From Effrenium voratum (taxonomy: Eukaryota > Sar > Dinophyceae > Suessiales > Symbiodiniaceae), in contig CAUJNA010001614.1 in assembly GCA_963377175.1 (NCBI GenBank), forward strand, positions 1 through 64,000: a stretch of 64,000 bases of DNA, in the 5' to 3' direction. A program made the translations under genes and the position numbers. The notes below the pieces were generated by a model that had not been told where the DNA came from, did not search any database, and saw only the letters and a list, made by a program, of their open reading frames with translations. Shown one piece after another: positions 1-64,000 of the stretch; the first letter of the stretch is position 1, and each line of letters begins with the position of its first letter.

Positions 1-769
1 ATCCTGTCGCCACAGCAGGATTGCCCTGATGCAGCAGCAGCTCTGGCTTGGAGCCGTTCTTGCCCGAGCACAGCCTTGTGATGGAGCCGGCCCTGCTGTA
101 GAGCTCCCAGGCCTCAGGCAAGTCATTGATGCTCAGGAGGAAGGGCAGGCCGCTTGCGAAGAGCGCGTCTCGGAGCTCTGAGTGGAAGGCCAGGTCATGC
201 CCCCGCCTCCTCGTGCCATAGTAGTTCATGCTGCGGCCTGGGAAGATGTAGGGAGGATCGGCGTATATGGCTTGTCGGGTCGCTTGGCGGGGCAGAGCGC
301 GTAGATGGGCCAGCGCGTCCTGGTGCCGCACGGTCACGTTTGTGGGCGGCCGTTGCAGACGCCGCACGCTGCTCAGCGCCAGTGGCCGCTGCTGTGCGAA
401 GGAGCCCCACGTTCCCGAGAAGCTGTTGCGCAGCAGGACGTACGAGCAGGCGGCCCGGCGCCCGGCGCGGCCTCTCTGAGCGCCCGGCAGGAGGCGACTG
501 AAGTAGAAGCGCCTGTCTATCTTGCGCCCTGCCAGGCGCAGCAAGGAGCGCAGGAAGACCGGGTCTTGCCTTAAGTAGCAGCGGTGCAGGTTTGCGACGG
601 GCTCAAAGGCGTCGACACCATGCACCTTTAGGGCCGGACGCCGGATGGCGAGGTAGTATTCCAGCTTTCCAGAGCCGAAGAAGGGAGAGTGAAGCACAGC
701 GACGTCCCCCAGCAGCCGGTCCACATGTGGGGCCAACCACGATTTGCTTCCCATATACTTCAGCTGCAT
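1..769 (-). CDS. D12-class DNA adenine-N6 methyltransferase, partial (C-terminus outside window)
   Basis: The reading frame is open from an ATG at 769-767 down to base 1 (256 residues, no stop) and leaves the window. Residues 28-40 read SPFFGSGKLEYYL, matching the AdoMet-binding FxGxG motif of Dam-type enzymes, and residues 171-174 are the catalytic DPPY, preceded by IYA. The N-terminus LKYMGSKSWLAPHV matches the KxxGxK start of the D12 family. The expected activity is AdoMet-dependent N6-methylation of adenine in DNA. The gene is divergent from the packaging ATPase, and their 5' regions lie within about 80 bp. In a Polinton-like element it could protect or mark viral DNA; that is inference. 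Two truncated copies of its first ~40 codons lie at 5,960-6,088 and 17,702-17,812. High GC matches the neighbouring viral genes. Confidence 0.85.
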   Translation of the reverse strand, partial: MQLKYMGSKSWLAPHVDRLLGDVAVLHSPFFGSGKLEYYLAIRRPALKVHGVDAFEPVANLHRCYLRQDPVFLRSLLRLAGRKIDRRFYFSRLLPGAQRGRAGRRAACSYVLLRNSFSGTWGSFAQQRPLALSSVRRLQRPPTNVTVRHQDALAHLRALPRQATRQAIYADPPYIFPGRSMNYYGTRRRGHDLAFHSELRDALFASGLPFLLSINDLPEAWELYSRAGSITRLCSGKNGSKPELLLHQGNPAVATG

Positions 770-849
770 GCCGGCCTTTAGATTTATCCCGGTCTTACTG
801 CCCGGCTTCCCTGCGTCGAGTTTGGCAAGTAAGGCAAAGGAACAAAGTC

Positions 850-1640
850 ATGGGGAAGATCAAGCTGTTTCCTACGGCCGAGTACAGCAGCAAACAGCCC
901 TCGGACCCCGTGGTGCCCCTGGTACCATGTACAGGTATCTTCCTCGGCCCCAGCAAGTCCGGCAAAACCGTGGCGCTGATCAGCATGATTCTGGAGCAAT
1001 ACCGCGGAGTCTTCGAGAAAATCTATATCTTCAGTCCGTCCTTCAATATCGACGACGGCTGGATCCCCGTCAAGAAGTACATAGAGGAGGACCTGGGGGT
1101 GAATACCGAACGGGAGAGGGCCTACTACGACGAGTGGGACGAGGCAGCGCTGCGGGACATCATCCAGAGGCAGCGCAAGATCACCGAGACATCCAAGAAG
1201 TTGGAAATGAAGAAACTCTACCAGGTGCTTGTAGTCATCGACGACTTCGCCGACACCCCGCAGCTGCACAAGGCCCACGGCGCCCTGGATACGCTCTTCA
1301 TCCGCGGTCGGCACCTCCAAATCAGCACTTGGGTCAGCTCACAGAAGCTGAGACTAATCAGCGCAGCCGTGCGGGTCAATCAGCAATTCCTCTGCTGCTG
1401 GAGGCTGCGCAACCAGCACGAGCTGGAGGCCGTCATCGAAGAGCTCAGCGCCCTGCTGCCGAAGGACAAGCTGCACAGGATCTACGAGCAGGCGACCGGG
1501 AGCCCTACAGCTTCCTCTTCGTCTACTACCTCAAGCCAAAGAATCAAATGTTCCACTTGCGCTTCGAAGAGCGTTTTGCACTGGAAAGAGAAGACGATGG
1601 GAGCGGCGCTCAGCTTCCTGGGCCAGAAGCTGTTCGCTAG
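850..1640 (+). pseudogene. A32/FtsK-HerA-like DNA-packaging ATPase (one frameshift)
   Basis: The start MGKIKLFP at 850 is chosen because the same start is kept in the second copy at 17,228. Walker A is GPSKSGKT (residues 33-40) and Walker B is VLVVIDD (126-132). A downstream segment ISTWVSSQKLRLIS resembles the sensor region of poxvirus A32-type packaging ATPases. The enzyme would pump DNA into a preformed capsid. Near 1,498 the frame shifts: the natural C-terminus (SFLFVYYLKPKNQM...) is one frame over and stops at 1,640, whereas the original frame runs artificially into the next gene. Total length of about 264 residues is usual for Polinton and adintovirus ATPases. It is followed by capsid genes on the same strand, as in a morphogenesis module. 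Confidence 0.85.
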
Positions 1641-1764
1641 CTCTACACTCATCAATGCGAGGTGCGAGAATATCTCCTGCGCCTCAGGCGCTCAGTGCTG
1701 CACCTCCGTCGCAGCAGTTCAGTCGCCCATCATCCGTCGAACAGGTGGCCTCCTATGGAAAAGG

Positions 1765-2520
1765 ATGACCACTATCTACTTGGACAGCCGCAAGAGGGTA
1801 GCCGGCTCGGACAGCGACTTCGAGGTAGACCTGGGAGAGTCCCTGCATCTGCAGAGCGACGCCAGGCTGGCCGTCTATAAGATCAGAATCGCCGACAGCT
1901 TCCTCTCGACTGATCGCGGCCGCTACTTGTACTGGGTAGACGCCGCGCTTGGCACTCTGAACTGGGCGTTGCTGCCCGAGGGCGCCTACACGGGCTCCCG
2001 GCTGGCCGCCTGGATCAGCTCCAACTTCGCTACTGCCGCCTACAGCGAGACCACGAACAGCCTCAGCGTAGCCTACGACGGCAACCGCCTCATTCTGAAC
2101 GATCTGGAGCTGCAGCAGCAGTTCCCTAACGTTGTGGACTACCCCGCCTCGCCGGCCGCCTCTCCGAGCAAGCCCTTCAGCATCGACCACATGCTCGGCC
2201 CGAGCTTCGTCTCCGGTGGGCAGCAGGTCTTTGAGTTCGTGAGGATGATGGCATACAACGAGGTCTACCTGCGCTGCCCCCAGCTGGCCAACGCCAGCCG
2301 CGTGCTGGGGAATCTGGGGGACGACATCCTGTCCAAGATAACGCTGAAGAGCGGCGTGGGCACCATCGTGGAGACCGGCTCCGATGACGGGCACTTCATG
2401 GCTGTTAGGGGCCCCATCACCCTGAGACACCTGCGCTTCCGGCTGACAGACCTGGAAGGCCAAGTCGTCCGACTGCGGGGCTCGTCCTTGTCCTTCGTGC
2501 TGTTTTTGGATCACGTCTAA
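1765..2520 (+). CDS. Putative minor capsid (penton-like) protein
   Basis: The protein has 251 residues from the ATG at 1,765 (MTTIYLDSRKR) to TAA at 2,520. It starts after the ATPase stop, and the long frame joining the two is due to the ATPase frameshift. The N-terminus, a short strand with Asp-Ser-Arg followed by an acidic stretch and alternating hydrophobic residues, is of the kind seen in single-jelly-roll minor capsid proteins of Polinton-like viruses. I see no catalytic motif, signal peptide or membrane segment. The call rests on position (ATPase, this gene, basic core-like protein, major capsid protein) and on beta-rich composition, so function is inferred. A structure-based search could confirm or reject a jelly-roll fold. 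Confidence 0.5.
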   Translation: MTTIYLDSRKRVAGSDSDFEVDLGESLHLQSDARLAVYKIRIADSFLSTDRGRYLYWVDAALGTLNWALLPEGAYTGSRLAAWISSNFATAAYSETTNSLSVAYDGNRLILNDLELQQQFPNVVDYPASPAASPSKPFSIDHMLGPSFVSGGQQVFEFVRMMAYNEVYLRCPQLANASRVLGNLGDDILSKITLKSGVGTIVETGSDDGHFMAVRGPITLRHLRFRLTDLEGQVVRLRGSSLSFVLFLDHV

Positions 2521-2566
2521 TTCCCCGAAGGTCTTTTAAAAAAAATATTTTCTATTAAAAAAACCG
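2521..2566 (+). promoter_or_regulatory. A/T-rich intergenic spacer between viral genes
   Basis: This 46-bp spacer is strongly A/T-rich, with two A-tracts separated by a TATTTTC-like run, inside otherwise very GC-rich sequence. It ends directly at the ATG of the next gene. Similar A-tracts sit in most intergenic gaps of the 52.7-60.9 kb viral block. It may act as a promoter or a polyadenylation/slippage signal. That role is inferred from composition and position only. Confidence 0.35.
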
Positions 2567-3202
2567 ATGAAGCAAGCGCAACCGGCGCCAAGGCCTAGAG
2601 GCAGGCCCCCGGGCAGCAAAAACAAGCCGAAGCCGCCCGAGCTGCCCCTGCCGAAGAGCAAAAAGATCGAAGACCTGGCGAAGAGAAAAAAAATGATCGA
2701 CGACCTGCCCACGGAGCCGGCCTATGAGGCGGACTCCCCCTTCCGTCCCAAGAGGGTGAGATTTCCCACAAAGCCCAAGACGGCTCCCAAGGCTGCACCC
2801 AAGGCAGCACCCGTGGCCAAGGCAGCGCCCGCGGCCAAGGCAGCACCCCAGGCACCGCCCAAGGCAGCACCCATGGCAGCGCCCGTGCCCAAGGCAGCAC
2901 CCAAGGCAGCGCCCGTGCCCAAGGCAGCACCCAAGGCAGCACCCAAGGCAGTTGCCGCGCCAGCTCCCAAGCGCAAGGCAGCTCCCAAGCCCAAGGCTGC
3001 GCCCAAGGCAGCGCCCGTGCCCGAGCCGCAGCTAGAGCCCGAGGTACAGCCCGAGCCCGAGGTACAGCCCGAGCCCGAGGTTCACAGAGAGGTACGGCCC
3101 GAGCCCGTAGAAGCGCCTCGGCCGAGCGAGCGCGCCATGCGCATGCTGGAGAGGCAGTCGGCCTACGACCGGCTGACGGCGGGAGCTAGCGTACTGGTGT
3201 AA
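2567..3202 (+). CDS. AT-hook, Lys-Ala-Pro-rich basic protein (core-like)
   Basis: This intact 211-residue protein has an N-terminal PRPRGRPPGSKNK, a canonical AT-hook for binding the minor groove of AT-rich DNA. Residues ~70-145 are repeats of KAAPKAAPV type with one Lys every 4-5 residues, resembling a linker-histone H1 tail. A Glu/Pro repeat (PEPEVQPEPEVQ) and a basic C-terminal tail follow. Lying between capsid genes, it is a plausible virion DNA-condensing or nuclear-targeting protein, by analogy to basic core proteins of adenovirus-like viruses; this is inference. The repeats make the reverse strand look open too, but that strand is only low-complexity shadow. The repeat number probably varies by slippage. 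Confidence 0.7.
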   Translation: MKQAQPAPRPRGRPPGSKNKPKPPELPLPKSKKIEDLAKRKKMIDDLPTEPAYEADSPFRPKRVRFPTKPKTAPKAAPKAAPVAKAAPAAKAAPQAPPKAAPMAAPVPKAAPKAAPVPKAAPKAAPKAVAAPAPKRKAAPKPKAAPKAAPVPEPQLEPEVQPEPEVQPEPEVHREVRPEPVEAPRPSERAMRMLERQSAYDRLTAGASVLV

Positions 3203-3210
3203 AGAGCAAG

Positions 3211-3501
3211 ATGATGTCCATCGAACCTCGCAGCGAGCCGCAGATGCTCCGGTGGTTTCGCAAAACGTACCCCAGCTACGACCTGCAGCCGCTGCTGCTG
3301 AAGCGCCAGCGAGAGCTGGAGGAGGCGCGGGCCTTCAACAACTGGCTTAGCGAGCGCCGGCTGGCCCAGGAGGGGCAGCGGCACCTGGACGACGTGAGCC
3401 GGCTGACGGAGGCCGTGCACCGCCAGGTACCCCAGCTGCGCTACGCGCGCGCTGAGCGCAGGGGCGTGGAACGCGCAGCGGGCGAAGTTGCCGCGCAGTA
3501 A
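3211..3501 (+). CDS. Small charged helical protein of unknown function
   Basis: This 96-residue ORF starts 8 bp after the preceding stop and ends 11 bp before the next start, which supports a real, tightly packed viral gene. It begins MMSIEPRSEPQMLRWFRKTY and is rich in Arg, Glu, Leu and Gln in a heptad-like pattern (LLLKRQRELEEARAFNNWL), predicting an alpha-helical, possibly coiled-coil protein. I do not recognise the family. The position suggests a structural or assembly role; no catalytic motif is visible. Confidence 0.55.
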   Translation: MMSIEPRSEPQMLRWFRKTYPSYDLQPLLLKRQRELEEARAFNNWLSERRLAQEGQRHLDDVSRLTEAVHRQVPQLRYARAERRGVERAAGEVAAQ

Positions 3502-3512
3502 CCCATAAAGAG

Positions 3513-4735
3513 ATGAAGACGCTTCGGTCCCACGGCTTCAATCAGCGCCCGCGCTTCGAGCAGGTTGTGGGCTACCTGGTGCGGAACGAGCCGCTGCCCC
3601 TGGACCAGCCGGACCGCAAGGCCACCACGTTCGTCACGAGCCACTTCTACTTGGACGATTTCGTGCAGTCCAGCGAGGACCCCAACCCGCAGCCTCTGCA
3701 GCACACGCCCCTGAGGGCGATTCCAGAGGAAGGCTTCCGCACTCCCGCCGAGGCCACGGACGAGGACTTGGCCCGGATGCGCCAAGGCGGAGGAAACCGC
3801 TTCGGCGAGGACGACCTGGCAGGAGACCCAGAGGCCGACGCGCTGACGAACAACGGTCAGGGCCCGCCCTCCATCACGGGCCGTCTGCGCAGCGCGGCCG
3901 ACGGAGCGCAGGCAGCAGCGGACCTTGTGGGCGCAGGAGCAGCAGGGCTCGCGGCGGTGCAGGCCTTCCGCTCCCAGCTCCCCCAGGACGCAGCCGAGTA
4001 CGTCCGCATGAATGTATTGCCCCGCCCAGGGCCGCAGCCGCAGCCACCGCCGCAGATCATCGGCCGACCCGACGACGTAGAGCGCCTCCTGGACGAGGCG
4101 GGGCAGCGCGCGCAGGAGGTGGAGCGTGGCGCAGCACAGGCCATAGAGGAGACGGCAGCTGTGGCTGCGGAGGAGGGAGAGGTCGCCGTCGCCGCGGAGG
4201 GCGTGGGCGGAGCCTTTGGGTACCTGGGGGGCCTGGCAGAAGGAGCAGCAGCCCTCGCACCCACGGCGGGAGAGGTTGCTGGAGCGATGGCTGCCACGGC
4301 GGGAGTTGGCGCAGCGGCAACGGCCGGGTTGGCCGTGGGACTCGCAGGCGGCGCAGCTTACGGCCTGGCTCGCGGCACGGGCTGGGTGCTGGAGAACACG
4401 CTCTTCCGGCCTCAGCAGGGCAGCGAGGACACGGCCGTGCAGGACGTCCGGTCCGCCAACAACATGAACGACGCCACGCAGCCCCAGCACTTCACTCTGC
4501 GCTCCGGCAGCAGCACTTCAGGCAGCCCCGCAAGCAGCCGCGCCTCCTCGCGTCTGGCTTCAGAGTCCAGGCGCAGACCAATCACACGCCGCGCCCCTTC
4601 TCCTGGGGCCTGAACCCTGTGACTCTGCCCCAGTCCCAGCCGAACTCCCGGGCAAGCTCCCGCAGCTCAGGACGCCAGAGCCGCCTGCCTCCGCCGAGCT
4701 ACGACCAGCTGGCCCGTGACATCGAGGCGGCCTAG
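3513..4735 (+). pseudogene. Capsid-associated-like protein with hydrophobic Ala/Gly segment and PPPSY motif (frameshifted tail)
   Basis: The main frame runs 366 residues from ATG 3,513 to TGA 4,613. Residues ~230-295 are a long Ala/Gly/Val stretch (GAMAATAGVGAAATAGLAVG) able to form a hydrophobic or amphipathic helix, and the N-terminal third is polar. Around 4,570 a one-base shift moves to a second frame that stays open to TAG 4,735 and ends RLPPPSYDQLARDIEAA. A PPxY motif combined with a membrane-active segment is the layout of adenovirus protein VI-like cement proteins, so a membrane-penetration or capsid-cement role is possible. This is analogy from composition and position, not detected homology. 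It lies immediately upstream of the major capsid gene. Confidence 0.5.
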
Positions 4736-4788
4736 ACTCTCCTTCGCCGTACGAGCGAAAATGAGTGTTGCGCTACATGTAAAGAAGC

Positions 4789-5283
4789 ATGGAGGTAGTC
4801 ACAGCCGGAGCACAGGATGAGTTGATGCAGAGCTTGGACTACAAGCTGAAAACCAGCAACACCAACTACGTGACCGCACGCCACGACGTGCAGTATTTCC
4901 CCAGCTCGCTGAGCTCCTTCTCCCCCGCCACCTCGAGGGTCTGCCGCATTCCGCTGACATGCGGCACCTCGTTCATCGACCCCGAGTCGATCAAGATCGC
5001 CTTCAGAGTCAGAAACACGGACGCCACCAACCCGCTGGCGCCTGCCACTCCGAACCCCGCCTGTTTCATCCAGAGGATCCAGGTCTTCGCCAACGGCCAG
5101 CGCTGCGACGACATTAACGACTACGGTCGCACCGTGGCCGTGCATGACCTGCTGAAGGGCCGCGAGTACAACCAGAACAAGGCCGTGGAGGGCTTCGACG
5201 AGGTGAACAACTCTCGGACGCCCCGAGCGGTGCACCAAAGCGGCTACGCGGACGTGCTGCTGCGCCCCACCATGGTGGGCATC
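4789..5283 (+). pseudogene. Major capsid protein (double-jelly-roll type), C-terminally truncated
   Basis: The ORF opens with MEVVTAGAQDELMQSLDYKL at 4,789 and carries jelly-roll-like strands (FIQRIQVFANGQRCDDINDY) typical of N-terminal regions of Polinton and adintovirus capsid proteins, which form hexon-like trimers. Only about 160 residues remain of an expected 450-600. At about 5,283 the sequence changes abruptly to the 777-bp chimeric repeat, and an accidental stop follows at 5,301. The remaining part is free of frameshifts, so truncation by insertion or rearrangement is the main lesion. It is the last gene of the morphogenesis block 850-5,283. Confidence 0.65.
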
Positions 5284-5284
5284 T

Positions 5285-6061
5285 CTCTCTGTTATTTGTG
5301 AAATCTAAAACCGCTCACAGCGCATCCTCAGAGGTTGTCATTCAGCAACTGTGGATTCTGCGAAAATTTGGTGGTTTTGCGCGGCGTGGCCACAGCCCTT
5401 CTGCTTGCACTTCTGCAAGGGTTTTCAGCTTGCTTCAATATGCAGGCAAAACGGGTCCTAGTCGCATTCTGTGCGTCTCGGAAGTTTAAGTTGCCCGGGC
5501 TTATAGCGCTGTTTCTGGCCTTGTAAGTGCGTTTCTGTTGCGGAGCTTTGTGGCTCGAAAAGCCTGACAAGTGCTTTCTAAGCGCAACGGTGACTCAGAG
5601 CAGAAGGTTGGTTGGGTTGGAATTCTCTTGGCCTCATTTGCTGCATGTGAGCCTTGGGTTGCGTCTCCGCCAATCCTGCGGGGGGTGCTGGGTTAGGGCA
5701 GCCGCAGATAGGCCAGCGCATCGCACGGTCACGTTGACGGTGGCAGCTGCAGCCGCCGCACGCACTCGGGGGCAGTGGCTGCTGCTGCCGTGCGAAGGAA
5801 CTCCGAACAGTCGTTCAACTTGCTTGCCACCGCATTGCGCAACCCGCAGGAGTTGGGACTAGCAGGTATTTGGTGCAGAATTCCCTGAGCCTGCTGATTT
5901 GCAGCTTGGATAGGTCCACCTGGAAGCTACTTGGCAGAGCACAATGCTGAGGCCAGGCGCCGCCGGGCAAGGTAGTACTCTAGCTTTCCGGAACCGAAGA
6001 AGGGCGAGTGCAGCACCGACACGTCGCCCAGCAGCAGGTCCAGGTGTGGAGCCAGCCACGA
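5285..6061. repeat. 777-bp chimeric repeat unit, copy 1 (uninterrupted)
   Basis: The unit begins at the TCTCTCTGTTATTTGTGAA junction after the capsid fragment and ends inside a methyltransferase fragment near GTGGAGCCAGCCACG. An inverted copy exists at 17,702-18,347 plus 36,443-36,562, split by the LTR retrotransposon. The two copies share the same methyltransferase breakpoint, so the chimera formed before it was copied. The stretch 5,302-5,950 has no convincing gene; short ORFs here are chance. Confidence 0.8.
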
Positions 6062-6088
6062 CTTACTGCCCATATACTTCAGCTGCAT
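5960..6088 (-). pseudogene. Fragment of D12 adenine methyltransferase (first ~42 codons)
   Basis: Starting at ATG 6,088 the minus strand encodes MQLKYMGSKSWLAPHLDLL and SPFFGSGKLEYYL, nearly the same as the N-terminus of the gene at 1-769. Homology ends after the ARR triplet near 5,960, where unrelated sequence follows. The catalytic DPPY region is absent, so it cannot be active. Most of it lies inside the 777-bp repeat. Confidence 0.85.
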
Positions 6089-6119
6089 GCCGGCCTCGGC
6101 AAGACCGTGCCTGGCAGCA

Positions 6120-6225
6120 AAAAGAACGCCACACAACTCGCCGTCCGGGCAGGAATTGAGCCGCGCGGAGTAAGAAGCGCTTAGCTCCTTGGCCGACGCC
6201 TTAGCCACTGGACTAAGGCGTCGGC
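6120..6225 (-). other. tRNA-like relic containing a 13-bp perfect hairpin
   Basis: Bases 6,192-6,204 and 6,213-6,225 are perfect inverted complements (GCCGACGCCTTAG) around an 8-base loop. Read on the minus strand, the region also has an A-box-like AGTGGCTAAGGCGTC and a B-box-like GGCTCAATTCC, suggesting a degraded tRNA or tRNA-derived SINE head. No complete cloverleaf can be drawn, so a working tRNA is not claimed. Confidence 0.3.
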
Positions 6226-6241
6226 GAAAACATATGTAAAG

Positions 6242-6770
6242 ATGTTTGAAGGACCAGTCACCGGCAACATCCCGGAGGTCCTGGAGAGGTAACGGAAGGC
6301 ACGCACGTCACCGCAGGGCAGCTGGCCCTCGCTCTGACGCCCTACGCGCAAGTGGCAGACCTGGCCGTGAACACGGCAGCGTCCGGCAACAACGCAGCTG
6401 CCATCCAGTCCCTGGACGACCGGGTCACTGCAGAGCTGGCTTCGCTTCGAAGCTGGACAGCAGCGCACTGGCGCCGGCAATCACACCTCTGGCCACGGCA
6501 GCAGCCCTGGCCACCACGGACGGGCAGGTGGCTGCGCACGGGAGCAGCATCGCCGCGCTGCAGAGCTCGCTGACCACGGGTCTCTCCAACAAGGCAGACC
6601 AGTCGGCCTTCGACGTGCTGGAGGGCGTGGTGGCCACGAAGAGCACCCCCGACAGCGTGGACCTGAAGCTGTCGAACTACAGCACCACGGCAGCCATGAA
6701 CGGCTCCATCGCCTCGGCCAACAACGCCACGCTGGCCACGGTGGCCGCCAACTACGGCCTCAAGACGGTG
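6242..6770 (+). pseudogene. Tail-fibre protein N-terminus, degenerate copy
   Basis: The start MFEGPVTGNIPEVL is shared with the better copy at 37,554. A short deletion after about codon 15 brings a stop, and further downstream a second frame carries the rest (AAHGSSIAALQSSLTTGLSN, STTAAMNGSIASANNATL). The composition is Ala/Ser/Thr/Asn-rich, as in phage-like fibre shafts. Homology to the other copy ends at GLKTV near 6,770, where integrase-like sequence begins in the same direction. Confidence 0.7.
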
Positions 6771-7275
6771 GAGCTGGCGGGGGACGACGAGAACTTCGTG
6801 GTCACGACGGACAAGAAGGACCTGGCTACCAGGGTGGCCCGCAGAGGCGGCCAGTGGAGCGACCACTTCAAGCAGGCCGCGTCGGCCTACAACGCGCGCC
6901 CCCACGAGGGAGGACGTCGAGAAACAGCCGGCCACCGAGTTCAGGGCGCTGCAAGACAACGCCGACAGGTTCCAGCACAACAAGGACTTGACGAACAGGC
7001 GCATGAAGGCCATAGAGGACGCGGGGGCGTTTCGGGCGCCTACCAACGCGGCGAGGAGCTTCAACCTCCAGTACGGCAACGTGCAGCAGCTGCGGGCCGT
7101 GGACTCCATGACCGTCCGGAGCACCGAAGGCCGGGAGACCCTGCTGAAGCTGGCGCTGCCGGCGTCCCAGGGCAGCGGCAACACGGCGGGCCGACTGACG
7201 AGGCGGGGCAGACCGGTGAGGCAGCGGGACGACTTCCTGGGGCCCAGGCGGCCCAGAAGCGATTCGGGCCGCTGA
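6771..7275 (+). pseudogene. Polinton-type integrase C-terminal fragment, different lineage
   Basis: After the fibre fragment the frame reads QWSDHFKQAASAYNARPHE, matching the region after the catalytic core in Polinton integrases (a Trp, then YNxxPH). A frameshift near 6,905 continues as DVEKQPATEFRALQDNADRF and an Arg-rich tail to 7,275. No DDE residues are present. The sequence differs clearly from the integrase at 61.0-61.9 kb, so it comes from another element lineage. Confidence 0.5.
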
Positions 7276-7511
7276 CCTTCTTGAGCAGACTTGACGGAAG
7301 CAACATGCCTTAGCTTGTGGAGAGAAGTTTTAGCCCAAACACGACTTTGCGAATCTCGACCTTAGAGCGATCCCTGGACCCCGCCCAAAACGGCCATTCA
7401 GCTTGTTGATGCAAGCCTGACACCCATGGAACATGTGACGCCTCTTGTGACCTTAATTAAGTCCGCCCTGCTCCCACCTGCTGGCGCGATTTTTGTACAC
7501 TCACAAAAGTT
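7276..7511. other. Intergenic, no gene seen
   Basis: No reading frame with recognisable content is present. The sequence marks the change from GC-rich viral DNA to the less GC-rich Crinkler-like region. Confidence 0.4.
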
Positions 7512-7928
7512 TCAGCACGTCCAGCTGCGCAATGATAGTCTCGCAACTCTTTGGAGAGTGTTTCTTCTCCTCGTGACGTCTGGCCCATGTCTTGTTTGTA
7601 AAGGACTGCCAGCCTTCAGACTCAATTCAAATCTGCAGCAACACATTTTGCAGTCCTCAAAGTTGTCCTTCTTCGCCTTGTCCTGCAACTTCAGGCCGCC
7701 TGCATCCTTTTTCTCTCCATAACGACATTGCGCTGCGATGAACTCGAGCTTACCAGTTGCCTTGCATCTCACAGGGATCAAAAGGTCGTTGTGAGCCGTT
7801 GCAGAATTCCGGTTGGACTTGATGGCCTTCCCAACGTCACTCATGACAGTTGCTTCATTGCCTTGGCCGCTTGGATATTCCACACCATCACTCCAGCAAA
7901 CTTCGAACGGCTCCAAAACAGCTCGCAA
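7512..7928 (-). pseudogene. Possible Crinkler/RHS-type nuclease-domain fragment
   Basis: This 138-residue frame contains HNDLLIPVRCKATGKLEFIA followed by AQCRYGEKKD. An Asp, a beta-strand, then Q-x-R/K, resembles the core of PD-(D/E)XK nuclease domains in Crinkler/RHS proteins. It lies downstream (minus strand) of the NTPase gene 8,778-10,682 and of a repeat shared with the 41-42 kb Crinkler remnants. It may be a 3' exon of that gene or a separate relic. No clear start codon or splice signal was identified, so this is tentative. Confidence 0.3.
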
Positions 7929-7959
7929 GTGAATCCTCCGTAGGGTAGATCTCCAAAAA

Positions 7960-8200
7960 AGGTGACTTCAGCACTCAGGTTTCTTGCTATACAGTGAAGG
8001 CGGAAAACCGAGCCTGGCGCATGCGAGCCCCGGGCCTCCGTGTCGCTGTCCTGGCACGATTGCAACTGGCCAAATTTGCAACTGATGATTGGAGCGTCCT
8101 GCTGCGGGCTGGCGCGCAAAGCAACTCCGCCACGCCCAGCATGCCAGCGTCTCACCTCAAGAGGAGCTGAGAATCCAGGCAAAAAAAAAAAAGCAACACC
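7960..8200. repeat. Dispersed repeat R1, copy 1
   Basis: This stretch contains GCTGCGGGCTGGCGCGCAAA and a downstream CTGAGAATCCAGGCAAAAA that recur at about 41,100-41,280 and, more diverged, 42,015-42,125. All three lie beside Crinkler-like coding remnants in the same relative position, so R1 is probably a shared intron or 5' region of that gene family. Confidence 0.6.
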
Positions 8201-8777
8201 GAGACCTGGCGGACCAATTGCAACACACAACACAGGAGGCCCGACTCACACGCCCCAGTGCAACGGACGGCCTCTTCCAAGCCCTAAGGTCTGCTTTGGC
8301 CTGCGTCGCACGAAAACCGCTTGTTTACAAGAAGGCTGGTTCTGCTGCCTGGGCTGAATGCACTTCTGGCTGGGTGGAAGGGAAAAGACCAACCGAAGAA
8401 AGCCAGCCGTGGGAGCGACAAATAACTTCTCGCCAGGCCTCAAGTCTTTCTGGCCAGCAGCTTTGCGTGGACTATTGAAAACCGAGACGAATGCGCCAGG
8501 TTGGCCCTATTTCCTCATCGTGGCCCTTGTCGCTGCCATGGCTCGTGATGACGCTTGCAGGAGAAAGGGTTTTCTGTGACACACAGCATGCGGTTGCAAC
8601 TACCGCTGACAGTGGGAGAATACACACGGCAGGAGCACACGGCAGGAGCACTGGATCTCAAGTCTACACAGACGAAAAACACCGCAAAAAATCTCGCGTC
8701 CAGCAACCGCCACACACACACACATCTTTTTTTGCAACGCGGAGCCCTGTCTGTGCCTTTGCCTTCAGCTTCAGGTT
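8201..8777. other. Non-coding spacer
   Basis: No supported gene. A short CA run (CCACACACACACAC) lies near 8,710. Overlapping ORFs on both strands have no recognisable content. Confidence 0.4.
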
Positions 8778-10682
8778 TCACCCAAAGCCCGCAAGCTTGT
8801 TTTGCAGAGGCTTGCCACGCTTCTCGAAGAACAGTCGAAGGGGCCCGGTCCTCTCGAAGAGGAGTTCCGCGAGGCCCACCTCGTTGAAATAGACGTTGGG
8901 ATTGTCAAGGGACCGGCCCTCTTTAGTGCTCTCAGTGGTGCAGAACACGGGCAAGGCTTGGAGCACCTTCGGATTGGCTTGGAGGCCAGCCAGTGCTTTT
9001 TTCGCCTTGTCTTCCACCGAGGGCCACTTGCCCACGAACTCCTGTACATACTTGGTTTGCACGCCAAGAATCAATAGATGGGCGTTTGGGTCCTTCTCCC
9101 CAGGCCCTGTCGGCTGCAAGCTTCGAAGCAGCTGTCGGTGATCTTTGCGCGGAACTGTCCATGGCACCAAATACTCGATCCCTTTCTCAGTGCGCTTCTG
9201 GGACACCACGATGCTGCCGTACTCTAAGGAGCTCATCACCTCGTCAACGTCGTCAAAGGAATCGAGCTCCACCACCGAGTTCTGTCGGTGCCGCAACCCA
9301 GACAGCACGAGCACTTCTCGCAGGCTCTCCGGTTTCAAGCTCGCCCCTGGGAAGAGCTGCTCCAGCGTGCAGCTTTCCTGCTCCAATGCCAAACGCACCG
9401 CAGCATCGAAGTGAAGCATGACGGTCTCAAACTTCTTCTCATGCGCGGCCTCAATGACAGCATCCTCTTCAAACATCTTCTTGATCTGGTTTGCCAAGGG
9501 CTCACGGTGGCTTTCAGCCCAGCTTTGCAAAATGAGCGGGTGCAAGACTGACTTATGGCCAGAGTTGCCAAACTGCACGGCCTGGACTAAGCCGCGGGAG
9601 ACAAGGTCGTCCTGTACTCCAGTCGCAATGATCGCACTGGGTGAATACCACTGTCTGACCTCGTCACTCTGCAAGGATTTGCCCTGGTCAAGCTTGGCAA
9701 AGCTTATCATTATCATGCGAAATTGGGCCAACGCAAAGGTGGTTTCAGGCACTCCACAGACAGAAAACGCATCCTGTAAAGCATCAAACGTCAAGCGCGG
9801 ATGGCCAAGGAGCTGTCGCAACAGCTGTCGTCTGCCAGGTGTTTGCTCGAAAGCATTGCGAATCTCCTGAGGTACCCTGTCCAAGGAATCAGGTGGCAAA
9901 GCCTTCAAGATCAGTGTCGCAATTTTGCGGCCAGACTGGCTTGCTCGCTCCTTCATGTAGCTCTCGAAGAGCGCTGTCCAAATGAAAATAACAGGAAACT
10001 CTCCCGAAATAAGAGATGCGTCTTGGGTGTTCATGAGGGTGGAGATGAAATTGCAGCACGGCTTGGTGCCGCATTTTTGTTCCAGCTGCATGACCTCGTC
10101 CACCCCCACCACAAGAAGCTCCTTTGACAATCCCAGCTTCTGCTGCAGAGCCCGCATCACCTTCTTCCATGGAAGGACCGCCGAGCACCATTCAGCGTCA
10201 TCCGGCCGCATGCCGGCGCTCTGAAGGAGCACCTGTGCGAAGGCATTTTCTGGGCCCTTGCTTGCATCCCATTCGCTGCCTCCATTGAAATCCACGTGCA
10301 GTCCGACCTTCGCCCCAGTTTCGTTGAGCCAAGTGGTGCACATCTCATGCAGGAGGCGAGTTTTGCCGATTCCCTTGACGCCGGCCGTCGCCTTCATGCT
10401 GCACTTTGGCAGCGTCCCCTGCTTCCAGTGGATTGAATTGGCAACATCCATGACCCCGCGAATGTATTCAAGGAGTTCCCGCTTGGCCTCCGTGCGCCCC
10501 AACAATGCAGGTTTCATCGGTGCTGGCCTGCGCACCGTCCAGCTCGACGATAGGATGGCCTGGCAATGTTGCATTTTTCCGCATTTTTGCTGCGTGGTTG
10601 CGAAATATTCTTTTTGGCTCTCCAAAACCACCCCCCCGTCCTCGATGGCAGCCTGCTGCCCATCTGCCTGGGAAAGAGGCAT
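8778..10682 (-). CDS. Crinkler/RHS-like P-loop NTPase with C-terminal nuclease-like region
   Basis: The frame is open from 10,733; the first ATG is at 10,682. A P-loop GVKGIGKTRLLHEM is followed by GLHVDFNGGSEW and a Walker-B-like ELLVVGVDEVMQL. This set, with a helical domain after it, resembles NTPase domains of Crinkler/RHS effector-like proteins that are expanded in dinoflagellates. The last 150 residues include HLLILGVQTKYV, an Asp/strand/Q-x-K arrangement reminiscent of PD-(D/E)XK nucleases. Length (~634 residues) and the absence of frameshifts suggest a functional gene or a long 3' exon. An upstream exon may be the coiled-coil ORF at 11,939-12,520. Family assignment is from motif order, not a search. 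Confidence 0.55.
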   Translation of the reverse strand: MPLSQADGQQAAIEDGGVVLESQKEYFATTQQKCGKMQHCQAILSSSWTVRRPAPMKPALLGRTEAKRELLEYIRGVMDVANSIHWKQGTLPKCSMKATAGVKGIGKTRLLHEMCTTWLNETGAKVGLHVDFNGGSEWDASKGPENAFAQVLLQSAGMRPDDAEWCSAVLPWKKVMRALQQKLGLSKELLVVGVDEVMQLEQKCGTKPCCNFISTLMNTQDASLISGEFPVIFIWTALFESYMKERASQSGRKIATLILKALPPDSLDRVPQEIRNAFEQTPGRRQLLRQLLGHPRLTFDALQDAFSVCGVPETTFALAQFRMIMISFAKLDQGKSLQSDEVRQWYSPSAIIATGVQDDLVSRGLVQAVQFGNSGHKSVLHPLILQSWAESHREPLANQIKKMFEEDAVIEAAHEKKFETVMLHFDAAVRLALEQESCTLEQLFPGASLKPESLREVLVLSGLRHRQNSVVELDSFDDVDEVMSSLEYGSIVVSQKRTEKGIEYLVPWTVPRKDHRQLLRSLQPTGPGEKDPNAHLLILGVQTKYVQEFVGKWPSVEDKAKKALAGLQANPKVLQALPVFCTTESTKEGRSLDNPNVYFNEVGLAELLFERTGPLRLFFEKRGKPLQNKLAGFG

Positions 10683-10733
10683 CAAGTTGGAGCCTTCGTT
10701 TAGGGTCAACTCAACTGCTCGAAGATGTGACAA

Positions 10734-11430
10734 TACTCAAAGTCATAGGGGAACAACATGGGATTTAAGGGCCAGCAGTCCCTGCCTGCAATTGTCAAAC
10801 AGGCAGCCAGAGACTTCTTTCTGTCACAGAACAGTTCTCGCATGCTTGGGGGAAAGGTGTTGTTGCAAGCGTCTTGCACCCTGCAAATGGGGGCCAAGAT
10901 CACACCGACTGCAACAACCGCTGGCTCAAACAGTTGCGCGGTTCCTTCCCCGCTGTTTCATGTTTTTGCGAGACGCTGACACTTCATAACAGATCAAAAA
11001 GAAGCATTGGGCACTCAATGCAAAAGCCGAGCACTAGGAAAGCAAGGAATACAAGTGATACCAAAACCGAAACAAAACCAACAAACATCCAGCAGGAACA
11101 TTGCCCATGGACGCAACCATTCGTGGGGCTCCACAGTGAGTCGCATCACGTGCGCCAACACTACAGCCAGCTGAAGCCCAAAAAAATGCGCGGTGCCGTG
11201 CCCAAACGCGATCTTGGGATTTCATGGTTCTGTGGATGCGATCACAGCAAAAATACACTGTGCACACTTTAGCAATCTCCTCCATGCTCGTGCTGTCGGA
11301 ACAAAATTTAACCTTCGGATTGCATTGTGTCTGCAGCAGCAACGACCATGGCAGAAGGGTAGGTCTTGCTCTTCAAAAGGCAGGCGACTGGAACAGCAGG
11401 CTCTTCAATATTTGCGGGTTCCCCCTCGAC
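10734..11430. other. Intergenic or intronic sequence upstream of the NTPase gene
   Basis: No gene was recognised. It separates the NTPase ORF from the coiled-coil ORF on the same strand and may be an intron. Dinoflagellate introns often lack canonical GT-AG, so ends cannot be assigned by eye. Confidence 0.35.
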
Positions 11431-11938
11431 TGTTTGATAGTTTTGCGCTAACCACTCACACCAAATCAGGCAGATATGAACAGGTACGGAGAAAATTGAA
11501 CAACAGAAGGGGATGGAATGGCAGCAACACGGGCAAAACATCGAGCAAGAACACTGCCAGTGGACGCAAAGCCGGGAATGGTTGAGCTCACATTCATAGA
11601 ATGAAATTGTGCCTGCAGCAGCAAGGGCCCCAATGATTGCAAAGACATCAGAGTTTGCCCTCCCTCTCCCCGGCAGACGTGCTCTTTCAAAAGCAGGCTG
11701 GGGGCAAGCGCAAAATCACTCACAACGATCAACGGCACGTCTCAATCAATGTCGACCAGCAGGAATGACCTCCCCGAATGGCAAGGAAAGGCAACCATCC
11801 GTTCATGGGGGCTCCATACCGAGCCTGCCAACGACACGAACCGCCGCAATCTGCAAAAATGCTATCTTGGGATTTCCTGGTTCTCTGGATGCGATCAGGG
11901 CAGCCCCACCAAAACCATGTGCGGGCCGCCGGGGAATT

Positions 11939-12520
11939 TCAGAACCGCACGCAACGATCAGAGTCCCAGAACGCAGCCGGCCGGCGGAAGCGACCGACTC
12001 CGCCCGCCTCGGACTCCTTCGTCCGGCCGCTTGCCTTCGCCTCCTTGACCTCCGCCTCCTGCACCTTCCTCTCCGCCTCCTGGACCTTCCTCTCCGCCTC
12101 CTGAACCTTCCTCTCCGCCTCCTGAACCTTCCTCTCCGCCTCCTGAACCTCCTTCTTCGCCTCCTGAACCTTCCTCTCCGCCTCCTGGACCTCCTCCTTG
12201 GCCTCCTGCACCTTTGTCGCATTGCCCGAGTCCTCCGCCGTCTCCAAGACGGTGGCAGCTCGAGCGAGACGCCTCACCGCCATCGCTTCCTGCTCCTGGG
12301 CGCTCTCAACCTGCCGCTGGGCGCTCTCAACCTGCCGCTGAGCGCTTTCAACCTGCCGCTGGGCGCTCTCAACCTGCCGCTGGCCCATCTTCCGCTGCTG
12401 TCGCACCAGGAGCAGGTCCTGCCCAGGCCGACTCCCACGCCGAGCGCTCGAACGCGCTCGAACGGACGGCCTCCTCCAATGCCGTTTTGGCTGCTTTGGC
12501 CTGAAAAGCACCCACAACAA
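11939..12520 (-). CDS. Coiled-coil protein with heptad-like repeats, copy 1
   Basis: This 193-residue frame contains about four RQVESAQ units followed by repeats of VQEAERK/VQEAKKE, predicting a long charged coiled coil, with an LARAATVLETAEDSGNATK linker between. The paralogue at 47,686-48,312 has the same plan but repeats read VKEAKEE and differ in number. Coiled-coil regions are common N-terminal parts of Crinkler-like proteins. The ORF lies upstream of an NTPase ORF in both copies, so it may be a 5' exon; alternatively it is a stand-alone expressed repeat. The opposite strand is open only as a shadow of the repeats. Confidence 0.45.
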   Translation of the reverse strand: MLWVLFRPKQPKRHWRRPSVRARSSARRGSRPGQDLLLVRQQRKMGQRQVESAQRQVESAQRQVESAQRQVESAQEQEAMAVRRLARAATVLETAEDSGNATKVQEAKEEVQEAERKVQEAKKEVQEAERKVQEAERKVQEAERKVQEAERKVQEAEVKEAKASGRTKESEAGGVGRFRRPAAFWDSDRCVRF

Positions 12521-12599
12521 ACCTGCATTTTGAAAATGTCACGAAAGCGCTTCTGAATCTGACCTGTTGGTAAAGGAAGCAAACACTGCTGCCTCTGCC

Positions 12600-13780
12600 A
12601 CAAACTTCCGCAGCTGCTTCTCCAATTCGGGCTTATTAACCCAAACCTTCCACTTCCCTGCTGGATCTACCAGCTGCACTCTTCCTGAGCTCAACCGCGC
12701 CTGCAAATCCACAACGAACGTATTGACGTGCTGCTAAAGCGGCGCATGACCACTTGCATGTCTTTCAGCGTGCCGTTGTCCACAACCCGTTTGGCTTCTG
12801 CGACCACCTGAGCGAGACAAGGCTGGGACGTCGCTTTCTCTGAAGGCCCGCCGCCTCCTCGAGATCGAGCCGGTCCTGACAACCAACAAGCCCAACGTTC
12901 AAACCCGATGCACGTGTCCCCCAGGCCTGGCCACTGTTGTCCTGGCGGCAACCGGCAAAAGATGCGAACAGGCTTCGGGTCGGAGGAGTCCTCTTGCGCA
13001 GCCCCGGCGCGCCGCGCGACTCCGGCATGCAACGGGTGCCGTTTTGCCTGAAAGAGCCAAAGTGCAATCTGCTTGCGCCTGCGGGCAACTCTGAGAACTG
13101 GGCCAACATGCTGTCCTGGCACTCAGCACGAAACAAGAACATCCAAAGGAGGAACTTCATGCTCCTGCAGCCCAGGAACTCCTCGAGCAAAGTCCTGGGC
13201 GCCGGCGACAAGGGACTCCTGAAACCCGAAAACCTTCGAAAAACATGTGTCCCAAGACCCAGGCCGTGCTCGGCTGCACGAGCAGCGCCAATGCAATCCC
13301 GAGAAGGCAGAGGCACATACCTGGCCGCTGCCTACCGCGGGCACGGTAGCGTCACAAGCTTGCCAGCCTCGGCTTTTGGTCCTGGTCCGCATCATCGCCA
13401 TGGCTATTCGAAAAGCGCTTGAGCGGCCTGCGATTCCTCAAGCACTGGCACTAGACCCATCGGGCAACCACTGCGAGCTGTTGTTGTGTCAGTGTTGATG
13501 AGTACCCTCGAGCCAAGTTTCCAGAGCAAACACAAGATTGACTGGCTTCTTTGGCAACACCAACGCACGGGTTTGGATGCTCCTCCTCCTTTTCACTCGC
13601 GGCCTGAAGGTCGGTCGGGCCAAGCCTTGCAAGGCTTCGCAGCGTCCATCCGTCAGTCTGGCTGACCCACATCCTGCCGCTGCATCAAAGTCCAAGCGAG
13701 ATACCAAACTGGCCTGCCTGCAAAACAAGCAGCCGAAATCGGCACCGGGCCGCCAGGGGCTGAAGGGCGGGGGTTTCTGG
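12600..13780. other. Highly conserved duplicated block without recognised gene
   Basis: A minus-strand frame of 183 residues at 12,765-13,316 is preserved almost base for base in the second copy (48,490-49,041), but plus-strand frames are equally preserved. Recent duplication therefore explains the conservation. No domain is recognisable in any frame. Confidence 0.4.
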
Positions 13781-14240
13781 GGTCCCCGGTCCCTGGGATC
13801 ACTGGGGCCTCTGGGGCCCTAGGGTCCCTACATTCCCCAGGGTCCCTAAGGTCCCTAAGGTCCCTAGGGTCCCTAGAGTCCCTGGGGTCCCTGCACACGT
13901 GTGCATCAGACGTCTCGCCAAGGCCCCAGAGTGCGCTCATCCCTGTCAACGCACGGCGGGTTCAGGGACCTTGGGGACCTTGGGGACCTTAGGGACCTTA
14001 GGGACCTTAGGGACCTTAGGGACCTTAGGGACCCTAGCAACCCTGCAAACCCTACCCTAGGGACCCTAGGGACTCCGAGGACTTCAGGGACCCAGCGACC
14101 CAGGACTTCAAGAGATCCTTGGTGGCCCCAAGGATTTTGGGGCTTACCCTAGGGACCCTAGGGACTCCGAGGACTTCAGGGACCCAGCGACCCAGGGACT
14201 TCAAGAGATCCTTGGTGGCCCCAAGGATTTTGGGGCTTGA
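13780..14240. repeat. GC-rich minisatellite (TTAGGGACC-type units)
   Basis: Tandem copies of GGTCCCTAA and, in inverse orientation further on, TTAGGGACC occur with a larger ~100-bp unit (GGGACTCCGAGGACTTCAGG...) repeated twice at about 14,060-14,230. A related, shorter array is at 49,500-49,830, so array length differs between the duplicates. Confidence 0.85.
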
Positions 14241-14299
14241 GGGGATCTTGGCAAGAACTTCACGCCGGGTACCACTCAGCCTGGGCATTCTCCAGCATC

Positions 14300-14630
14300 A
14301 TAGGGTCATGCAAAAACACAAAATGCCGAAGCCAAGACACACACACACACATTGCAAATGGGCCACAACACCACAACATCATCTCCCGACTACAAACACG
14401 GATGTAGAAAACACCATGTAGAGACATACCAACATAAAGGCACAAAGACATAAAGATATAAAGATATAAAGAGAAAGGTATAAAGATACAAAGATATAAA
14501 GATATGAATTTGTAGAAATACAAAGATATAAATGTATGAAAATTCATAAAGAGATACAAATACGTAGAGATATGAAGATATAAATGTATGAAAATAAATA
14601 TGAGTACACGAAGATAAATAGATGTATGGC
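14300..14630. repeat. CA run and AT-rich ATAAAGAT-type tandem repeat
   Basis: A short (CA)n at about 14,335-14,352 is followed by many imperfect copies of ATAAAGAT between 14,430 and 14,630. The tract is duplicated at 49,935-50,225. Reverse-strand ORFs rich in Ile, Tyr and Phe here are artefacts of the repeat. Confidence 0.85.
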
Positions 14631-14764
14631 AAGTTGCTCGAATGGAAAAACAACAGAAGCTTTGCCCTTCCGCGCGTCTTTGTGTCCCCTTGCGTGGCAA
14701 GCTGCAACCAACCGAAGCTTGAGAGATGACTTCACACTTCACAGGATCTCTTGCCCCCAAGACC

Positions 14765-16130
14765 CAGAGTTGCTGGGGTCCCTAAGGTTTTTGGGGTCCC
14801 TAAGGTCCCTGGGGTCCCCAAGGTCCCTTAGGGTCCGTAAGGTCCCTAGGGTCAAAACGCCGTGTGTTGACAAGGATGGATGCACTTTGGGACTGGCCAG
14901 ACGTCTTGATGGAAGGACGTTGTTTCATGGCACCTGCAGCGGACGCCCGCGTGCCCAGGGACCCTAAAAAACCCCAGGGACCCTCACTGGGTCAAAGATC
15001 AAGGGGGCTGACAGATTGGTGACAAAGATAAATGACAATAACCTGCACTGGACCTCTTGGCCATGACAATGGAACGCGGCGAGGGCCCGGGCGGAACGTG
15101 GAGCTCGAGGAAACCACACTGCCTGACTTACAAAAGACCTGACAGTACGACTTGACGGGGTTGGGGCAATCGCTCTCAAGGTCAAGGGTTCACCAGGTTG
15201 GAGAGACAATACAAAATTCGGGCCTGGCTCAACGAGGTCACGATTTCCAAAGATACACGGGCCTGACGGCGCGGCTTGACGGGGTTGGGAAAAGCACACA
15301 AAAAAACAACGCAAACCACTCGGGCCTCACCGGGTCAAAGAGATCAAGGTTGGGCCCAACCCTGAAAGCTCAGTTCAAATCCGCACATCAACACTGACGG
15401 CGCAATCAGCAAAAAGGCCCGAGTCGCGCAAATCATGGCACGGGACGGGGGGGGTATCCGGGCCTCGCTAAGCCAAAGATCAGGGGGCCTGACAGATTGA
15501 CGAGTTGGGACCCAAACCTCAAAGATCAGTTGGCATTGATGGCCATGACAACGGAAGCAGCGAAGGCCCGGGCAGTATGCCTCGATGTCAAAACAAAGCC
15601 TGGCACGGGGAAGCGCGAAAACACGACCTTCAAAATCCAGGACCAAACCTGAAACACTGCTCAAAGGCCGAGTTGACACCAATCCGCACAGGTGCCCAGC
15701 CAAAGAGTCCCCAGTAGCACGAATTGGATTCACCTGCAAGCGGCCAACAAAAAGTGACAAAAAGGCAACTCGCGGCGCTGCGAGAAGATCTGCACGTCGA
15801 AGTCTGGGCACAGGGCACGTGAGGTCAAGAAAAACTGTGAGTCTGAAACCACGCCTTTGCACCCGCGAGCGGTTCCCTGCCGCCCCGTACCCCAGAGTGT
15901 CCCCGAATCTCGCCTTCACAAGGCCCACGTGCTTGGGGAAGCTCTTTCCAAACACGACCGACAACGTGAAAATCGTGAGAAAAACGCAACACCGGCAACC
16001 TGTCATGCAAAATCACCCTCAAAAACCACGCAAAACTGAATTTACGGAAAAACAGACAAAAACGTGTTTTTGTCCGGAAATGGCGGCCCTCGAGCCGCTT
16101 GAGCCAGGGCCGTCCCTTTAATCGTACCAT
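14765..16130. repeat. Second minisatellite patch and duplicated non-coding sequence
   Basis: Bases 14,765-14,855 are again GGTCCCTAAGG-type repeats. From 14,980 to 16,130 there are loose internal repeats (for example CGACTTGACGGGGTTGGG and GGGGGCTGACAGATTGG) but no convincing gene. The same sequence is at 50,350-51,770. Confidence 0.6.
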
Positions 16131-16159
16131 TTTGTTGTCCGCCCTATAGGAAAGGGACC

Positions 16160-16690
16160 GGCAAGCAAGAGTCAAGATGACTACCATCGCCACTAGCGGG
16201 GCGAGGCGCAGACGAGCCCCGGCGCCATCGTCTGGCAGTCCGCGTGGACTCACGTCCTCTGGGAGCCCAGCGGCTTCGGCGAGGCCCAGGCAGAACGCCT
16301 GCCTTGCAATGGAAAGGGATTCCGAGGCCTGGGCGGCCTGGGAGGAATTCGAGCGTTAACGAGCTGTCTTTGCGGTCGAGCCACATTTGGGGCAACTACG
16401 GCGATGTGAAGGACAGGTGGCAGAGCTGCCTCAAGGAGTCCCGACAGGGAGCGACCTTCCTGAAGTGCAAACTGGACGCGCGGAACGTCCGGCTTCTGGG
16501 ACACCGACGGCAGCAAGATCCAATGGCCCGAGTTGCTGGCGGGCTGCGAGTGCCAGGCCCGCGTCGAGGCCTGGCAGGTCTGGATCATGGGCAAGCAACG
16601 CGGCCTGGTGGAGGTCCGCGACCCCGGCACGGGCGAGGACTCTTGTTCTTTTTATCGTGGATGTCAGACGTAAGCGAACGCACCCGTAAC
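16160..16690 (+). pseudogene. Degenerate conserved ORF of unknown function, copy 1
   Basis: Across shifting frames the plus strand carries SSHIWGNYGDVKDRWQSCLK, ESRQGATFLKCKLDARN, then in another frame FWDTDGSKIQWPELLAGCEC and WQVWIMGKQRGLVEVRD. The same protein pieces recur at 51,800-52,300 with different indels, so a real ancestral gene of about 170 residues is likely. It lies beside an ATPase fragment of the Polinton-like element and may be one of its accessory genes. No family is recognised. Confidence 0.4.
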
Positions 16691-16764
16691 TGACCCCGGC
16701 GGCCTCGAGAGAACAGCGAGGCCCCGGGGCACCCAGGGACTTAGGGGGCCTAGCGGACTTAGGG

Positions 16765-17228
16765 GGCCGGTTCGGCAGCAGGGCGCTCAGCGCTCGCGCT
16801 GGTTGCGCAGCCTCCAGCAGCAGAATTGCATGTTCACCCGCACGGGCGCTGATGAGCCTCAGCTTCTGGGAGCTCACCCAGGTGCTAATCTGCATGCGAC
16901 GGCCTCGGATGAAGAGCGTGTCAAGGGCGCCGTGGGGTTTGGAGCTGCGGCATCGTCCATGTCGTCGATTATTATCAGGATCTGGTACAGTTTCTTCATT
17001 TCCAACTTCTTGGACGCTTCCGTGATCTTGCGCTGCTGCTGGATGATGCGCACGTAGATCCGCTCAAACACGCCCTTGTACTGCTCCAGGATGAGGCTGA
17101 TGAGCGCCACGGTCTTGCCCGACTTGCTGGGCCCGAGGAAGATGCCCGTGCGTGGCACCAGGCACACCACGGGGTCCGAGGCTTGCTTGCTGGTGTACTC
17201 GCGTGGGGAAAAGCTTGATCTTCCCCAT
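16765..17228 (-). pseudogene. Packaging ATPase pseudogene, internally deleted
   Basis: The minus strand starts MGKIKLFP at 17,228 and, after a frameshift, reads GIFLGPSKSGKTVALISLIL (Walker A intact), then LYQILIIIDDMDD (Walker B) and ISTWVSSQKLRLIS. Compared with the copy at 850-1,640, about 40 residues after FERIY are missing and the segment after Walker B is shortened. It cannot encode a working motor. The part left of ~16,920 is shared with the duplicate at 52,400-52,524. Confidence 0.85.
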
Positions 17229-17430
17229 TCGTTTTGCGTTACGCAGGTTCCGGAAGCCGGCCAGCGAGTCGGGACCTAAAAGTAAAGGCCGCCACGCAGC
17301 GTGCACCTTTGGAAGACACGTTGAATGTAACACTGCCGCAACAGACAAGGCCGGAACCTCACAGAAAGGCTGGAGTCTTCTTCAGCGATCTGCAGTCTTC
17401 CGAACTCAAACTTGCTTGGAATGGGCACAT

Positions 17431-17502
17431 GTTCCTTGCGGGGATTGAACCCGCGACCTATGGCTCATAGGACCATCGCTCTAACCACTGAGCTAAAGGA
17501 AC
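17431..17502 (-). tRNA. tRNA, anticodon UAU (probable tRNA-Ile)
   Basis: The minus strand folds into a full 72-base cloverleaf: acceptor GTTCCTT pairs with AAGGAAC, the D stem GCTC with GAGC, the anticodon stem ATGGT with GCCAT (one G-T pair), and the T stem GCGGG with CCCGC around TTCAATC. GG18-19 and A14 are present. The anticodon loop CCTATGA puts TAT at 34-36. Position 33 is C instead of the nearly universal U, which is unusual and could mean a decayed gene. No intron is seen. Confidence 0.75.
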
Positions 17503-17554
17503 TTGGCAATGCAAGCACCATAGCACGGCACATTTTTGTTTGCCAGAACTCACT

Positions 17555-17701
17555 TTTGTATATGCACGAGCGCAGCGATTTTTTGACAATCACCTCAAAA
17601 CCTGCGCCCTGCCATCGAATCCGTCCCTCCAGAGGATTGAACGGGGTTTGTATATGCACGAGCGCAGCGTTTTGTGACACTCGGCCCAAAAACGCGCGCC
17701 C
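17555..17701. repeat. Two ~90-bp imperfect tandem repeats
   Basis: TATATGCACGAGCGCAGCG occurs at about 17,559 and 17,651, each followed by TTTTGTGACA-like and GCGCCCTGCCA-like sequence. No gene is present between the tRNA and the chimeric repeat. Confidence 0.6.
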
Positions 17702-18347
17702 TGCCACGTGGCTGGCTCCACACCTGGACCTGCTGCGCGACGTGTCGGTGCTGCACTCGCCCTTCTTCGGTTCCGGAAAGCTAGAGCACTACCTTGCCTG
17801 GCGGCGCATTGTCGCCCTGCCAAGTAGCTTCCAGGTGGACCTATCAAGCTGCAAATCGGCCCAATCAGCAGGCTCAGGGAATTCTGCGCCAAATGCCTGC
17901 TAGTCCATCCTACTCCTGCGGGTTGCGCAATGCGGTGGCAAGCAAGTTGAACGACTGTTCAGAGTTCCTTCGCACGGCAGCAGCAGCCACTGCCCGAGCT
18001 GCGTGCGGCGGCTGCAACTGCCACCGTCCAACGTGACCGTGCGGCACCAGGATGCGCTGGCCTATCTGCGAGCGCTGCCCACCCAGCACCCCAGCAATGC
18101 AATCCTGTTGCCGGCGCAGGATTGACGGAAACGCAACCCAAGGCTCATGCAGCAAATGAGGCCAAGAGAATTCCAACCCAACCAACCTTCTGCTCTGAGT
18201 CACCGTTGCGCTTAGAAAGCACTTGTCAGGCTTTCCGAGCCACAAAGCTCCGCAACAGAAACGCACTTACAAGGCCAGAAACAGCGCTTTGAGCCCGGGC
18301 AACTTAAACTTCCGAAGCAAGCTGAAAAACCTTGCAGAAGTGCAAGC
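17702..18347. repeat. 777-bp chimeric repeat, copy 2, left part (inverted, split by retrotransposon)
   Basis: Read on the opposite strand this matches 5,404-6,061, including the methyltransferase fragment (plus strand 17,702-17,812, LAPHLDLLRDVSVLHSPFFG). The match breaks exactly at 18,347 and resumes at 36,438/36,443 on the far side of the LTR element. Confidence 0.85.
18343..18347. repeat. Target-site duplication CAAGC, left
   Basis: CAAGC directly precedes the TG of the left LTR and is repeated at 36,438-36,442 directly after the CA of the right LTR. Five bases is the usual duplication for Ty1/copia integrases. Confidence 0.9.
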
Positions 18348-18702
18348 TGTCAAGAGACGGCAAGGTGACGCCCCGTGGGACGCTATGCACCGAACCCTCA
18401 AGCTGTAATACCAACCACGTAGAAAGGTGTATACGGACGATGCCGTTATAGCCGAACCCGTGTAAACGTTGAAAGGGAGAAGGAATGATAGTTACAACAG
18501 TAGTCCTGACAAATGCAGCGCAAGCGAAGTGTTTATCGCTCTCAAAATAATGCCGATCACGTATGTATGCAGTCACACATCAGATCTTGAACCTCAATTG
18601 TGTCTTGAGCCAAATGGCGATCAATGGAACTTGGGAAGCAACACCACCAAGGACCTCAGAACAGCTACCCAATTTCGGCACGGGGCCTAGAGGGTTTTAA
18701 CA
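18348..18702 (-). repeat. 3' LTR
   Basis: It begins TGTCAAGAGACGG and ends GGGTTTTAACA on the plus strand (TG...CA). It is 6 bp longer than the other LTR because of a 1-bp and a 5-bp indel near 18,533-18,550. By eye only three substitutions separate the two, implying a recent insertion. Confidence 0.95.
18604..18618 (-). other. Spliced-leader-like relic in 3' LTR
   Basis: On the minus (element sense) strand this reads GCCATTTGGCTCAAG. The dinoflagellate spliced leader contains GCCATTTTGGCTCAAG, so the match is complete except for one missing T. The same relic is in the other LTR at 36,339-36,353. Confidence 0.6.
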
Positions 18703-18712
18703 TCCCCCCTTT
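18703..18712 (-). other. Polypurine tract
   Basis: On the element sense strand the ten bases directly before the 3' LTR read AAAGGGGGGA, an all-purine tract in the exact position needed to prime plus-strand synthesis. Confidence 0.85.
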
Positions 18713-19331
18713 GGGTCGCATTGTTCATCATGCGGTCCAAACACCACAAAACGTTCCACTGGCCACGGCTTCAACTACGAAATCGTGTCGTGCATTCTTT
18801 TACTTGCTATCACTACACCGTTCATTCGCTGTGAAACATGCCGGGTTCGATTGTACGAAAAGTGAAACATTCATCCTCCAATCGAAGCACACATCCATAT
18901 GCAGGTGTATATAATACACTGTGGCCACTTCACTTGATCGCCAGTGAACATTCCAGCTGCCGCATTTGCGCATCGCGCAGCTGTCATCCATAAATGGGTT
19001 GGCCACAAAAGTCCACCAGACGCGCCCGCTTGTGATCGGTCTGCATATCTCCGGCAAAGAAACATCGGTGAGTAATCAATGCAAATCATAGCCATTCCAG
19101 ATACCATGGACAATGCATAAATAATGAAAAGATATCATCTATAAGGTAATAGTTCCATCCATGAATATCCAGAGCGTCATAGTCATCGGAATATGTAACC
19201 ATGTACACATCCATTCAACTTGGATATATGAAATCATATCATAATGTAAAGTCGTTCCATCGCAATGGTGTTGATGAGACGCAAGCAACAGATGGGGACT
19301 AACCCACATCGTGCCGCAATCAGCATCTTCA
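18713..19331 (-). other. 3' untranslated region of the retrotransposon
   Basis: This AT-richer stretch lies between the last ORF and the polypurine tract. No ORF with recognisable content is present. Confidence 0.6.
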
Positions 19332-22300
19332 CTACGCATACCGGTCCCCAATGGACAGTCTGTGAGTGCGTCGACGGAACTCCTCGTCCAAGTTCTTCTG
19401 GGCTTCTCGTGCCCGGACACACTTCTTGTTGTAGTCCTCTGGCAACCAGTGCCTTTTCCGAAGGCACCAATCCAGCAGGGGTGTGTCGCATTTGTTCGGG
19501 TCGATGGCCGAGATGATGGCGCTCACGTTGACCGTGTAACCATTCTTGCCAAGGTTTAGGCCATCCCTCACGAATGATATATACTTACAGTTGAAAGCTA
19601 GTGCAAAACATCTGAAAATAATATCACCCACCGGGTGCACTCGGTCCTTGACCAGGAGCTTCATTTCTTCCTTGGTGACATCGAGGATTCTTGCTGCAAT
19701 CCACAGCTTGTAGAATGTGTATAGTCCCTCGCATTTGTTCACCATCATACGAATATATTCGTCACGCTCCTCAACCGATCGGAAGGCTCTTGTCCGAACA
19801 TTCTCCGATTGAGAAATCTTCGTTATTGTTGATGGCAAAAGTATACCTTCCTGATCATGCTCAGTGATGTTGGGGTACCTCCTGAAATCATTGTGATAAG
19901 GGCAGCCCGGATTCCCTTCGAGTCCGGCATTCATCGTTCTCTCCTCACCACCTTCAAACATCCCCCACATCTTGGACAGCTGGAGTGCGATAAATCCTGC
20001 CATGTACTGAGCCTCACGCGGCTCGTCAAGGCAGATCGCCATCCGTTGGGAACTTATAATGTCCCGTGACGCCAGATCGGTGTCGCGGTAATGCCAACCG
20101 CCGTCTTCTTCTTCTGACGCATAGCCGGATGTATATCCTTGCGTGTCCATGTCGTCATCTTCTCCCGGAACTTCCTCCGCTTCGTCTTCATCCTCCTGTG
20201 CTGCCGCATCGTGGTTAGCTTCTTCCTGTGCACGCCTGGCATCTCCAGAGACGTTGGGGTTTTGGTTGTCCTCCTCGTCATCGGATTTGATGTGAATGTA
20301 GTATCTTCCGATGGAGATCAGTTGTGCCTCGCACTCCAGGCATAAGCAGAAGCAGGTGGGGATCGCGGTCGCACATGATGGACATATCCGGCACCTCAGT
20401 CCTTCCCATGTCTCGTCATTCAGGATGACGACTTTGCTGATTTCGTCCCGGACCTCGTTGACCTGTGCATTGAACTCTTCCATCTTGTTGATTCGATAGA
20501 GTTCGCAGGCACGATTAACCATGTCAACGATGTAGTGCAGATTATCGGCACCTGTCTCAGTCTCCGGCATCCTCTCGCTGATCTTTGCGACGTTCTGGAG
20601 GAACATCGCAGCCGACTCTTGGGAAGAGTTGACAAAGCCAGGGCAGATCTCGTTCTCCACACACTTCGAGTACGCCCTCTTGATGTCAGCGTACTCCAGG
20701 CGCTTCCCTCCGTTGCTTTTGCCAATCCAAATGGACTTGACCTCATAGAACGGGATCACGTCAAAGACCATGAAAGTCCCATTAGCCGCGACTCCAGCCC
20801 CATACCGCGCGAGGGTTGCACTGGGAATGTAGATGATCGCAATCGGATCCCCTCTCCTCACGTTCCGCAGCGTTGTCTTCGTCGCCACGTTCATCTCATC
20901 CCATGGAGCAAACGCCCCGAAGTGCAGTGCTAGCCTGTTGCCGCCATCGATTCCGCCGGGGACTAACCCACAGCGTACGATGCTTGGCAGGTTTTCCACA
21001 TACGTCACATGGAATGCTCCTCCGAGAGAATCACCCATTCTTGCGGAATACCTATTCGCCAGTGCGGATGAGCTCATGAATCCAAAATCACTGTGACCGG
21101 TTGTGACTCGGATGCACCAAGGTCTGTACCATCCATCGCATCTGTTGAACATCCTGTCGATGTCGTCCCGATCCACGCCAGCTTCGGTCATTTCCTCCCT
21201 GGCTGCCCTCGTGTCGTTCGGGTTCATGATGCTCGGAAACCTTGCTGCCAAAACCTGGAATCTCGATTTTCTGCTTCCGGATTCCTGCCACTTGATCACC
21301 TCCATGATGCCCATGTATCGTTTCGCTCTCGTGGTGTATGGTGGGAATATGTCGTTGTTCCGGTCGTCAATGACAGCATCAATGTCGACCCATCCACCCT
21401 CGTCGCACCTGAAAGCACTTCCTCGGCAATTGCCGATCTTGTGTCGAAGGACTCTGCATAGGTCGTGAGATAGCTGGTTTGCTTGGTCCCTTGTAGTAAA
21501 TACCGAGCGATCATCACCAATCCTGCATAGTGGAGCACCGTCGAAAGGAGCAATGCAGAAGTTGACACTCTTGCCAAGTTGCATCACGTCCACTTGCTCA
21601 AGGATTGCACCTTTGGGAAAGTATTTGGGGTCAACGATGGACGCATACGCCCATGGCAAGTGCACATCACTCACATCGCCATACTTCGGGATGTAGCACG
21701 GGATGGTGTCGCATCCCATCTCAAGCGTCTTCTTGAATGTCCTGTTGTCCCCGCACGGGTTGTAGGTGAGGTCGACGCCACCACATTGTAGCTCTCCTCC
21801 CTCAGCCGTGTCAGCCATCTCCACCAAATTAATAGTGTAGCTGTACATCTCAATTGTTTCTTTCCCTGCTTGTCCCCCTTTCTTTCTTTCCTTGGACGTT
21901 GATGAGGACGGTTCCTCCGTATCCCCCATGTCTTCATCAGATGAAACAGGGTCACTGCTGAGTAGCTCACGGAGCACCTTCATCGCCTTCTCATTTCCAG
22001 CAGCCTCCTCAATGTCCTTGCAGTCGCCGTCGTGGGCCAGGTTCGCGCACTTCTTACAGATCCCCATATCTCCCATGCACTTCTCCATTGACTCCAGGAA
22101 TCCTAGTGCCGCTCTCCGCCCGTCGATCACTCGCTGCTTCTTGTCTTCCTTCTCAGTATTGGCTTGAGAACTTCGACTCGGGTCTGGTGCTTGACCAAGA
22201 CCCTCATCTTCGCCCTCCGTGGCCTTTCTCTTGGAACCTTGTGCAGAGGGCTCGGTGATCAGGGATCGTGGATGTCTGGGCTTGACCTTGTTCATGATGT

Positions 22301-23219
22301 CAAGCACCTCCTTCGTGGGCACGCCGAGCTGTGCGGACGGTCTGTTCCGCTTTCTGTTCTGGCCCGTCGTGTGGGTCACGTTCCCAGCGAGGTGTCGCAC
22401 TATTGACTGCTCGAACTCCCTCTTGATCTTCCATGCATCCTTCCACAGTGGCAGTTCGTGCTGGAAGTACGACATCACCTCAAAGAATCCCAACACCATC
22501 TCGACGACGTCTCCCAAGGATTCCTCGTTCGTGGTTTGTCCCAGGAGTTCATACATCGTTCCTTGGTCGAGCACACTCTTGATCCAGGACGAATATGCCA
22601 CATTGCCAAGATCCTTGCCTATCAAGAAGATGGACATCCTCTCCTCGACTCCCTCGGAGTTCTTGCACACGATCACATCCCGGGATGCGCACAATTGCTT
22701 CCCGTGACCGTTGTTGTAGAACTGCGCTGCTTGATCCACAGTCATGCTCACGAATCCCACGTGAGAAAGCTCCTTCTTCAGCCTTGAATACGCGAGCTCC
22801 CGTATGATCGTGATCATGGCCTGGATATTGTTGACGTCCACCATGAGGTTTTGAAGGTCGGGGATTGCCACCACGCATTCCGCGAAGAGGCGCGTGTACA
22901 TTTTCTTCCCCTCGATAGACATTGCAATACCGTTCGTGTCCGCGTTCCAGTTCGCGCAACAGTTCACGCAAGAAGAGGGATTGTACTTCGACTTCGGTCC
23001 GAGCACCTTCGACTTGCTCATCTGCATCTCTTTAGCGCAAAGTTCGCAGATAAACTTGCTGAGCTCCGTGACCGTATACCATCGAAGACGTTGATCACCG
23101 ACATCGGCTTTCCCAAAAGCATCCTGCTCGCCGTGTCCTTCATCTTGCTGCTCTTGTTTCCTCTTCGACTGTGCAGTGAAGGTCGGCTTGTACTCGAATT
23201 TCACCTTCGATTCCTCCAT
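19332..23219 (-). CDS. Retrotransposon accessory ORF with Tpt1/KptA RNA 2'-phosphotransferase domain
   Basis: This intact 1,295-residue ORF starts at ATG 23,219 (MEESKVKF). A Cys cluster near residues 55-95 (CELCAKEM, CVNCCANW) suggests zinc binding. Residues ~580-840 match the Tpt1/KptA family in order: LCRVLRHKIGNC with GGWVDIDAVI (the LRHK...GW start), CIRVTTGHS (the IRAxQGHS motif), FHVTYVENLPSIVRCGLVPG (the YHGT...GLxP region), GNRLALHF, then PFYEVKSIW. The Arg, His, Arg, Arg set used to remove a 2'-phosphate with NAD+ is apparently retained. A second Cys group (CRICPSCATA, CFCLCLEC) lies near 940-965, followed by acidic stretches. The ORF starts 35 bp after the preceding ORF ends. The KptA call is strong; the role in the element is unknown. 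Confidence 0.8.
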   Translation of the reverse strand: MEESKVKFEYKPTFTAQSKRKQEQQDEGHGEQDAFGKADVGDQRLRWYTVTELSKFICELCAKEMQMSKSKVLGPKSKYNPSSCVNCCANWNADTNGIAMSIEGKKMYTRLFAECVVAIPDLQNLMVDVNNIQAMITIIRELAYSRLKKELSHVGFVSMTVDQAAQFYNNGHGKQLCASRDVIVCKNSEGVEERMSIFLIGKDLGNVAYSSWIKSVLDQGTMYELLGQTTNEESLGDVVEMVLGFFEVMSYFQHELPLWKDAWKIKREFEQSIVRHLAGNVTHTTGQNRKRNRPSAQLGVPTKEVLDIMNKVKPRHPRSLITEPSAQGSKRKATEGEDEGLGQAPDPSRSSQANTEKEDKKQRVIDGRRAALGFLESMEKCMGDMGICKKCANLAHDGDCKDIEEAAGNEKAMKVLRELLSSDPVSSDEDMGDTEEPSSSTSKERKKGGQAGKETIEMYSYTINLVEMADTAEGGELQCGGVDLTYNPCGDNRTFKKTLEMGCDTIPCYIPKYGDVSDVHLPWAYASIVDPKYFPKGAILEQVDVMQLGKSVNFCIAPFDGAPLCRIGDDRSVFTTRDQANQLSHDLCRVLRHKIGNCRGSAFRCDEGGWVDIDAVIDDRNNDIFPPYTTRAKRYMGIMEVIKWQESGSRKSRFQVLAARFPSIMNPNDTRAAREEMTEAGVDRDDIDRMFNRCDGWYRPWCIRVTTGHSDFGFMSSSALANRYSARMGDSLGGAFHVTYVENLPSIVRCGLVPGGIDGGNRLALHFGAFAPWDEMNVATKTTLRNVRRGDPIAIIYIPSATLARYGAGVAANGTFMVFDVIPFYEVKSIWIGKSNGGKRLEYADIKRAYSKCVENEICPGFVNSSQESAAMFLQNVAKISERMPETETGADNLHYIVDMVNRACELYRINKMEEFNAQVNEVRDEISKVVILNDETWEGLRCRICPSCATAIPTCFCLCLECEAQLISIGRYYIHIKSDDEEDNQNPNVSGDARRAQEEANHDAAAQEDEDEAEEVPGEDDDMDTQGYTSGYASEEEDGGWHYRDTDLASRDIISSQRMAICLDEPREAQYMAGFIALQLSKMWGMFEGGEERTMNAGLEGNPGCPYHNDFRRYPNITEHDQEGILLPSTITKISQSENVRTRAFRSVEERDEYIRMMVNKCEGLYTFYKLWIAARILDVTKEEMKLLVKDRVHPVGDIIFRCFALAFNCKYISFVRDGLNLGKNGYTVNVSAIISAIDPNKCDTPLLDWCLRKRHWLPEDYNKKCVRAREAQKNLDEEFRRRTHRLSIGDRYA

Positions 23220-23254
23220 GTTCTTCGGGATGTTGAATCGAAGGTCGGGCTCGT

Positions 23255-25976
23255 TTATGCACGTCCCTCCAGCTCACACACAAACGCGTTGCTTGGTGCG
23301 ACCGCATCGATGGATTTCTCAATCAGCAGTCGCTTCAGGAGGAAATGTTGCAAGTTCGAGCTCCCAGGGATCTTGTAGTTCTTTCCTGTGAGCGCATGGA
23401 CCACGCGCCACAGGCGATCGTTCTCGGTCACCAGCGCGCCTGCCGCCTTGCAGATCTCGCTAACCTTGTTGGCGATCGTCCCCAAGTCCCCTCTTCCACC
23501 ATGGAAAGCAACATCGCGATTCACGCACACCACGACCAGGCCCTTGCATGTGTTGACGAGGTCAGATATCGCCTTCTGCAGGGAGTCGATGATGGGGTTG
23601 GCGGTCACCTGCCATCCGCATCCTCTCATGCACACCCAATCATATAGCGACATCCAGATGTGCACCGACATTGGTGAGTCATCCATGTCTCGCCTCCGCC
23701 GTTCAGCGATGAGCTTATCCAGCTTCTGCAATCGGGAGATGATATTCAACGTGTCGTTGGGTGAGGAGACTTGCTCACTCGACCCATAGTATGATCTCTC
23801 CTCGATGTTTGTCCATCCCTGTTCGTTGACCATCATCTGGAAGGTCTTCGTGCTCCCTTTCGAGTTGACGGCCCTCAGGGGCCAATCCAGGACCAAGAAG
23901 CTCTTCTTGTGGATCATCATGTCGCGAATCGTCGCCTCGCCAATGGGGCTCCTCTTCTGCCTATTGATAATCCGGTTCAACTGTCCAGGTGCGTTGTCCG
24001 GGTTCTTCTCCGCCTGAATCAACGCGTTGATGGCTTTGGCGCCCGGAAGGCGTCCAGTAATCAAGCATCCTGTTTGGGCACACAAGAAAGCATACAGCTG
24101 TAGCCATGCCGCATTTCCCTTCCCAACATAGGAAAGAATGATCTTCTCCGCGCTGGTCTTCTCCTCGAAGTGCAATAGCGAAGAGGTCAGGCATCTCAGC
24201 ATACACTCCCAATACGTTGCCTTCTTGCCTTCTGCAAGACACGGCCCAAATACAGTTTGTATGATTGGGTACCCCGTATTGTTGTCTATGTTGAATTTCA
24301 CATTGACAGTCGCGCCGCCCAAAGTGGTACCCCCTTCGAATGAAGTGTAGGTATCGTGTCCAGCAGTTGGGTTGATAATTACCCATCTGTCGTCGTCACC
24401 GCCAGAGTTCATTCGGAAAATGGAGTCGATGATCTCGTTGTCGATCTTGACAGCATCGCTGGCTTGCGACCCCCCACTTGGAGCTCCCGGCTGGGGGACT
24501 GACCCACCAGCGGTTTGACTCCTTTGCCCGGAGCTTGATGCCGACTTCTGCTGTCGCTCCGTCTTCCGTGGCGGCTCCGTCTTCGATGAGCCCATCACCC
24601 ACCATGTCGGCTCTTCCCCAACCACGAAATCCTCGGGGTACTTCTCCAGTTCCCTCTCGATTTCATGAATCGTGCAGTATTTATTCTGGAAGAATTCGAT
24701 CATGACGTCCTTCTCGGCCTTCTTCTCGATCTCCTTCATCCAGCTTACCCACTTGCGCCGATCTTGGTTCTCAGCGGCCCTGTCAGCCGCGTGCGGTGCC
24801 AAACTGATGGAGTTGATGTTCATCGCAGGCAGCTTCGACTCATAGATCATATCGATGCACCATAGGAAATCCCTGGCGTACTCAATCTCCCGGTAGAGAT
24901 CGTTCAGCTCCCTTTTGTCTGGACGGAAATAAGCTGTATACGACTGGTCTTTGGAGTCCTTCTCACCGAGCAATGGCTGCAATCTCCTCATGATGAACGA
25001 TACGCACATGAGCGAATTGACCGCCCCGATGCACGCATCAGAGATGTCACTGGGGGTTGACCCACAGATCATCCAGCGCAATAGTTTGTTCTGGCTGGCA
25101 TTCTCATCCCTCCTCAGTGCATATGCGAGGTTCTTCATCGATGCCTGCAGCTCATTCTGGTAGACCAACCCAAGGTCCCAATTCTTCTGGTAGTCGTCCT
25201 TGGAACCACGACCGTAGGAGTCGATCTTGGGAGCCTTGATCACGCTCAACGTGAACACTTTCCCCCAGTTTCGATCTCTGTACCTTGCAATTCTCCGATC
25301 GTGCCTCTCAAACTCTGCAGTCGTCTGGAACTCCTCGGAGCTCCTCCACCTCCTCGATGACGATGCCCTAGATGACTCGTCGCTGATGAATTCTTGTACA
25401 CCTCCCCAACCGGGGTGTCCTGGTGGAATGCAGCTTTGAACGACCGTTCATCGTTGTCCTCGGCCACGCCTAGTGCGAGATCCCAGATGTTCGCGATTGA
25501 TCTCAACATATCCGCCCCTTCCATGCAGTACTTGGTTACGTTGAGCAACTCGGGGTTCTTCGCCAGCATCGTTGCCTCACCGCAAAGTTGGTTCAGCGCC
25601 GACACGATCTTCTTTCCCTTGCTGCAGAATTCCCTCCATCCAAGCATACATTCGTCGGCAGAAAGCTGTCCGAAAACTTTGCTGATGAACTCTAAGGCAA
25701 CCCTCATAGACTGCCCTTCACCCTTTCATCATCCCGCGGCCCTTGGCAGAGTAGTACGCAGAGTATGCATAAATAGCGGGGACGCCTATGTCCTCGATCC
25801 ACTTCACGCACATACCCAGGTCGCTGCTCATCTCCATCCTCTTGGGTATCCTCTTGCCTTCCTCAATGGCGTTCTTCACCAAATTCCCCAAGAAGATTGC
25901 TGCTTGCCTAGATTTCCCGACAGGCACGCAGAAGAACTCATTTGTATTGACGACATTCGGATTGGCAGTCATCTTG
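23255..25976 (-). pseudogene. Retrotransposon accessory ORF of unknown function (frameshifted)
   Basis: Three adjoining minus-strand frames appear to form one protein of about 900 residues: MTANPNVVNTNEFFCVPVGK from 25,976, continuing at MRVALEFISKVFGQL (25,707), then after a shift near 25,380 a long frame (667 residues from 25,258) ending at 23,255. Content is mixed alpha/beta with many Trp and Met (WICGSTPSDISD, SVHIWMSLYDWVCMRG, GLVVVCVNRDVAF). The last 150 residues alternate strands and helices like a hydrolase or Rossmann-type fold, but no catalytic signature is certain. A Lys/Pro/Ser-rich linker lies in the middle. I do not recognise the family. Confidence 0.55.
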
Positions 25977-26313
25977 ATGATATTCTCCAGACCCAGAAAA
26001 ATCCAAAATAAGCAGCTGCAAATGAAGCCACGGAATTGTCCCAAAATGATCCCAGCTTCAGATTGAGGTGACGAACTCGTCCAGCTCCTTCTTGAAGCTT
26101 GGGGTTCGGGACTGACCCAGCTCCCCGTATGCACCAGAGGTTCGGGACTGGCCCAGCACCTCGGTTGTGCAGTTGGGGTGGTGCAGATTTCGCTCGCAGT
26201 AGCTTGGTGCTTCCGCGATCTCCTTCGCGTAATGCAAGCAAGAGCGAGTTTCAACGGTGCCGGTTTGAGGCACCTTGCTCGAGCACGAAAACGGCGAAGG
26301 ATCACACCCACAA
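25977..26313 (-). other. Junction between pol-side domain and accessory ORFs
   Basis: No convincing coding continuity is seen here. It holds two copies, 36 bp apart, of a 14-base motif (CTGGGTCAGTCCCG on the minus strand; 26,107-26,120 and 26,143-26,156) that recurs elsewhere in the element. Confidence 0.5.
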
Positions 26314-26892
26314 TTATTGACGTGTACAACTGGGTTTCTTTGGTTTCACGACCAGCACAAGGTCCATGCTCATGGTTTCCATTGCATTTCTTAGACAACG
26401 AGCCACCAAGTTCAAGTTCCATGAGACAACTCTCCATGGTTTCTTGATTGGCATGGGTTTCTTTGCATATCTTTGTTTCAAGCCATAGCGACACCCATCA
26501 AACTCGTGACTAGTCCCATCATGCACGACCTCATGCAGTCTCTCATCTTTCCAATAATCACAACTTCCAGGCAACTCAAACAAAATCGCAGCTCGTTTTG
26601 TCATGGCATGCCGTTTAATTTCAACGAACCGTTCAAATAATCTCCAAAATTCTCTTTGTTTGGCCTCGATTTTCTCTGCGGTGTCAATTCCGCGAGTCTT
26701 GTTGAGGCGTGCCCATGATGATCCCCCCGTGCAAGGCCCGGCGAAGAACAACAAATCGGAAGGTTTGGTAAGCACATGTCTGGCGATTCTCCCCCCGTAC
26801 TCGCTCAGTAAGTCATCAACCAGGGTTATGGTGACAACCTGCGGCCCGTCATGGCGGGCAAGAGCAGTGAACCAGTTACGTGGTTCGAACAT
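26314..26892 (-). pseudogene. Post-RNase H domain with PCTGGSSW motif (frameshifted)
   Basis: After the RNase H region another frame reads EPRNWFTALARHD, then LLFFAGPCTGGSSWARLNKT, AAILFELPGSCDYWKDERL and KKPMPIKKPWRVVS. Near 26,430 the frame shifts and the end (CNGNHEHGPCAGRETKETQL) is one frame over. The order PCxGG-S-W, E-x-P, C-x-Y-G-L and IKKPW resembles a Rossmann-type methyltransferase (PCxxxS and ExP motifs of cytosine-5 enzymes), but motif I is not evident, so I leave it as an uncharacterised domain. Such a block follows pol in other dinoflagellate copia sequences I recall, which I cannot verify here. Confidence 0.5.
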
Positions 26893-29222
26893 GCCATCAG
26901 CACGATGGGCCGAGCCAAGTCAACACTGTAAAGAGTGACGACTGTGCGAGTTCTCATACCAGGAAGCGAGACATGAACAGGAGCGCGAAGCACACCACCG
27001 TCGTGTTTGACCATCGCGAGTTCAATACCCGGCGCTAACTGTGGCTTGTGCTTCACCGCAATGCGATACGGAACAAAACAACGACCAGGGACAAGCTGCT
27101 CGTGATTGATATGCAGACAACGCATGAGCAATTTCAATCGGAGCAACGTTTCCAAAGCAAGGTCGTTAACACACTTCAACTCTATGCGCTCGTTCGACAG
27201 TTCTTCAACAAATGCGGCCAGCACGGACTGCATGTCAACATCCCCGGACCCGACGTGAATTGGTCGTGGTCGTGGAGACCGTTCCCGCGCCGGTGCAGCG
27301 ACCGGTACGGGATGAAACTGCCAAACTGCGCGTTCAACCCAACCATCAATTCGCACACATTGTAGCCCCGGGTCAACTCTATCCTCAACTTTGAGCCATG
27401 ACCCATTCTTCAGAAACCAAGTGGAACGAAGCCACTTGCTCCCAAACGGTGTCATAACCGCGAGTGGAGGTTTCACACGCATCAATCTGGGTCCCTTGGC
27501 AACAACAACCGGATCATGTCCTTCATGCTCATGCAATCCCTCTTTGGATGTTAATCCAGACCACCATAGGTCCGGGGGCATGATCGGTATGTGTGTGTAC
27601 GGAAATGTTGGAACTCCGTCAACTGTCCCCGAAGCGGTCTGCATGGTCCCCTTTATGGGATCACACGTGGGTGTGAGCGCCTTGAGGGTATCCGGGTCAG
27701 ACAGCAAGCTCGGGTCAAGTAGACCAATCTGCAAACATGCATGTTTCCATTTGCGCCCATCATTGAACGCCTTGGTGTAAATATCGGCCGCCATCCTGTC
27801 GGTGACCTCATACGCCAAGTACATGTAATCACGTGTGAACATCTCATGCATCCACGAAATGCTAACACCATGGCTTCTCTCAAGGTGGCGCATCGTGGGG
27901 TTTCTCCCCGATCGCACGACACCGATCATAGCCTTGTTATCGTCATAGAACACAAAGTTCGGTGACTTCTTGAGAATCCGCTCTACCAGCTTGAGAGCGG
28001 GCATACCCATCGATCTCATGGCAACATCGGCCGCAACAATCTCGGCCTCGGGAGTGGAGTGACTCACACAACCCTGTCTTTTAGAGCTGCCAGACAACGG
28101 AAACCGGGTATTAGGCCCTTGTATATTCAAGTGTCCACCGGAGGTGGAACGCAGCGAGTCAATGCATCCCGCAAAGTCAGCGTCCGCATACAAGGCCAAG
28201 TGCACATCGTCCATAGGGTCTCCAACCCAACCGACCATGCGCCAATGTTTGGTATGATGCACATAGCACATCAAGTGATGCAAACCCCGATCATCGGAGT
28301 CAGTCCACCTATGCACGTTCCGTGCTAGGCGATTCACTTGCCGCAACAAATCGAAGCGAGCAATCCGCGCACCGTACAGCAACTTCATCAGTACGCTAGC
28401 GGCATGCGGAGCAAGGTGTCCACGCACGGGCTCCTTCATGGCCAACTCAGGAGTCCCTCCCCGTTGGTCCGGCACTGTGGCAGAACCGTCGGTGGGCACA
28501 AGATTGTTACACCAATTGCACACGACTGACGGCCCCTCTCTGGCAGGCTTCCGTGAGACGTGATTCTTTGTTTCTTCATGCAACTCAGGGGTGACAACCT
28601 TATTCAACTTCACGTCGCCCGCCACTTCAAGATAGCGGTCGACACAGGAACGTAGGAACTGTTCCATGTCATAGGTCACCGTTGTTACTCGGTGTCCGTT
28701 CCCGAGAGTGACGTTTCCCTTGCTTTGATTGCAACCAAGGTACATGTCAAGTCCAGTCTCGGGCTCAATCTTCAAACGTGTACGCAACATGCTCCACCCT
28801 TGGGCAAGGTTCTTCTGCGGCCCTGCCATTTTGAAGTCGTCGACATACACAACCAGAACAAGCTGGAGCTTTTCATGAATGTACACTGAAGGCCATTCTT
28901 CGCCGATGGGCTCAAAACCAACGGCACGCACCGATTCATCGCAGTGCTGCTCCCAAAATGTTCCCGCATCTGGGTGTCCGTACAGCGCCTTCCTCAACGG
29001 GACGACTGGTCTTCTGTACTTATCCCATTTGCATTCACTTGGCACGGCCTCCGGTGGCAATTCAATCCAACACGGCGTGCCTCTCAAGGTGGCCTGTATA
29101 CGCCTGAACAGCGTCGGCCATCTGCACATCCCAGCCATCATGACAACCCAGAAAATCCGCCCAACGCGAGGCTTCAAATGAAGCAGGGGAGTTCCCCAAA
29201 TCTTGAAACATCGCAGCCTCAA
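26893..29222 (-). pseudogene. Copia-type reverse transcriptase and RNase H (frameshift-linked)
   Basis: The frame includes LRKALYGHPDAGTFWEQH and the catalytic LVVYVDDFKMAGP (YVDD) of reverse transcriptase, then VLMKLLYGARIARFDLLRQV, and RNase H with LALYADADFAGC, SHSTPEAEIVAADVA and FYDDNKAMIG. This is the copia order and spacing. About 300 further residues follow without a known domain. The upstream end connects by a frameshift near 29,100 (ADAVQAY in one frame, IQATLRGTPCW in the other). The enzyme copies element RNA into cDNA in virus-like particles. Confidence 0.9.
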
Positions 29223-31100
29223 AGCTTTGGTTCTTCACTTGGTTCCCCAGCAACACGCCTCTACCCTTGAACTTCCTCTTAGGATCACCAACAGGCAACT
29301 GTGAGTGCTTTTCAACGCAAATGCCATGTGCGCGAGCCATGTGTATTTCTTCCCCCTTCGCTTTTGCTTCTCTGGCTACAGCGTCATATTCACGCACCGC
29401 GCCAAGATCGAAGACCCCCTGGTCGATTAATCCCGACCACTCTTTCTTCATTGATGCCAATGCATCAGGGTTGGTCAACATCTCTTTCCGGCCTACCGGC
29501 CTGGATACTAAAGCGTCGAAGAATCGTACAACTTTCACAGCTTTCTCTCTGTGCTGTATTCGCTCAGAAGTCACGCACGGCATCGATGGGTACTTCTTGG
29601 CTTCACCGTCCTCGCCTATCGCAGGCATTGCGAGTGGCACTTTTCCAGAAACTATCTCAGCAGACTCCTCCCATTCATACCAGGTGAGGTCCGTCGATTC
29701 GTCGACCGATGGATCCGTCCCCGATGCTGTCTCAGCTTCGTCTTTATGACTCTCAATGACTGATGCAACCGCCTTCGTCCAGTTTGGAGTCGACTTTGAT
29801 CGCTCCTCAGACTTGAACTTCCAGGCATAAATTACCACCAGACACTCAAATTCTTTCTCAAGCTGAACGTTTCGTCTCATGACGTCTTGGGACTGTTTGG
29901 AATCCATGAGAACAACCACCCCGTCGACAGGATTAACAACAATCCTGACCCATTCAAGCTCAGCCAAGTGCTTCCCATCCATTGGGTTCTTGATCTTTGA
30001 TATGTTCTTCCGCAATCCCCAATTGTACTGCCATTCTACTCCACCCCAGCGGTTCCGAAGCATCGCTCGAATTCTCTTACCACCGGGCATCTGTAATGTC
30101 CGTGCCTCTGCCGGCGCGGAAATCTCAGACTCTTTACTCTTGGGATCTTCCTCTTTCCTTTTGCCACCGCCCTTCACCTCGGCCTTCTCTTCCTTGGTGT
30201 AATATTTACTCATCATCTTCCATTCTTCAGGAGTGAACTCCGGAGGTCTCGATGTCTTCATTAGCCTGAATCCATCCTTCCCGACAGGATACGGTCTTCC
30301 GGCCTTGTCGATTTTAACCTCCTTGCCATCGTCGTTGACGTACGTGATGCCATCCCCAGGTAGTCCAACTGACACGTGTGGAAGGTCGGATTTCGCAACC
30401 TTCTCATCGCCCTTGGAGTGTCCATCTCCTTTCCCTTTTGAAGAGCTCGGTCTAGCATCTTCTTCTCCTGCATGATCCCCCCGATCTCCGGCGATTACCT
30501 CCGGGCCATCGTCGAGCAGTAGACCAGCGATCTGATCGACTTCATCGTCAAGCAGTCGCTTCTCGTCACTCTGCAGCAATTCAGGCTCGTAGTCCTCATC
30601 CTCGATCAGGCGGTCACGTGCATCCAGACCGATTGCATCGATAGACATCTCTATTCCTTCCAAAGTCTCGTTGGCAACCTTGTACTTCTGTTGTATTGGG
30701 AATGTCAGAGGAGATTTCAGGATCATCCTCTCCGTCTGATGTGGCATTCTCAACCGAGGTGGAACCTTTGCCTTCTTGATGTTCAGCTCTGCACCCGCAA
30801 ATGCAGTAAGTGCCCAAGCACGATACTTGTTTGCCCAATGCATACCGGTGCTCAACACATATCCAGCAAATATACCAGTTTCCCCTCTCGGCTCGAACTT
30901 CTCCCTCTTTCCCCCTCGTGCTTCGCTCGGCTTGAAGTCCACTAGCGCACCAAAAGGTATCTTCTCGCCCTTGAACTCCTCGCCATGCAGCCTCATCCAT
31001 GCACTCGATCCGTTCACCTCTTCGATGTTCATGAGATGGCACAGAGTGGTGATGGCCTGCACCCAATAACACGTGGGTAGACCGGCATGTACTAGACAAG
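29062..31100 (-). pseudogene. Copia pol: integrase C-terminal region to start of reverse transcriptase
   Basis: Read through the frameshift near 31,100 the product continues from integrase as LVHAGLPTCYWVQAITTLCH, then IPFGALVDFKPSEARGGK and FEPRGETGIFAGYVLSTGMH (the GxxGIFxGY copia integrase C-terminal motif). A Lys/Glu-rich linker follows, then FDALVSRPVGRKEMLTNPDA and ARAHGICVEKHSQLPVGDPK entering reverse transcriptase. It ends where a frameshift moves to the downstream RT frame. Confidence 0.85.
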
Positions 31101-34100
31101 CCGAAGTCTGGTCATGATGAATTGATTTGTTCTTTCAGCAAGGGAATTGTTCTGCGGCCGTCCAGGCAGCGATAGGTCGTGGTTCAGCTTCAGCTCCACG
31201 CACGCATTGATCAGTTCCGGGCCGTCATCTGAATATACCTGCTTGATTTTCCTCCTCCCGCAGAAGTGCTTGATAGCCCTGACGACTGAGTCAGTGTCTC
31301 TTCTCGCGGTGGGATAAGCCATGATAATTCCGGTATATATGTCCCGGATGATGAGCGCATACCTGCCTTCCACTTCATGATCTCCTGATGCCGTCACAAA
31401 GTCGAACGTCACCAGGTCACCGAACGTCTTCACTTCTCTTTTGAATGCTCCCGTTCGTGATCTGAAGTGTCTCATCTTTGCCTTGACGCATGATTCGCAG
31501 AAGGGATTTCGGTATCTGTGTGTAAGCAAATGAGCTATGGAATTGGCGTCCTTCTTGAGGACTCCCACTTTCCTCTTTATTGATGATCCTTCGTACACGT
31601 CTACTTCGATTCCGGCATCTGGATCATCTTCATCAACCTCTTCCTCGTGAGCTTCGGCATCACCATGTCGATGCGGGACTGACCCAACATCTACAGGTAT
31701 TTCCTCAGCCACGGGAGGCGGACGTACCGGACCGGCTCCTCCGGGTGGCCCGAAGTCGAATGCCCCGTCGTGGTGTTCGCCCTCGGCCTCTGCGGACTCA
31801 CCGACAGCGGCGGGTGTGACGTCGTTCTCATCGTCACCTCCCTGATCTGCCTCGTCGTTCGTTACCATCGCCAATACTTCCGAAAAGTGCTCCTTGAGGT
31901 CGTCTATCGTAGGGCGATGCCTGTTACTCCGAAGTTTACCATCACTCACTAGGTACGGGATGTCGTCCTTGACCTGCAAGTGCACGAATCCCTGCTTTGG
32001 CGTAACCATGAAAGGTAGTTTACCAGGCATCCAGTGAAATGCATAACCCATCTTCATGCATCTCCTCCCCACTGACAATACCGTGGGTGTCTCATCCAAT
32101 ACATGTGGCTCGACAGTCTCGTCCAACTCGTCCACAACTATCTTGGCCACATCAGATGTGGAAGTGGAACCATTCGCGGTCTGGAACACGATCTCGTCGT
32201 CATCTTTCACGATGTCGACACCCAGGCTCTTCGCCTTGGCTCTTCCAATGAGATCATGACCACATCCGGTGTCCATCAACCATTTCACCCGTTTGCTGAT
32301 GCACGTTGACATGGCGAAAACGTTCTTCGGCATACCATGCTGCTTCTTCCAGTCGACAGCCGATTCCTTGATCTCGTCCTTGTTCCGATCATACTCGAAC
32401 ATTATGCTGCTCTCCTTGGTCACCGGGAAGTAGTGCTTCTTATATACATCATCCACTACTTCTCTCAGTATCTTCGCACGTATCAATGATCGTTGGACTT
32501 GATAGGCTGATAATTCACGATGATCACTGCTTTTGAACTTCTTCTCGTCGACGTACACGTACTGATAAGGCTCATTCTCATTGTCCTCATAACCGTACCA
32601 TTCCCCTTTTCGTTCCCATTGCCTTCTCTCGTCTTCGAGGTAGGTGATCTCCCCATTCTCGTCGACGTCGAGCACTTCCTTGAACCACACCATTTTCTCG
32701 GGGATCTCGGACTCGCCAGACCATCTCGATGATTCGCTCATCGCGTCGTCATCGTGCTCGTGGTAGACAGTCTCGGCTTCGTCCGGTTCGACCTGATCAA
32801 CGTCCTTCTTGAAGCTTACCTTCCCTGCAGGAGCCGATTGCTTCAGGACTATCGCGGGCATTGCGATGGCCCTCCTCGCAATGGCAGGCGCTGCGGCTTT
32901 GGCGGCAGCCTTCGACTTGGCTTGCGCCTTGTCATTTGACGTTGCTGGAGCTGAATTGTTCTTGATGAGCTCATGCCTGTACTTACAAGCGCTTCCCCTA
33001 TCGCACTTCCCCTTCTGAAACGCGAAGCATGCTCCATCATCCCTCTTTGGTGACGATGATCTGGACTTGGATTTGCCCTTTCCTTTCCCCTTGGACATGC
33101 TCTCCAACTTATGCTCCGTCTTCTTGCTGTGGGAAAAAGTGCATTCATTCCCTTTCACGCACCCCTTCGCCGATTTGAAGTGGTACCAGCAGGGGTTATC
33201 CTTGCTTCCGCCCGGACTCTTGCCTCTGTCGCTGGCACCGTCGGACTTGCCGTTCTTGCCAGCGTGGCCCTTTGCCTTGGCTTTTGGGAGCACAGGAGCG
33301 GCATCAGGTCCACCGGGTTTCCCCTTTCTGCCCTTGCCACCCTGGTTCTCCTGTTTGCCAGTTGCTGGAGCCGCATCCTTCCCGCCTGACTTCATCATCG
33401 ACTTGACCGATTTCTCCTTCATGTCGAGCATCAGGTCTTCCCGATCTGCCTTGATCTGATAGTCGATCAACGCCAATAAGAATTCATACGTCTTCTGAGG
33501 ATGCTTGTCCGGTAGTCTATGGTAGGCATTGAGGCCGAACTCCATCTTCTTGCTCCCTTTGATCTTCCTGTAAAGGATGTCTCTGAGAGCCAGCTTACTG
33601 GGTCTGTCCTCGCTCCTCATCTTCAGCAGCAAATCATACCATTTGTTCCTGAACATGACCAAGTTCTTGTCGCCAGGAAAGTCAAGGTTGAATAGATGCT
33701 CGATGTGGTAGACAAGATCCGTTCTATCGGAAGTCCTGAATGATTGCATAACTAATGCCACCAACTCTCGTCCCTTCACGATCACCCCTTGTTGATGTCG
33801 TAGTTCAGAGTGTCGTGTAGCATCGAGGTATACGTCCTTGGCTTCGTCAGGTGCTTGTTTCAGCATGTTCTGCATGCCCATGGCCATCTTAATATCTATC
33901 GTAGCAAATCTGTCGCCACCTGAATCGCTAAGCAAATCCAGGTCTGGGTTCAACCCAAGAGCCTGCTCCAGCCATTTCGTCCATGCGTCGGTATCTGGAT
34001 CTGCACATGCGCTCAGAACATTCATCAGCAGTTGCATCTTCCAGGTGTCAAGTTGATGGATCTTTGGCCAGGCCGGAATAGATACTCTCTCGGCCTCTTT

Positions 34101-35990
34101 CCTCGAGATTCTCGGTCGATCATTCTTGATCTCTCGGTTATCTCTCGATCTCCTTCGTCTCCTCCGTGTCCGATCGTCTTCTTCCTCTTCTTCTTCCTCG
34201 TCTTCCTCATCTCCTTCGTCGTCGTCATCCTCATCCTCATCATCGGGTGGATCATCCGGAGGTCCTCCTCCGCCACCAGCGAGGCTCAACTGACGTCGAC
34301 CCGCTCCCTGCCCATTCCCATTGGGCGGGAATCCACCGTAATCCAATGGGGGCGTAGTACCGTTGTTTCCCCCCCCATCACCACCACCAGTCGTAGTAGT
34401 GGATTGTGGGACATGCCCAACAACCCCTTGCATCTGGGATAGGTGTACATCGATCATTGGATCACCGAAAGACGGAAAGAGGATCGAACCTGGCATCAGC
34501 GACGAATTAGGGATTTGATTTGAAGACGATGACGGGACTGACCCAGCCACCTTCTTGTCTATCCTATTTGAATTAGCCTGGGTTCCTCCCTCAGCGCGTT
34601 TCACTACTGCTCGTTCACGATGTCCATCTTTGCTGCTGGAGGCTTCCTGTGTCTCCAGCTTCTTGTGTGCACGTAGTTCCTCGTTGTCAGCATCGAGTTG
34701 GCGTACAAAACTCTCTTCTTGCTTGAGCGTCGCCTCTCTTTCTTTCAGTTGTCTCTGAAGCTCATGCATCTCCTCGAGGTACTCATCGTACATTCCCTTA
34801 GCTGTCAATCTCCAGTACTCAGCCTCCTTCGACTTCTCGTCCATCGTGCACCGTTCCTCTTGTTTCTCTTCTTTGACCTGGGCTAACTCCAAGATCGCAT
34901 CCTGACGATGACCACCTTCGACAGCAATCATCTGGTCCTTCATCGACACGTCGGACTCATACTGTTTGACGATCTCTTCTTTTTCGCGAAGCAAGCAATC
35001 TGCTCTCTTCGATTCCTGTTCCGCAAATACTGTAACGTCATTCAGCCTCGCCATCAGCTGTTCCCTGGAGTCCTCCAAAGAGTACGTCTCGGGGCGCTTG
35101 ACGAGTGCATGCTCCAACTGTGATTTCAGACTTTGGACCATCTCCTCCTCGTTGAACTTCTCGATAGATGTAGAAGATTCTATGCCTCTGATCTGTTGCT
35201 GATAAACTGATATCTGTTGTGAAGCCTCACGGTGTATCTGATTTGCACGTATAGCTGATTCCTGCGCGGCCGACTTCTCGCTTGCCATGTAGGATTTCAT
35301 CAATGCAATCTCCCGCTTCTGCTCCATGATAGTTCCTTCAGCTTGCCTCATCTGTTGCATTATAATATTCGACTCCATGTCTTTCTTCTCCCCGTACTGA
35401 AATGCGTTCATTTCCACCTTGCGCATCTGTTGGGCTTCTTCCTCAAACTTGCGCCATGCCTCAGCCATGTGGTGTTGGTGGTGACTCACTAGATGTCCCG
35501 ACTGCTTGCTGGCAATCTCGCATCGTCTTTCCAGCTCCTGGATCCGGATGGTGCTTCCATAGTCTTCTTGGTTAAGATTCGCCATTGCTGCCGACATTTC
35601 ATCAAGTGTCTTCTGATATTCCCCGATCTCCACCTCCATCTTATTCTTCTCTTTGATCACGGCGCGAAAATCTGCACTGGTGGGTGATTTTGACCTCCCA
35701 CCCTTCGATGTCGATCTCACGCCCTTCTGCGACGTCCGTGGTGTCGCAGGCGAAGATGATGATCTTCTCGGTGGGGATTCTCTTTTCTTCGACTCCTGAT
35801 GAACATCGATCTGCTTCCATGATCTTGTGGGAGTAGATATGTCGCTGAATAGCGCGGAACCTCCGCTCCCAGGTTCATCCTGTGAATCTGCAACCATATC
35901 CATCACCGCAGGAAGAGCCATCAATCCATTGGATCCCTCTGAGCTGCTGTTCCCAAAAGTTGCAGTACTTGGGCTCGCCGAAGACGCCAT
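31092..35990 (-). CDS. Copia Gag-protease-integrase (5' part of polyprotein)
   Basis: The ORF has 1,632 residues from ATG 35,990. Residues ~110-460 are a long coiled coil; ~575-620 is an acidic run followed by Arg-rich sequence. Residues ~625-860 are a Gag capsid-like helical region (WLEQALGLNPDLDLL, FRNKWYDLLLKMRSEDRPSK). Two CCCH zinc fingers lie near 935-1,000 (CWYHFKSAKGC..., CFAFQKGKCDRGSACKYRH), in place of the usual CCHC knuckle. The protease WLMDTGCGHDLIG is near 1,237. The integrase zinc region (HLLTHRYRNPFCESC) is near 1,495, and its core has FDFVTASGDHE and YSDDGPELI. It runs out of frame at 31,092. The long coiled coil and CCCH fingers are unusual for copia in general. Confidence 0.9.
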   Translation of the reverse strand: MASSASPSTATFGNSSSEGSNGLMALPAVMDMVADSQDEPGSGGSALFSDISTPTRSWKQIDVHQESKKRESPPRRSSSSPATPRTSQKGVRSTSKGGRSKSPTSADFRAVIKEKNKMEVEIGEYQKTLDEMSAAMANLNQEDYGSTIRIQELERRCEIASKQSGHLVSHHQHHMAEAWRKFEEEAQQMRKVEMNAFQYGEKKDMESNIIMQQMRQAEGTIMEQKREIALMKSYMASEKSAAQESAIRANQIHREASQQISVYQQQIRGIESSTSIEKFNEEEMVQSLKSQLEHALVKRPETYSLEDSREQLMARLNDVTVFAEQESKRADCLLREKEEIVKQYESDVSMKDQMIAVEGGHRQDAILELAQVKEEKQEERCTMDEKSKEAEYWRLTAKGMYDEYLEEMHELQRQLKEREATLKQEESFVRQLDADNEELRAHKKLETQEASSSKDGHRERAVVKRAEGGTQANSNRIDKKVAGSVPSSSSNQIPNSSLMPGSILFPSFGDPMIDVHLSQMQGVVGHVPQSTTTTGGGDGGGNNGTTPPLDYGGFPPNGNGQGAGRRQLSLAGGGGGPPDDPPDDEDEDDDDEGDEEDEEEEEEEDDRTRRRRRRSRDNREIKNDRPRISRKEAERVSIPAWPKIHQLDTWKMQLLMNVLSACADPDTDAWTKWLEQALGLNPDLDLLSDSGGDRFATIDIKMAMGMQNMLKQAPDEAKDVYLDATRHSELRHQQGVIVKGRELVALVMQSFRTSDRTDLVYHIEHLFNLDFPGDKNLVMFRNKWYDLLLKMRSEDRPSKLALRDILYRKIKGSKKMEFGLNAYHRLPDKHPQKTYEFLLALIDYQIKADREDLMLDMKEKSVKSMMKSGGKDAAPATGKQENQGGKGRKGKPGGPDAAPVLPKAKAKGHAGKNGKSDGASDRGKSPGGSKDNPCWYHFKSAKGCVKGNECTFSHSKKTEHKLESMSKGKGKGKSKSRSSSPKRDDGACFAFQKGKCDRGSACKYRHELIKNNSAPATSNDKAQAKSKAAAKAAAPAIARRAIAMPAIVLKQSAPAGKVSFKKDVDQVEPDEAETVYHEHDDDAMSESSRWSGESEIPEKMVWFKEVLDVDENGEITYLEDERRQWERKGEWYGYEDNENEPYQYVYVDEKKFKSSDHRELSAYQVQRSLIRAKILREVVDDVYKKHYFPVTKESSIMFEYDRNKDEIKESAVDWKKQHGMPKNVFAMSTCISKRVKWLMDTGCGHDLIGRAKAKSLGVDIVKDDDEIVFQTANGSTSTSDVAKIVVDELDETVEPHVLDETPTVLSVGRRCMKMGYAFHWMPGKLPFMVTPKQGFVHLQVKDDIPYLVSDGKLRSNRHRPTIDDLKEHFSEVLAMVTNDEADQGGDDENDVTPAAVGESAEAEGEHHDGAFDFGPPGGAGPVRPPPVAEEIPVDVGSVPHRHGDAEAHEEEVDEDDPDAGIEVDVYEGSSIKRKVGVLKKDANSIAHLLTHRYRNPFCESCVKAKMRHFRSRTGAFKREVKTFGDLVTFDFVTASGDHEVEGRYALIIRDIYTGIIMAYPTARRDTDSVVRAIKHFCGRRKIKQVYSDDGPELINACVELKLNHDLSLPGRPQNNSLAERTNQFIMTRLRLV

Positions 35991-36059
35991 TGTACTGTGT
36001 AGGTTATCGTTCCTTTATTGTCCCTGTACCCGCAATAAACCAGCTGTCTCCCAGTCCAG

Positions 36060-36088
36060 TGTAGAGCTTGTAGTTACGGCTGATAACC
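36060..36088 (-). other. Primer-binding site candidate
   Basis: On the sense strand the bases directly after the 5' LTR read GGTTATCAGCCGTAAC. Copia-class elements often prime from a half-tRNA with a site starting GGTTAT, and the complement CTGATAACC looks like a tRNA anticodon loop and stem. The exact tRNA was not identified. Confidence 0.4.
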
Positions 36089-36437
36089 TGTCAAGAGACG
36101 GCAAGGTGACGTCCCGTGGGACGCTATGCACCGAACCCTCAAGCTGTAATACCAACCACGTAGAAAGGTGTATACGGACGATGCCGTTATAGCCGAACCC
36201 GTGTAAACGTTGTAAGGGAGAAGGAATGATAGTTACAACAGTAGTCCTGACAAATGCAGCGCAAGCGAAGTGTTTTCGCTCTCAATGCCGATCACGTATG
36301 TATGCAGTCACACATCAGATCTTGAACCTCAATTGTGTCTTGAGCCAAATGGCGATCAATGGAACTTGGGAAGCAACACCAACAAGGACCTCAGAACAGC
36401 TACCCAATTTCGGCACGGGGCCTAGAGGGTTTTAACA
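36089..36437 (-). repeat. 5' LTR
   Basis: It is bounded by TGTCAAGAGACGG and GGGTTTTAACA, the same ends as the other LTR. Followed outward by the target duplication CAAGC at 36,438-36,442. Confidence 0.95.
36339..36353 (-). other. Spliced-leader-like relic in 5' LTR
   Basis: Same 15 bases as at 18,604-18,618 (GCCATTTGGCTCAAG in element sense), expected because both LTRs are copied from one template. Confidence 0.6.
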
Positions 36438-36442
36438 CAAGC
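36438..36442. repeat. Target-site duplication CAAGC, right
   Basis: Matches 18,343-18,347; the uninterrupted copy at 5,403-5,407 has only one copy (GCTTG on the plus strand). Confidence 0.9.
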
Positions 36443-36562
36443 AGAAGGGCTGTGGCCGCACCGCGCAAAACCACCAAATTTTCGCAGAATCCACATTTGC
36501 TGAATGATAACCTCTGAGGATGCGCTGCGAGCGGTTCACAAATAACAGAGAGAGGTGGTGCA
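36443..36562. repeat. 777-bp chimeric repeat, copy 2, right part
   Basis: Inverse match of 5,285-5,402, ending at AATAACAGAGAGAG, the same terminus as copy 1. The flanking sequence beyond this point differs from that beside copy 1. Confidence 0.85.
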
Positions 36563-36830
36563 AGCGCGGCCGGTGAAAGTGATGATGGCCGCAGTCAAAG
36601 GGGACTTGGCCGCAGGGTCCGCCAGAGCCGCAGGTCCAGGTCCAGGTCCAGGTCTTGGCGGCGCCGCAGCAGCAGGAGTGACAGCCGCTCAAACCGCAAT
36701 TTGAATACTCGCGACAAGCGCCGTTACAAGATTACGGACAAGAGGTCAAGTAGTAAGGAAAGGGATACTACCCTAATTCATTTGGATTTTTGGTCCCAAA
36801 ACCCTGCAAAACAGCCAAATTCTTCAACCC
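36563..36830 (+). pseudogene. Arg/Ser-rich coding fragment
   Basis: One plus-strand frame reads SRRSRSRSRSWRRRSSRSDS and continues with NTRDKRRYKITDKRSSSKER before a stop near 36,830. It lacks a start and is cut by the chimeric repeat at its 5' side. It may be an RS-domain exon of a host RNA-binding protein or low-complexity chance. Confidence 0.25.
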
Positions 36831-36839
36831 GCTGAACGT

Positions 36840-37553
36840 TTTTCCGATGTCACCGGTCTTTGTCACCACTCCGTTTTTGGTGCAAAAAGCGCTGAAAACG
36901 GCGAACTCCGAAAAGTGCGTTTTTCGTGTCCTGCGTCAAAAGTGCTGCCTGGGCCTCCAAATTCGCTCGTTTTCCTCCGAAAACCGGTTCCAGGTGTTCG
37001 CCATGCTCCGAAATCCGTATTCTGCCTCGAAAAACCTGCGAATTCCAGCCCGCTGAGCTTGTCACCGCCGAAGTCACCGGTCTCTAACACGTCAGCCCGC
37101 CGAGGCACAGCCCAGAGTCAGCCAGCGTCTGACGCGGCAGCCCGCCGAGGTGCTCCCGAGTAACACGTCAGCCTGCCGAGGTTCTTCCACGTAACGCGTC
37201 AGCCCGCTGAACTCGTCACCGCCGAAGTCACCGGTCTCTAACGCGTCAGCCCGCCAAGGTGCCGGGGAGGAATCGAACCTCCGAAACGTCGCTACGGAGA
37301 GCAACGCCTTAGCCATCTCACCATAGGCTCTCGTGCCCTAAAGAGTCAATAATGGAACCGGGTGATTCATCAATGGTTCATGAATGGGCAAGGTTGGTTC
37401 ATGAAAGGGGCAAGGTCCCAAACGTTTCTTTGACCGAGATTTTCGGTCAATTCGTTGCATCATACCCAGTGTCCGATTTTATAGGACACTGCGCCTGAGG
37501 GAGCGCTGCGAAAGTACAACACCCCTGCGCTATAGACCTACTCCTAAGAAAAC
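36840..37553. repeat. Spacer with ~55-bp direct repeat and tRNA-like relic
   Basis: A segment with CACCGCCGAAGTCACCGGTC occurs at about 37,041-37,095 and again at 37,203-37,256. Next to the second, 37,258-37,331 (minus) has a T arm GGAGGTTCGATTCCTCC and an anticodon-like hairpin with CCG, but the loop has 8 bases and the acceptor does not pair, so it is a tRNA relic at best. No protein gene is seen. Confidence 0.4.
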
Positions 37554-40500
37554 ATGTTTGAAGGACCTGTCACGGGCAACATCCCGGAGGTCCTGGACAA
37601 CGGAGAGGTGACTGACGGCACGCACGTCACAGCAGGACAGCTGGCCCTCGCTCTGACGCCCTACGCTCAAGTGACTGACCTGGCGGTGAACACGGCAGCC
37701 TCCGGCAACAACGCCGCTGCCATCCAGTCCCTGGACGACCGAGTCACCGCCGAGCTGGCCTCAAAGCTGGACAGCAGCGCGCTGGCGCCGGCAATTGCGC
37801 CCCTAGCAACGGCTGCGGCCCTGGCCACCACGGACGGTCAGGTGGCCGCGCACGGAAGCAGCATCGCAGCGCTGCAGAGCTCGCTGACCACGGGTCTCTC
37901 CAACAAGGCAGACCAGTCGGCCTTCGACGTGCTGGAGGGCGTGGTGGCCACTAAGAGCACCCCCGACTCAGTGGACCTGAAGCTGTCCAACTACAGCACC
38001 ACGGCGGCCATGAACGGCTCCATCGCCTCGGCCAACAACGCCACGCTGGCCACGGTGGCTGCCAACTACGGCCTCAAGACGGTGGTGGACCAGCACTCCC
38101 TAGGACATAGCGGCGAGGATCACGCCGCTGGAGGTGGACACCAAGGTGGCCAACGCTCTCCTGGGGGCCGTCACCGCCGCGGCGCTGGCCTCCGAGCTCG
38201 CGAGCCGAGACGCCTCCATCTCGGGGCTGCAGGCCTCCAAGGCAGACGCCAGCGCCCTGACCTGCAGTCGGCCGTGGCAGTCAGGCCGTGGGACACTATT
38301 GCTCGGAAAAGGTGACCTCTAAGATAGCGACGCCCACTTGACGCCGTCACCACGGCAAGCCGCCGCTGGACAGCCGCCCTCCTCGGCAATTAGGCGGACG
38401 CTAAATCAGCGTCTGGCCTCTCCTGCTCTCCCACGGTGGAACGGCATTGGACACCCAGCTGGAGGTAAGACACCAAGATAGCACAAGCCCTGCTGGGTCT
38501 CGGACACCTGAGGCCATTTCGTATCGCTAGCGCAGCTTGCTAGCCGGGACGCCCCCAAAAGCAAAGCATCGCGGCGCTCCGGACGGCTACACCCTGAACA
38601 AACAACCCTGAACCCTGGCGGTGCAAACACCGTGGAAACAACACGTGGCGCACCTACAACTTGACCCCGGGACACCCCGGGCCGAGAGCTCCTCTTCGCC
38701 TGCCGCTACCGGCTCGGCACGGCCTCCAACTTCGTGGTGTACATGTCCGAGGCAGACAACGTCTACGACCCATTGTACGGCAGCTTCGTGGGCGACCAGG
38801 GTGCCTGGAGCACTGCCAAGATGTACATCACAGTGCCTCCGAACGGGGTGGCGAAGCTGCACTTCGGGGCGCACTTCCAGGCGCCGGGCCTGCCCAAACC
38901 AAAAAGACAGCAAAAAAAAAAAGAAAAGAAAAAAAAACGATAAAAAAGAAAAAAAACAAACAAAAGAAACCAAACCCCTACACTCCCCCCCCACCACGCC
39001 CCGCACCGCCCACCCCCCCTCTCCCCCCCACCCCGCCCCCCCCACACCCTCCCCCCTCCTCCCCACTGCTCTGCACTGCGGGGCGCACACAGGCCTCCAG
39101 ATCCTGGACGCAAACCCTGGATAGACCGGCAAAACGCTGGAGGCAGAGGACACGGCGGGCCTCTGGTCGTGCTAGCTGAAGCACAGAGTTCCTCGACGGA
39201 GGGGCCGACGACGTCACGCTGGCCACCCTGGGCGACGGTGCCTGCTGGATGCCCAACGCTACCACCAAACGCTAGGCAACATCCAGTGCGCCACCCCGTG
39301 GCCTCGGCCAGCTTCACTGTGGGAGGCTTCCAGCTGGAGGGCTACGCCATGACCCTGAGCGCCTTCGCCTGGAACATCGTGCGCACATACACGCTGACGC
39401 CGGGGAGACGCTACTCCTTCGGCTGCCGGTACCGGCTGGGCACGGCCTCCAACTTGGTGATGTACGTCAGCGCGGCCGACAACGACTCCGTGGGCGTCAC
39501 CGGCACCTTCCTCGGCACGCCCTCGCAGGGCGTCTGGAGCACGGCGCGCCTGGACTTCTCGGCGCCGCCGGGCGGAATCGCGAAGCTGCACTTCGGAGCC
39601 TTCGGCGGCTCTATCCCCGGGCTGGTGCAGCAGTCGGCGGGCACGCTGGACCTGTACAGCATGCAGATCAGGGCCAGCGCCTTCGAGGGAGAGTCTGTCT
39701 CAGTAACGGACCTGCTGGCGGACTCGCTGGCCCTCACGGGCTCGGCCACGCTGGACGGGCTCACCGCGCAGGGCAACGTGGGCTGCGACCAGCTGCTGTG
39801 CAACGACGTGAACTGCACCGACGTGTTCACCACGGGCGTGGACGCCTCGGGCGCAGTTTCCTGCGCAGCGCTCACAGCCACCGGCACCGTCGCCGGGGCC
39901 ACGCTGTCGTCCACAGGGGCCGTGTCAGGCAGCTCGCTGAGCATCAGCGGCGCGGCCAGCGTGGGCCTGCTGAGCTCCGCCACAGGAATCACGGGCAGCA
40001 CTCTCACCATCAACAACACGGCCAACGCCGGGAACTTCACCACGGTGGGCGACGTGTCCACGGGGACATTGACGGCCTCGGGCGCAGCAACCGCGGCGAG
40101 CTTCGCAGCCACCGGCGCGCTCACGGGCGCCACGCTGACGATCACCGGGGCGGCGTCCGCGGGCCCGCGGACTGCGAGAGCCTGACTGCACCTTCACGGC
40201 CACGAGCGGCGGAGTGTCGACGGGCAGCGTGGTGTGCGGCGACGTGACGAGCTCGGGCACGGTCTCCGCGCCGCAGCTCTTCGCGTCCAACACGCTCACC
40301 GTGACCAACACCTCCGACTTCTCGGACGATCTCTTCTTGACGAAGAACTGGGCGGGCTGGAGCAAGCTGCAAGTGTCCAACAACAGCGCGGCCCCCGACA
40401 GCGGCCCGGAGCTGCGGCTGCTGGGCAACCAGAGCGCCAGGTCTTCCTGGAGCGGGACGGCGGGACGCACCAGTGCGAGCTCATCATGATCAACGATGAG

Positions 40501-40705
40501 GCGCTGGTGCAGACGAAGAGCCTCTCGACGCAGCTGTCCTTGACCACGAACCAGAGGAACCCCGGCTGCCTCGTGATCGCGGGCAACACGGGCAACGTGG
40601 TCTGCAACACGAGCTTCACGAATTTGTCGGACAGCCGGGTGAAGACGGAGATGGCCGAGGCCGACGTGGCGGAGCTCCAGCAGCTCTTCGACTCCGTGGA
40701 GGCCA
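37554..40705 (+). pseudogene. Tail-fibre-like protein with shaft repeats and S74-type end, broken copy
   Basis: The start MFEGPVTGNIPEVLDNGEV opens about 180 clean residues of Ala/Ser/Asn-rich shaft (AAIQSLDDRVTAELASKLDS). A frameshift lies near 38,095 and a decayed stretch at 38,290-38,640. Two related beta-rich modules follow, the first with YRLGTASNFVVYMSEADNVY and the second with YRLGTASNLVMYVSAADND. A repeat shaft (GAVSGSSLSISGAASVGLLS) comes next, then an S74 intramolecular-chaperone start (NLSDSRVKTEMAEADVAELQ). The gene is cut at 40,705 by Crinkler-related sequence right after DSVEAK. A low-complexity A/C-rich insert sits at 38,896-39,065. The product would be a receptor-binding fibre; that role is inferred. 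Confidence 0.75.
38896..39065. other. A/C-rich, G-poor insert in the fibre gene
   Basis: Compared with the copy at 63.7 kb, about 30 bp after GGGCCTGCCCAA are replaced by about 170 bp made of A-runs, then C-runs, with almost no G after the first bases. It destroys the frame. It may be an assembly gap-fill artefact or a true simple-sequence expansion. Confidence 0.6.
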
Positions 40706-41720
40706 AAAGCATTTCCGGGCGGCGGGGGAATTTCAAAACCACACACAACGACCAACTGCACGTCTCAGAACAAAGTCAAGAGCAAACGATTTTCCAGCCG
40801 TGCCTGGGGCTCTTTCAGCAGCTGGATCTTCTCAGCCAGAAGGCTTTGCAGGGCCCAGCGGGATTCCAGCTGCAATCTGCTCGTCCAGCGTGAGCCGCAG
40901 CAAGGATTGGCCTGTAACCTTGTTTTCACTGAGAATGCTCAGCACTCGGCCAACGCCTCTTCTGGCGTTCTCCACGGTGCCTTTGAGACCGCCAGCTCTC
41001 AGCACCGCTTCCGCCAGCTCAGAACCTCCTCTTCGCCAAAAGCCTCCACCTCCTCGCGGCTCTTGGCGAGCCAGTCCTGCCAGCACTCACCAACAACCAA
41101 GCCTGGCGCACGCGAGCCCCCAGCCTCCGCGTCGCTGTCCTGGCACCGGCGACCGGCCAAATTTGCAGCTGCTGATTAAAGCGTCCTGCTGCGGGCTGGC
41201 GCGCGAAGCAACTCCGCCACGCCCAGGGCGCCAGCGTGTCACCTCAAGAGCTGAAAATCCAGGCAGAAAAACATCACAGCGACACCGAGATCGACCTGTG
41301 GCCCGCGAGAATCCTGGTGGCACCACGCAAAACACAGCCAAGATGCCAGGAATCTGGTGTCCTTCCAGCCCGGGCGACTCGGTGAAATCCGCCCGTGAGG
41401 ACATGTACCTGGGGCCACAACCAGCAAACCAAAGCACTGGAACAATGCTGCCGAGGTCTTGGCCGTGCGCAAGAAAAGCCACGAGATTGCAGTCAGGAGA
41501 ATGCGGGAGCGAACACCTGACGACAACGAGTCCTAACAAGCACAAGTTGAAGCTGACCAGCCTCGGCTCCTCCTGCCCTTCGTCCTCTCCACGCCCATGG
41601 CTGCGCAGTGTTTCCCCCGTGGCTAGTTTGTGATATGATGTGGATTTGAAAGCGCGACTTTGCGCTGTGTGCGTGGACCGTCGGCAGCGCTGCTTCTGAG
41701 CGCTTCTTTGGGCCAGGCTA
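40706..41720 (-). pseudogene. Crinkler-family remnant unit A with SAM-like domain
   Basis: On the minus strand, residues in 40,832-41,086 read VGRVLSILSENKVTGQSLLR and LTLDEQIAAGIPLGPAK, fitting a sterile alpha motif (...ENxVTGxxLLxLTxxxLxxxGIxxGPA). A one-base shift continues as LLAEKIQLLKE. Upstream are repeat R1 (41,100-41,280) and sequence also found in unit B. SAM-like domains can precede Crinkler/RHS NTPases; no NTPase follows here because the unit abuts the fibre pseudogene at 40,705. Confidence 0.4.
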
Positions 41721-41889
41721 CAAGCAAAAATGTTGTTACACATTTCGCATGGCGGGCGCTGATCCCTCAATTCCGAAACCACCCATCGCAATGTTTCCCA
41801 GCTGCCAAACATGAAGCAAGCTTATGAAATCAGGAAGCACTGAGCTCTGCACAGATGCAATCGTCGGATTTGCTGGGTCTGTGGATGTG

Positions 41890-42520
41890 AACAAAACCAA
41901 AAGCATTTGCGGGCCGCGGGGGATTTTCGAAACCACACGCAACGACCATCCTTCAGCAGCTGGATCTTCTTTGTCGGCAGCTCTGCAGGGCCGCGGGGAA
42001 TGCCATCTTGCAATCTTCTCCAGTGATTGGATGTTGCGGGCTGGCGCGCAAAACGACTCCGGCACACCACAGGCGCCTTGTCACCTCACACAACAGCTGA
42101 GAATCTAGGCAAAAACAACAACACCAAGATTTGGACGTGCGCATTGTCCTGGCAGGCCCATGGCAACACACAAACAAGCAGCCATGATGTTAGAGGAACC
42201 CGGTGTCCTTTTGTCCACGGTGACTTGGTGTGAGGGGAGATCGTGAAAACATGCACCTGGCCCCGCAACCCGCAAACCAAAGCACTGGAAAAACATGTCA
42301 CCAAGGCCTTGGCCGTTGTCCGGGATTGAGGACGGCCACACGCGCAAACCTGGCGAGACAACTCAAGCTCAACCAGCATGAACTTGAAAATGACCGGCCT
42401 CGGTTCATCCTGCCCTTCATCGTCTCCATGGCCAAAGTCACAACCGCAGTGTTTCACCGTGTCTGTATCCACTTGAGAGATGGTGACCGCATAGGATGCG
42501 CATTTGAATTGGAGTGTTTG
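41890..42520 (-). pseudogene. Crinkler-family remnant unit B with SAM-like fragment
   Basis: This is a shorter, diverged tandem copy of unit A. The minus strand carries LQDGIPRGPAELPTKKIQLL, the end of the same SAM-like domain, followed by a shared TCGTTGCGTGTGGTTTCGAA block. Repeat R1 is present in degraded form at 42,015-42,125. No complete gene remains. Confidence 0.4.
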
Positions 42521-43800
42521 TGATTGTGCACCCCAGGACCTGCAATTTTCATACTATCTCAAACAAAATTGTATTCCGCAGAAATGCGAATGAGACAACA
42601 ATATTTTACAGCGACCCAAAATTTCATCAACTTTCAATAGTAATTACAATTAAATGAATTGCAAAATTGAGGCACCATTTGAATATAAAACTGTTTGTCC
42701 TTCGTATCACATGCTCAATGTTCCTCAACGCTAAAGAAGCTGCGCGCTCCAGACCTGAGACACATACTAAAAGCTCCACGCGACGTGCAAACAACCAATG
42801 TGTTGTGGCCCCAAAAACAATGATGCAGATCTGAAAGCAATCCGTGTTCGGTCCCTCAAAATCCCCTACGGGGGCTGTGAGGAAACCCTGAAACTTCCCT
42901 TCGGACGGTGTGAAAAACCCCCTGCGAGGCTTTGACAAGCCCTGCCCCGGAAAACTAGAAGACGGGTGGCCCGAAATCATTTTCCACGACGTGCAACTAG
43001 GACCAGGCTCTTTTTTGTCCATTCGCCGAATGCAATTGTCTGTTCCTTCGGCGGATCGCGCTTTGCGATCGCAAACCCTAAGCAAGCAAGCACTCTAGTG
43101 ACAGAGGGTAGCGCGCAGCAGGCACGGAAGCCATCTACCCAAGAAGAAGGCCTTCTTCACGCCGCGCACGGCTCGTTGGGCGCGCGCGCCTGCTGCGGAC
43201 AGCAGAACTTGTCCTAGCAGGGCTGCGACTTCTGGGCCGCACGGCACCGCCCTCGCTCCAAATTCCTCGAGGGGGTTCAACATCTTGGATTGCAAGGGCT
43301 TGCGCTCGCTCCCAGGTTATGCTCTTCCTCCGCCACTTTCTCTTTCTGCTCTCTCGTGGCTTGCTTTCTCCGTGCCCAACAAATACCTGAGCGTTTGCTC
43401 TGCCATGCGAAGTTCTGTTCGGTTGTGGAGGATGCTGTCTTGGCTGTAGCCGGTGCTCTGCAGGATGAAAATCGCGAGTCGAAGGACGCATGGCCCCGCC
43501 GCCTATGGGACCAAGGAGGCGCTTGAAAGCAAAGAAGCCGGCTTGTCGAAGGATCTCGTCCGCATCGGCCCTGGCCGGCTCCGCCATGCTGAGCGCAGCA
43601 CAGAAGTCAAAGTTATCTCAAACAAACATGCACGCACATGTATGCAAAGACAGTGTTTCGATGCGCCGCTGCGCAAGCTGCCGGATGGTTCCTTGAGACT
43701 CACAGAAACAGCAATGCGCAGACAGCTGGTCGGGCATCAACAGAACATGAAACAGACCGCCAAGCAGAGCAAATGCAAGGAGACAGTGATGCATTTCTTT
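42521..43800. other. Spacer without recognised gene
   Basis: The first part (42,540-42,720) is AT-rich. A minus-strand frame of 150 residues at 43,135-43,587 is Arg-rich but has no recognisable domain. No RNA gene was recognised. Confidence 0.4.
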
Positions 43801-45226
43801 CCGCGAGAAGCGCTGTGTGATTAGCTGTGGCAATCAGCTGGATTGTCCGCACAGTCCGCGTCAATTCCAACTGCCTTCTGCAGCAAAAACTCTACAGTCC
43901 TTGGCTCTGGAAGAAACCCTCCACGTCGGGCGGCAAAACCTTGTTAGTCTTCGCAGCCCAGTCGCGCGCCGATTTTTGCGATCTCCTTGTGATCGGCAGC
44001 CACACTGCGCGCGAGAATGATTCGAAGCTCGGCTTGGAGAAGAAGCTGCAGTACCTCTTTCTCTACGCAGCGGAAGCCCGAAGTCTGACTTGCGTGCGGC
44101 ACTACGTTGAAGTAGCACGCGTAGACCCCGGATGTAGTCTGTGCTGCGCGCAGTCGCAGACTGCCCTTGGCTTCCGCGTGGAGGTTGAGGAAACTGCGAG
44201 GAACCAGAGCTCGTGCCACCAGCTGGACCATGTTGGCCATCAGCACCAGTCCTTGCACCCACACCCGTTTGCCAGAAAAAAGAACATAATTTGCACGCAC
44301 GCACAGACCCGCAAGAAGCGCACACACAAACGCACACACATACACACGCACACACACACACACACAAACCAACAGAAAAATGCAACCGCGCGCACGCATG
44401 CACGCACATATGCACGCAACAGCTTCTTGGGCACGTGCCCTGCGCGCAAGTTGCTCTGCGCAAGTTGCTCTGCGCAAGTGCTTTGTGCACTTGCTCTGCT
44501 CAAGTCGCGCTGCGCAACGTGCTCTGCGCAAGTTGCTCTGCGCACGCCGACCCCCGCAGAGGGTTTATCCGGGAGAAAACACAAAAAACCTTGAGTTTTT
44601 GCACCTCGACCACGCCGATCTCCTCTTTTTTTTGCCCCGATGCAGCAAACCGTGTCAGGCACGCGTCTGCTCCAAGCAATGCGGTGAAAGCAAATGAAAG
44701 AAACAAACATCAGGATCCCGTGTCCGTGCTCCAAGGTGAGAAGGAACGACAACTTCCGCCTTTGGCCAATGGCCTGAGTCGCGTTGATGAACGCAGGCAG
44801 CTCCTGCAGACAGCGCGACTTCCCCTGTCCAGCACCAAAAACACGGTGTGTGTCTTTTTGTCGGAGCCGTGTAACGGAGACCTTTGGCGAGCTCTGTCTT
44901 CAGAGACCCGACCTCGTGAATGCGTACACCAGTACAGCCACTTTGACTCTCCTCTCCTTCTAGCTGTTGATGCGTCCGTTCAAAAAGCAGTCTTTCAATG
45001 TCAGGCAGCTTTATGCCAAAAAAGCCGAGACGAGGGAGTCCTGAGGAAACATTCTTAGGATAAACAAACAGTAACAACTAATCAAACACGCATGAGCAAT
45101 TTGGCGAAGACTCTGTAATCAGACCCTGTAATCAGACTTCCCTGACGCTGACTCTGGAACGCTGGCGACTTTTTCCACAGGAGCAGCAGCCGCAGCAGCT
45201 GTCCAGACGCGCGACTTCTGTTGCTG
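43801..45226. repeat. Spacer with CA repeats and a ~15-bp tandem repeat
   Basis: Bases ~44,300-44,375 are CA-rich ((ACAC)n broken by GC). Bases ~44,440-44,555 are about seven imperfect copies of TTGCTCTGCGCAAG. A minus-strand frame at 43,944-44,230 (LLLQAELRIILARSVAADHK) might be a decayed exon but shows no domain. Confidence 0.55.
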
Positions 45227-46114
45227 TTACATGCACATGAGTCCTGGAGGGATCCATTCATCGATCTGCTTTGTCCGGACTGCGCACCTTCTGCTGCTTT
45301 GAGTCTTGGCGTAAATTACGTAGGTGATGACCACTTCCTGGACATTGATCTCCATTGGCCACTCCGATTCATAGTTTCTTGATGCCCTCGCAGTGGCAAA
45401 GATTGCACAAATTCTTGTGCAATTTGCTGATTTAGCCCAATCAACACCAGTCGTGTTTGCGAAGTTCATAAACTCCCTAATTTCCTTCCACTCTTGGGTT
45501 GTATCAGTCTCTGGGTATTTACTCTGAACCAAGGTCATGGTGTTGCCGTCAAATCCGATGCTGTCCACACCCCGCTCCGTATCGCTCTCTGCAAGACACA
45601 CACGAGATTTCCTGTCTCTTCTGAATTCTATCGCTGCTGCTCTAGGATCGCAGGGCAGGTCGTAGGGAAAGCCATCCATGTCAATGGCCACTCGCATTGC
45701 GCAAAGTGCCTCGAACGCCTTCGAACTCCAGCGGCGGTCTGTGCCAGTGGGATTTTCGTGTCGCAGGTGTTTGAAACGCTCTGGGCGATCCAACTGCATC
45801 AGCAGGTTCAAGAAGAATGGGTACGGTACCGTCACCCGGACTGTCGCCCGTGTCCTCTCAATGAAGGCTAGGCCAAGTTGAAAAAAGTCCTGGAACTTGG
45901 ATTTGGGAACTATGCTTTGCAGCAGCACAGCCTGAACCAATGCAAAGCAGGCTGGCCGCACTGTCTCGTTCAGCAGGGCGTCTTCATGTTGACGGACGCG
46001 GTCGCATGTGAGCAGTGGACCAAGTCCACCGGCCTGCCGTTGCATGAAGCAGTGCAACTGGACCAGCAACGCTGCATGACCTCCGCAGGCACTGATGGCA
46101 AGCCGGGCTTGCAA
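45227..46114 (-). CDS. Crinkler/RHS-like nuclease-domain ORF (PD-(D/E)XK-like)
   Basis: This 295-residue frame follows the NTPase ORF on the same strand after 137 bp. It contains RGVDSIGFDGNTMTLVQSKY, an Asp followed by two strands and Q-x-K, the usual shape of the catalytic core in REase-superfamily domains fused to Crinkler and RHS NTPases. RICAIFATARASRNY further on fits the next strand. The gap could be an intron or a decayed stretch, so the two frames may be one gene. Such proteins in other eukaryotes act in transposon conflict or as secreted effectors; a function here is not shown. Confidence 0.5.
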   Translation of the reverse strand: MQARLAISACGGHAALLVQLHCFMQRQAGGLGPLLTCDRVRQHEDALLNETVRPACFALVQAVLLQSIVPKSKFQDFFQLGLAFIERTRATVRVTVPYPFFLNLLMQLDRPERFKHLRHENPTGTDRRWSSKAFEALCAMRVAIDMDGFPYDLPCDPRAAAIEFRRDRKSRVCLAESDTERGVDSIGFDGNTMTLVQSKYPETDTTQEWKEIREFMNFANTTGVDWAKSANCTRICAIFATARASRNYESEWPMEINVQEVVITYVIYAKTQSSRRCAVRTKQIDEWIPPGLMCM

Positions 46115-46251
46115 GCCAGTGATATTCAGGCCTCAGGGAAAGCACAGGACGCAATGCGCATGCAAGTGTGATGCTCCCATGCTAGCTGCTGTGTCGAAAC
46201 GAAGCACATGCACATCATGTCCTCCCCCCCAACAGGTAGACTCTGCACCGG

Positions 46252-47070
46252 TCAAGGAGTCAAGGCCAAGCCTGGAAAGAACTTCTTGGAGTCTTCAAAG
46301 CTGAATGCAGCAAGGTTCTTGTGTTCCAACTGTATGACAGTCGGCTCCGGATTCCATACCACCGGCGCAGTGTGCGTAATGACCGGCACCACCAATCCCA
46401 AAGGATTCGGCCCACAGTTGTATTCAGCCAACAAGTTCACGAAGTCTTTGAGTCGTCTGTCATTGAAGCCACGCTTCAGCAGAAAAGCGAGCTCATCCAC
46501 ATGCACAACCAGGATGCTTTTGTTTGCTGAGCCGCTTGTGAAGCTTTTGAACACGGCATCAAGCACAATAGTGACTGTCAAGCCTTTTAGCCATTCTTCC
46601 CCCCCACGAAAATAGTCTGGGTCGCACTGCAGAAGTCCTCGGGTAAATAAGAGTGTCGCCATGATTTGTTTCAAGGAGAAGCCCTTCTGCTCAGAAAGAT
46701 ACTCGGTTTCTGTGCCATCAGTTCCCCCACCAGTCCCACCGTTGAAGTTCAGCCCTATGCGAGAAACCGCGTACGGTTGGAAGCTTTGGTTCCTTTTCAG
46801 TAAACGTTCCACCTCAAAGCCCCAGCGTGACTTGCCAGCGCCACTCATCGTGGCATACTCCAGCAGCGGGCTGTTTGCTTTGATCAAAGAGCCATTGCGA
46901 CTCCGATCTCCCAACATCTTGGAGACCCTATTCAGAAACTCCTGGGACTCCAAAGGCCGAGCCTGAAACTCGCCATCGTCGGGCTCACCATGAATGCTGG
47001 CAGGCACTTTGTCTTTCAGGTCGCCTCGAAGGCGTAGCAAGCCTTCCACTGTCTGCTCTGAGTTCGCCAT
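46252..47070 (-). CDS. Crinkler/RHS-like P-loop NTPase ORF
   Basis: The frame is open from 47,145, with the first ATG at 47,070 (MANSEQTVEGLLRL). LEYATMSGAGKSRWGFEVER is a P-loop (SGAGKSR), followed by IGLNFNGGTGGGTDG, FSLKQIMATLLFTRGLLQ and a Walker-B-like SILVVHVDELAFLLKRG, then IEL-type strands (VPVITHTAPVVW). The NFNGG after the P-loop is shared with VDFNGG in the gene at 8,778-10,682, so the two are distant paralogues. It ends at 46,252 and is probably continued by the nuclease-like ORF downstream. Upstream lies the second coiled-coil ORF. Confidence 0.6.
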   Translation of the reverse strand: MANSEQTVEGLLRLRGDLKDKVPASIHGEPDDGEFQARPLESQEFLNRVSKMLGDRSRNGSLIKANSPLLEYATMSGAGKSRWGFEVERLLKRNQSFQPYAVSRIGLNFNGGTGGGTDGTETEYLSEQKGFSLKQIMATLLFTRGLLQCDPDYFRGGEEWLKGLTVTIVLDAVFKSFTSGSANKSILVVHVDELAFLLKRGFNDRRLKDFVNLLAEYNCGPNPLGLVVPVITHTAPVVWNPEPTVIQLEHKNLAAFSFEDSKKFFPGLALTP

Positions 47071-47685
47071 GATGGCCAGTGGGGCCTGCAAAACGGATGT
47101 GTGAAGGAAATAGCCACTGCCAAAGGACAAACAACGCACGGCCACGCAACTGTTTGATGGTTTTGCGCGCCACTAACCATTCACACCAAATCAGGCAAAT
47201 ATGAGCGGGTACATCAAAAGTAGAAGGGAATGGCAGCACAACGGGCCAAACCATCGAACAGGAACTGTGCCCGTGGATGCAAAGCCGGGAATGCTTGAGC
47301 TCACTGCATCAAACAGAACATTCACAGAATGCACTTGGGCCTTCAGCAGCAAGGACCCCAATGGGTGCAGAGACATAAAGACATCAGAGTTTGCCCTCCC
47401 TCTCCCCGACGGCAGAAGGGCAGGTCTTGCTCTTTGAAAAGCAAGCTGAAGGCAATGACAAAATCACTCACAAGGATCAACGGCACGTCTCAATCAATGT
47501 CGACCAGCAGGAATGACCGACCCCCAACGAGGAAAGGCAACCATCCGTTCATGGGGGCTCCATACCGAGCCTGCCAACGACACGAACCGCCGCAATCTGC
47601 AAAAATGCTATCTTGGGATTTCCTGGTTCTCTGGATGCGATCAGGGCAGCCCCACCAAAACCATGTGCGGGCCGCGCGGGGAATT

Positions 47686-48312
47686 TCAGAACCGCACGCA
47701 ACGATCAGAGTCCCAGAACGCAGCCGGCCGGCGGAAGCGACCGACTCCGCCCGCCTCGGACTCCTTCGTCCGGCCGCTTGCCTTCGCCGCCTGCACCTCC
47801 TTCTTCGCCCTCTCCACCTTCCTCTCCGCCTTCTCCACCTTCCTCTCCGCCTTCTCCACCTCCTCCTTGGCCTCCTTGACCTCCTCCTTGGCCTCCTTGA
47901 CCTCCTCCTTGGCCTCCTTGACCTCCTCCTTGGCCTCCTTGACCTCCTCCTTGGCCTCCTGCACCTTTGTCGCATTGCCCGAGTCCTCCGCCGTCTCCAA
48001 GACGGTGGCAGCTCGAGCGAGACGCCTCACCGCCATCGCTTCCTGCTCCTGGGCGCTCTCAACCTGCCGCTGGGCGCTCTCAACCTGCCGCTGAGCGCTT
48101 TCAACCTGCCGCTGGGCAGTCTCAACCTGCCGCTGGGCGCTCGCTTGCTGCTGTCGCGCCAGGAGCAGGTCCTGCCCAGCAAGACTCACACGCCGAGCAG
48201 CAGTGCGCTCGGACGGACGGCCTCTTCCAAGGCCTTTAGGGCTGCCTCGACAAACATGCAGCACACAGAATGTCACGAAAGCGCTTGTGAATCTGACCTG
48301 TTGGTAAAACAA
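47686..48312 (-). CDS. Coiled-coil protein with heptad-like repeats, copy 2
   Basis: This 208-residue frame contains RQVESAQ/RQVETAQ units, the same LARAATVLETAEDSGNATK linker as copy 1, and then about five VKEAKEE units plus VEKAERK units. Repeat type and number differ from copy 1, while the linker and the end (KASGRTKESEAGGVGRF) are the same. That indicates repeat turnover under a maintained reading frame. It is 541 bp upstream of the NTPase frame on the same strand and may be its 5' exon. Confidence 0.45.
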   Translation of the reverse strand: MFYQQVRFTSAFVTFCVLHVCRGSPKGLGRGRPSERTAARRVSLAGQDLLLARQQQASAQRQVETAQRQVESAQRQVESAQRQVESAQEQEAMAVRRLARAATVLETAEDSGNATKVQEAKEEVKEAKEEVKEAKEEVKEAKEEVKEAKEEVEKAERKVEKAERKVERAKKEVQAAKASGRTKESEAGGVGRFRRPAAFWDSDRCVRF

Positions 48313-51300
48313 GCAAACACTCCTGCCTCTGCCACAAACTTCTTTAGCTGCTGCTTTAACTCAGGCTTAGTCGCCAAATCATTCCACTTCCCTGGATCTG
48401 TCAGCTGCACTTTTCCTGAGCTCAAAATTTCACCACGCCTGCTGCAACCAATGTGCTGCTAAAGCGGCGCATGACCACTTGCATGTCTTTCAGCGTGCCG
48501 TTGTCCACAACCCGTTTGGCTTCTGCGACCACCTGAGCGAGACAAGGCTGGGACGTCGCTTTCTCTGAAGGCCCGCCGCCTCCTCGAGATCGAGCCGGTC
48601 CTGACAACCAACAAGCCCAACGTTCAAGCCCGATGCACGTGTCCCCCAGGCCTGGCCACTGTTGTCCTGGCGGCAACCGGCAAAAGATGCGAACAGGCTT
48701 CGGGTCGGAGGAGTCCTCTTGCGCAGCCCCGGCGCGCCGCGCGACTCCGGCATGCAACGGGTGCCGTTTTGCCTGAAAGAGCCAAAGTGCAATCTGCTTG
48801 CGCCTGCGGGCAACTCTGAGAACTGGGCCAACATGCTGTCCTGGCACTCAGCACGAAACAAGAACATCCAAAGGAGGAACTTCATGCTCCTGCAGCCCAG
48901 GAACTCCTCGAGCAAAGTCCTGGGCGCCGGCGACAAGGGACTCCTGAAACCCGAAAACCTTCGAAAAACATGTGTCCCAAGACCCAGGCCGTGCTCGGCT
49001 GCACGAGCAGCGCCAATGCAATCCCGAGAAGGCAGAGGCACATACCTGGCCGCTGCCTACCGCGGGCACGGTAGCGTCACAAGCTTGCCAGCCTCGGCTT
49101 GTGGTCCTGGTCCGCATCATCGCCATGGCTATTCGAAAAGCGCTTGAGCGGCCTGCGATTCCTCAAGCACTGGCACTAGACCCATCGGGCAACCACAGCG
49201 AGCTGTTGTTGTGTCAGTGTTGATGAGTACCCTCGAGCCAAGTTTCCAGAGCAAACACAAGATTGACTGGCTTCTTTGGCAACACCAACGCACGGGTTTG
49301 GATGCTCCTCCTCCTTTTCACTCGTGGCCTGAAGGTCGGTCGGGCCAAGCCTTGCAAGGCTTCGCAGCGTCCATCCGTCAGACTGGCTGACCCACATCCT
49401 GCCGCTGCAACAAAGTCCAAGCGAGATACCAAACTGGCCTGCCTGCAAAACAAGCAGCCGAAATCGGCACCGGGCCGCCAGGGGCTGAAGGGCGGGGGTT
49501 TCTGGGGTCCCTGGTCCCTGCAATCACTGGGGCCTCTGGGGTCCCTGGGTCCCTCCTAAGGTCCCTAGGGTCCCTAGAGTCCCTGGGGTCCCTGCACACG
49601 TGTGCATCAGACGTCTCGCCAAGGCCCCAGAGTGCGCTCATCCCTGTCAACGCACGGCGGGTTCAGGGACCTTGGGGACCTTAGGGACCTTAGGGACCTT
49701 AGGGACCTTAAAGACCTTAGGGACCCCAGCAACCCTGCAAACCCTACCCTAGGGACCCTAGGGACTCCGAGGACTCAGGGACCCAGCGACCCAGGGACTT
49801 CAAGAGATCCTTGGTGGCCCCAAGGATTTTGGGGCTTGAAGGGATCTTGGCAAGAACTTCACGCCGGGTACCACTCAGCCTGGGCATTCTCCAGCATCAA
49901 AGGGTCATGCAAAAACACAAAATGCCGAAGCCAAGACACACACACACACACATTGCAAATGGGCCACAACACCACAACATCATCTCCCAACTACAAACAC
50001 GGATGTAGAAAACACCATGTAGAGACATACCAACATAAAGGCACAAAGACATAAAGATATAAAGATATAAAGAGAAAGGTATAAAGATACAAAGATATAA
50101 AGATATGAATTTGTAGAAATACAAAGATATAAATATATGAAAATTCATAAAGAGATACAAATACGTAGAGATATGAAGATAAAAATGTATGAAAATAAAT
50201 ATGAGTACACGAAGATAAATAGATGTATGGCAAGTTGCTCGAATGGAAAAACAACAGAAGCTTTGCCCTTCCGCGCGTCTTTGTGGCAAGCTGCAACCAA
50301 CCGAAGCTTGAGAGATGACTTCACACTTCACGGGATCTCTTGCCCCCAAGACCCAGGGTTGCTGGGGTCCCTGAGGTCCCTGGGGTCCCTAAGGTCCCTT
50401 AGGGTCCCTAGGGTCCGTAAGGTTTCTGGGGTCCCTAAAATCCCTGAAAACGCCGTGTGTTGACAAGGATGGATGCACTTTGGGACCCTGGCGAGACGTC
50501 TTGATGGAAGGACGTTGTTTCATGGCACCCGCGTGCCCAGGGACCCAGGGACCCCAGGGACCCTAAAAAACCCCAGGGACCCTCACTGGGTCAAAGATCA
50601 AGGGGGCTGACAGATTGGTGACAAAGATCAAATGACAATAACCTGCACTGGACCTCTTGGCCATGACAATGGAACGCGGCGAGGGCCCGGGCGGAACGTG
50701 GAGCTCGAGGCGCAAGCTCAAAAGTTCGGAGTGCCTGAGCGCCAGGAAAAAAAAGCGATTTTGAGGAAACCACACTGCCTGACTTACAAAAAACCTGACG
50801 GTACGACTTGACGGGGTTGGGGCAATCGCTCTCAAGGTCAAGGGTTCACCAGGTTGGAGAGACAATACAAAATGCGGGCCTGGCTCAACGAGGTCACGAT
50901 TTCCAAAGATACACGGGCCTGACGGCGCGGCTTGACGGGGTTGGGAAAAGCACACAAAAAAGCAACGCAAACCACTTGGGCCTCACCGGTTGGGCCCAAC
51001 CCTGAAAGCTCAGTTGAAATCCGCGCATCAACACTGACGGCGCAATCAGCAAAAAGGCCCAGGCAGAACGTCTTCGAAGTCGCGCAAATCCTGGCACGGG
51101 ACGGGGGGGGGTGTCCGGGCCTCGCTAGGCCAAAGATCAGGGGGCCTGACAGATTGGCGAGTTGGGACCCAAACCTCAAAGATCAGTTGGCATTGATGGC
51201 CATGACAACGGAAGCAGCAAAGGCCCGGGCAGTATGCCCCGATGTCAAAACAAAGCCTGGCACGCGAAAACACGACCTTCAAAATCCAGGACCAAACCTG

Positions 51301-51799
51301 AAACACTGCTCAAAGGCCGAGTTGACACCAATCCGCACAGGTGCCCAGCCAAAGAGTCCCCAGTAGCACGAATTGGATCCACCTGCAAGCGGCCAACAAA
51401 AAGTGACAAAAAGGCAACTCGCGGCGCTGCGAGAAGATCTGCACGTCGAAGTCTGGGCACAGGGCACGTGAGGTCAAGAAAAACTGTGAGTCTGAAACCA
51501 CGCCTTTGCACCCGCGAGCGGTTCCCGCCCCGTACCCCAGAGTGTCCCCGAATCTCGCCTTCACAAGGCTCACGTGCTTGGGGAAGCTCTTTCCAAACAC
51601 GACCGACAACGTGAAAATCGTGAGAAAAACGCAACACCGGCAACCTGTCATGCAAAATCACGCCCAAAAACCATGCAAACCTGAATTTACGGAAAAACAA
51701 ACAAAAACGTGTTTTTTTTCCGGAAATGGCGGCCCTCGAGCCGCTTGAGCCAGGGCCGTCCCTTTGGTCGGACCATTTTGTTGTCCGCCCGATAGGAAA

Positions 51800-52300
51800 A
51801 GGACCGGCAAGCAAAAGTCCCGAACCATCGCCACTAGCTTCGCCCTGGGCGAGGTGCACACGAGCCCCAAGGGCGCCATCGTCTGGCAGTCCGCGTGGAC
51901 TCACGTCCTCTGGAGCCCAGCAGCTTCGGCGAGGACCAAGGACCCAGGCAGAACGCCTGCCTTGCGATGGAAACGGATTCCGAGGTCTGGGCGGCCTGGG
52001 AGGACTTCGAGAAGCTGTCTTCGCGGTCGAGCCGCATTTGGGGCGACTACGGCGATGTGAAGGACAGGTGGCAGAGCTGCCTCAAGGAGTCCCGACAGGG
52101 AGCGACCTTCCTGAAGTGCAAACTGGACGCGCGGAACAAGGCTGACAGGCTGCGTGCGCGTCAAGGCCTGGCAGGTCTGGATTATGGGCAAGCAATGCGG
52201 CCTGGTGGAGGTCCGCGACCTGCAGGTGAACCCCGGCACGGGCGGGGACTCTTGCCCCTTCTAAAACTGCGTTCTGTTTATCGTGGATGTCAGACGTAAG
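51800..52300 (+). pseudogene. Degenerate conserved ORF of unknown function, copy 2
   Basis: The plus strand carries ALGEVHTSPKGAIVWQSAWT in one frame and, in another, SSRIWGDYGDVKDRWQSCLK and ESRQGATFLKCKLDARN. About 80 bp present in copy 1 (the FWDTDGSK part) are missing. Comparing both copies shows neither is intact. Confidence 0.4.
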
Positions 52301-52524
52301 CGAACGCGCCCGTAACTGACCCCGCGAGGCCCCGGGGCACCCAGGGTTAGGGGGCCTAGCAGACTTGGGGGGCCGGTTCGGCAGCAGGCTCAGCTCCTCA
52401 GCTCGTGCTGGTTGAGCCTCCAGCAGCAGAGCAATTGCATGTTCACACCAGCGCTGATGGCCTCAGCTTCTGGAGCTCACCCAGGTGCTAATCTGCATGC
52501 GACGGCCTCGGATGAAGAGCGTGC

Positions 52525-52734
52525 CCTTAACCCGCTCCTGCTGAGAGTGACGCGGGAGGTAGACGGGTGCAGCGTCAGCTGCAAGTCCTGCCCAAAGTGC
52601 GGAGGCGCAGTCTTCGGGCAGTGGCGGTATGCCACGTGGGGCGGCTTATTGGCCGCCGTCGGAGCGCATGCCTGCTAGGGAAAAAAGAATATACGGGAGG
52701 GAAAAAAAATGACATAGAATAAATGCCCCTCGCT
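52525..52734. other. Spacer with a possible zinc-ribbon fragment and A-tracts
   Basis: A plus-strand frame ending at 52,678 contains CSVSCKSCPKCGG, a Cys cluster cut at its 5' end by the duplication boundary. The stretch 52,678-52,722 has A-tracts inside GC-rich DNA just beyond the 3' end of the methyltransferase gene. Confidence 0.3.
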
Positions 52735-53394
52735 TCAGTCCGGGATGCTCTGCCGATCCGCAAGCTCTGCCGTGGCCGCGCTCGCAATCTCCTCGCACAG
52801 CGCCGTAGGAATGCTATAAAGCAGCTCGCGCGACTGCCCCCTGACCCTCTCACGCTGACCCCCCATGAGTCGAGGCCCCCCTTGAGCGCCCCTCAGATGC
52901 CTCCCGTCCTCCCACGCGTCGCACCGACTGCCGCTCCTGCACAGCCCTCGGCTCGGTCTCCAGCGCATGTTGGTCCACAGTCGGGTCTGCTTCCTGTACG
53001 GAGTCCCGTACATGCAGTAGGTGACGTCCACCCAGGGTAGGCGCTCCATGAACGGGCGGGTCTTCAGCAGCCCGGTGGCCGGATTCTCTATGACCCACAT
53101 GAGCGGGTCGAAATGCTCCATGATCTCGAGGGCTCTGAGCACCAGCGCGTCGCCCTCCTCGAGTCGTCGAGGGCGCATCGTCAGACCTCGGCTGTACTCC
53201 GTGCAGACCGGGCTGGCCCAGACCATGTCAAAGTGCCCCGGCGGAAACAGCGCGTAGTCCCAGCTCCGGATGTCGCACAGGATCGTGGGCTCAAATTTCG
53301 ATACGATGTCCAGGGAAACGACCTCCCACCCTGCCGCCTCGAAGGCTCTGCCAATCGACTTTGTGCCGCAAAACAGCTCCAGCAGTCTCGGCAT
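52735..53394 (-). CDS. DNA cytosine-5 methyltransferase, compact viral/phage type
   Basis: This intact ORF of 219 residues starts at ATG 53,394 (MPRLLELFCGTKSIG). LLELFCGTKSIGRAF is AdoMet motif I, VVSLDI motif II, WASPVCTEYSRG carries the catalytic Cys in a PxCTxYS form of motif IV, WVIENPATGLL is motif VI (ENP), and YGTPYRKQTRLWTN matches motif VIII. The C-terminus YSIPTALCEEIASAA is typical of the family. It lacks a large target-recognition domain, as in compact phage enzymes. It would methylate cytosine in DNA. It is divergent from the gene at 53,500 across a ~105-bp shared promoter gap. Confidence 0.8.
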   Translation of the reverse strand: MPRLLELFCGTKSIGRAFEAAGWEVVSLDIVSKFEPTILCDIRSWDYALFPPGHFDMVWASPVCTEYSRGLTMRPRRLEEGDALVLRALEIMEHFDPLMWVIENPATGLLKTRPFMERLPWVDVTYCMYGTPYRKQTRLWTNMRWRPSRGLCRSGSRCDAWEDGRHLRGAQGGPRLMGGQRERVRGQSRELLYSIPTALCEEIASAATAELADRQSIPD

Positions 53395-53499
53395 GTTTAA
53401 CAATTACCACCAGCACAACAAAGCACGCACAGGCAAGGGCGCGGGTCAAGCAGTTTCGCATGCTCGGACCAATCTTTTTTTTATCGGAGACAGAAAAGG
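53395..53499. promoter_or_regulatory. Divergent intergenic promoter region
   Basis: This 105-bp gap separates the minus-strand methyltransferase and the plus-strand gene at 53,500. It has a T-tract (TTTTTTTTATCGG) about 20 bp before the plus-strand ATG. Its promoter role is inferred from the divergent arrangement. Confidence 0.4.
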
Positions 53500-54030
53500 A
53501 TGACGAGCCAGGCTAGCATGTGGAAGTTGGGCGAGGTGCGCTCCAATGCTAAGGGTGGCAAATTCTTGTGCTTGGAGCCGCTGGTTTGGCAGAGCGAAGC
53601 TTCGCTGGAAATCCCATGGGAGCCCAGGGCCTTCTCCGAGGGGCAGCGCCCCAGCGTGAGCTTCGCAACCGATGAGCGCGCGAGGCTCTTCTGGGAGCAG
53701 GCCGAGACCGATCTGGTCGAGCAGCTGGCGGCCGCATCCGAGCGCGTCTTCGACGCAAAGCTCACGCCCGAGGCTGTGCGCCAGCGGCTGCTGCCCTCTG
53801 TGAGGCAATCGCGCGGCGGCGATTGGATGCTGAAAGCCAAGCTGCCGGCCCACGCGCGCTTCTGGAACGCTGGCGGCACGTTTGCGGACCGCCCCGCCGA
53901 GCTGGCTCACTGCGCCGCGCGCGTTAGGCTGAGAGCTCGCAGCTTGTGGTTGATGAGCGGCATGTGCGGGTTGAGCCTTGAGGTCACAGATCTGCGTGTG
54001 GAGCCACCTTCTCGAGAGTGTCCGCTGTGA
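53500..54030 (+). CDS. Viral-block protein of unknown function
   Basis: This intact 176-residue ORF starts MTSQASMWKLGEVRSNAKGG. It contains FLCLEPLVWQSEASLEIPWE, a helical middle (LFWEQAETDLVEQLAAASER) and a strand-rich end. A small beta-rich N-terminal domain of this kind might be OB-like, but I do not recognise the family. No Cys/His metal motif or membrane segment is visible. It lies between a DNA methyltransferase and PolB, which suggests a role in DNA replication. Confidence 0.55.
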   Translation: MTSQASMWKLGEVRSNAKGGKFLCLEPLVWQSEASLEIPWEPRAFSEGQRPSVSFATDERARLFWEQAETDLVEQLAAASERVFDAKLTPEAVRQRLLPSVRQSRGGDWMLKAKLPAHARFWNAGGTFADRPAELAHCAARVRLRARSLWLMSGMCGLSLEVTDLRVEPPSRECPL

Positions 54031-54078
54031 TTTCTTCCGACGCCGCAGCCTTTTTTTCGCTCAGTAAAAAAATTCAGA

Positions 54079-54676
54079 ATGGCCACCTACGTCCTGGAGC
54101 GCCGCGAGCAGCTGAGGCCTGTGCTGAAGGCCGCCGTTGATGCCGAGGCGCTGAAGCGGGGAGCCTCTCGGGAGGGTGAGCCGCCTGCACGATGAGCTCG
54201 CTCGGGGAGCGCCCGTGCTGGAGCGGCTGATTGCAGATGGGCTCGCTGGCAGGTTCCCGGCGGAGGAGGTCGACATCCTGAACTGGAAGGAGATGCTGAA
54301 GCGGGCGCAAGACCTGCAGCTTAAGCTTCGCAAGCGCCTGAACCAGCGCGCGGCCCGCAGCGGCGCAGCTCCCGCCATGGCCGAGGAGCGCCAGGAGGAG
54401 AGCTGGGCGCCGATGGAAGCGCTCCGCGAGAAGCGCGAGGCCCTGAGGCAGCGCCGGATCCGCACGCGCGATGTCGCGACGCTGGCCCAGATCGAGAGGG
54501 AGCTCTTCGAGGTGGAGGAGCAGCTCGTCAGCAAGAAGATCGCTGAGCGGCTGCCGGTCAGCGCAACCCTCGCCGCCTTGGAGCGGCTTGAGAAGGCGCG
54601 CAAGGAGCTGGACGAGGCCTCCAGAGAGCTCCTCGCTGCGCTGAACCTGCAGGGCAGCGCCACCGACTCGCGGTGA
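54079..54676 (+). pseudogene. Coiled-coil protein of unknown function (one frameshift)
   Basis: A first frame opens at ATG 54,079 (MATYVLERREQLRPVLKAAV) and stops at 54,195. An overlapping frame without its own ATG near the overlap continues from about 54,176 to 54,676 (RLHDELARGAPVLERLIADG). A single-base indel near 54,170 would join them into about 200 residues. The second part is strongly helical with heptads (REALRQRRIRTRDVATLAQI, LERLEKARKELDEASRELL). No family is recognised. An A-tract sits just upstream of the ATG. Confidence 0.5.
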
Positions 54677-54792
54677 GTGATCCGGGATAGAACAGAAGCC
54701 AAGAGAAAAAAAAGAAGCGCCCGTCCGACCGACTGAATATTTTATTATTTTTCTATAGAAAGCAATTTATTCGGCTCAAACCAATTCGCGCC

Positions 54793-57700
54793 ATGACCTC
54801 CGAGCTGTCTGATCTCATCTGGGGCCGCCTGGTCCTCGCCGCCGTCCGGGCGGTGCCTCTGGAGGAGCCGCGCGCTCCCAGCGCCGAGGCCGCTGTGACA
54901 GAGCTGCGCCCGCGCGGGGCCGCTTGGACCCGCGAGCTGCGGCTGCGCCCTCTTCCTGGGCAACAGGTCTTCACCATCGACGCCATGCGGCTGCTGGTGG
55001 ACCGGCTCCAAGACCTGCTGGCAATTCGGCTGCCCTTCCTCGCGAAGGTCAGCTTCCAGATCCTGCTGACGCGCCCGGCAGCGAACGACGAGGACGAGGA
55101 CAGGGTGGAGCTCACGCACTACTTCCTCAGGCTGGCGCCGTGGATCGTGAGGCCCGCGTCTCCGTCGGCCCGCGCCGGAACCATGATGGCGGCCATCAGG
55201 GCGAAGTTCGAGGTGGCGCTCGAGCGCTCCCGCTTCCCCGAGTCCGACTGGACCGTCGGGGGCATCACGGCGGCGTATCTGCTGACCGCGCCCTCGCAGC
55301 AGCTGGCCGACATGCCCGCGCCCCCGCCGCCCAACGAGGTGGGAGGCTGCTGGAAGGAGCTGCCCGAGACCCTGGCCAAGAAGAAGGCCATCTGAAACCC
55401 TCAGAACGAGGACCACCGCTGCTTCATGTGGTGCGTCCTCGCGCACTGCCTCGGGCTCGAAGGGCTCAACAAGCACCAGCGGTCAAAGGCCACAAGCTGC
55501 TCGGGCTCCTTCTTCTACCCCGAGCTGGCCGGCCGCCGAGGACCGCGCCCCCCGGGCTGGCAGCCCGCTCTGGCCGATGCGGGTGTGGACTTCTCTGGCC
55601 TGCCGACGGACCGCCCCGTGAACTTCGACGACATCGAGGCCTTCGAGCTCCGCAACGCCGGGCGGGTGGAGGTCTTCGTCTTCGTGTGGCAGCAGACCCT
55701 GGGGACGGACGGGCTGGAGTACTACCACGTCCTCCAGCAGCGCGCCCCGAGCGGCACGGGCGTCGTCCAGCACACCGTGCTGCTTCTCCTACACAGCGGC
55801 CACTACAGCCTGATCCACAACTTCCAGGCGCTGGCCGGCAGGCAGGGGCTGACCCTGGGAGCCACGCCCACCAACACCGGCGGCTGCGCGGAGTACAAGT
55901 GCCCGAGGTGCATGGCCCGCTTCGCCAAGAAGGCCTCCTGGCAGCGGCACCGCGCCACCCAGTGCTATCGAGAGATGGCCGAGCGCACTCGGAAAGTGCC
56001 GTGCCCGGGCCCGAGAAGAGCCTGCTGCGCTACAGGGGCAAGGCCTCCGCAGAGCTCGCTCCCCTGACGTGCTACGCGGACCTCGAGGTCTACAGCACGC
56101 CCGCCCCGACGGTCCACATAGCGCAGCAGCAGCCAGCGCGCCAGACCGTCGCGGCCTCTTCCTGCTACGTCGCGGTCGGCCGCTGCGGCTACGTGCCCCC
56201 GAGGAGCTGAGGCTGAGGCTCACGCACCACGAGCGGGACAGCGACAAGTACCACGCAGTCCGCGCCATGCTGGACGACCTTCTCAAGCTGGCCGACCACT
56301 ACCTCACCTGGAGACGCCGAACTCGGCCCGTCAGCATGACCCGGCGGGAGGAGCTGGAGCACAGGGCCGCCACTCACTGCAGGGAGTGCCTCGCGTCCTT
56401 CGAGACCGCCGAGAAGAAGCTCCACCACTGCCACGGCGCCGGGCAGTATCTCGGGGCGCTGTGCCACTCCTGCAACATCGCGGCCCAGACGCCCAAGACC
56501 ATCCCAGTGGTCTTTCACATCGGGGGCGGCTACGACTTCCACTTCCTGCTGCGCTACATCGCCACGATGGGCTCTCCCGTCAGCAGGGCGCCGCGCGAAG
56601 AGCTCGGCGAGGACAGCGACAACGAGGGCTGCGAGAGCGAGGCAGAAGGCAGCGAGCCCGAGAGGCCCATGGCCAAGGCCGCACCAAAGCCCAAGGCCAA
56701 GGCCAAGGCCGCGCCAAGGCCCCTCAGCGGCTGGTGCGCCCTGCAGGCCGCGATCAAGGAGGGCGACTACAGCCACCTCTGCCTCCGAGTCCTCTGCAAG
56801 TCGGGCGAGAAGTGCCTGCACATAAGCTGGGGCCCGCTGAGGTTTGTGGACAGCATGAACGTCTTCCCCACGAGCCTGGCCAGCATGATCGACGACCTCA
56901 GGGCCTGCACCCACAAGCAGCTGCCGGAGCTCTTCCCGCTTATGGCCTCGCTTCACCCCGAGCTGCAGCTGCGCACTCCGACGGGCTCTCCGCCTCAAAG
57001 ACGGCCTCTCAAACAGCGGCGGACGCACTGCGACCTGGAGCAGGCGTGGGACTGCATCCTGCGCAAGCTGCCCATGCCCTCCGAGCACTTCTGCGGCGCC
57101 GAGGCGTGGGAGATGCCCGCGGTGTGGGAGCAGCACTGCTACGACAGCGTGCTGGCGGGGAAGGCGGTGAGCGCAGAGGACCACCGGCTGGCCGTGAACA
57201 CTGCCAACGTCATGGGGTGGGAGACCTTCCGCGAGTTCCACGACTGCTACCTCCACACCGACGTCCTGGCCCTGGCGGACGTGATGGAGAGCTACCGGGA
57301 CTCCTTCCGGGCGCAGTCGGGGCTCGACCCCATCCACTACGTCACGCTGCCCGGGGCCGCCTGGGACGCCATGCTGCGGCGCTCGGCCCGCGAGACGCCC
57401 ATTCACCTCATCACCGACGAGCAGGCCTACAGGGACGTGCGGGCCTCCGTCATGGGCGGGCTGAGCTGCATCTTCCAGCCCTTCGCTCAAGCCAACAACC
57501 CCGAGCTGGGCGAGGAGGACTACAACCCCGAGGAGCCCGTCAGCTGATCTCGTACTTGGACTTCAACGCCATGTACCCGGCCGCAATGACGCTGCCCATG
57601 CCCAACGGCCCCTGCGTGGCGGTCGCCCTGCCGGAAGACAACGCGGCGAGGCTGAGCTGGCTGCACGAGACGTGCCTCTCGAGCCTGAACTGGGAGTCCG

Positions 57701-59306
57701 ACGCCGAGGAGGTGAGCTACCTGCTCCTCGTGGACTACGACTTCCCCCCGGAGCTGCACGACCACTTGGACTGGGCTCCCCCCGCGCGCATGAAGGCCGG
57801 GAAGGGCCTGTACGGGCCGCACACCGCGGACATGGCGGAGCGCCTCGGCCTCTCCCCGTCGCCCTGCGAGAAGCTCGTGCCCTTCCTCGGCATGCACGTG
57901 GAGGAGGGCGTGGACGGCAAGCGGCTCAAGTTCCTGCGGACGTGCTGGGCGCCAGGGTCTGGAGGCTGCACAGGGCCTACCGCTTCGCCTGCAGCCCCTT
58001 CATGGCGGGCTTCATGGAGCTCAAGCACAGCGAGCGGAGGCAGCTCAAGACGGCGGGGAGCGTGGTCGCCGAGAAGGTGGTGAAGCTCACCCAGAACGCC
58101 ATCTTCGGACGCTGCTGCATGAACCCCGACAAGTTCAGGAACACGAACGCCTACGTGGACCCGGCCAAGTTCGAGCGGGCCGTGGGCAAGAGCTCCGTGA
58201 CGAACTTCGAGCTCCAGATCAACGACTCGGAGGGGTTCCTGGCCTTCGTGGAGACGCTCAAGACGGACCGCAGCAAGGCCTGCATGAGCGTGCCCACCAA
58301 AGTCGGCGCCCGCACGCTGCAGCTCTCCAAGCTCATGATGGAGAAGGCCTACTACCTCCACATGAGGAGGCTCTTCCCGAAGATGAGGCTGCTCTTCACG
58401 GACACCGACTCCGTGATGGTGCAGATCTTCGAGCTGCAGGACCCGATGGCCGAGGCGAACCTGAACGGCGCCGCCCTCTTCGACGTGGCCGGCAAGTCCA
58501 AGGACCCCGAGAGGGACCTGAGCGCGCTCTCTGCAGCGGCGCGCGCCAAGGCCATCGAGGTGATGGGCCAGCTGGGCAAGCTCGGCGACGAGACCTTCCC
58601 CGCCAGGATCCTGGATACGTGGGCCTGCGCTCCAAGATGTACAGCATCCCTCCAACAACAATAAAAACTAACACAAACCCCACAAAAAAAATTTCCACAC
58701 AAACAAGGAACACCAACCTCAACCAAAATAAGCAAAAACAAAAGATAAATCAATTAACCAAAACTACGACCCCACCAAAATCCTGAATAACCACCTCAAA
58801 ACACTAACAAACAAAATCAAAAACCCCTACACACGAAAAACAAAACCCAAAACACACAACCAAAAAAGAAATCAACCAAAAAAACCCCACCACCCACCTA
58901 AAGACACGGTCCAGCCCGACGGCGCGCGCAAGGAGAAGCGCAAGATCAAGGGCGTGCCGAAGAATGCGGTGACCAACGTCCGGCATCTCGAGTACCGGGA
59001 GGTGCTGGAGGAAGGCAGCGAGCGCAGGGCGGCCTTCGCGCAGCTGCGCAGCCGCGCGCACGAGATAGCCGTGGAGACCGTAGAGAAGAAGTCGCTCTCG
59101 CCCTTCAACGACAAGGTCTACGGCCTCGACGCTCACAACTCGCGGCCGCTGGGCACTGGCGCAACCTGGAGCAGCTGCGGATGCTGGGCGCTTACGCTCC
59201 GCCAGGCTCTGCGCCCTTCGACCTCGTGATGGAGTTCCTCGTGGGGCCCCCGCCTCTGGGGCCCGCTCCGACACTGCCGCTGCGGCTGAGCCGCTGCTGG
59301 GCGTAG
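54793..59306 (+). pseudogene. polB: Protein-primed-type family B DNA polymerase of a Polinton-like element (broken)
   Basis: The start is ATG 54,793. A TGA at 55,393-55,395 interrupts the N-terminus; the same frame continues NPQNEDHRCFMWCVLAHCLG, a typical Polinton PolB segment. Motifs across shifting frames: a zinc-like CPRCMARFAKKASWQRH, Exo I CYADLEVYS (~56,069), CRECLASFE...CHSCN, Exo II HIGGGYDFHFLL (~56,517), Exo III YLHTDVLAL (~57,247), Pol A YLDFNAMYP (~57,554), Pol B KLTQNAIFGR (~58,082), Pol C FTDTDSVM (~58,396), and a C-terminal KKSLSPFNDKVYG (~59,086). Frames change near 56,010, 56,195, 57,543, 57,950, 58,614 and 59,148, and a foreign-looking insert lies at 58,655-58,905. All catalytic motifs survive, but no continuous product is possible. 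Confidence 0.9.
58655..58905. other. A/C-rich, almost G-free insert inside PolB
   Basis: About 250 bp between the GLRSKMYSI-coding bases and DTVQPDGARKEKRKIKG consist nearly only of A and C with few T and hardly any G. It interrupts what should be a short loop. There are no GT-AG ends, so it does not look like a spliceosomal intron. It resembles the insert at 38,896-39,065. Confidence 0.65.
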
Positions 59307-59383
59307 ACTGTCGGAACCTGAAAAAAAAAGAAAGATCCCGAGCTCTCGTTTTCTCGTCTTCTCGCTTTCTCGCTTTCTCGATA
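59307..59383 (+). promoter_or_regulatory. A-tract promoter-like block, unit 1
   Basis: It contains an A-tract followed by GATCCCGAGCTCTCGTTT, repeated 512 bp downstream at about 59,836-59,860 at the start of the next paralogue. The block was therefore duplicated together with its gene. Confidence 0.4.
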
Positions 59384-59836
59384 ATGCTGATTTCGAACCG
59401 CCGCAGCGAAGCATTGCTGCTCAATATGACTTCCTCTGCGGCCTTCCGATGCGTGCAGGCATGGCTCCTGGAGAAGCCCGCTGCGTGGGCGGACGAGGTC
59501 GCTCCCTGCCTTGCGGCTGCTCTGATGGCCCAGCGGCCTCCCTGCGACATGCTACGCAAGCGGCCCCGCGAGGACGCGCTGCTCGAGGCAGAGCGCTCGC
59601 ACCAGCGGGCTCGCATCGCGAGCCTCGATTGGGAGCTCCTCGTCGAAACGCTGCGCGGCATGGAGCTGGAGCGCGAGAACAGAATTCTCCGCAGGCGGGT
59701 GGGCGGCCTCAACGATATCATCGACAGAGATCGCGAGCGAGCCAGGGAGCGCATTGAAGAGGTGGAGCACAGCAACCGAATTCTCCGCCAGCAGGTGGCG
59801 CAGCTCAGTAGGATCCTCGCGCAAGCGTACAGATGA
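59384..59836 (+). CDS. Tandem paralogue 1: AWLLEKP-domain coiled-coil protein
   Basis: This intact 150-residue ORF starts at 59,384, or at the MTSS at 59,426 that all three paralogues share. The conserved N-terminal block is AFRCVQAWLLEKPAAWADE and LAAALMAQRPP, about 45 residues of helices. It is followed by ALLEAERSHQRARIASL and a C-terminal coiled coil (ERENRILRRRVGGLNDIIDR). The composition suggests a basic helical oligomeric protein. No known family is recognised. It directly follows PolB on the same strand. Confidence 0.6.
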   Translation: MLISNRRSEALLLNMTSSAAFRCVQAWLLEKPAAWADEVAPCLAAALMAQRPPCDMLRKRPREDALLEAERSHQRARIASLDWELLVETLRGMELERENRILRRRVGGLNDIIDRDRERARERIEEVEHSNRILRQQVAQLSRILAQAYR

Positions 59837-60291
59837 AAAAAGATCCCGAGCTCTCGTTTCGCTTTAATGATTTCGAACCGCCGCAGCTGCTCAAAGAGAT
59901 GACTTCCTCTGAGGCCTTCCGGTGCGTGCAGGCATGGCTCCTGGAGAAGCCCGCCGTGTGGGCGGAGGCGGACGTTGCCAGCCTTGCGGCCGCTCTGATG
60001 GCCCAGCGGCCTCCCGCGCGGGCTCGCGAGGATGCGCTGCTCCAGGCCGAGCGCCTGCACCACCGGCTCCGCATCGCTGGCCTGTGTGGGGAGCTCCGGG
60101 ATCTCCGCAGGCAGCTGGAGCGCAGCTACGAGCTCGGCGAGCGAGATCATGCGCTGCTGCAGACGGAGCGGCATTATGCTTCTCTGCTTGAGGATGAAGT
60201 CAACCGTGAGACTTTGCGCCGTGCGGCGCTGGAGCGCCGCGTCGAGATCCTCGAGGAAGAGAACAGAAATCTTCGTAGGCGGACGCACTGA
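59833..60291 (+). CDS. Tandem paralogue 2: AWLLEKP-domain coiled-coil protein
   Basis: This intact 152-residue ORF starts MKKDPELSFRFNDFEPPQLL and overlaps the stop of paralogue 1 by 4 bases (ATGA). The conserved block reads AFRCVQAWLLEKPAVWAEAD and LAAALMAQRPPAR, followed by a coiled coil (LRDLRRQLERSYELGERDHA, RRVEILEEENRNLRRRTH). The start falls inside the duplicated A-tract block, so the first ~20 residues come from what is upstream sequence in unit 1. Confidence 0.6.
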   Translation: MKKDPELSFRFNDFEPPQLLKEMTSSEAFRCVQAWLLEKPAVWAEADVASLAAALMAQRPPARAREDALLQAERLHHRLRIAGLCGELRDLRRQLERSYELGERDHALLQTERHYASLLEDEVNRETLRRAALERRVEILEEENRNLRRRTH

Positions 60292-60325
60292 CGAGCTAGA
60301 AAAAAGAAGCCCGCCAAATGCTCGA

Positions 60326-60856
60326 ATGGTCCAACTGCTCGATCACCCGCCGCAGCTGCTCAAAGAGATGACTTCCTCCAAGGCCTTCCGCTGCGTGCAG
60401 GCATGGCTCCTGGAGAAGCCTGCCGCGTGGGCGGACGCTGACGCTCCCTGCCTTGCGGCTGCTCTGATGGCCCAGCGGCCTCCCACCAAGCGGCCTCGCG
60501 AGGATGCGCTGCTTGAGGCCGAGCGCTCGCACCAGCGCCGCCGCATCGAGCTCCTCGATAAGCAGCGGGAAGGCGCGCTCATGAATGCCCGACGCCTTGC
60601 GTGCAAGCTCGAGAATACCGAGCACTCGCAGGAAGTCTTGGAAGAGGTGTGCGAGATCTGCACGGCTCTTCGCACCCCGGCCACGCGCGCACAGCGGGCT
60701 GAGCTTGCCCTGCGCTGGTTCGAGAGCGACATCACGTGGAACGGGCGCTGGGAAAATTGGAAGGCCAGAGATGACGAGGGCTCGCCGAGCAGCCCCCGAA
60801 CCGACGTGAAGGAGCTCATCAGTGAGTGGCAGGCGGAGCTGTCGGAGACGTCGTAG
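60326..60856 (+). CDS. Tandem paralogue 3: AWLLEKP-domain protein
   Basis: This intact 176-residue ORF starts MVQLLDHPPQLLKEM. It has the same block (AFRCVQAWLLEKPAAWADAD, LAAALMAQRPPTKRPRED), but a different C-terminus with LEEVCEICTALRTPATRAQR and DITWNGRWENWKARDDE instead of the long coiled coil. An AAAAAAGAAG tract lies just upstream. Its divergence from units 1 and 2 suggests it is the oldest copy or has another role. A small repeat (GTAGAGAC, three times) follows the stop. Confidence 0.6.
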   Translation: MVQLLDHPPQLLKEMTSSKAFRCVQAWLLEKPAAWADADAPCLAAALMAQRPPTKRPREDALLEAERSHQRRRIELLDKQREGALMNARRLACKLENTEHSQEVLEEVCEICTALRTPATRAQRAELALRWFESDITWNGRWENWKARDDEGSPSSPRTDVKELISEWQAELSETS

Positions 60857-61043
60857 AGACGTAGAGACGTAGAGGCACAGTCAAAAAGGAGGTGGGAGCC
60901 TGGGGCCTCTCTGTAGCCTCCTCTGGCGGGACTGCACCTCCAACCCCCTCGGTTCGGGAGCAGAGTTTTCGGGGACTTTTCGGAGATCCCTGTGCACCAC
61001 CTTTTCCGCCACCCCTCCAAGCCAAACCTCGCCCCCATCTCCC

Positions 61044-61882
61044 CGCTCTCGGCGGAGACAACCCTGTATACCTTTTCGCTCCAGGCTATCTTGTTGACCC
61101 TGTAGGAGCCCCTGCTTTCGATCGGCTTAACCCTGATCCGAACCATATCCCCGACCTTGATTTCCGGGCGGGTCACCTTGTGCTTGGCCCTGCGTTCGAT
61201 GTTGCGCAGAGCAATCTCTGCCATTTCGGGGTCAGAGTAGCGAGGTTCGGCGCCACCTGCGTGGTAGCATGCTTCCTCCCGTTGATTTGGCTCAAGATGC
61301 GGCCAGCATGAGGTGCCACTGCCCCCGCCGGCCCGCTCCGGCTGCTATGCGGCGCAACATGGCCTCCTTGATGGTGCGGATGGTGCGCTCCGCGAAGTAG
61401 GCGTGGCCCCTGGTCACCTGCTTCTCGATGTCCCAGAAATCCATCAGCTCCTTGAACTCCCTCTTGAACTCGGAGCCGTCTTCGGAGTACACGTTGGCCG
61501 GCACCCCCAGGGCTTGGAAGACCTTCTTCATGCCCGCCGCGGTGGTGCTCGCGAGACGGTCCTTCAGCGGCTCCGCGGCCACTTTCTTGGTGAGCGCGTC
61601 GATGGCCACCAGCATGAAGGGGTAGGGCTTGCCCCCGAAGGCCTTCATGTCGGCCAGGTCCACCTGCAGCTGGTTCATGGGCTCCAGAGGCACGAAGCTG
61701 TTGTAGCCTCTCTGCGGCCGGTCCTGGTTCACCCGGAGGCCGTCCAGAAACGCCTTCACCTCCCCTCTGGAGATGCTGGAGTCGCGCACCTGGGCCTGCT
61801 GCAGCGTCTGCGCTATGCTGCCGAAGCCGGTGCGGGGATCCTCGTAGACGGCCTTGATGGTTCGCCTGCGGGCGTCGGCCAT
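61044..61882 (-). pseudogene. Polinton-type (retroviral-like) integrase, frameshifted
   Basis: It starts at ATG 61,882 (MADARRRTIKAVY), five bases after the fibre stop codon. The DDE core is visible as LQVDLADMKAF, YSEDGSEFKREF and HAYFAERTIRTIKEAM; second Asp to Glu spacing is 29 residues, near that of other Polinton integrases. A shift near 61,290 moves to QINGRKHATTQVAPNLATLT, another to EIALRNIERRAKHKVTRPEI and KVGDMVRIRVKPIESRG, an SH3/chromo-like C-terminal domain ending near 61,044. It would insert element ends into host DNA. The true C-terminus is uncertain. Confidence 0.8.
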
Positions 61883-61887
61883 GTTTC

Positions 61888-64000
61888 TTATGGGTTCTTC
61901 GGCCCCCGCTGGGCCTGCCAGGCTTCCACCTCGTCCAGCCGGGCCTGGAAGCCCTTGCACACCCCCCCAGAGCACGCTGGTGAGGTGCGAGTAGTCGAGG
62001 GTGACCATCTCCGTGCCGTCGCTCCACCTCGCGGTGCCCGTCAGGTTCTTCCACTTCGTTCCTGCGAAGTTGTTTGACGCGAAGCCCAGCCTCAGGTCCT
62101 CGTTCATGTCCGGGCGCTTGTACTGCTTGGCCTCCACGGAGTCGAAGAGCTGCTGGAGCTCCGCCACGTCGGCCGCGGCCATCTCCGTCTTCACCCGGCT
62201 GTCCGACAAATTCGTGAAGCTCGTGTTGCAGACCACGTTGCCCGTGTTGCCCGCGATCACGAGGCAGCCGGGGTTCCTCTGGTTCGTGGTCAAGGACAGC
62301 TGCGTCGAGAGGCTCTTCGTCTGCACCAGCGCCTCATCGTTGATCATGATGAGCTCGCACTGGTGCGTCCCGCCGTCCCGCTCCAGGAAGACCCTGGCGC
62401 TCTGGTTGCCCAGGAGCCGCAGCTCCAGCCCGCCCAGTTCTTCGTCAGGAAGAGATCGTCCGAGAAGTCTGAGGTGTTGGTCACGATGAGCGTGTTGGAG
62501 GCGAAGAGCTGCGGCGCGGAGACCGTGCCCGAGCTCGTCACGTCGCCGCAGACCACGCTGCCCGGCGACACTCCGCCGCTCGTGGCCGTGAAGGTGCAGT
62601 CCAGGCTCTCGCAGTCCAGCGGGCCCGCGGAGGCAGCTCCGGTGATGGTCAGCGTGGCGCCCGTGAGCGCGCCGGTGGCTGCGAAGCTCGCCGCGGTTGC
62701 TGCGCCCGAGGCCGTCAATGTCCCAGTGGACACGTCGCCCACCGTGGTGAAGTTCCCGGCGTTGGCTGTGTTGTTGATGGTCAACGTGCTGCCCGTGATT
62801 CCTGTGGCGGAGCTCAACAGGCCCACGCTGGCCGCGCCGCTGATGCTCAGCGAGCTGCCTGACACGGCCCCTGTGGACGACAGCGCGGCCCCGGCGACGG
62901 TGCCTGTGGCTGTGAGCGCTGCGCAGGAGACTGTGCCCGAGGCGTCCACGCCCGTGGTGAACACGTCGGTGCAGTTCACGTCGTTGCACAGCAGCTGGTC
63001 GCAGCCCACGTTGCCCTGCGCGGTGAGCCCGTCCAGCGTGGCCGAGCCCGTAAGGGCCAGCGAGTCCGCCAGCAGGTCCGTTACTGAGACAGATTCTCCC
63101 TCGAAGGCAGTGGCCCTGATCTGCATGCTGTACAGGTCCAGCGTGCCCGCCGACTGCTGCACCAGCCCGGGGATCGAGCCGCCGAAAGCTCCGAAGTGCA
63201 GCTTCGCGACTCCGCCCGGCGGCACCGAGAAGTCCAGGCGCGCCGTGCTCCAGACGCCCTGCGAGGGCGTGCCGAGGGAGGTGCCGGTGACGCCCACGTA
63301 GTCGTTGTCGGCCGCGCTGACGTACATCACCAAGTTGGAGGCCGTGCCCAGCCTGTACCGGCAGCCGAAGGAGTAGCGTCTCCCCGGCGTCAGCGAGTAG
63401 GTGCGCACGATGTTCCAGGCGAAGGCGCTCAGGGTCATGGCGTAGCCCTCCAGCTGGAAGCCTCCCACCGTGAAGCTGGCCGAGGCCACGGAGCTCTGGC
63501 TGTTGGAGCGCACCTGGAAGTTGCCTAGCGTGGTGAGCGTGGGCTCCAGCAGCACCTCGCCCAGGGTGGCCAGCGTAACGTCGTCGGCCCCTCCGTCGAG
63601 GAACTCGTGCTTCAGCAGCAGCGCCGAGGCAGCCGTGTCCTCCTCCGCCTCCACCGCGTTGCCGGTCTCCAGGGTTGCGTCCAGGATCTGGAGGCCGTAG
63701 ACGTCCACCGTTCCAGCCGTCTGGTTGGGCAGGCCCGGCGCCTGGAAGTGCGCCCCGAAGTGCAGCTTCGCCACCCCGTTCGGAGGCACTGTGAAGTACA
63801 TCTTGGCAGTGCTCCAGGCGCCCTGGTCGCCCACGAAAGCTGCCGTACAAGGGGTCGTAGACGTTGTCTGCCTCGGACATGTACACCACGAAGTTGGAGG
63901 CCGTGCCGAGCCGGTAGCGGCAGGCGAAGAGGAGCTCTCGCCCGGGCGTCAAGTTGTAGGTGCGCACGATGTTCCACGGGTTCACCGCCAGGGTCAGGGT
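61888..64000 (-). pseudogene. Tail-fibre-like protein with S74 intramolecular chaperone end, partial and frameshifted
   Basis: The gene enters from beyond the right edge. Two beta-rich modules (YRLGTASNFVVYMSEAD near 63,900; YRLGTASNLVMYVSAAD near 63,340) are followed by a shaft of repeats such as TLTASGAATAASFAATGALT. The C-terminal S74 domain reads NLSDSRVKTEMAAADVAELQ and DSVEAKQYKRPDMNEDLRLG, typical of endosialidase-type self-cleaving chaperones that trimerise fibres. Frameshifts lie near 63,838 and, by a ~46-bp deletion, near 62,440. An extra G in a G-run near 61,970 hides the natural end (GFQARLDEVEAWQAQRGPKN, stop 61,888) and creates a false fusion to integrase. Confidence 0.8.

Follow-up and report, generated by a model that had tools for sequence, protein, structure and literature searches.

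The window, the whole 64,000-nucleotide stretch of Effrenium voratum DNA that we analysed, contains a complete 18.1-kb Ty1/copia element with TG..CA long terminal repeats (LTRs) and a CAAGC target-site duplication, and the 1,295-aa ORF of this element contains a Tpt1/KptA domain (Table 1). Judged from its sequence, the element is a giant, multi-copy Ty1/copia retrotransposon that inserted recently. We lean slightly towards the view that its polyprotein ends in an active KptA enzyme, whose task is to strip 2'-phosphates from the RNA on which reverse transcription relies.

Table 1. Features of the KptA-bearing element and its insertion site (window coordinates).
Feature	Position	Strand	Basis or remark
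Target-site duplication CAAGC, copy 1	36438..36442	.	flank sequence
5' LTR	36089..36437	-	349 bp, TG..CA
Candidate primer-binding site GGTTATCAGCCGTA	36075..36088	-	directly after 5' LTR
ORF, 1,632 aa: gag, CCCH zinc fingers, aspartic protease, integrase core	31092..35990	-	Pfam
ORF, 666 aa: presumed C-terminal part of integrase through N-terminal part of RT	29062..31062	-	lies between the rve and RVT_2 matches
ORF, 798 aa: copia reverse transcriptase (RT), RVT_2 at residues 66-171	26826..29222	-	Pfam
ORF, 192 aa, after RT	26314..26892	-	without profile match
Two short ORFs, different frames	25718-26494 and 25246-25707	-	
ORF X, 667 aa	23255..25258	-	without Pfam match
ORF with KptA domain, 1,295 aa	19332..23219	-	PF01885
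Tpt1/KptA domain as modelled, residues 569-844	20688..21515	-	profile, alignment, fold
Candidate polypurine tract, before 3' LTR	18703..18712	-	
3' LTR	18348..18702	-	355 bp, TG..CA
Target-site duplication CAAGC, copy 2	18343..18347	.	flank sequence
CAAGC at paralogous empty site (insertion flanks without element)	5403..5407	-	

The KptA ORF lies within a single inserted element

The two LTRs differ by 3 substitutions in 349 aligned columns, with 6 gap columns, and the 3' LTR is preceded by a motif that we take to be a typical polypurine tract. At a paralogous empty site within the window the CAAGC motif is present once and the element is absent, indicating that the whole element inserted as one unit. 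The preliminary description of this DNA had treated KptA as part of one copia element; the LTR pair, the duplication and the empty site bear this out, and the last of these rules out an assembly join, which that description had named as a possible refutation, as well as a nested insertion, as the origin of the arrangement. A search of the window for a dinoflagellate spliced-leader motif, allowing up to 3 mismatches, gave 0 matches.

The order of protease, integrase and then RT is that of Ty1/copia elements, which the window element also resembles in its LTR pair and 5-bp duplication. It differs from them in its size, in the approximately 7.5 kb that follow the RT and end in KptA, and in the 5,563-aa single frame that carries both RT and KptA in one genome copy (C530). 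Several Pfam matches upstream of KptA score below their cut-offs. In the 1,632-aa ORF these are Asp_protease_2 (residues 1233-1281; 22.5 bits, cut-off 24.3), rve (residues 1542-1612; 19.9 bits, cut-off 32.6) and, likewise, the CCCH zinc fingers. In the window, whose copy is broken, RVT_2 reaches 27.9 bits; in C530 it scores 35.1 bits and so exceeds the cut-off of 31.6. The sole Pfam match of the 666-aa ORF is SH3_retrovirus (E 0.2), and the 192-aa ORF gave no match in Pfam, PADLOC or PHROGs searches. ORF X is related to P0014 (E 6e-08), and in other copies a single frame spans both it and the KptA part (e.g. P0003, 1,838 aa).

Pfam gave no RNase H match in the ORFs of the window element or in C530, and no match to a ligase, kinase, cyclic phosphodiesterase (2H), macro or Nudix domain in the seven element ORFs and two C530 pieces. 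The Pfam scans thus gave no sign in the element of the partners (ligase, kinase/phosphatase or 2H) that accompany KptA in a phage-type RNA-repair cassette, and any cyclic phosphate would need to be opened by the host or by an unrecognized ORF. Several ORFs of the element are without any profile match, and PHROGs returned a single weak, unrelated match of unknown function among the element proteins.

The domain has the active-site residues and predicted fold of Tpt1

PF01885 matches the 1,295-aa ORF with 32 bits (cut-off 26), and the Arg-His-Arg-Arg tetrad is present as R592, H593, R704 and R762, together with the NAD-site residues H737 and T739. Tpt1 activity requires this tetrad, according to the available part of the source (PMC6333775). 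In the predicted structure both lobes are present, the RNA lobe and the ADP-ribosyltransferase lobe. When the fold was compared with the PDB by Foldseek, all of the 20 best matches were Tpt1/KptA entries, at 14-18% identity. The domain first proposed from the letters alone is thus confirmed by both profile match and Tpt1 fold. An earlier structure model, built from a 7-row alignment, had a pLDDT of 36 and was not used.

The window domain is like Tpt1/KptA/TRPT1 enzymes (PF01885) in its profile match, tetrad, HxT NAD motif and predicted two-lobed fold, and differs from them by sitting in a polyprotein; the insert between the lobes is shorter in Escherichia coli KptA. A phmmer search of the domain against PDB sequences gave no match, a 4-row KptA profile found Tpt1 chains in the PDB only at E 0.014-0.028, and hhalign of this profile against E. 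coli KptA gave a probability of only 61%. In NCBIfam there were matches to KptA models alone, far under cut-off, and the stricter equivalog models were not reached. Across the family, PF01885 was found at E <= 0.1 in 13 of 15 scanned members, window included. Among nine diverse members, two of which (P0013 and P0014) also belong to the 15-member scan, six reached E <= 0.01 (P0105, P0059, P0034, P0093, P0117 and P0014), and only P0105 (E 1.1e-07) lay above the cut-off.

The tetrad is kept in 10 representatives less than 60% identical to one another, wherever the frame covers it, and all 16 of the genome copies compared share it unchanged. With rows of fewer than 140 aligned columns left out, none of 20,000 random column sets was as conserved as the tetrad. 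Within the window lineage the tetrad and the NAD-site His and Thr are conserved far beyond the average of the KptA domain. We infer that the domain is probably an active NAD+-dependent RNA 2'-phosphotransferase.

KptA is a regular part of the element

The 1.16-Gb genome from which the window comes yielded 3,208 first-look candidates, of which 36 were scored. In this sample, which is biased to good copies, all 36 are full-length and stop-free, the window's own included. All 36 contain the domain, which is not the one-off capture that the preliminary description had named as a refutation. Its placement of the KptA ORF between RT and 3' LTR also holds, as the LTR adjoins the ORF in 16/16 examined copies and RT lies upstream of it in 12/12. 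These counts supersede an initial cross-match of contigs by length (one row lacking a length being left out), in which KptA was on 6 of 20 contigs with a close RT and on 0 of 98 with a distant RT, a difference confounded by genome of origin. No relative was found in the viral and prokaryote genome contigs scanned (the former being the viral_contigs set), nor in phage records.

The P0014 lineage shares three collinear blocks with the window element at 21-31% identity, and the layout is therefore old. Over 16 copies we counted 51 synonymous and 30 nonsynonymous codon variants, giving a pN/pS of 0.16 that is biased towards low values because the copies were ranked by protein score; the KptA domain accounts for 8 and 4 of these variants, respectively.

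Host sequences captured by LTR elements do ride along with them, and a captured host Tpt1 might simply amplify with the element and have no function. The near copies would fit such a neutral passenger, since their KptA shows no clear excess of conservation over the remainder of the ORF. We nevertheless regard this as extremely improbable: the layout is identical in the lineage only 21-31% identical, the active site is kept across representatives, the frames are open throughout the scored copies, even in a sample biased as described, and KptA recurs in other elements.

KptA recurs in unlike repeats of the same genome

The same genome contains a second copia family with KptA, a LINE-type family with KptA and a family of AAA-KptA ORFs (our tree was built without P0103). 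This recurrence in several mobile-element families hints that RNA repair helps such elements to spread. The second copia family departs from the tetrad at two positions, His to Gly and Arg to Lys (two copies aligned), so that the chemistry may differ between families. These changes, and the low similarity of the window domain to canonical Tpt1 (32 bits), would suit a module that has lost its chemistry and is retained because its winged-helix lobe binds RNA, perhaps for a use such as packaging. The window lineage, however, retains the whole tetrad as well as the His and Thr of the NAD site, and its fold model retains both lobes; loss of catalysis there seems to us very unlikely.

We return to the slightly favoured reading of an active enzyme serving reverse transcription. 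The KptA domain would be made together with Gag-Pol; the protease of the element may then free it, and the particle may carry it. It would be likely to clear 2'-phosphates from RNA that the element requires for reverse transcription. This reading presupposes that 2'-phosphates stop reverse transcriptase and that the host possesses a ligase that leaves them. A candidate substrate is element RNA that has been cut and then resealed by such a host ligase; alternatively, KptA may act on a cleaved tRNA primer, at its 3' end. Because a single genome has KptA in copia, LINE-type and AAA-containing repeats, this requirement is probably shared by reverse transcription at large in this host and not peculiar to one element. 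A bolder reading, which we hold as possible but doubtful, is that RNA 2'-phosphate removal is a general need of retrotransposition in one host lineage, with convergent capture of KptA by the two copia families, the LINE-type family and the AAA-KptA repeat. Behind it would stand a host pathway, either one that cuts and reseals RNA or one that damages it, which would otherwise prevent reverse transcriptase from reading element RNA or primers.

The primer could be the target in a more specific way. In Drosophila copia the primer is a tRNA cleaved within its anticodon region; if the present families do likewise, KptA might clear the 2'-phosphate of the cut end and so let RT extend it. The use of a tRNA primer, suggested in the preliminary description, gains some support from a primer-binding site common to two copia families: GGTTATCAGCCGTA follows the 5' LTR identically in the window element, C530 and the second copia family. 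Its complement, TACGGCTGATAACC, resembles an anticodon stem and loop (CTGATAA) and is without a terminal CCA. On the other side, one exact-pattern search of the genome for a tRNA gene with TACGGCTGATAACCGTA gave no exact match, and the window's single tRNA matches the primer stretch no better than shuffles. Moreover, KptA is also carried by the LINE-type family, and LINE-type elements are not known to need a tRNA primer. As the main role of KptA we consider primer healing unlikely.

KptA might instead reverse or pre-empt a host attack on RNA, or hide RNA ends from exonucleases and sensors by ADP-ribosylation. Its recurrence in unlike elements fits a common host threat, viral KptA models share the fold of the window domain, and viral KptA is cast as an RNA-repair enzyme in virus-host conflict in the available part of PMC9503650. 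Against this, PADLOC defence-system models matched none of five element proteins. To our knowledge, no RNA-cleaving defence is known for this host. We judge counter-defence to be somewhat unlikely. The interpretation in the preliminary description is on the whole partly supported, and the uses it proposed (repair of the element's own RNA or of a tRNA primer, or counter-defence) stay hypothetical.

A selfish element with KptA in many copies, together with unlike elements of the same genome that also bear it, would indicate that 2'-phosphorylated RNA has a genuine source. They would also make it testable which RNA carries the 2'-phosphate and whether reverse transcription depends on its removal.

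Relation to described systems

In the literature 'TPT1' often denotes another gene. We found no description of KptA/Tpt1 within a retrotransposon among the matches listed, and the passages of PMC4053983 deal with an amoeba and are unrelated. According to the part of PMC9503650 available, KptA is known in phages, sawfly nucleopolyhedroviruses, Bodo saltans virus and a few RNA-virus polyproteins, including those of Beihai picorna-like virus and Botrylloides leachii nidovirus; the words 'retrotransposon' and 'retroelement' have 0 occurrences in its text. Viral KptA is, like that of the window, embedded in a polyprotein or genome, but those carriers are viruses.

Related systems are also SymbioLINE-Dnmt, SymbioDIRS-Dnmt3 and KnitGypsy-Dnmt3, in which a DNA methyltransferase lies in retrotransposon coding regions of dinoflagellates and a charophyte; the same source, as far as available, describes Symbiodinium Copia elements as being without DNA methyltransferase (PMC5890265). 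KptA would extend to another enzyme the idea, known for DNA methyltransferases, that retrotransposons repeatedly capture nucleic-acid-modifying enzymes. The window element is like the Dnmt retrotransposons in its captured nucleic-acid-modifying enzyme. Their cargo is a DNA methyltransferase, whereas the cargo described here resembles an RNA 2'-phosphotransferase and is carried by copia and LINE-type elements.

A KptA domain within a single copia insertion

The preliminary description proposed that a giant copia retrotransposon encodes a Tpt1/KptA domain, and the structure of the element bears this out. Between one pair of LTRs we observed, all on the minus strand, genes for a CCCH gag, an aspartic protease, an integrase core and a reverse transcriptase (RVT_2), followed by several ORFs that match no profile, ORF X and the KptA ORF. 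The LTRs differ by only 3 substitutions in 349 columns, indicating that the insertion is recent. CAAGC flanks the element on both sides, and related sequence on the opposite strand (5200-5900) runs continuously across the insertion point with a single CAAGC; hence the 18.1 kb, including KptA, was inserted as a single unit. This paralogous empty site rules out an assembly join, an artefact that the preliminary description had considered, and likewise excludes a later nested capture of KptA at this site. In the window copy the coding sequence is broken into several frames, and the zinc fingers, protease, integrase and reverse transcriptase all score under the curated cut-offs. After the reverse transcriptase, 26314-26892 (minus strand) carries a PCTGGS motif reminiscent of a cytosine methyltransferase, and gave neither a profile match nor a PDB sequence match.

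Features of the window
Feature	Position	Strand	Remarks
Pox_A32-type ATPase	592-2520	+	Polinton-like
Direct repeat, about 5.4 kb	11429-16920 and 47149-52523		80-94% identity, depending on the piece; spacing about 35.7 kb
tRNA-Ile (tat), single tRNA gene	17430-17502	-	ARAGORN; Rfam match to tRNA
LTR	18348-18702	-	TG..CA ends
ORF X, 667 aa	23255-25258	-	no profile match; precedes KptA, position kept in the protein relative P0014 (21% identical)
LTR	36089-36437	-	TG..CA ends
Inverted repeats	38605-40706 and 62127-64000		92-98% identity; second overlaps integrase ORF
Type B DNA polymerase with Endonuclease_7	56069-58083	+	Polinton-like
Integrase core	61292-63985	-	under cut-off

Copies and distant relatives

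A one-off capture, the other doubt raised at the outset, is not what the genome (1.156 Gb, 3,699 contigs) shows: all 36 copies scored among 3,208 first-look candidates have a full-length, stop-free KptA ORF. These copies are 99% identical or the window copy itself, and their open frames span 1,313 to 5,563 aa. On contig C530 a single frame (20465-37153) with LTRs on both sides contains RVT_2, here above the cut-off, together with KptA. The 3' LTR adjoins the KptA ORF in 16 of 16 copies on 16 contigs, window copy included, and the reverse transcriptase lies upstream in all 12 of the other copies for which that region was retrieved, with main segments 86-99.9% identical. All 16 agree at the seven key residues. 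What the sequences show is a Tpt1 domain with a preserved active site, forming part of a polyprotein in a family of many near-identical copies. Codon variants among the 16 copies comprised 51 synonymous and 30 nonsynonymous changes (ratio 0.16), with 8 and 4, respectively, in the KptA domain (ratio 0.146); ranking of the copies by protein score biases the ratio downwards, and its low value is only suggestive. Among near copies, KptA was not clearly more conserved than the ORF flanks.

A search of 5.8 billion proteins found 14 long relatives, one of which heads a cluster with 1,765 member sequences, and PF01885 was detected at E <= 0.1 in 13 of the 15 family members scanned, window included. 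Profile searching gave 137 relatives (120 listed), and those aligned split into subfamilies, down to 21-42% identity with the window KptA domain. In ten representatives less than 60% identical, including the window, the Arg-His-Arg-Arg tetrad is kept wherever the reading frame covers it, a conservation matched by none of 20,000 random column sets. Three depart from this pattern: in P0068 the frame diverges ahead of the second Arg, P0105 has a frameshift at the last Arg, and the first part is missing from P0121. P0014 and the window element share three collinear blocks (ORF X, a middle block and KptA) at 21-31% identity. The layout, compared here at the protein level, is therefore old.

Further KptA-bearing repeats and evidence of recurrent capture

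A whole-genome PF01885 search scored 150 matches of 558 candidates, and all those listed exceed the cut-off; the window family (32 bits) is absent among them. The control search was positive in 3 of 14 named genomes. A 277-aa ORF (C276:95659-96489, about 173-174 bits) probably represents the TPT1 of the host itself. Group A comprises thirty matches scoring 148-167 bits, whose open frames are 235-2,062 aa long. In one (C3367, 2144552-2153713), a KptA domain close to canonical (159 bits) lies in a 2,013-aa frame that terminates at a stop codon; beyond this stop the frame continues open and encodes Exo_endo_phos (24.6 bits; cut-off 24.5) and RVT_1 (54.9 bits; cut-off 29.6), a LINE layout. C1887 has the same arrangement, with Exo_endo_phos within the part retrieved, and a LINE-type reverse transcriptase was present at the expected distance in three of four further copies spot-checked, the corresponding stretch of a fifth falling past the end of its contig; we assume that all thirty belong to this family. 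In group B, one 1,958-aa ORF contains both KptA and an AAA_30 match that falls short of the threshold, and this ORF is repeated (C1241:46522-52395 and C416); none of the six surrounding ORFs scanned matched a profile.

Group C, made up of many matches at 58-68 bits, looks like a second family of copia elements. On C195 (192409-203935), 148-bp direct repeats, 99.3% identical and with CAAAC on both sides by eye, enclose CCCH gag, reverse transcriptase and KptA. Its RVT_2 match is under the cut-off (20.2 bits) and aligns with the window reverse transcriptase at 36-43% identity (E 2e-41). C3199 has the same gene order, and a reverse transcriptase was found in four of five further copies checked. 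With two copies aligned per group, the tetrad is intact in groups A and B; in group C, Gly replaces His and Lys replaces the second Arg, so that its chemistry may differ from that of the intact-tetrad families.

In a 15-row tree, the window lineage and six relatives form one supported clade, separate from the host, E. coli and groups A, B and C. These results are evidence of recurrent KptA capture. The tree gives no supported order for the other rows and carries a program warning about long branches, so it does not fix the number of captures.

Dinoflagellate and charophyte retrotransposons are reported to have captured DNA methyltransferases (PMC5890265); that enzyme is the cargo of the SymbioLINE-Dnmt-type elements, whereas the window copia element carries KptA. 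A KptA survey (PMC9503650) places the domain in phages, sawfly nucleopolyhedroviruses, Bodo saltans virus and a few RNA-virus polyproteins, and does not mention retrotransposons. Among the literature matches listed, which take in few subscription journals, there was no report of Tpt1/KptA in a retrotransposon or of 2'-phosphotransferase cargo in dinoflagellates or Symbiodiniaceae. Capture of enzymes by retrotransposons is already known; what we rate as new is the type of enzyme in a copia element and the evidence that it was captured recurrently.

Possible role of the KptA domain

The KptA domain would most likely remove RNA 2'-phosphates using NAD+. Reverse transcriptase is blocked by 2'-phosphates, and certain Tpt1 enzymes can take off terminal 2'- or 3'-phosphates; the retroelement could plausibly gain a template that can be read or a primer that can be extended. 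Drosophila copia primes with a half-tRNA, and KptA might ready such a tRNA-derived primer for extension. In favour of this, the 14 bases that follow the 5' LTR, GGTTATCAGCCGTA, are identical in the window element, C530 and the second copia family, and their complement resembles an anticodon stem-loop. However, an exact search of the genome found no tRNA continuing the stem, and KptA is also carried by the LINE-type family, although LINEs prime at the target site. For these reasons we favour a wider interpretation, in which the enzyme repairs RNA for reverse transcription, over one confined to the primer. The main rival to RNA repair is counter-defence, also put forward in the preliminary description. 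A 2'-phosphate is reported to hinder Xrn1 (PMC6456296).

Surroundings of the element

Genome size, the CCCH-gag copia and one relative from EukProt (P0106) hint that the host may be a dinoflagellate; no spliced-leader motif was found in the window. Polinton-like genes, namely the ATPase, the DNA polymerase and the second integrase core, lie on either side of the copia element, and the inverted repeats are possibly the ends of a Polinton-like element.
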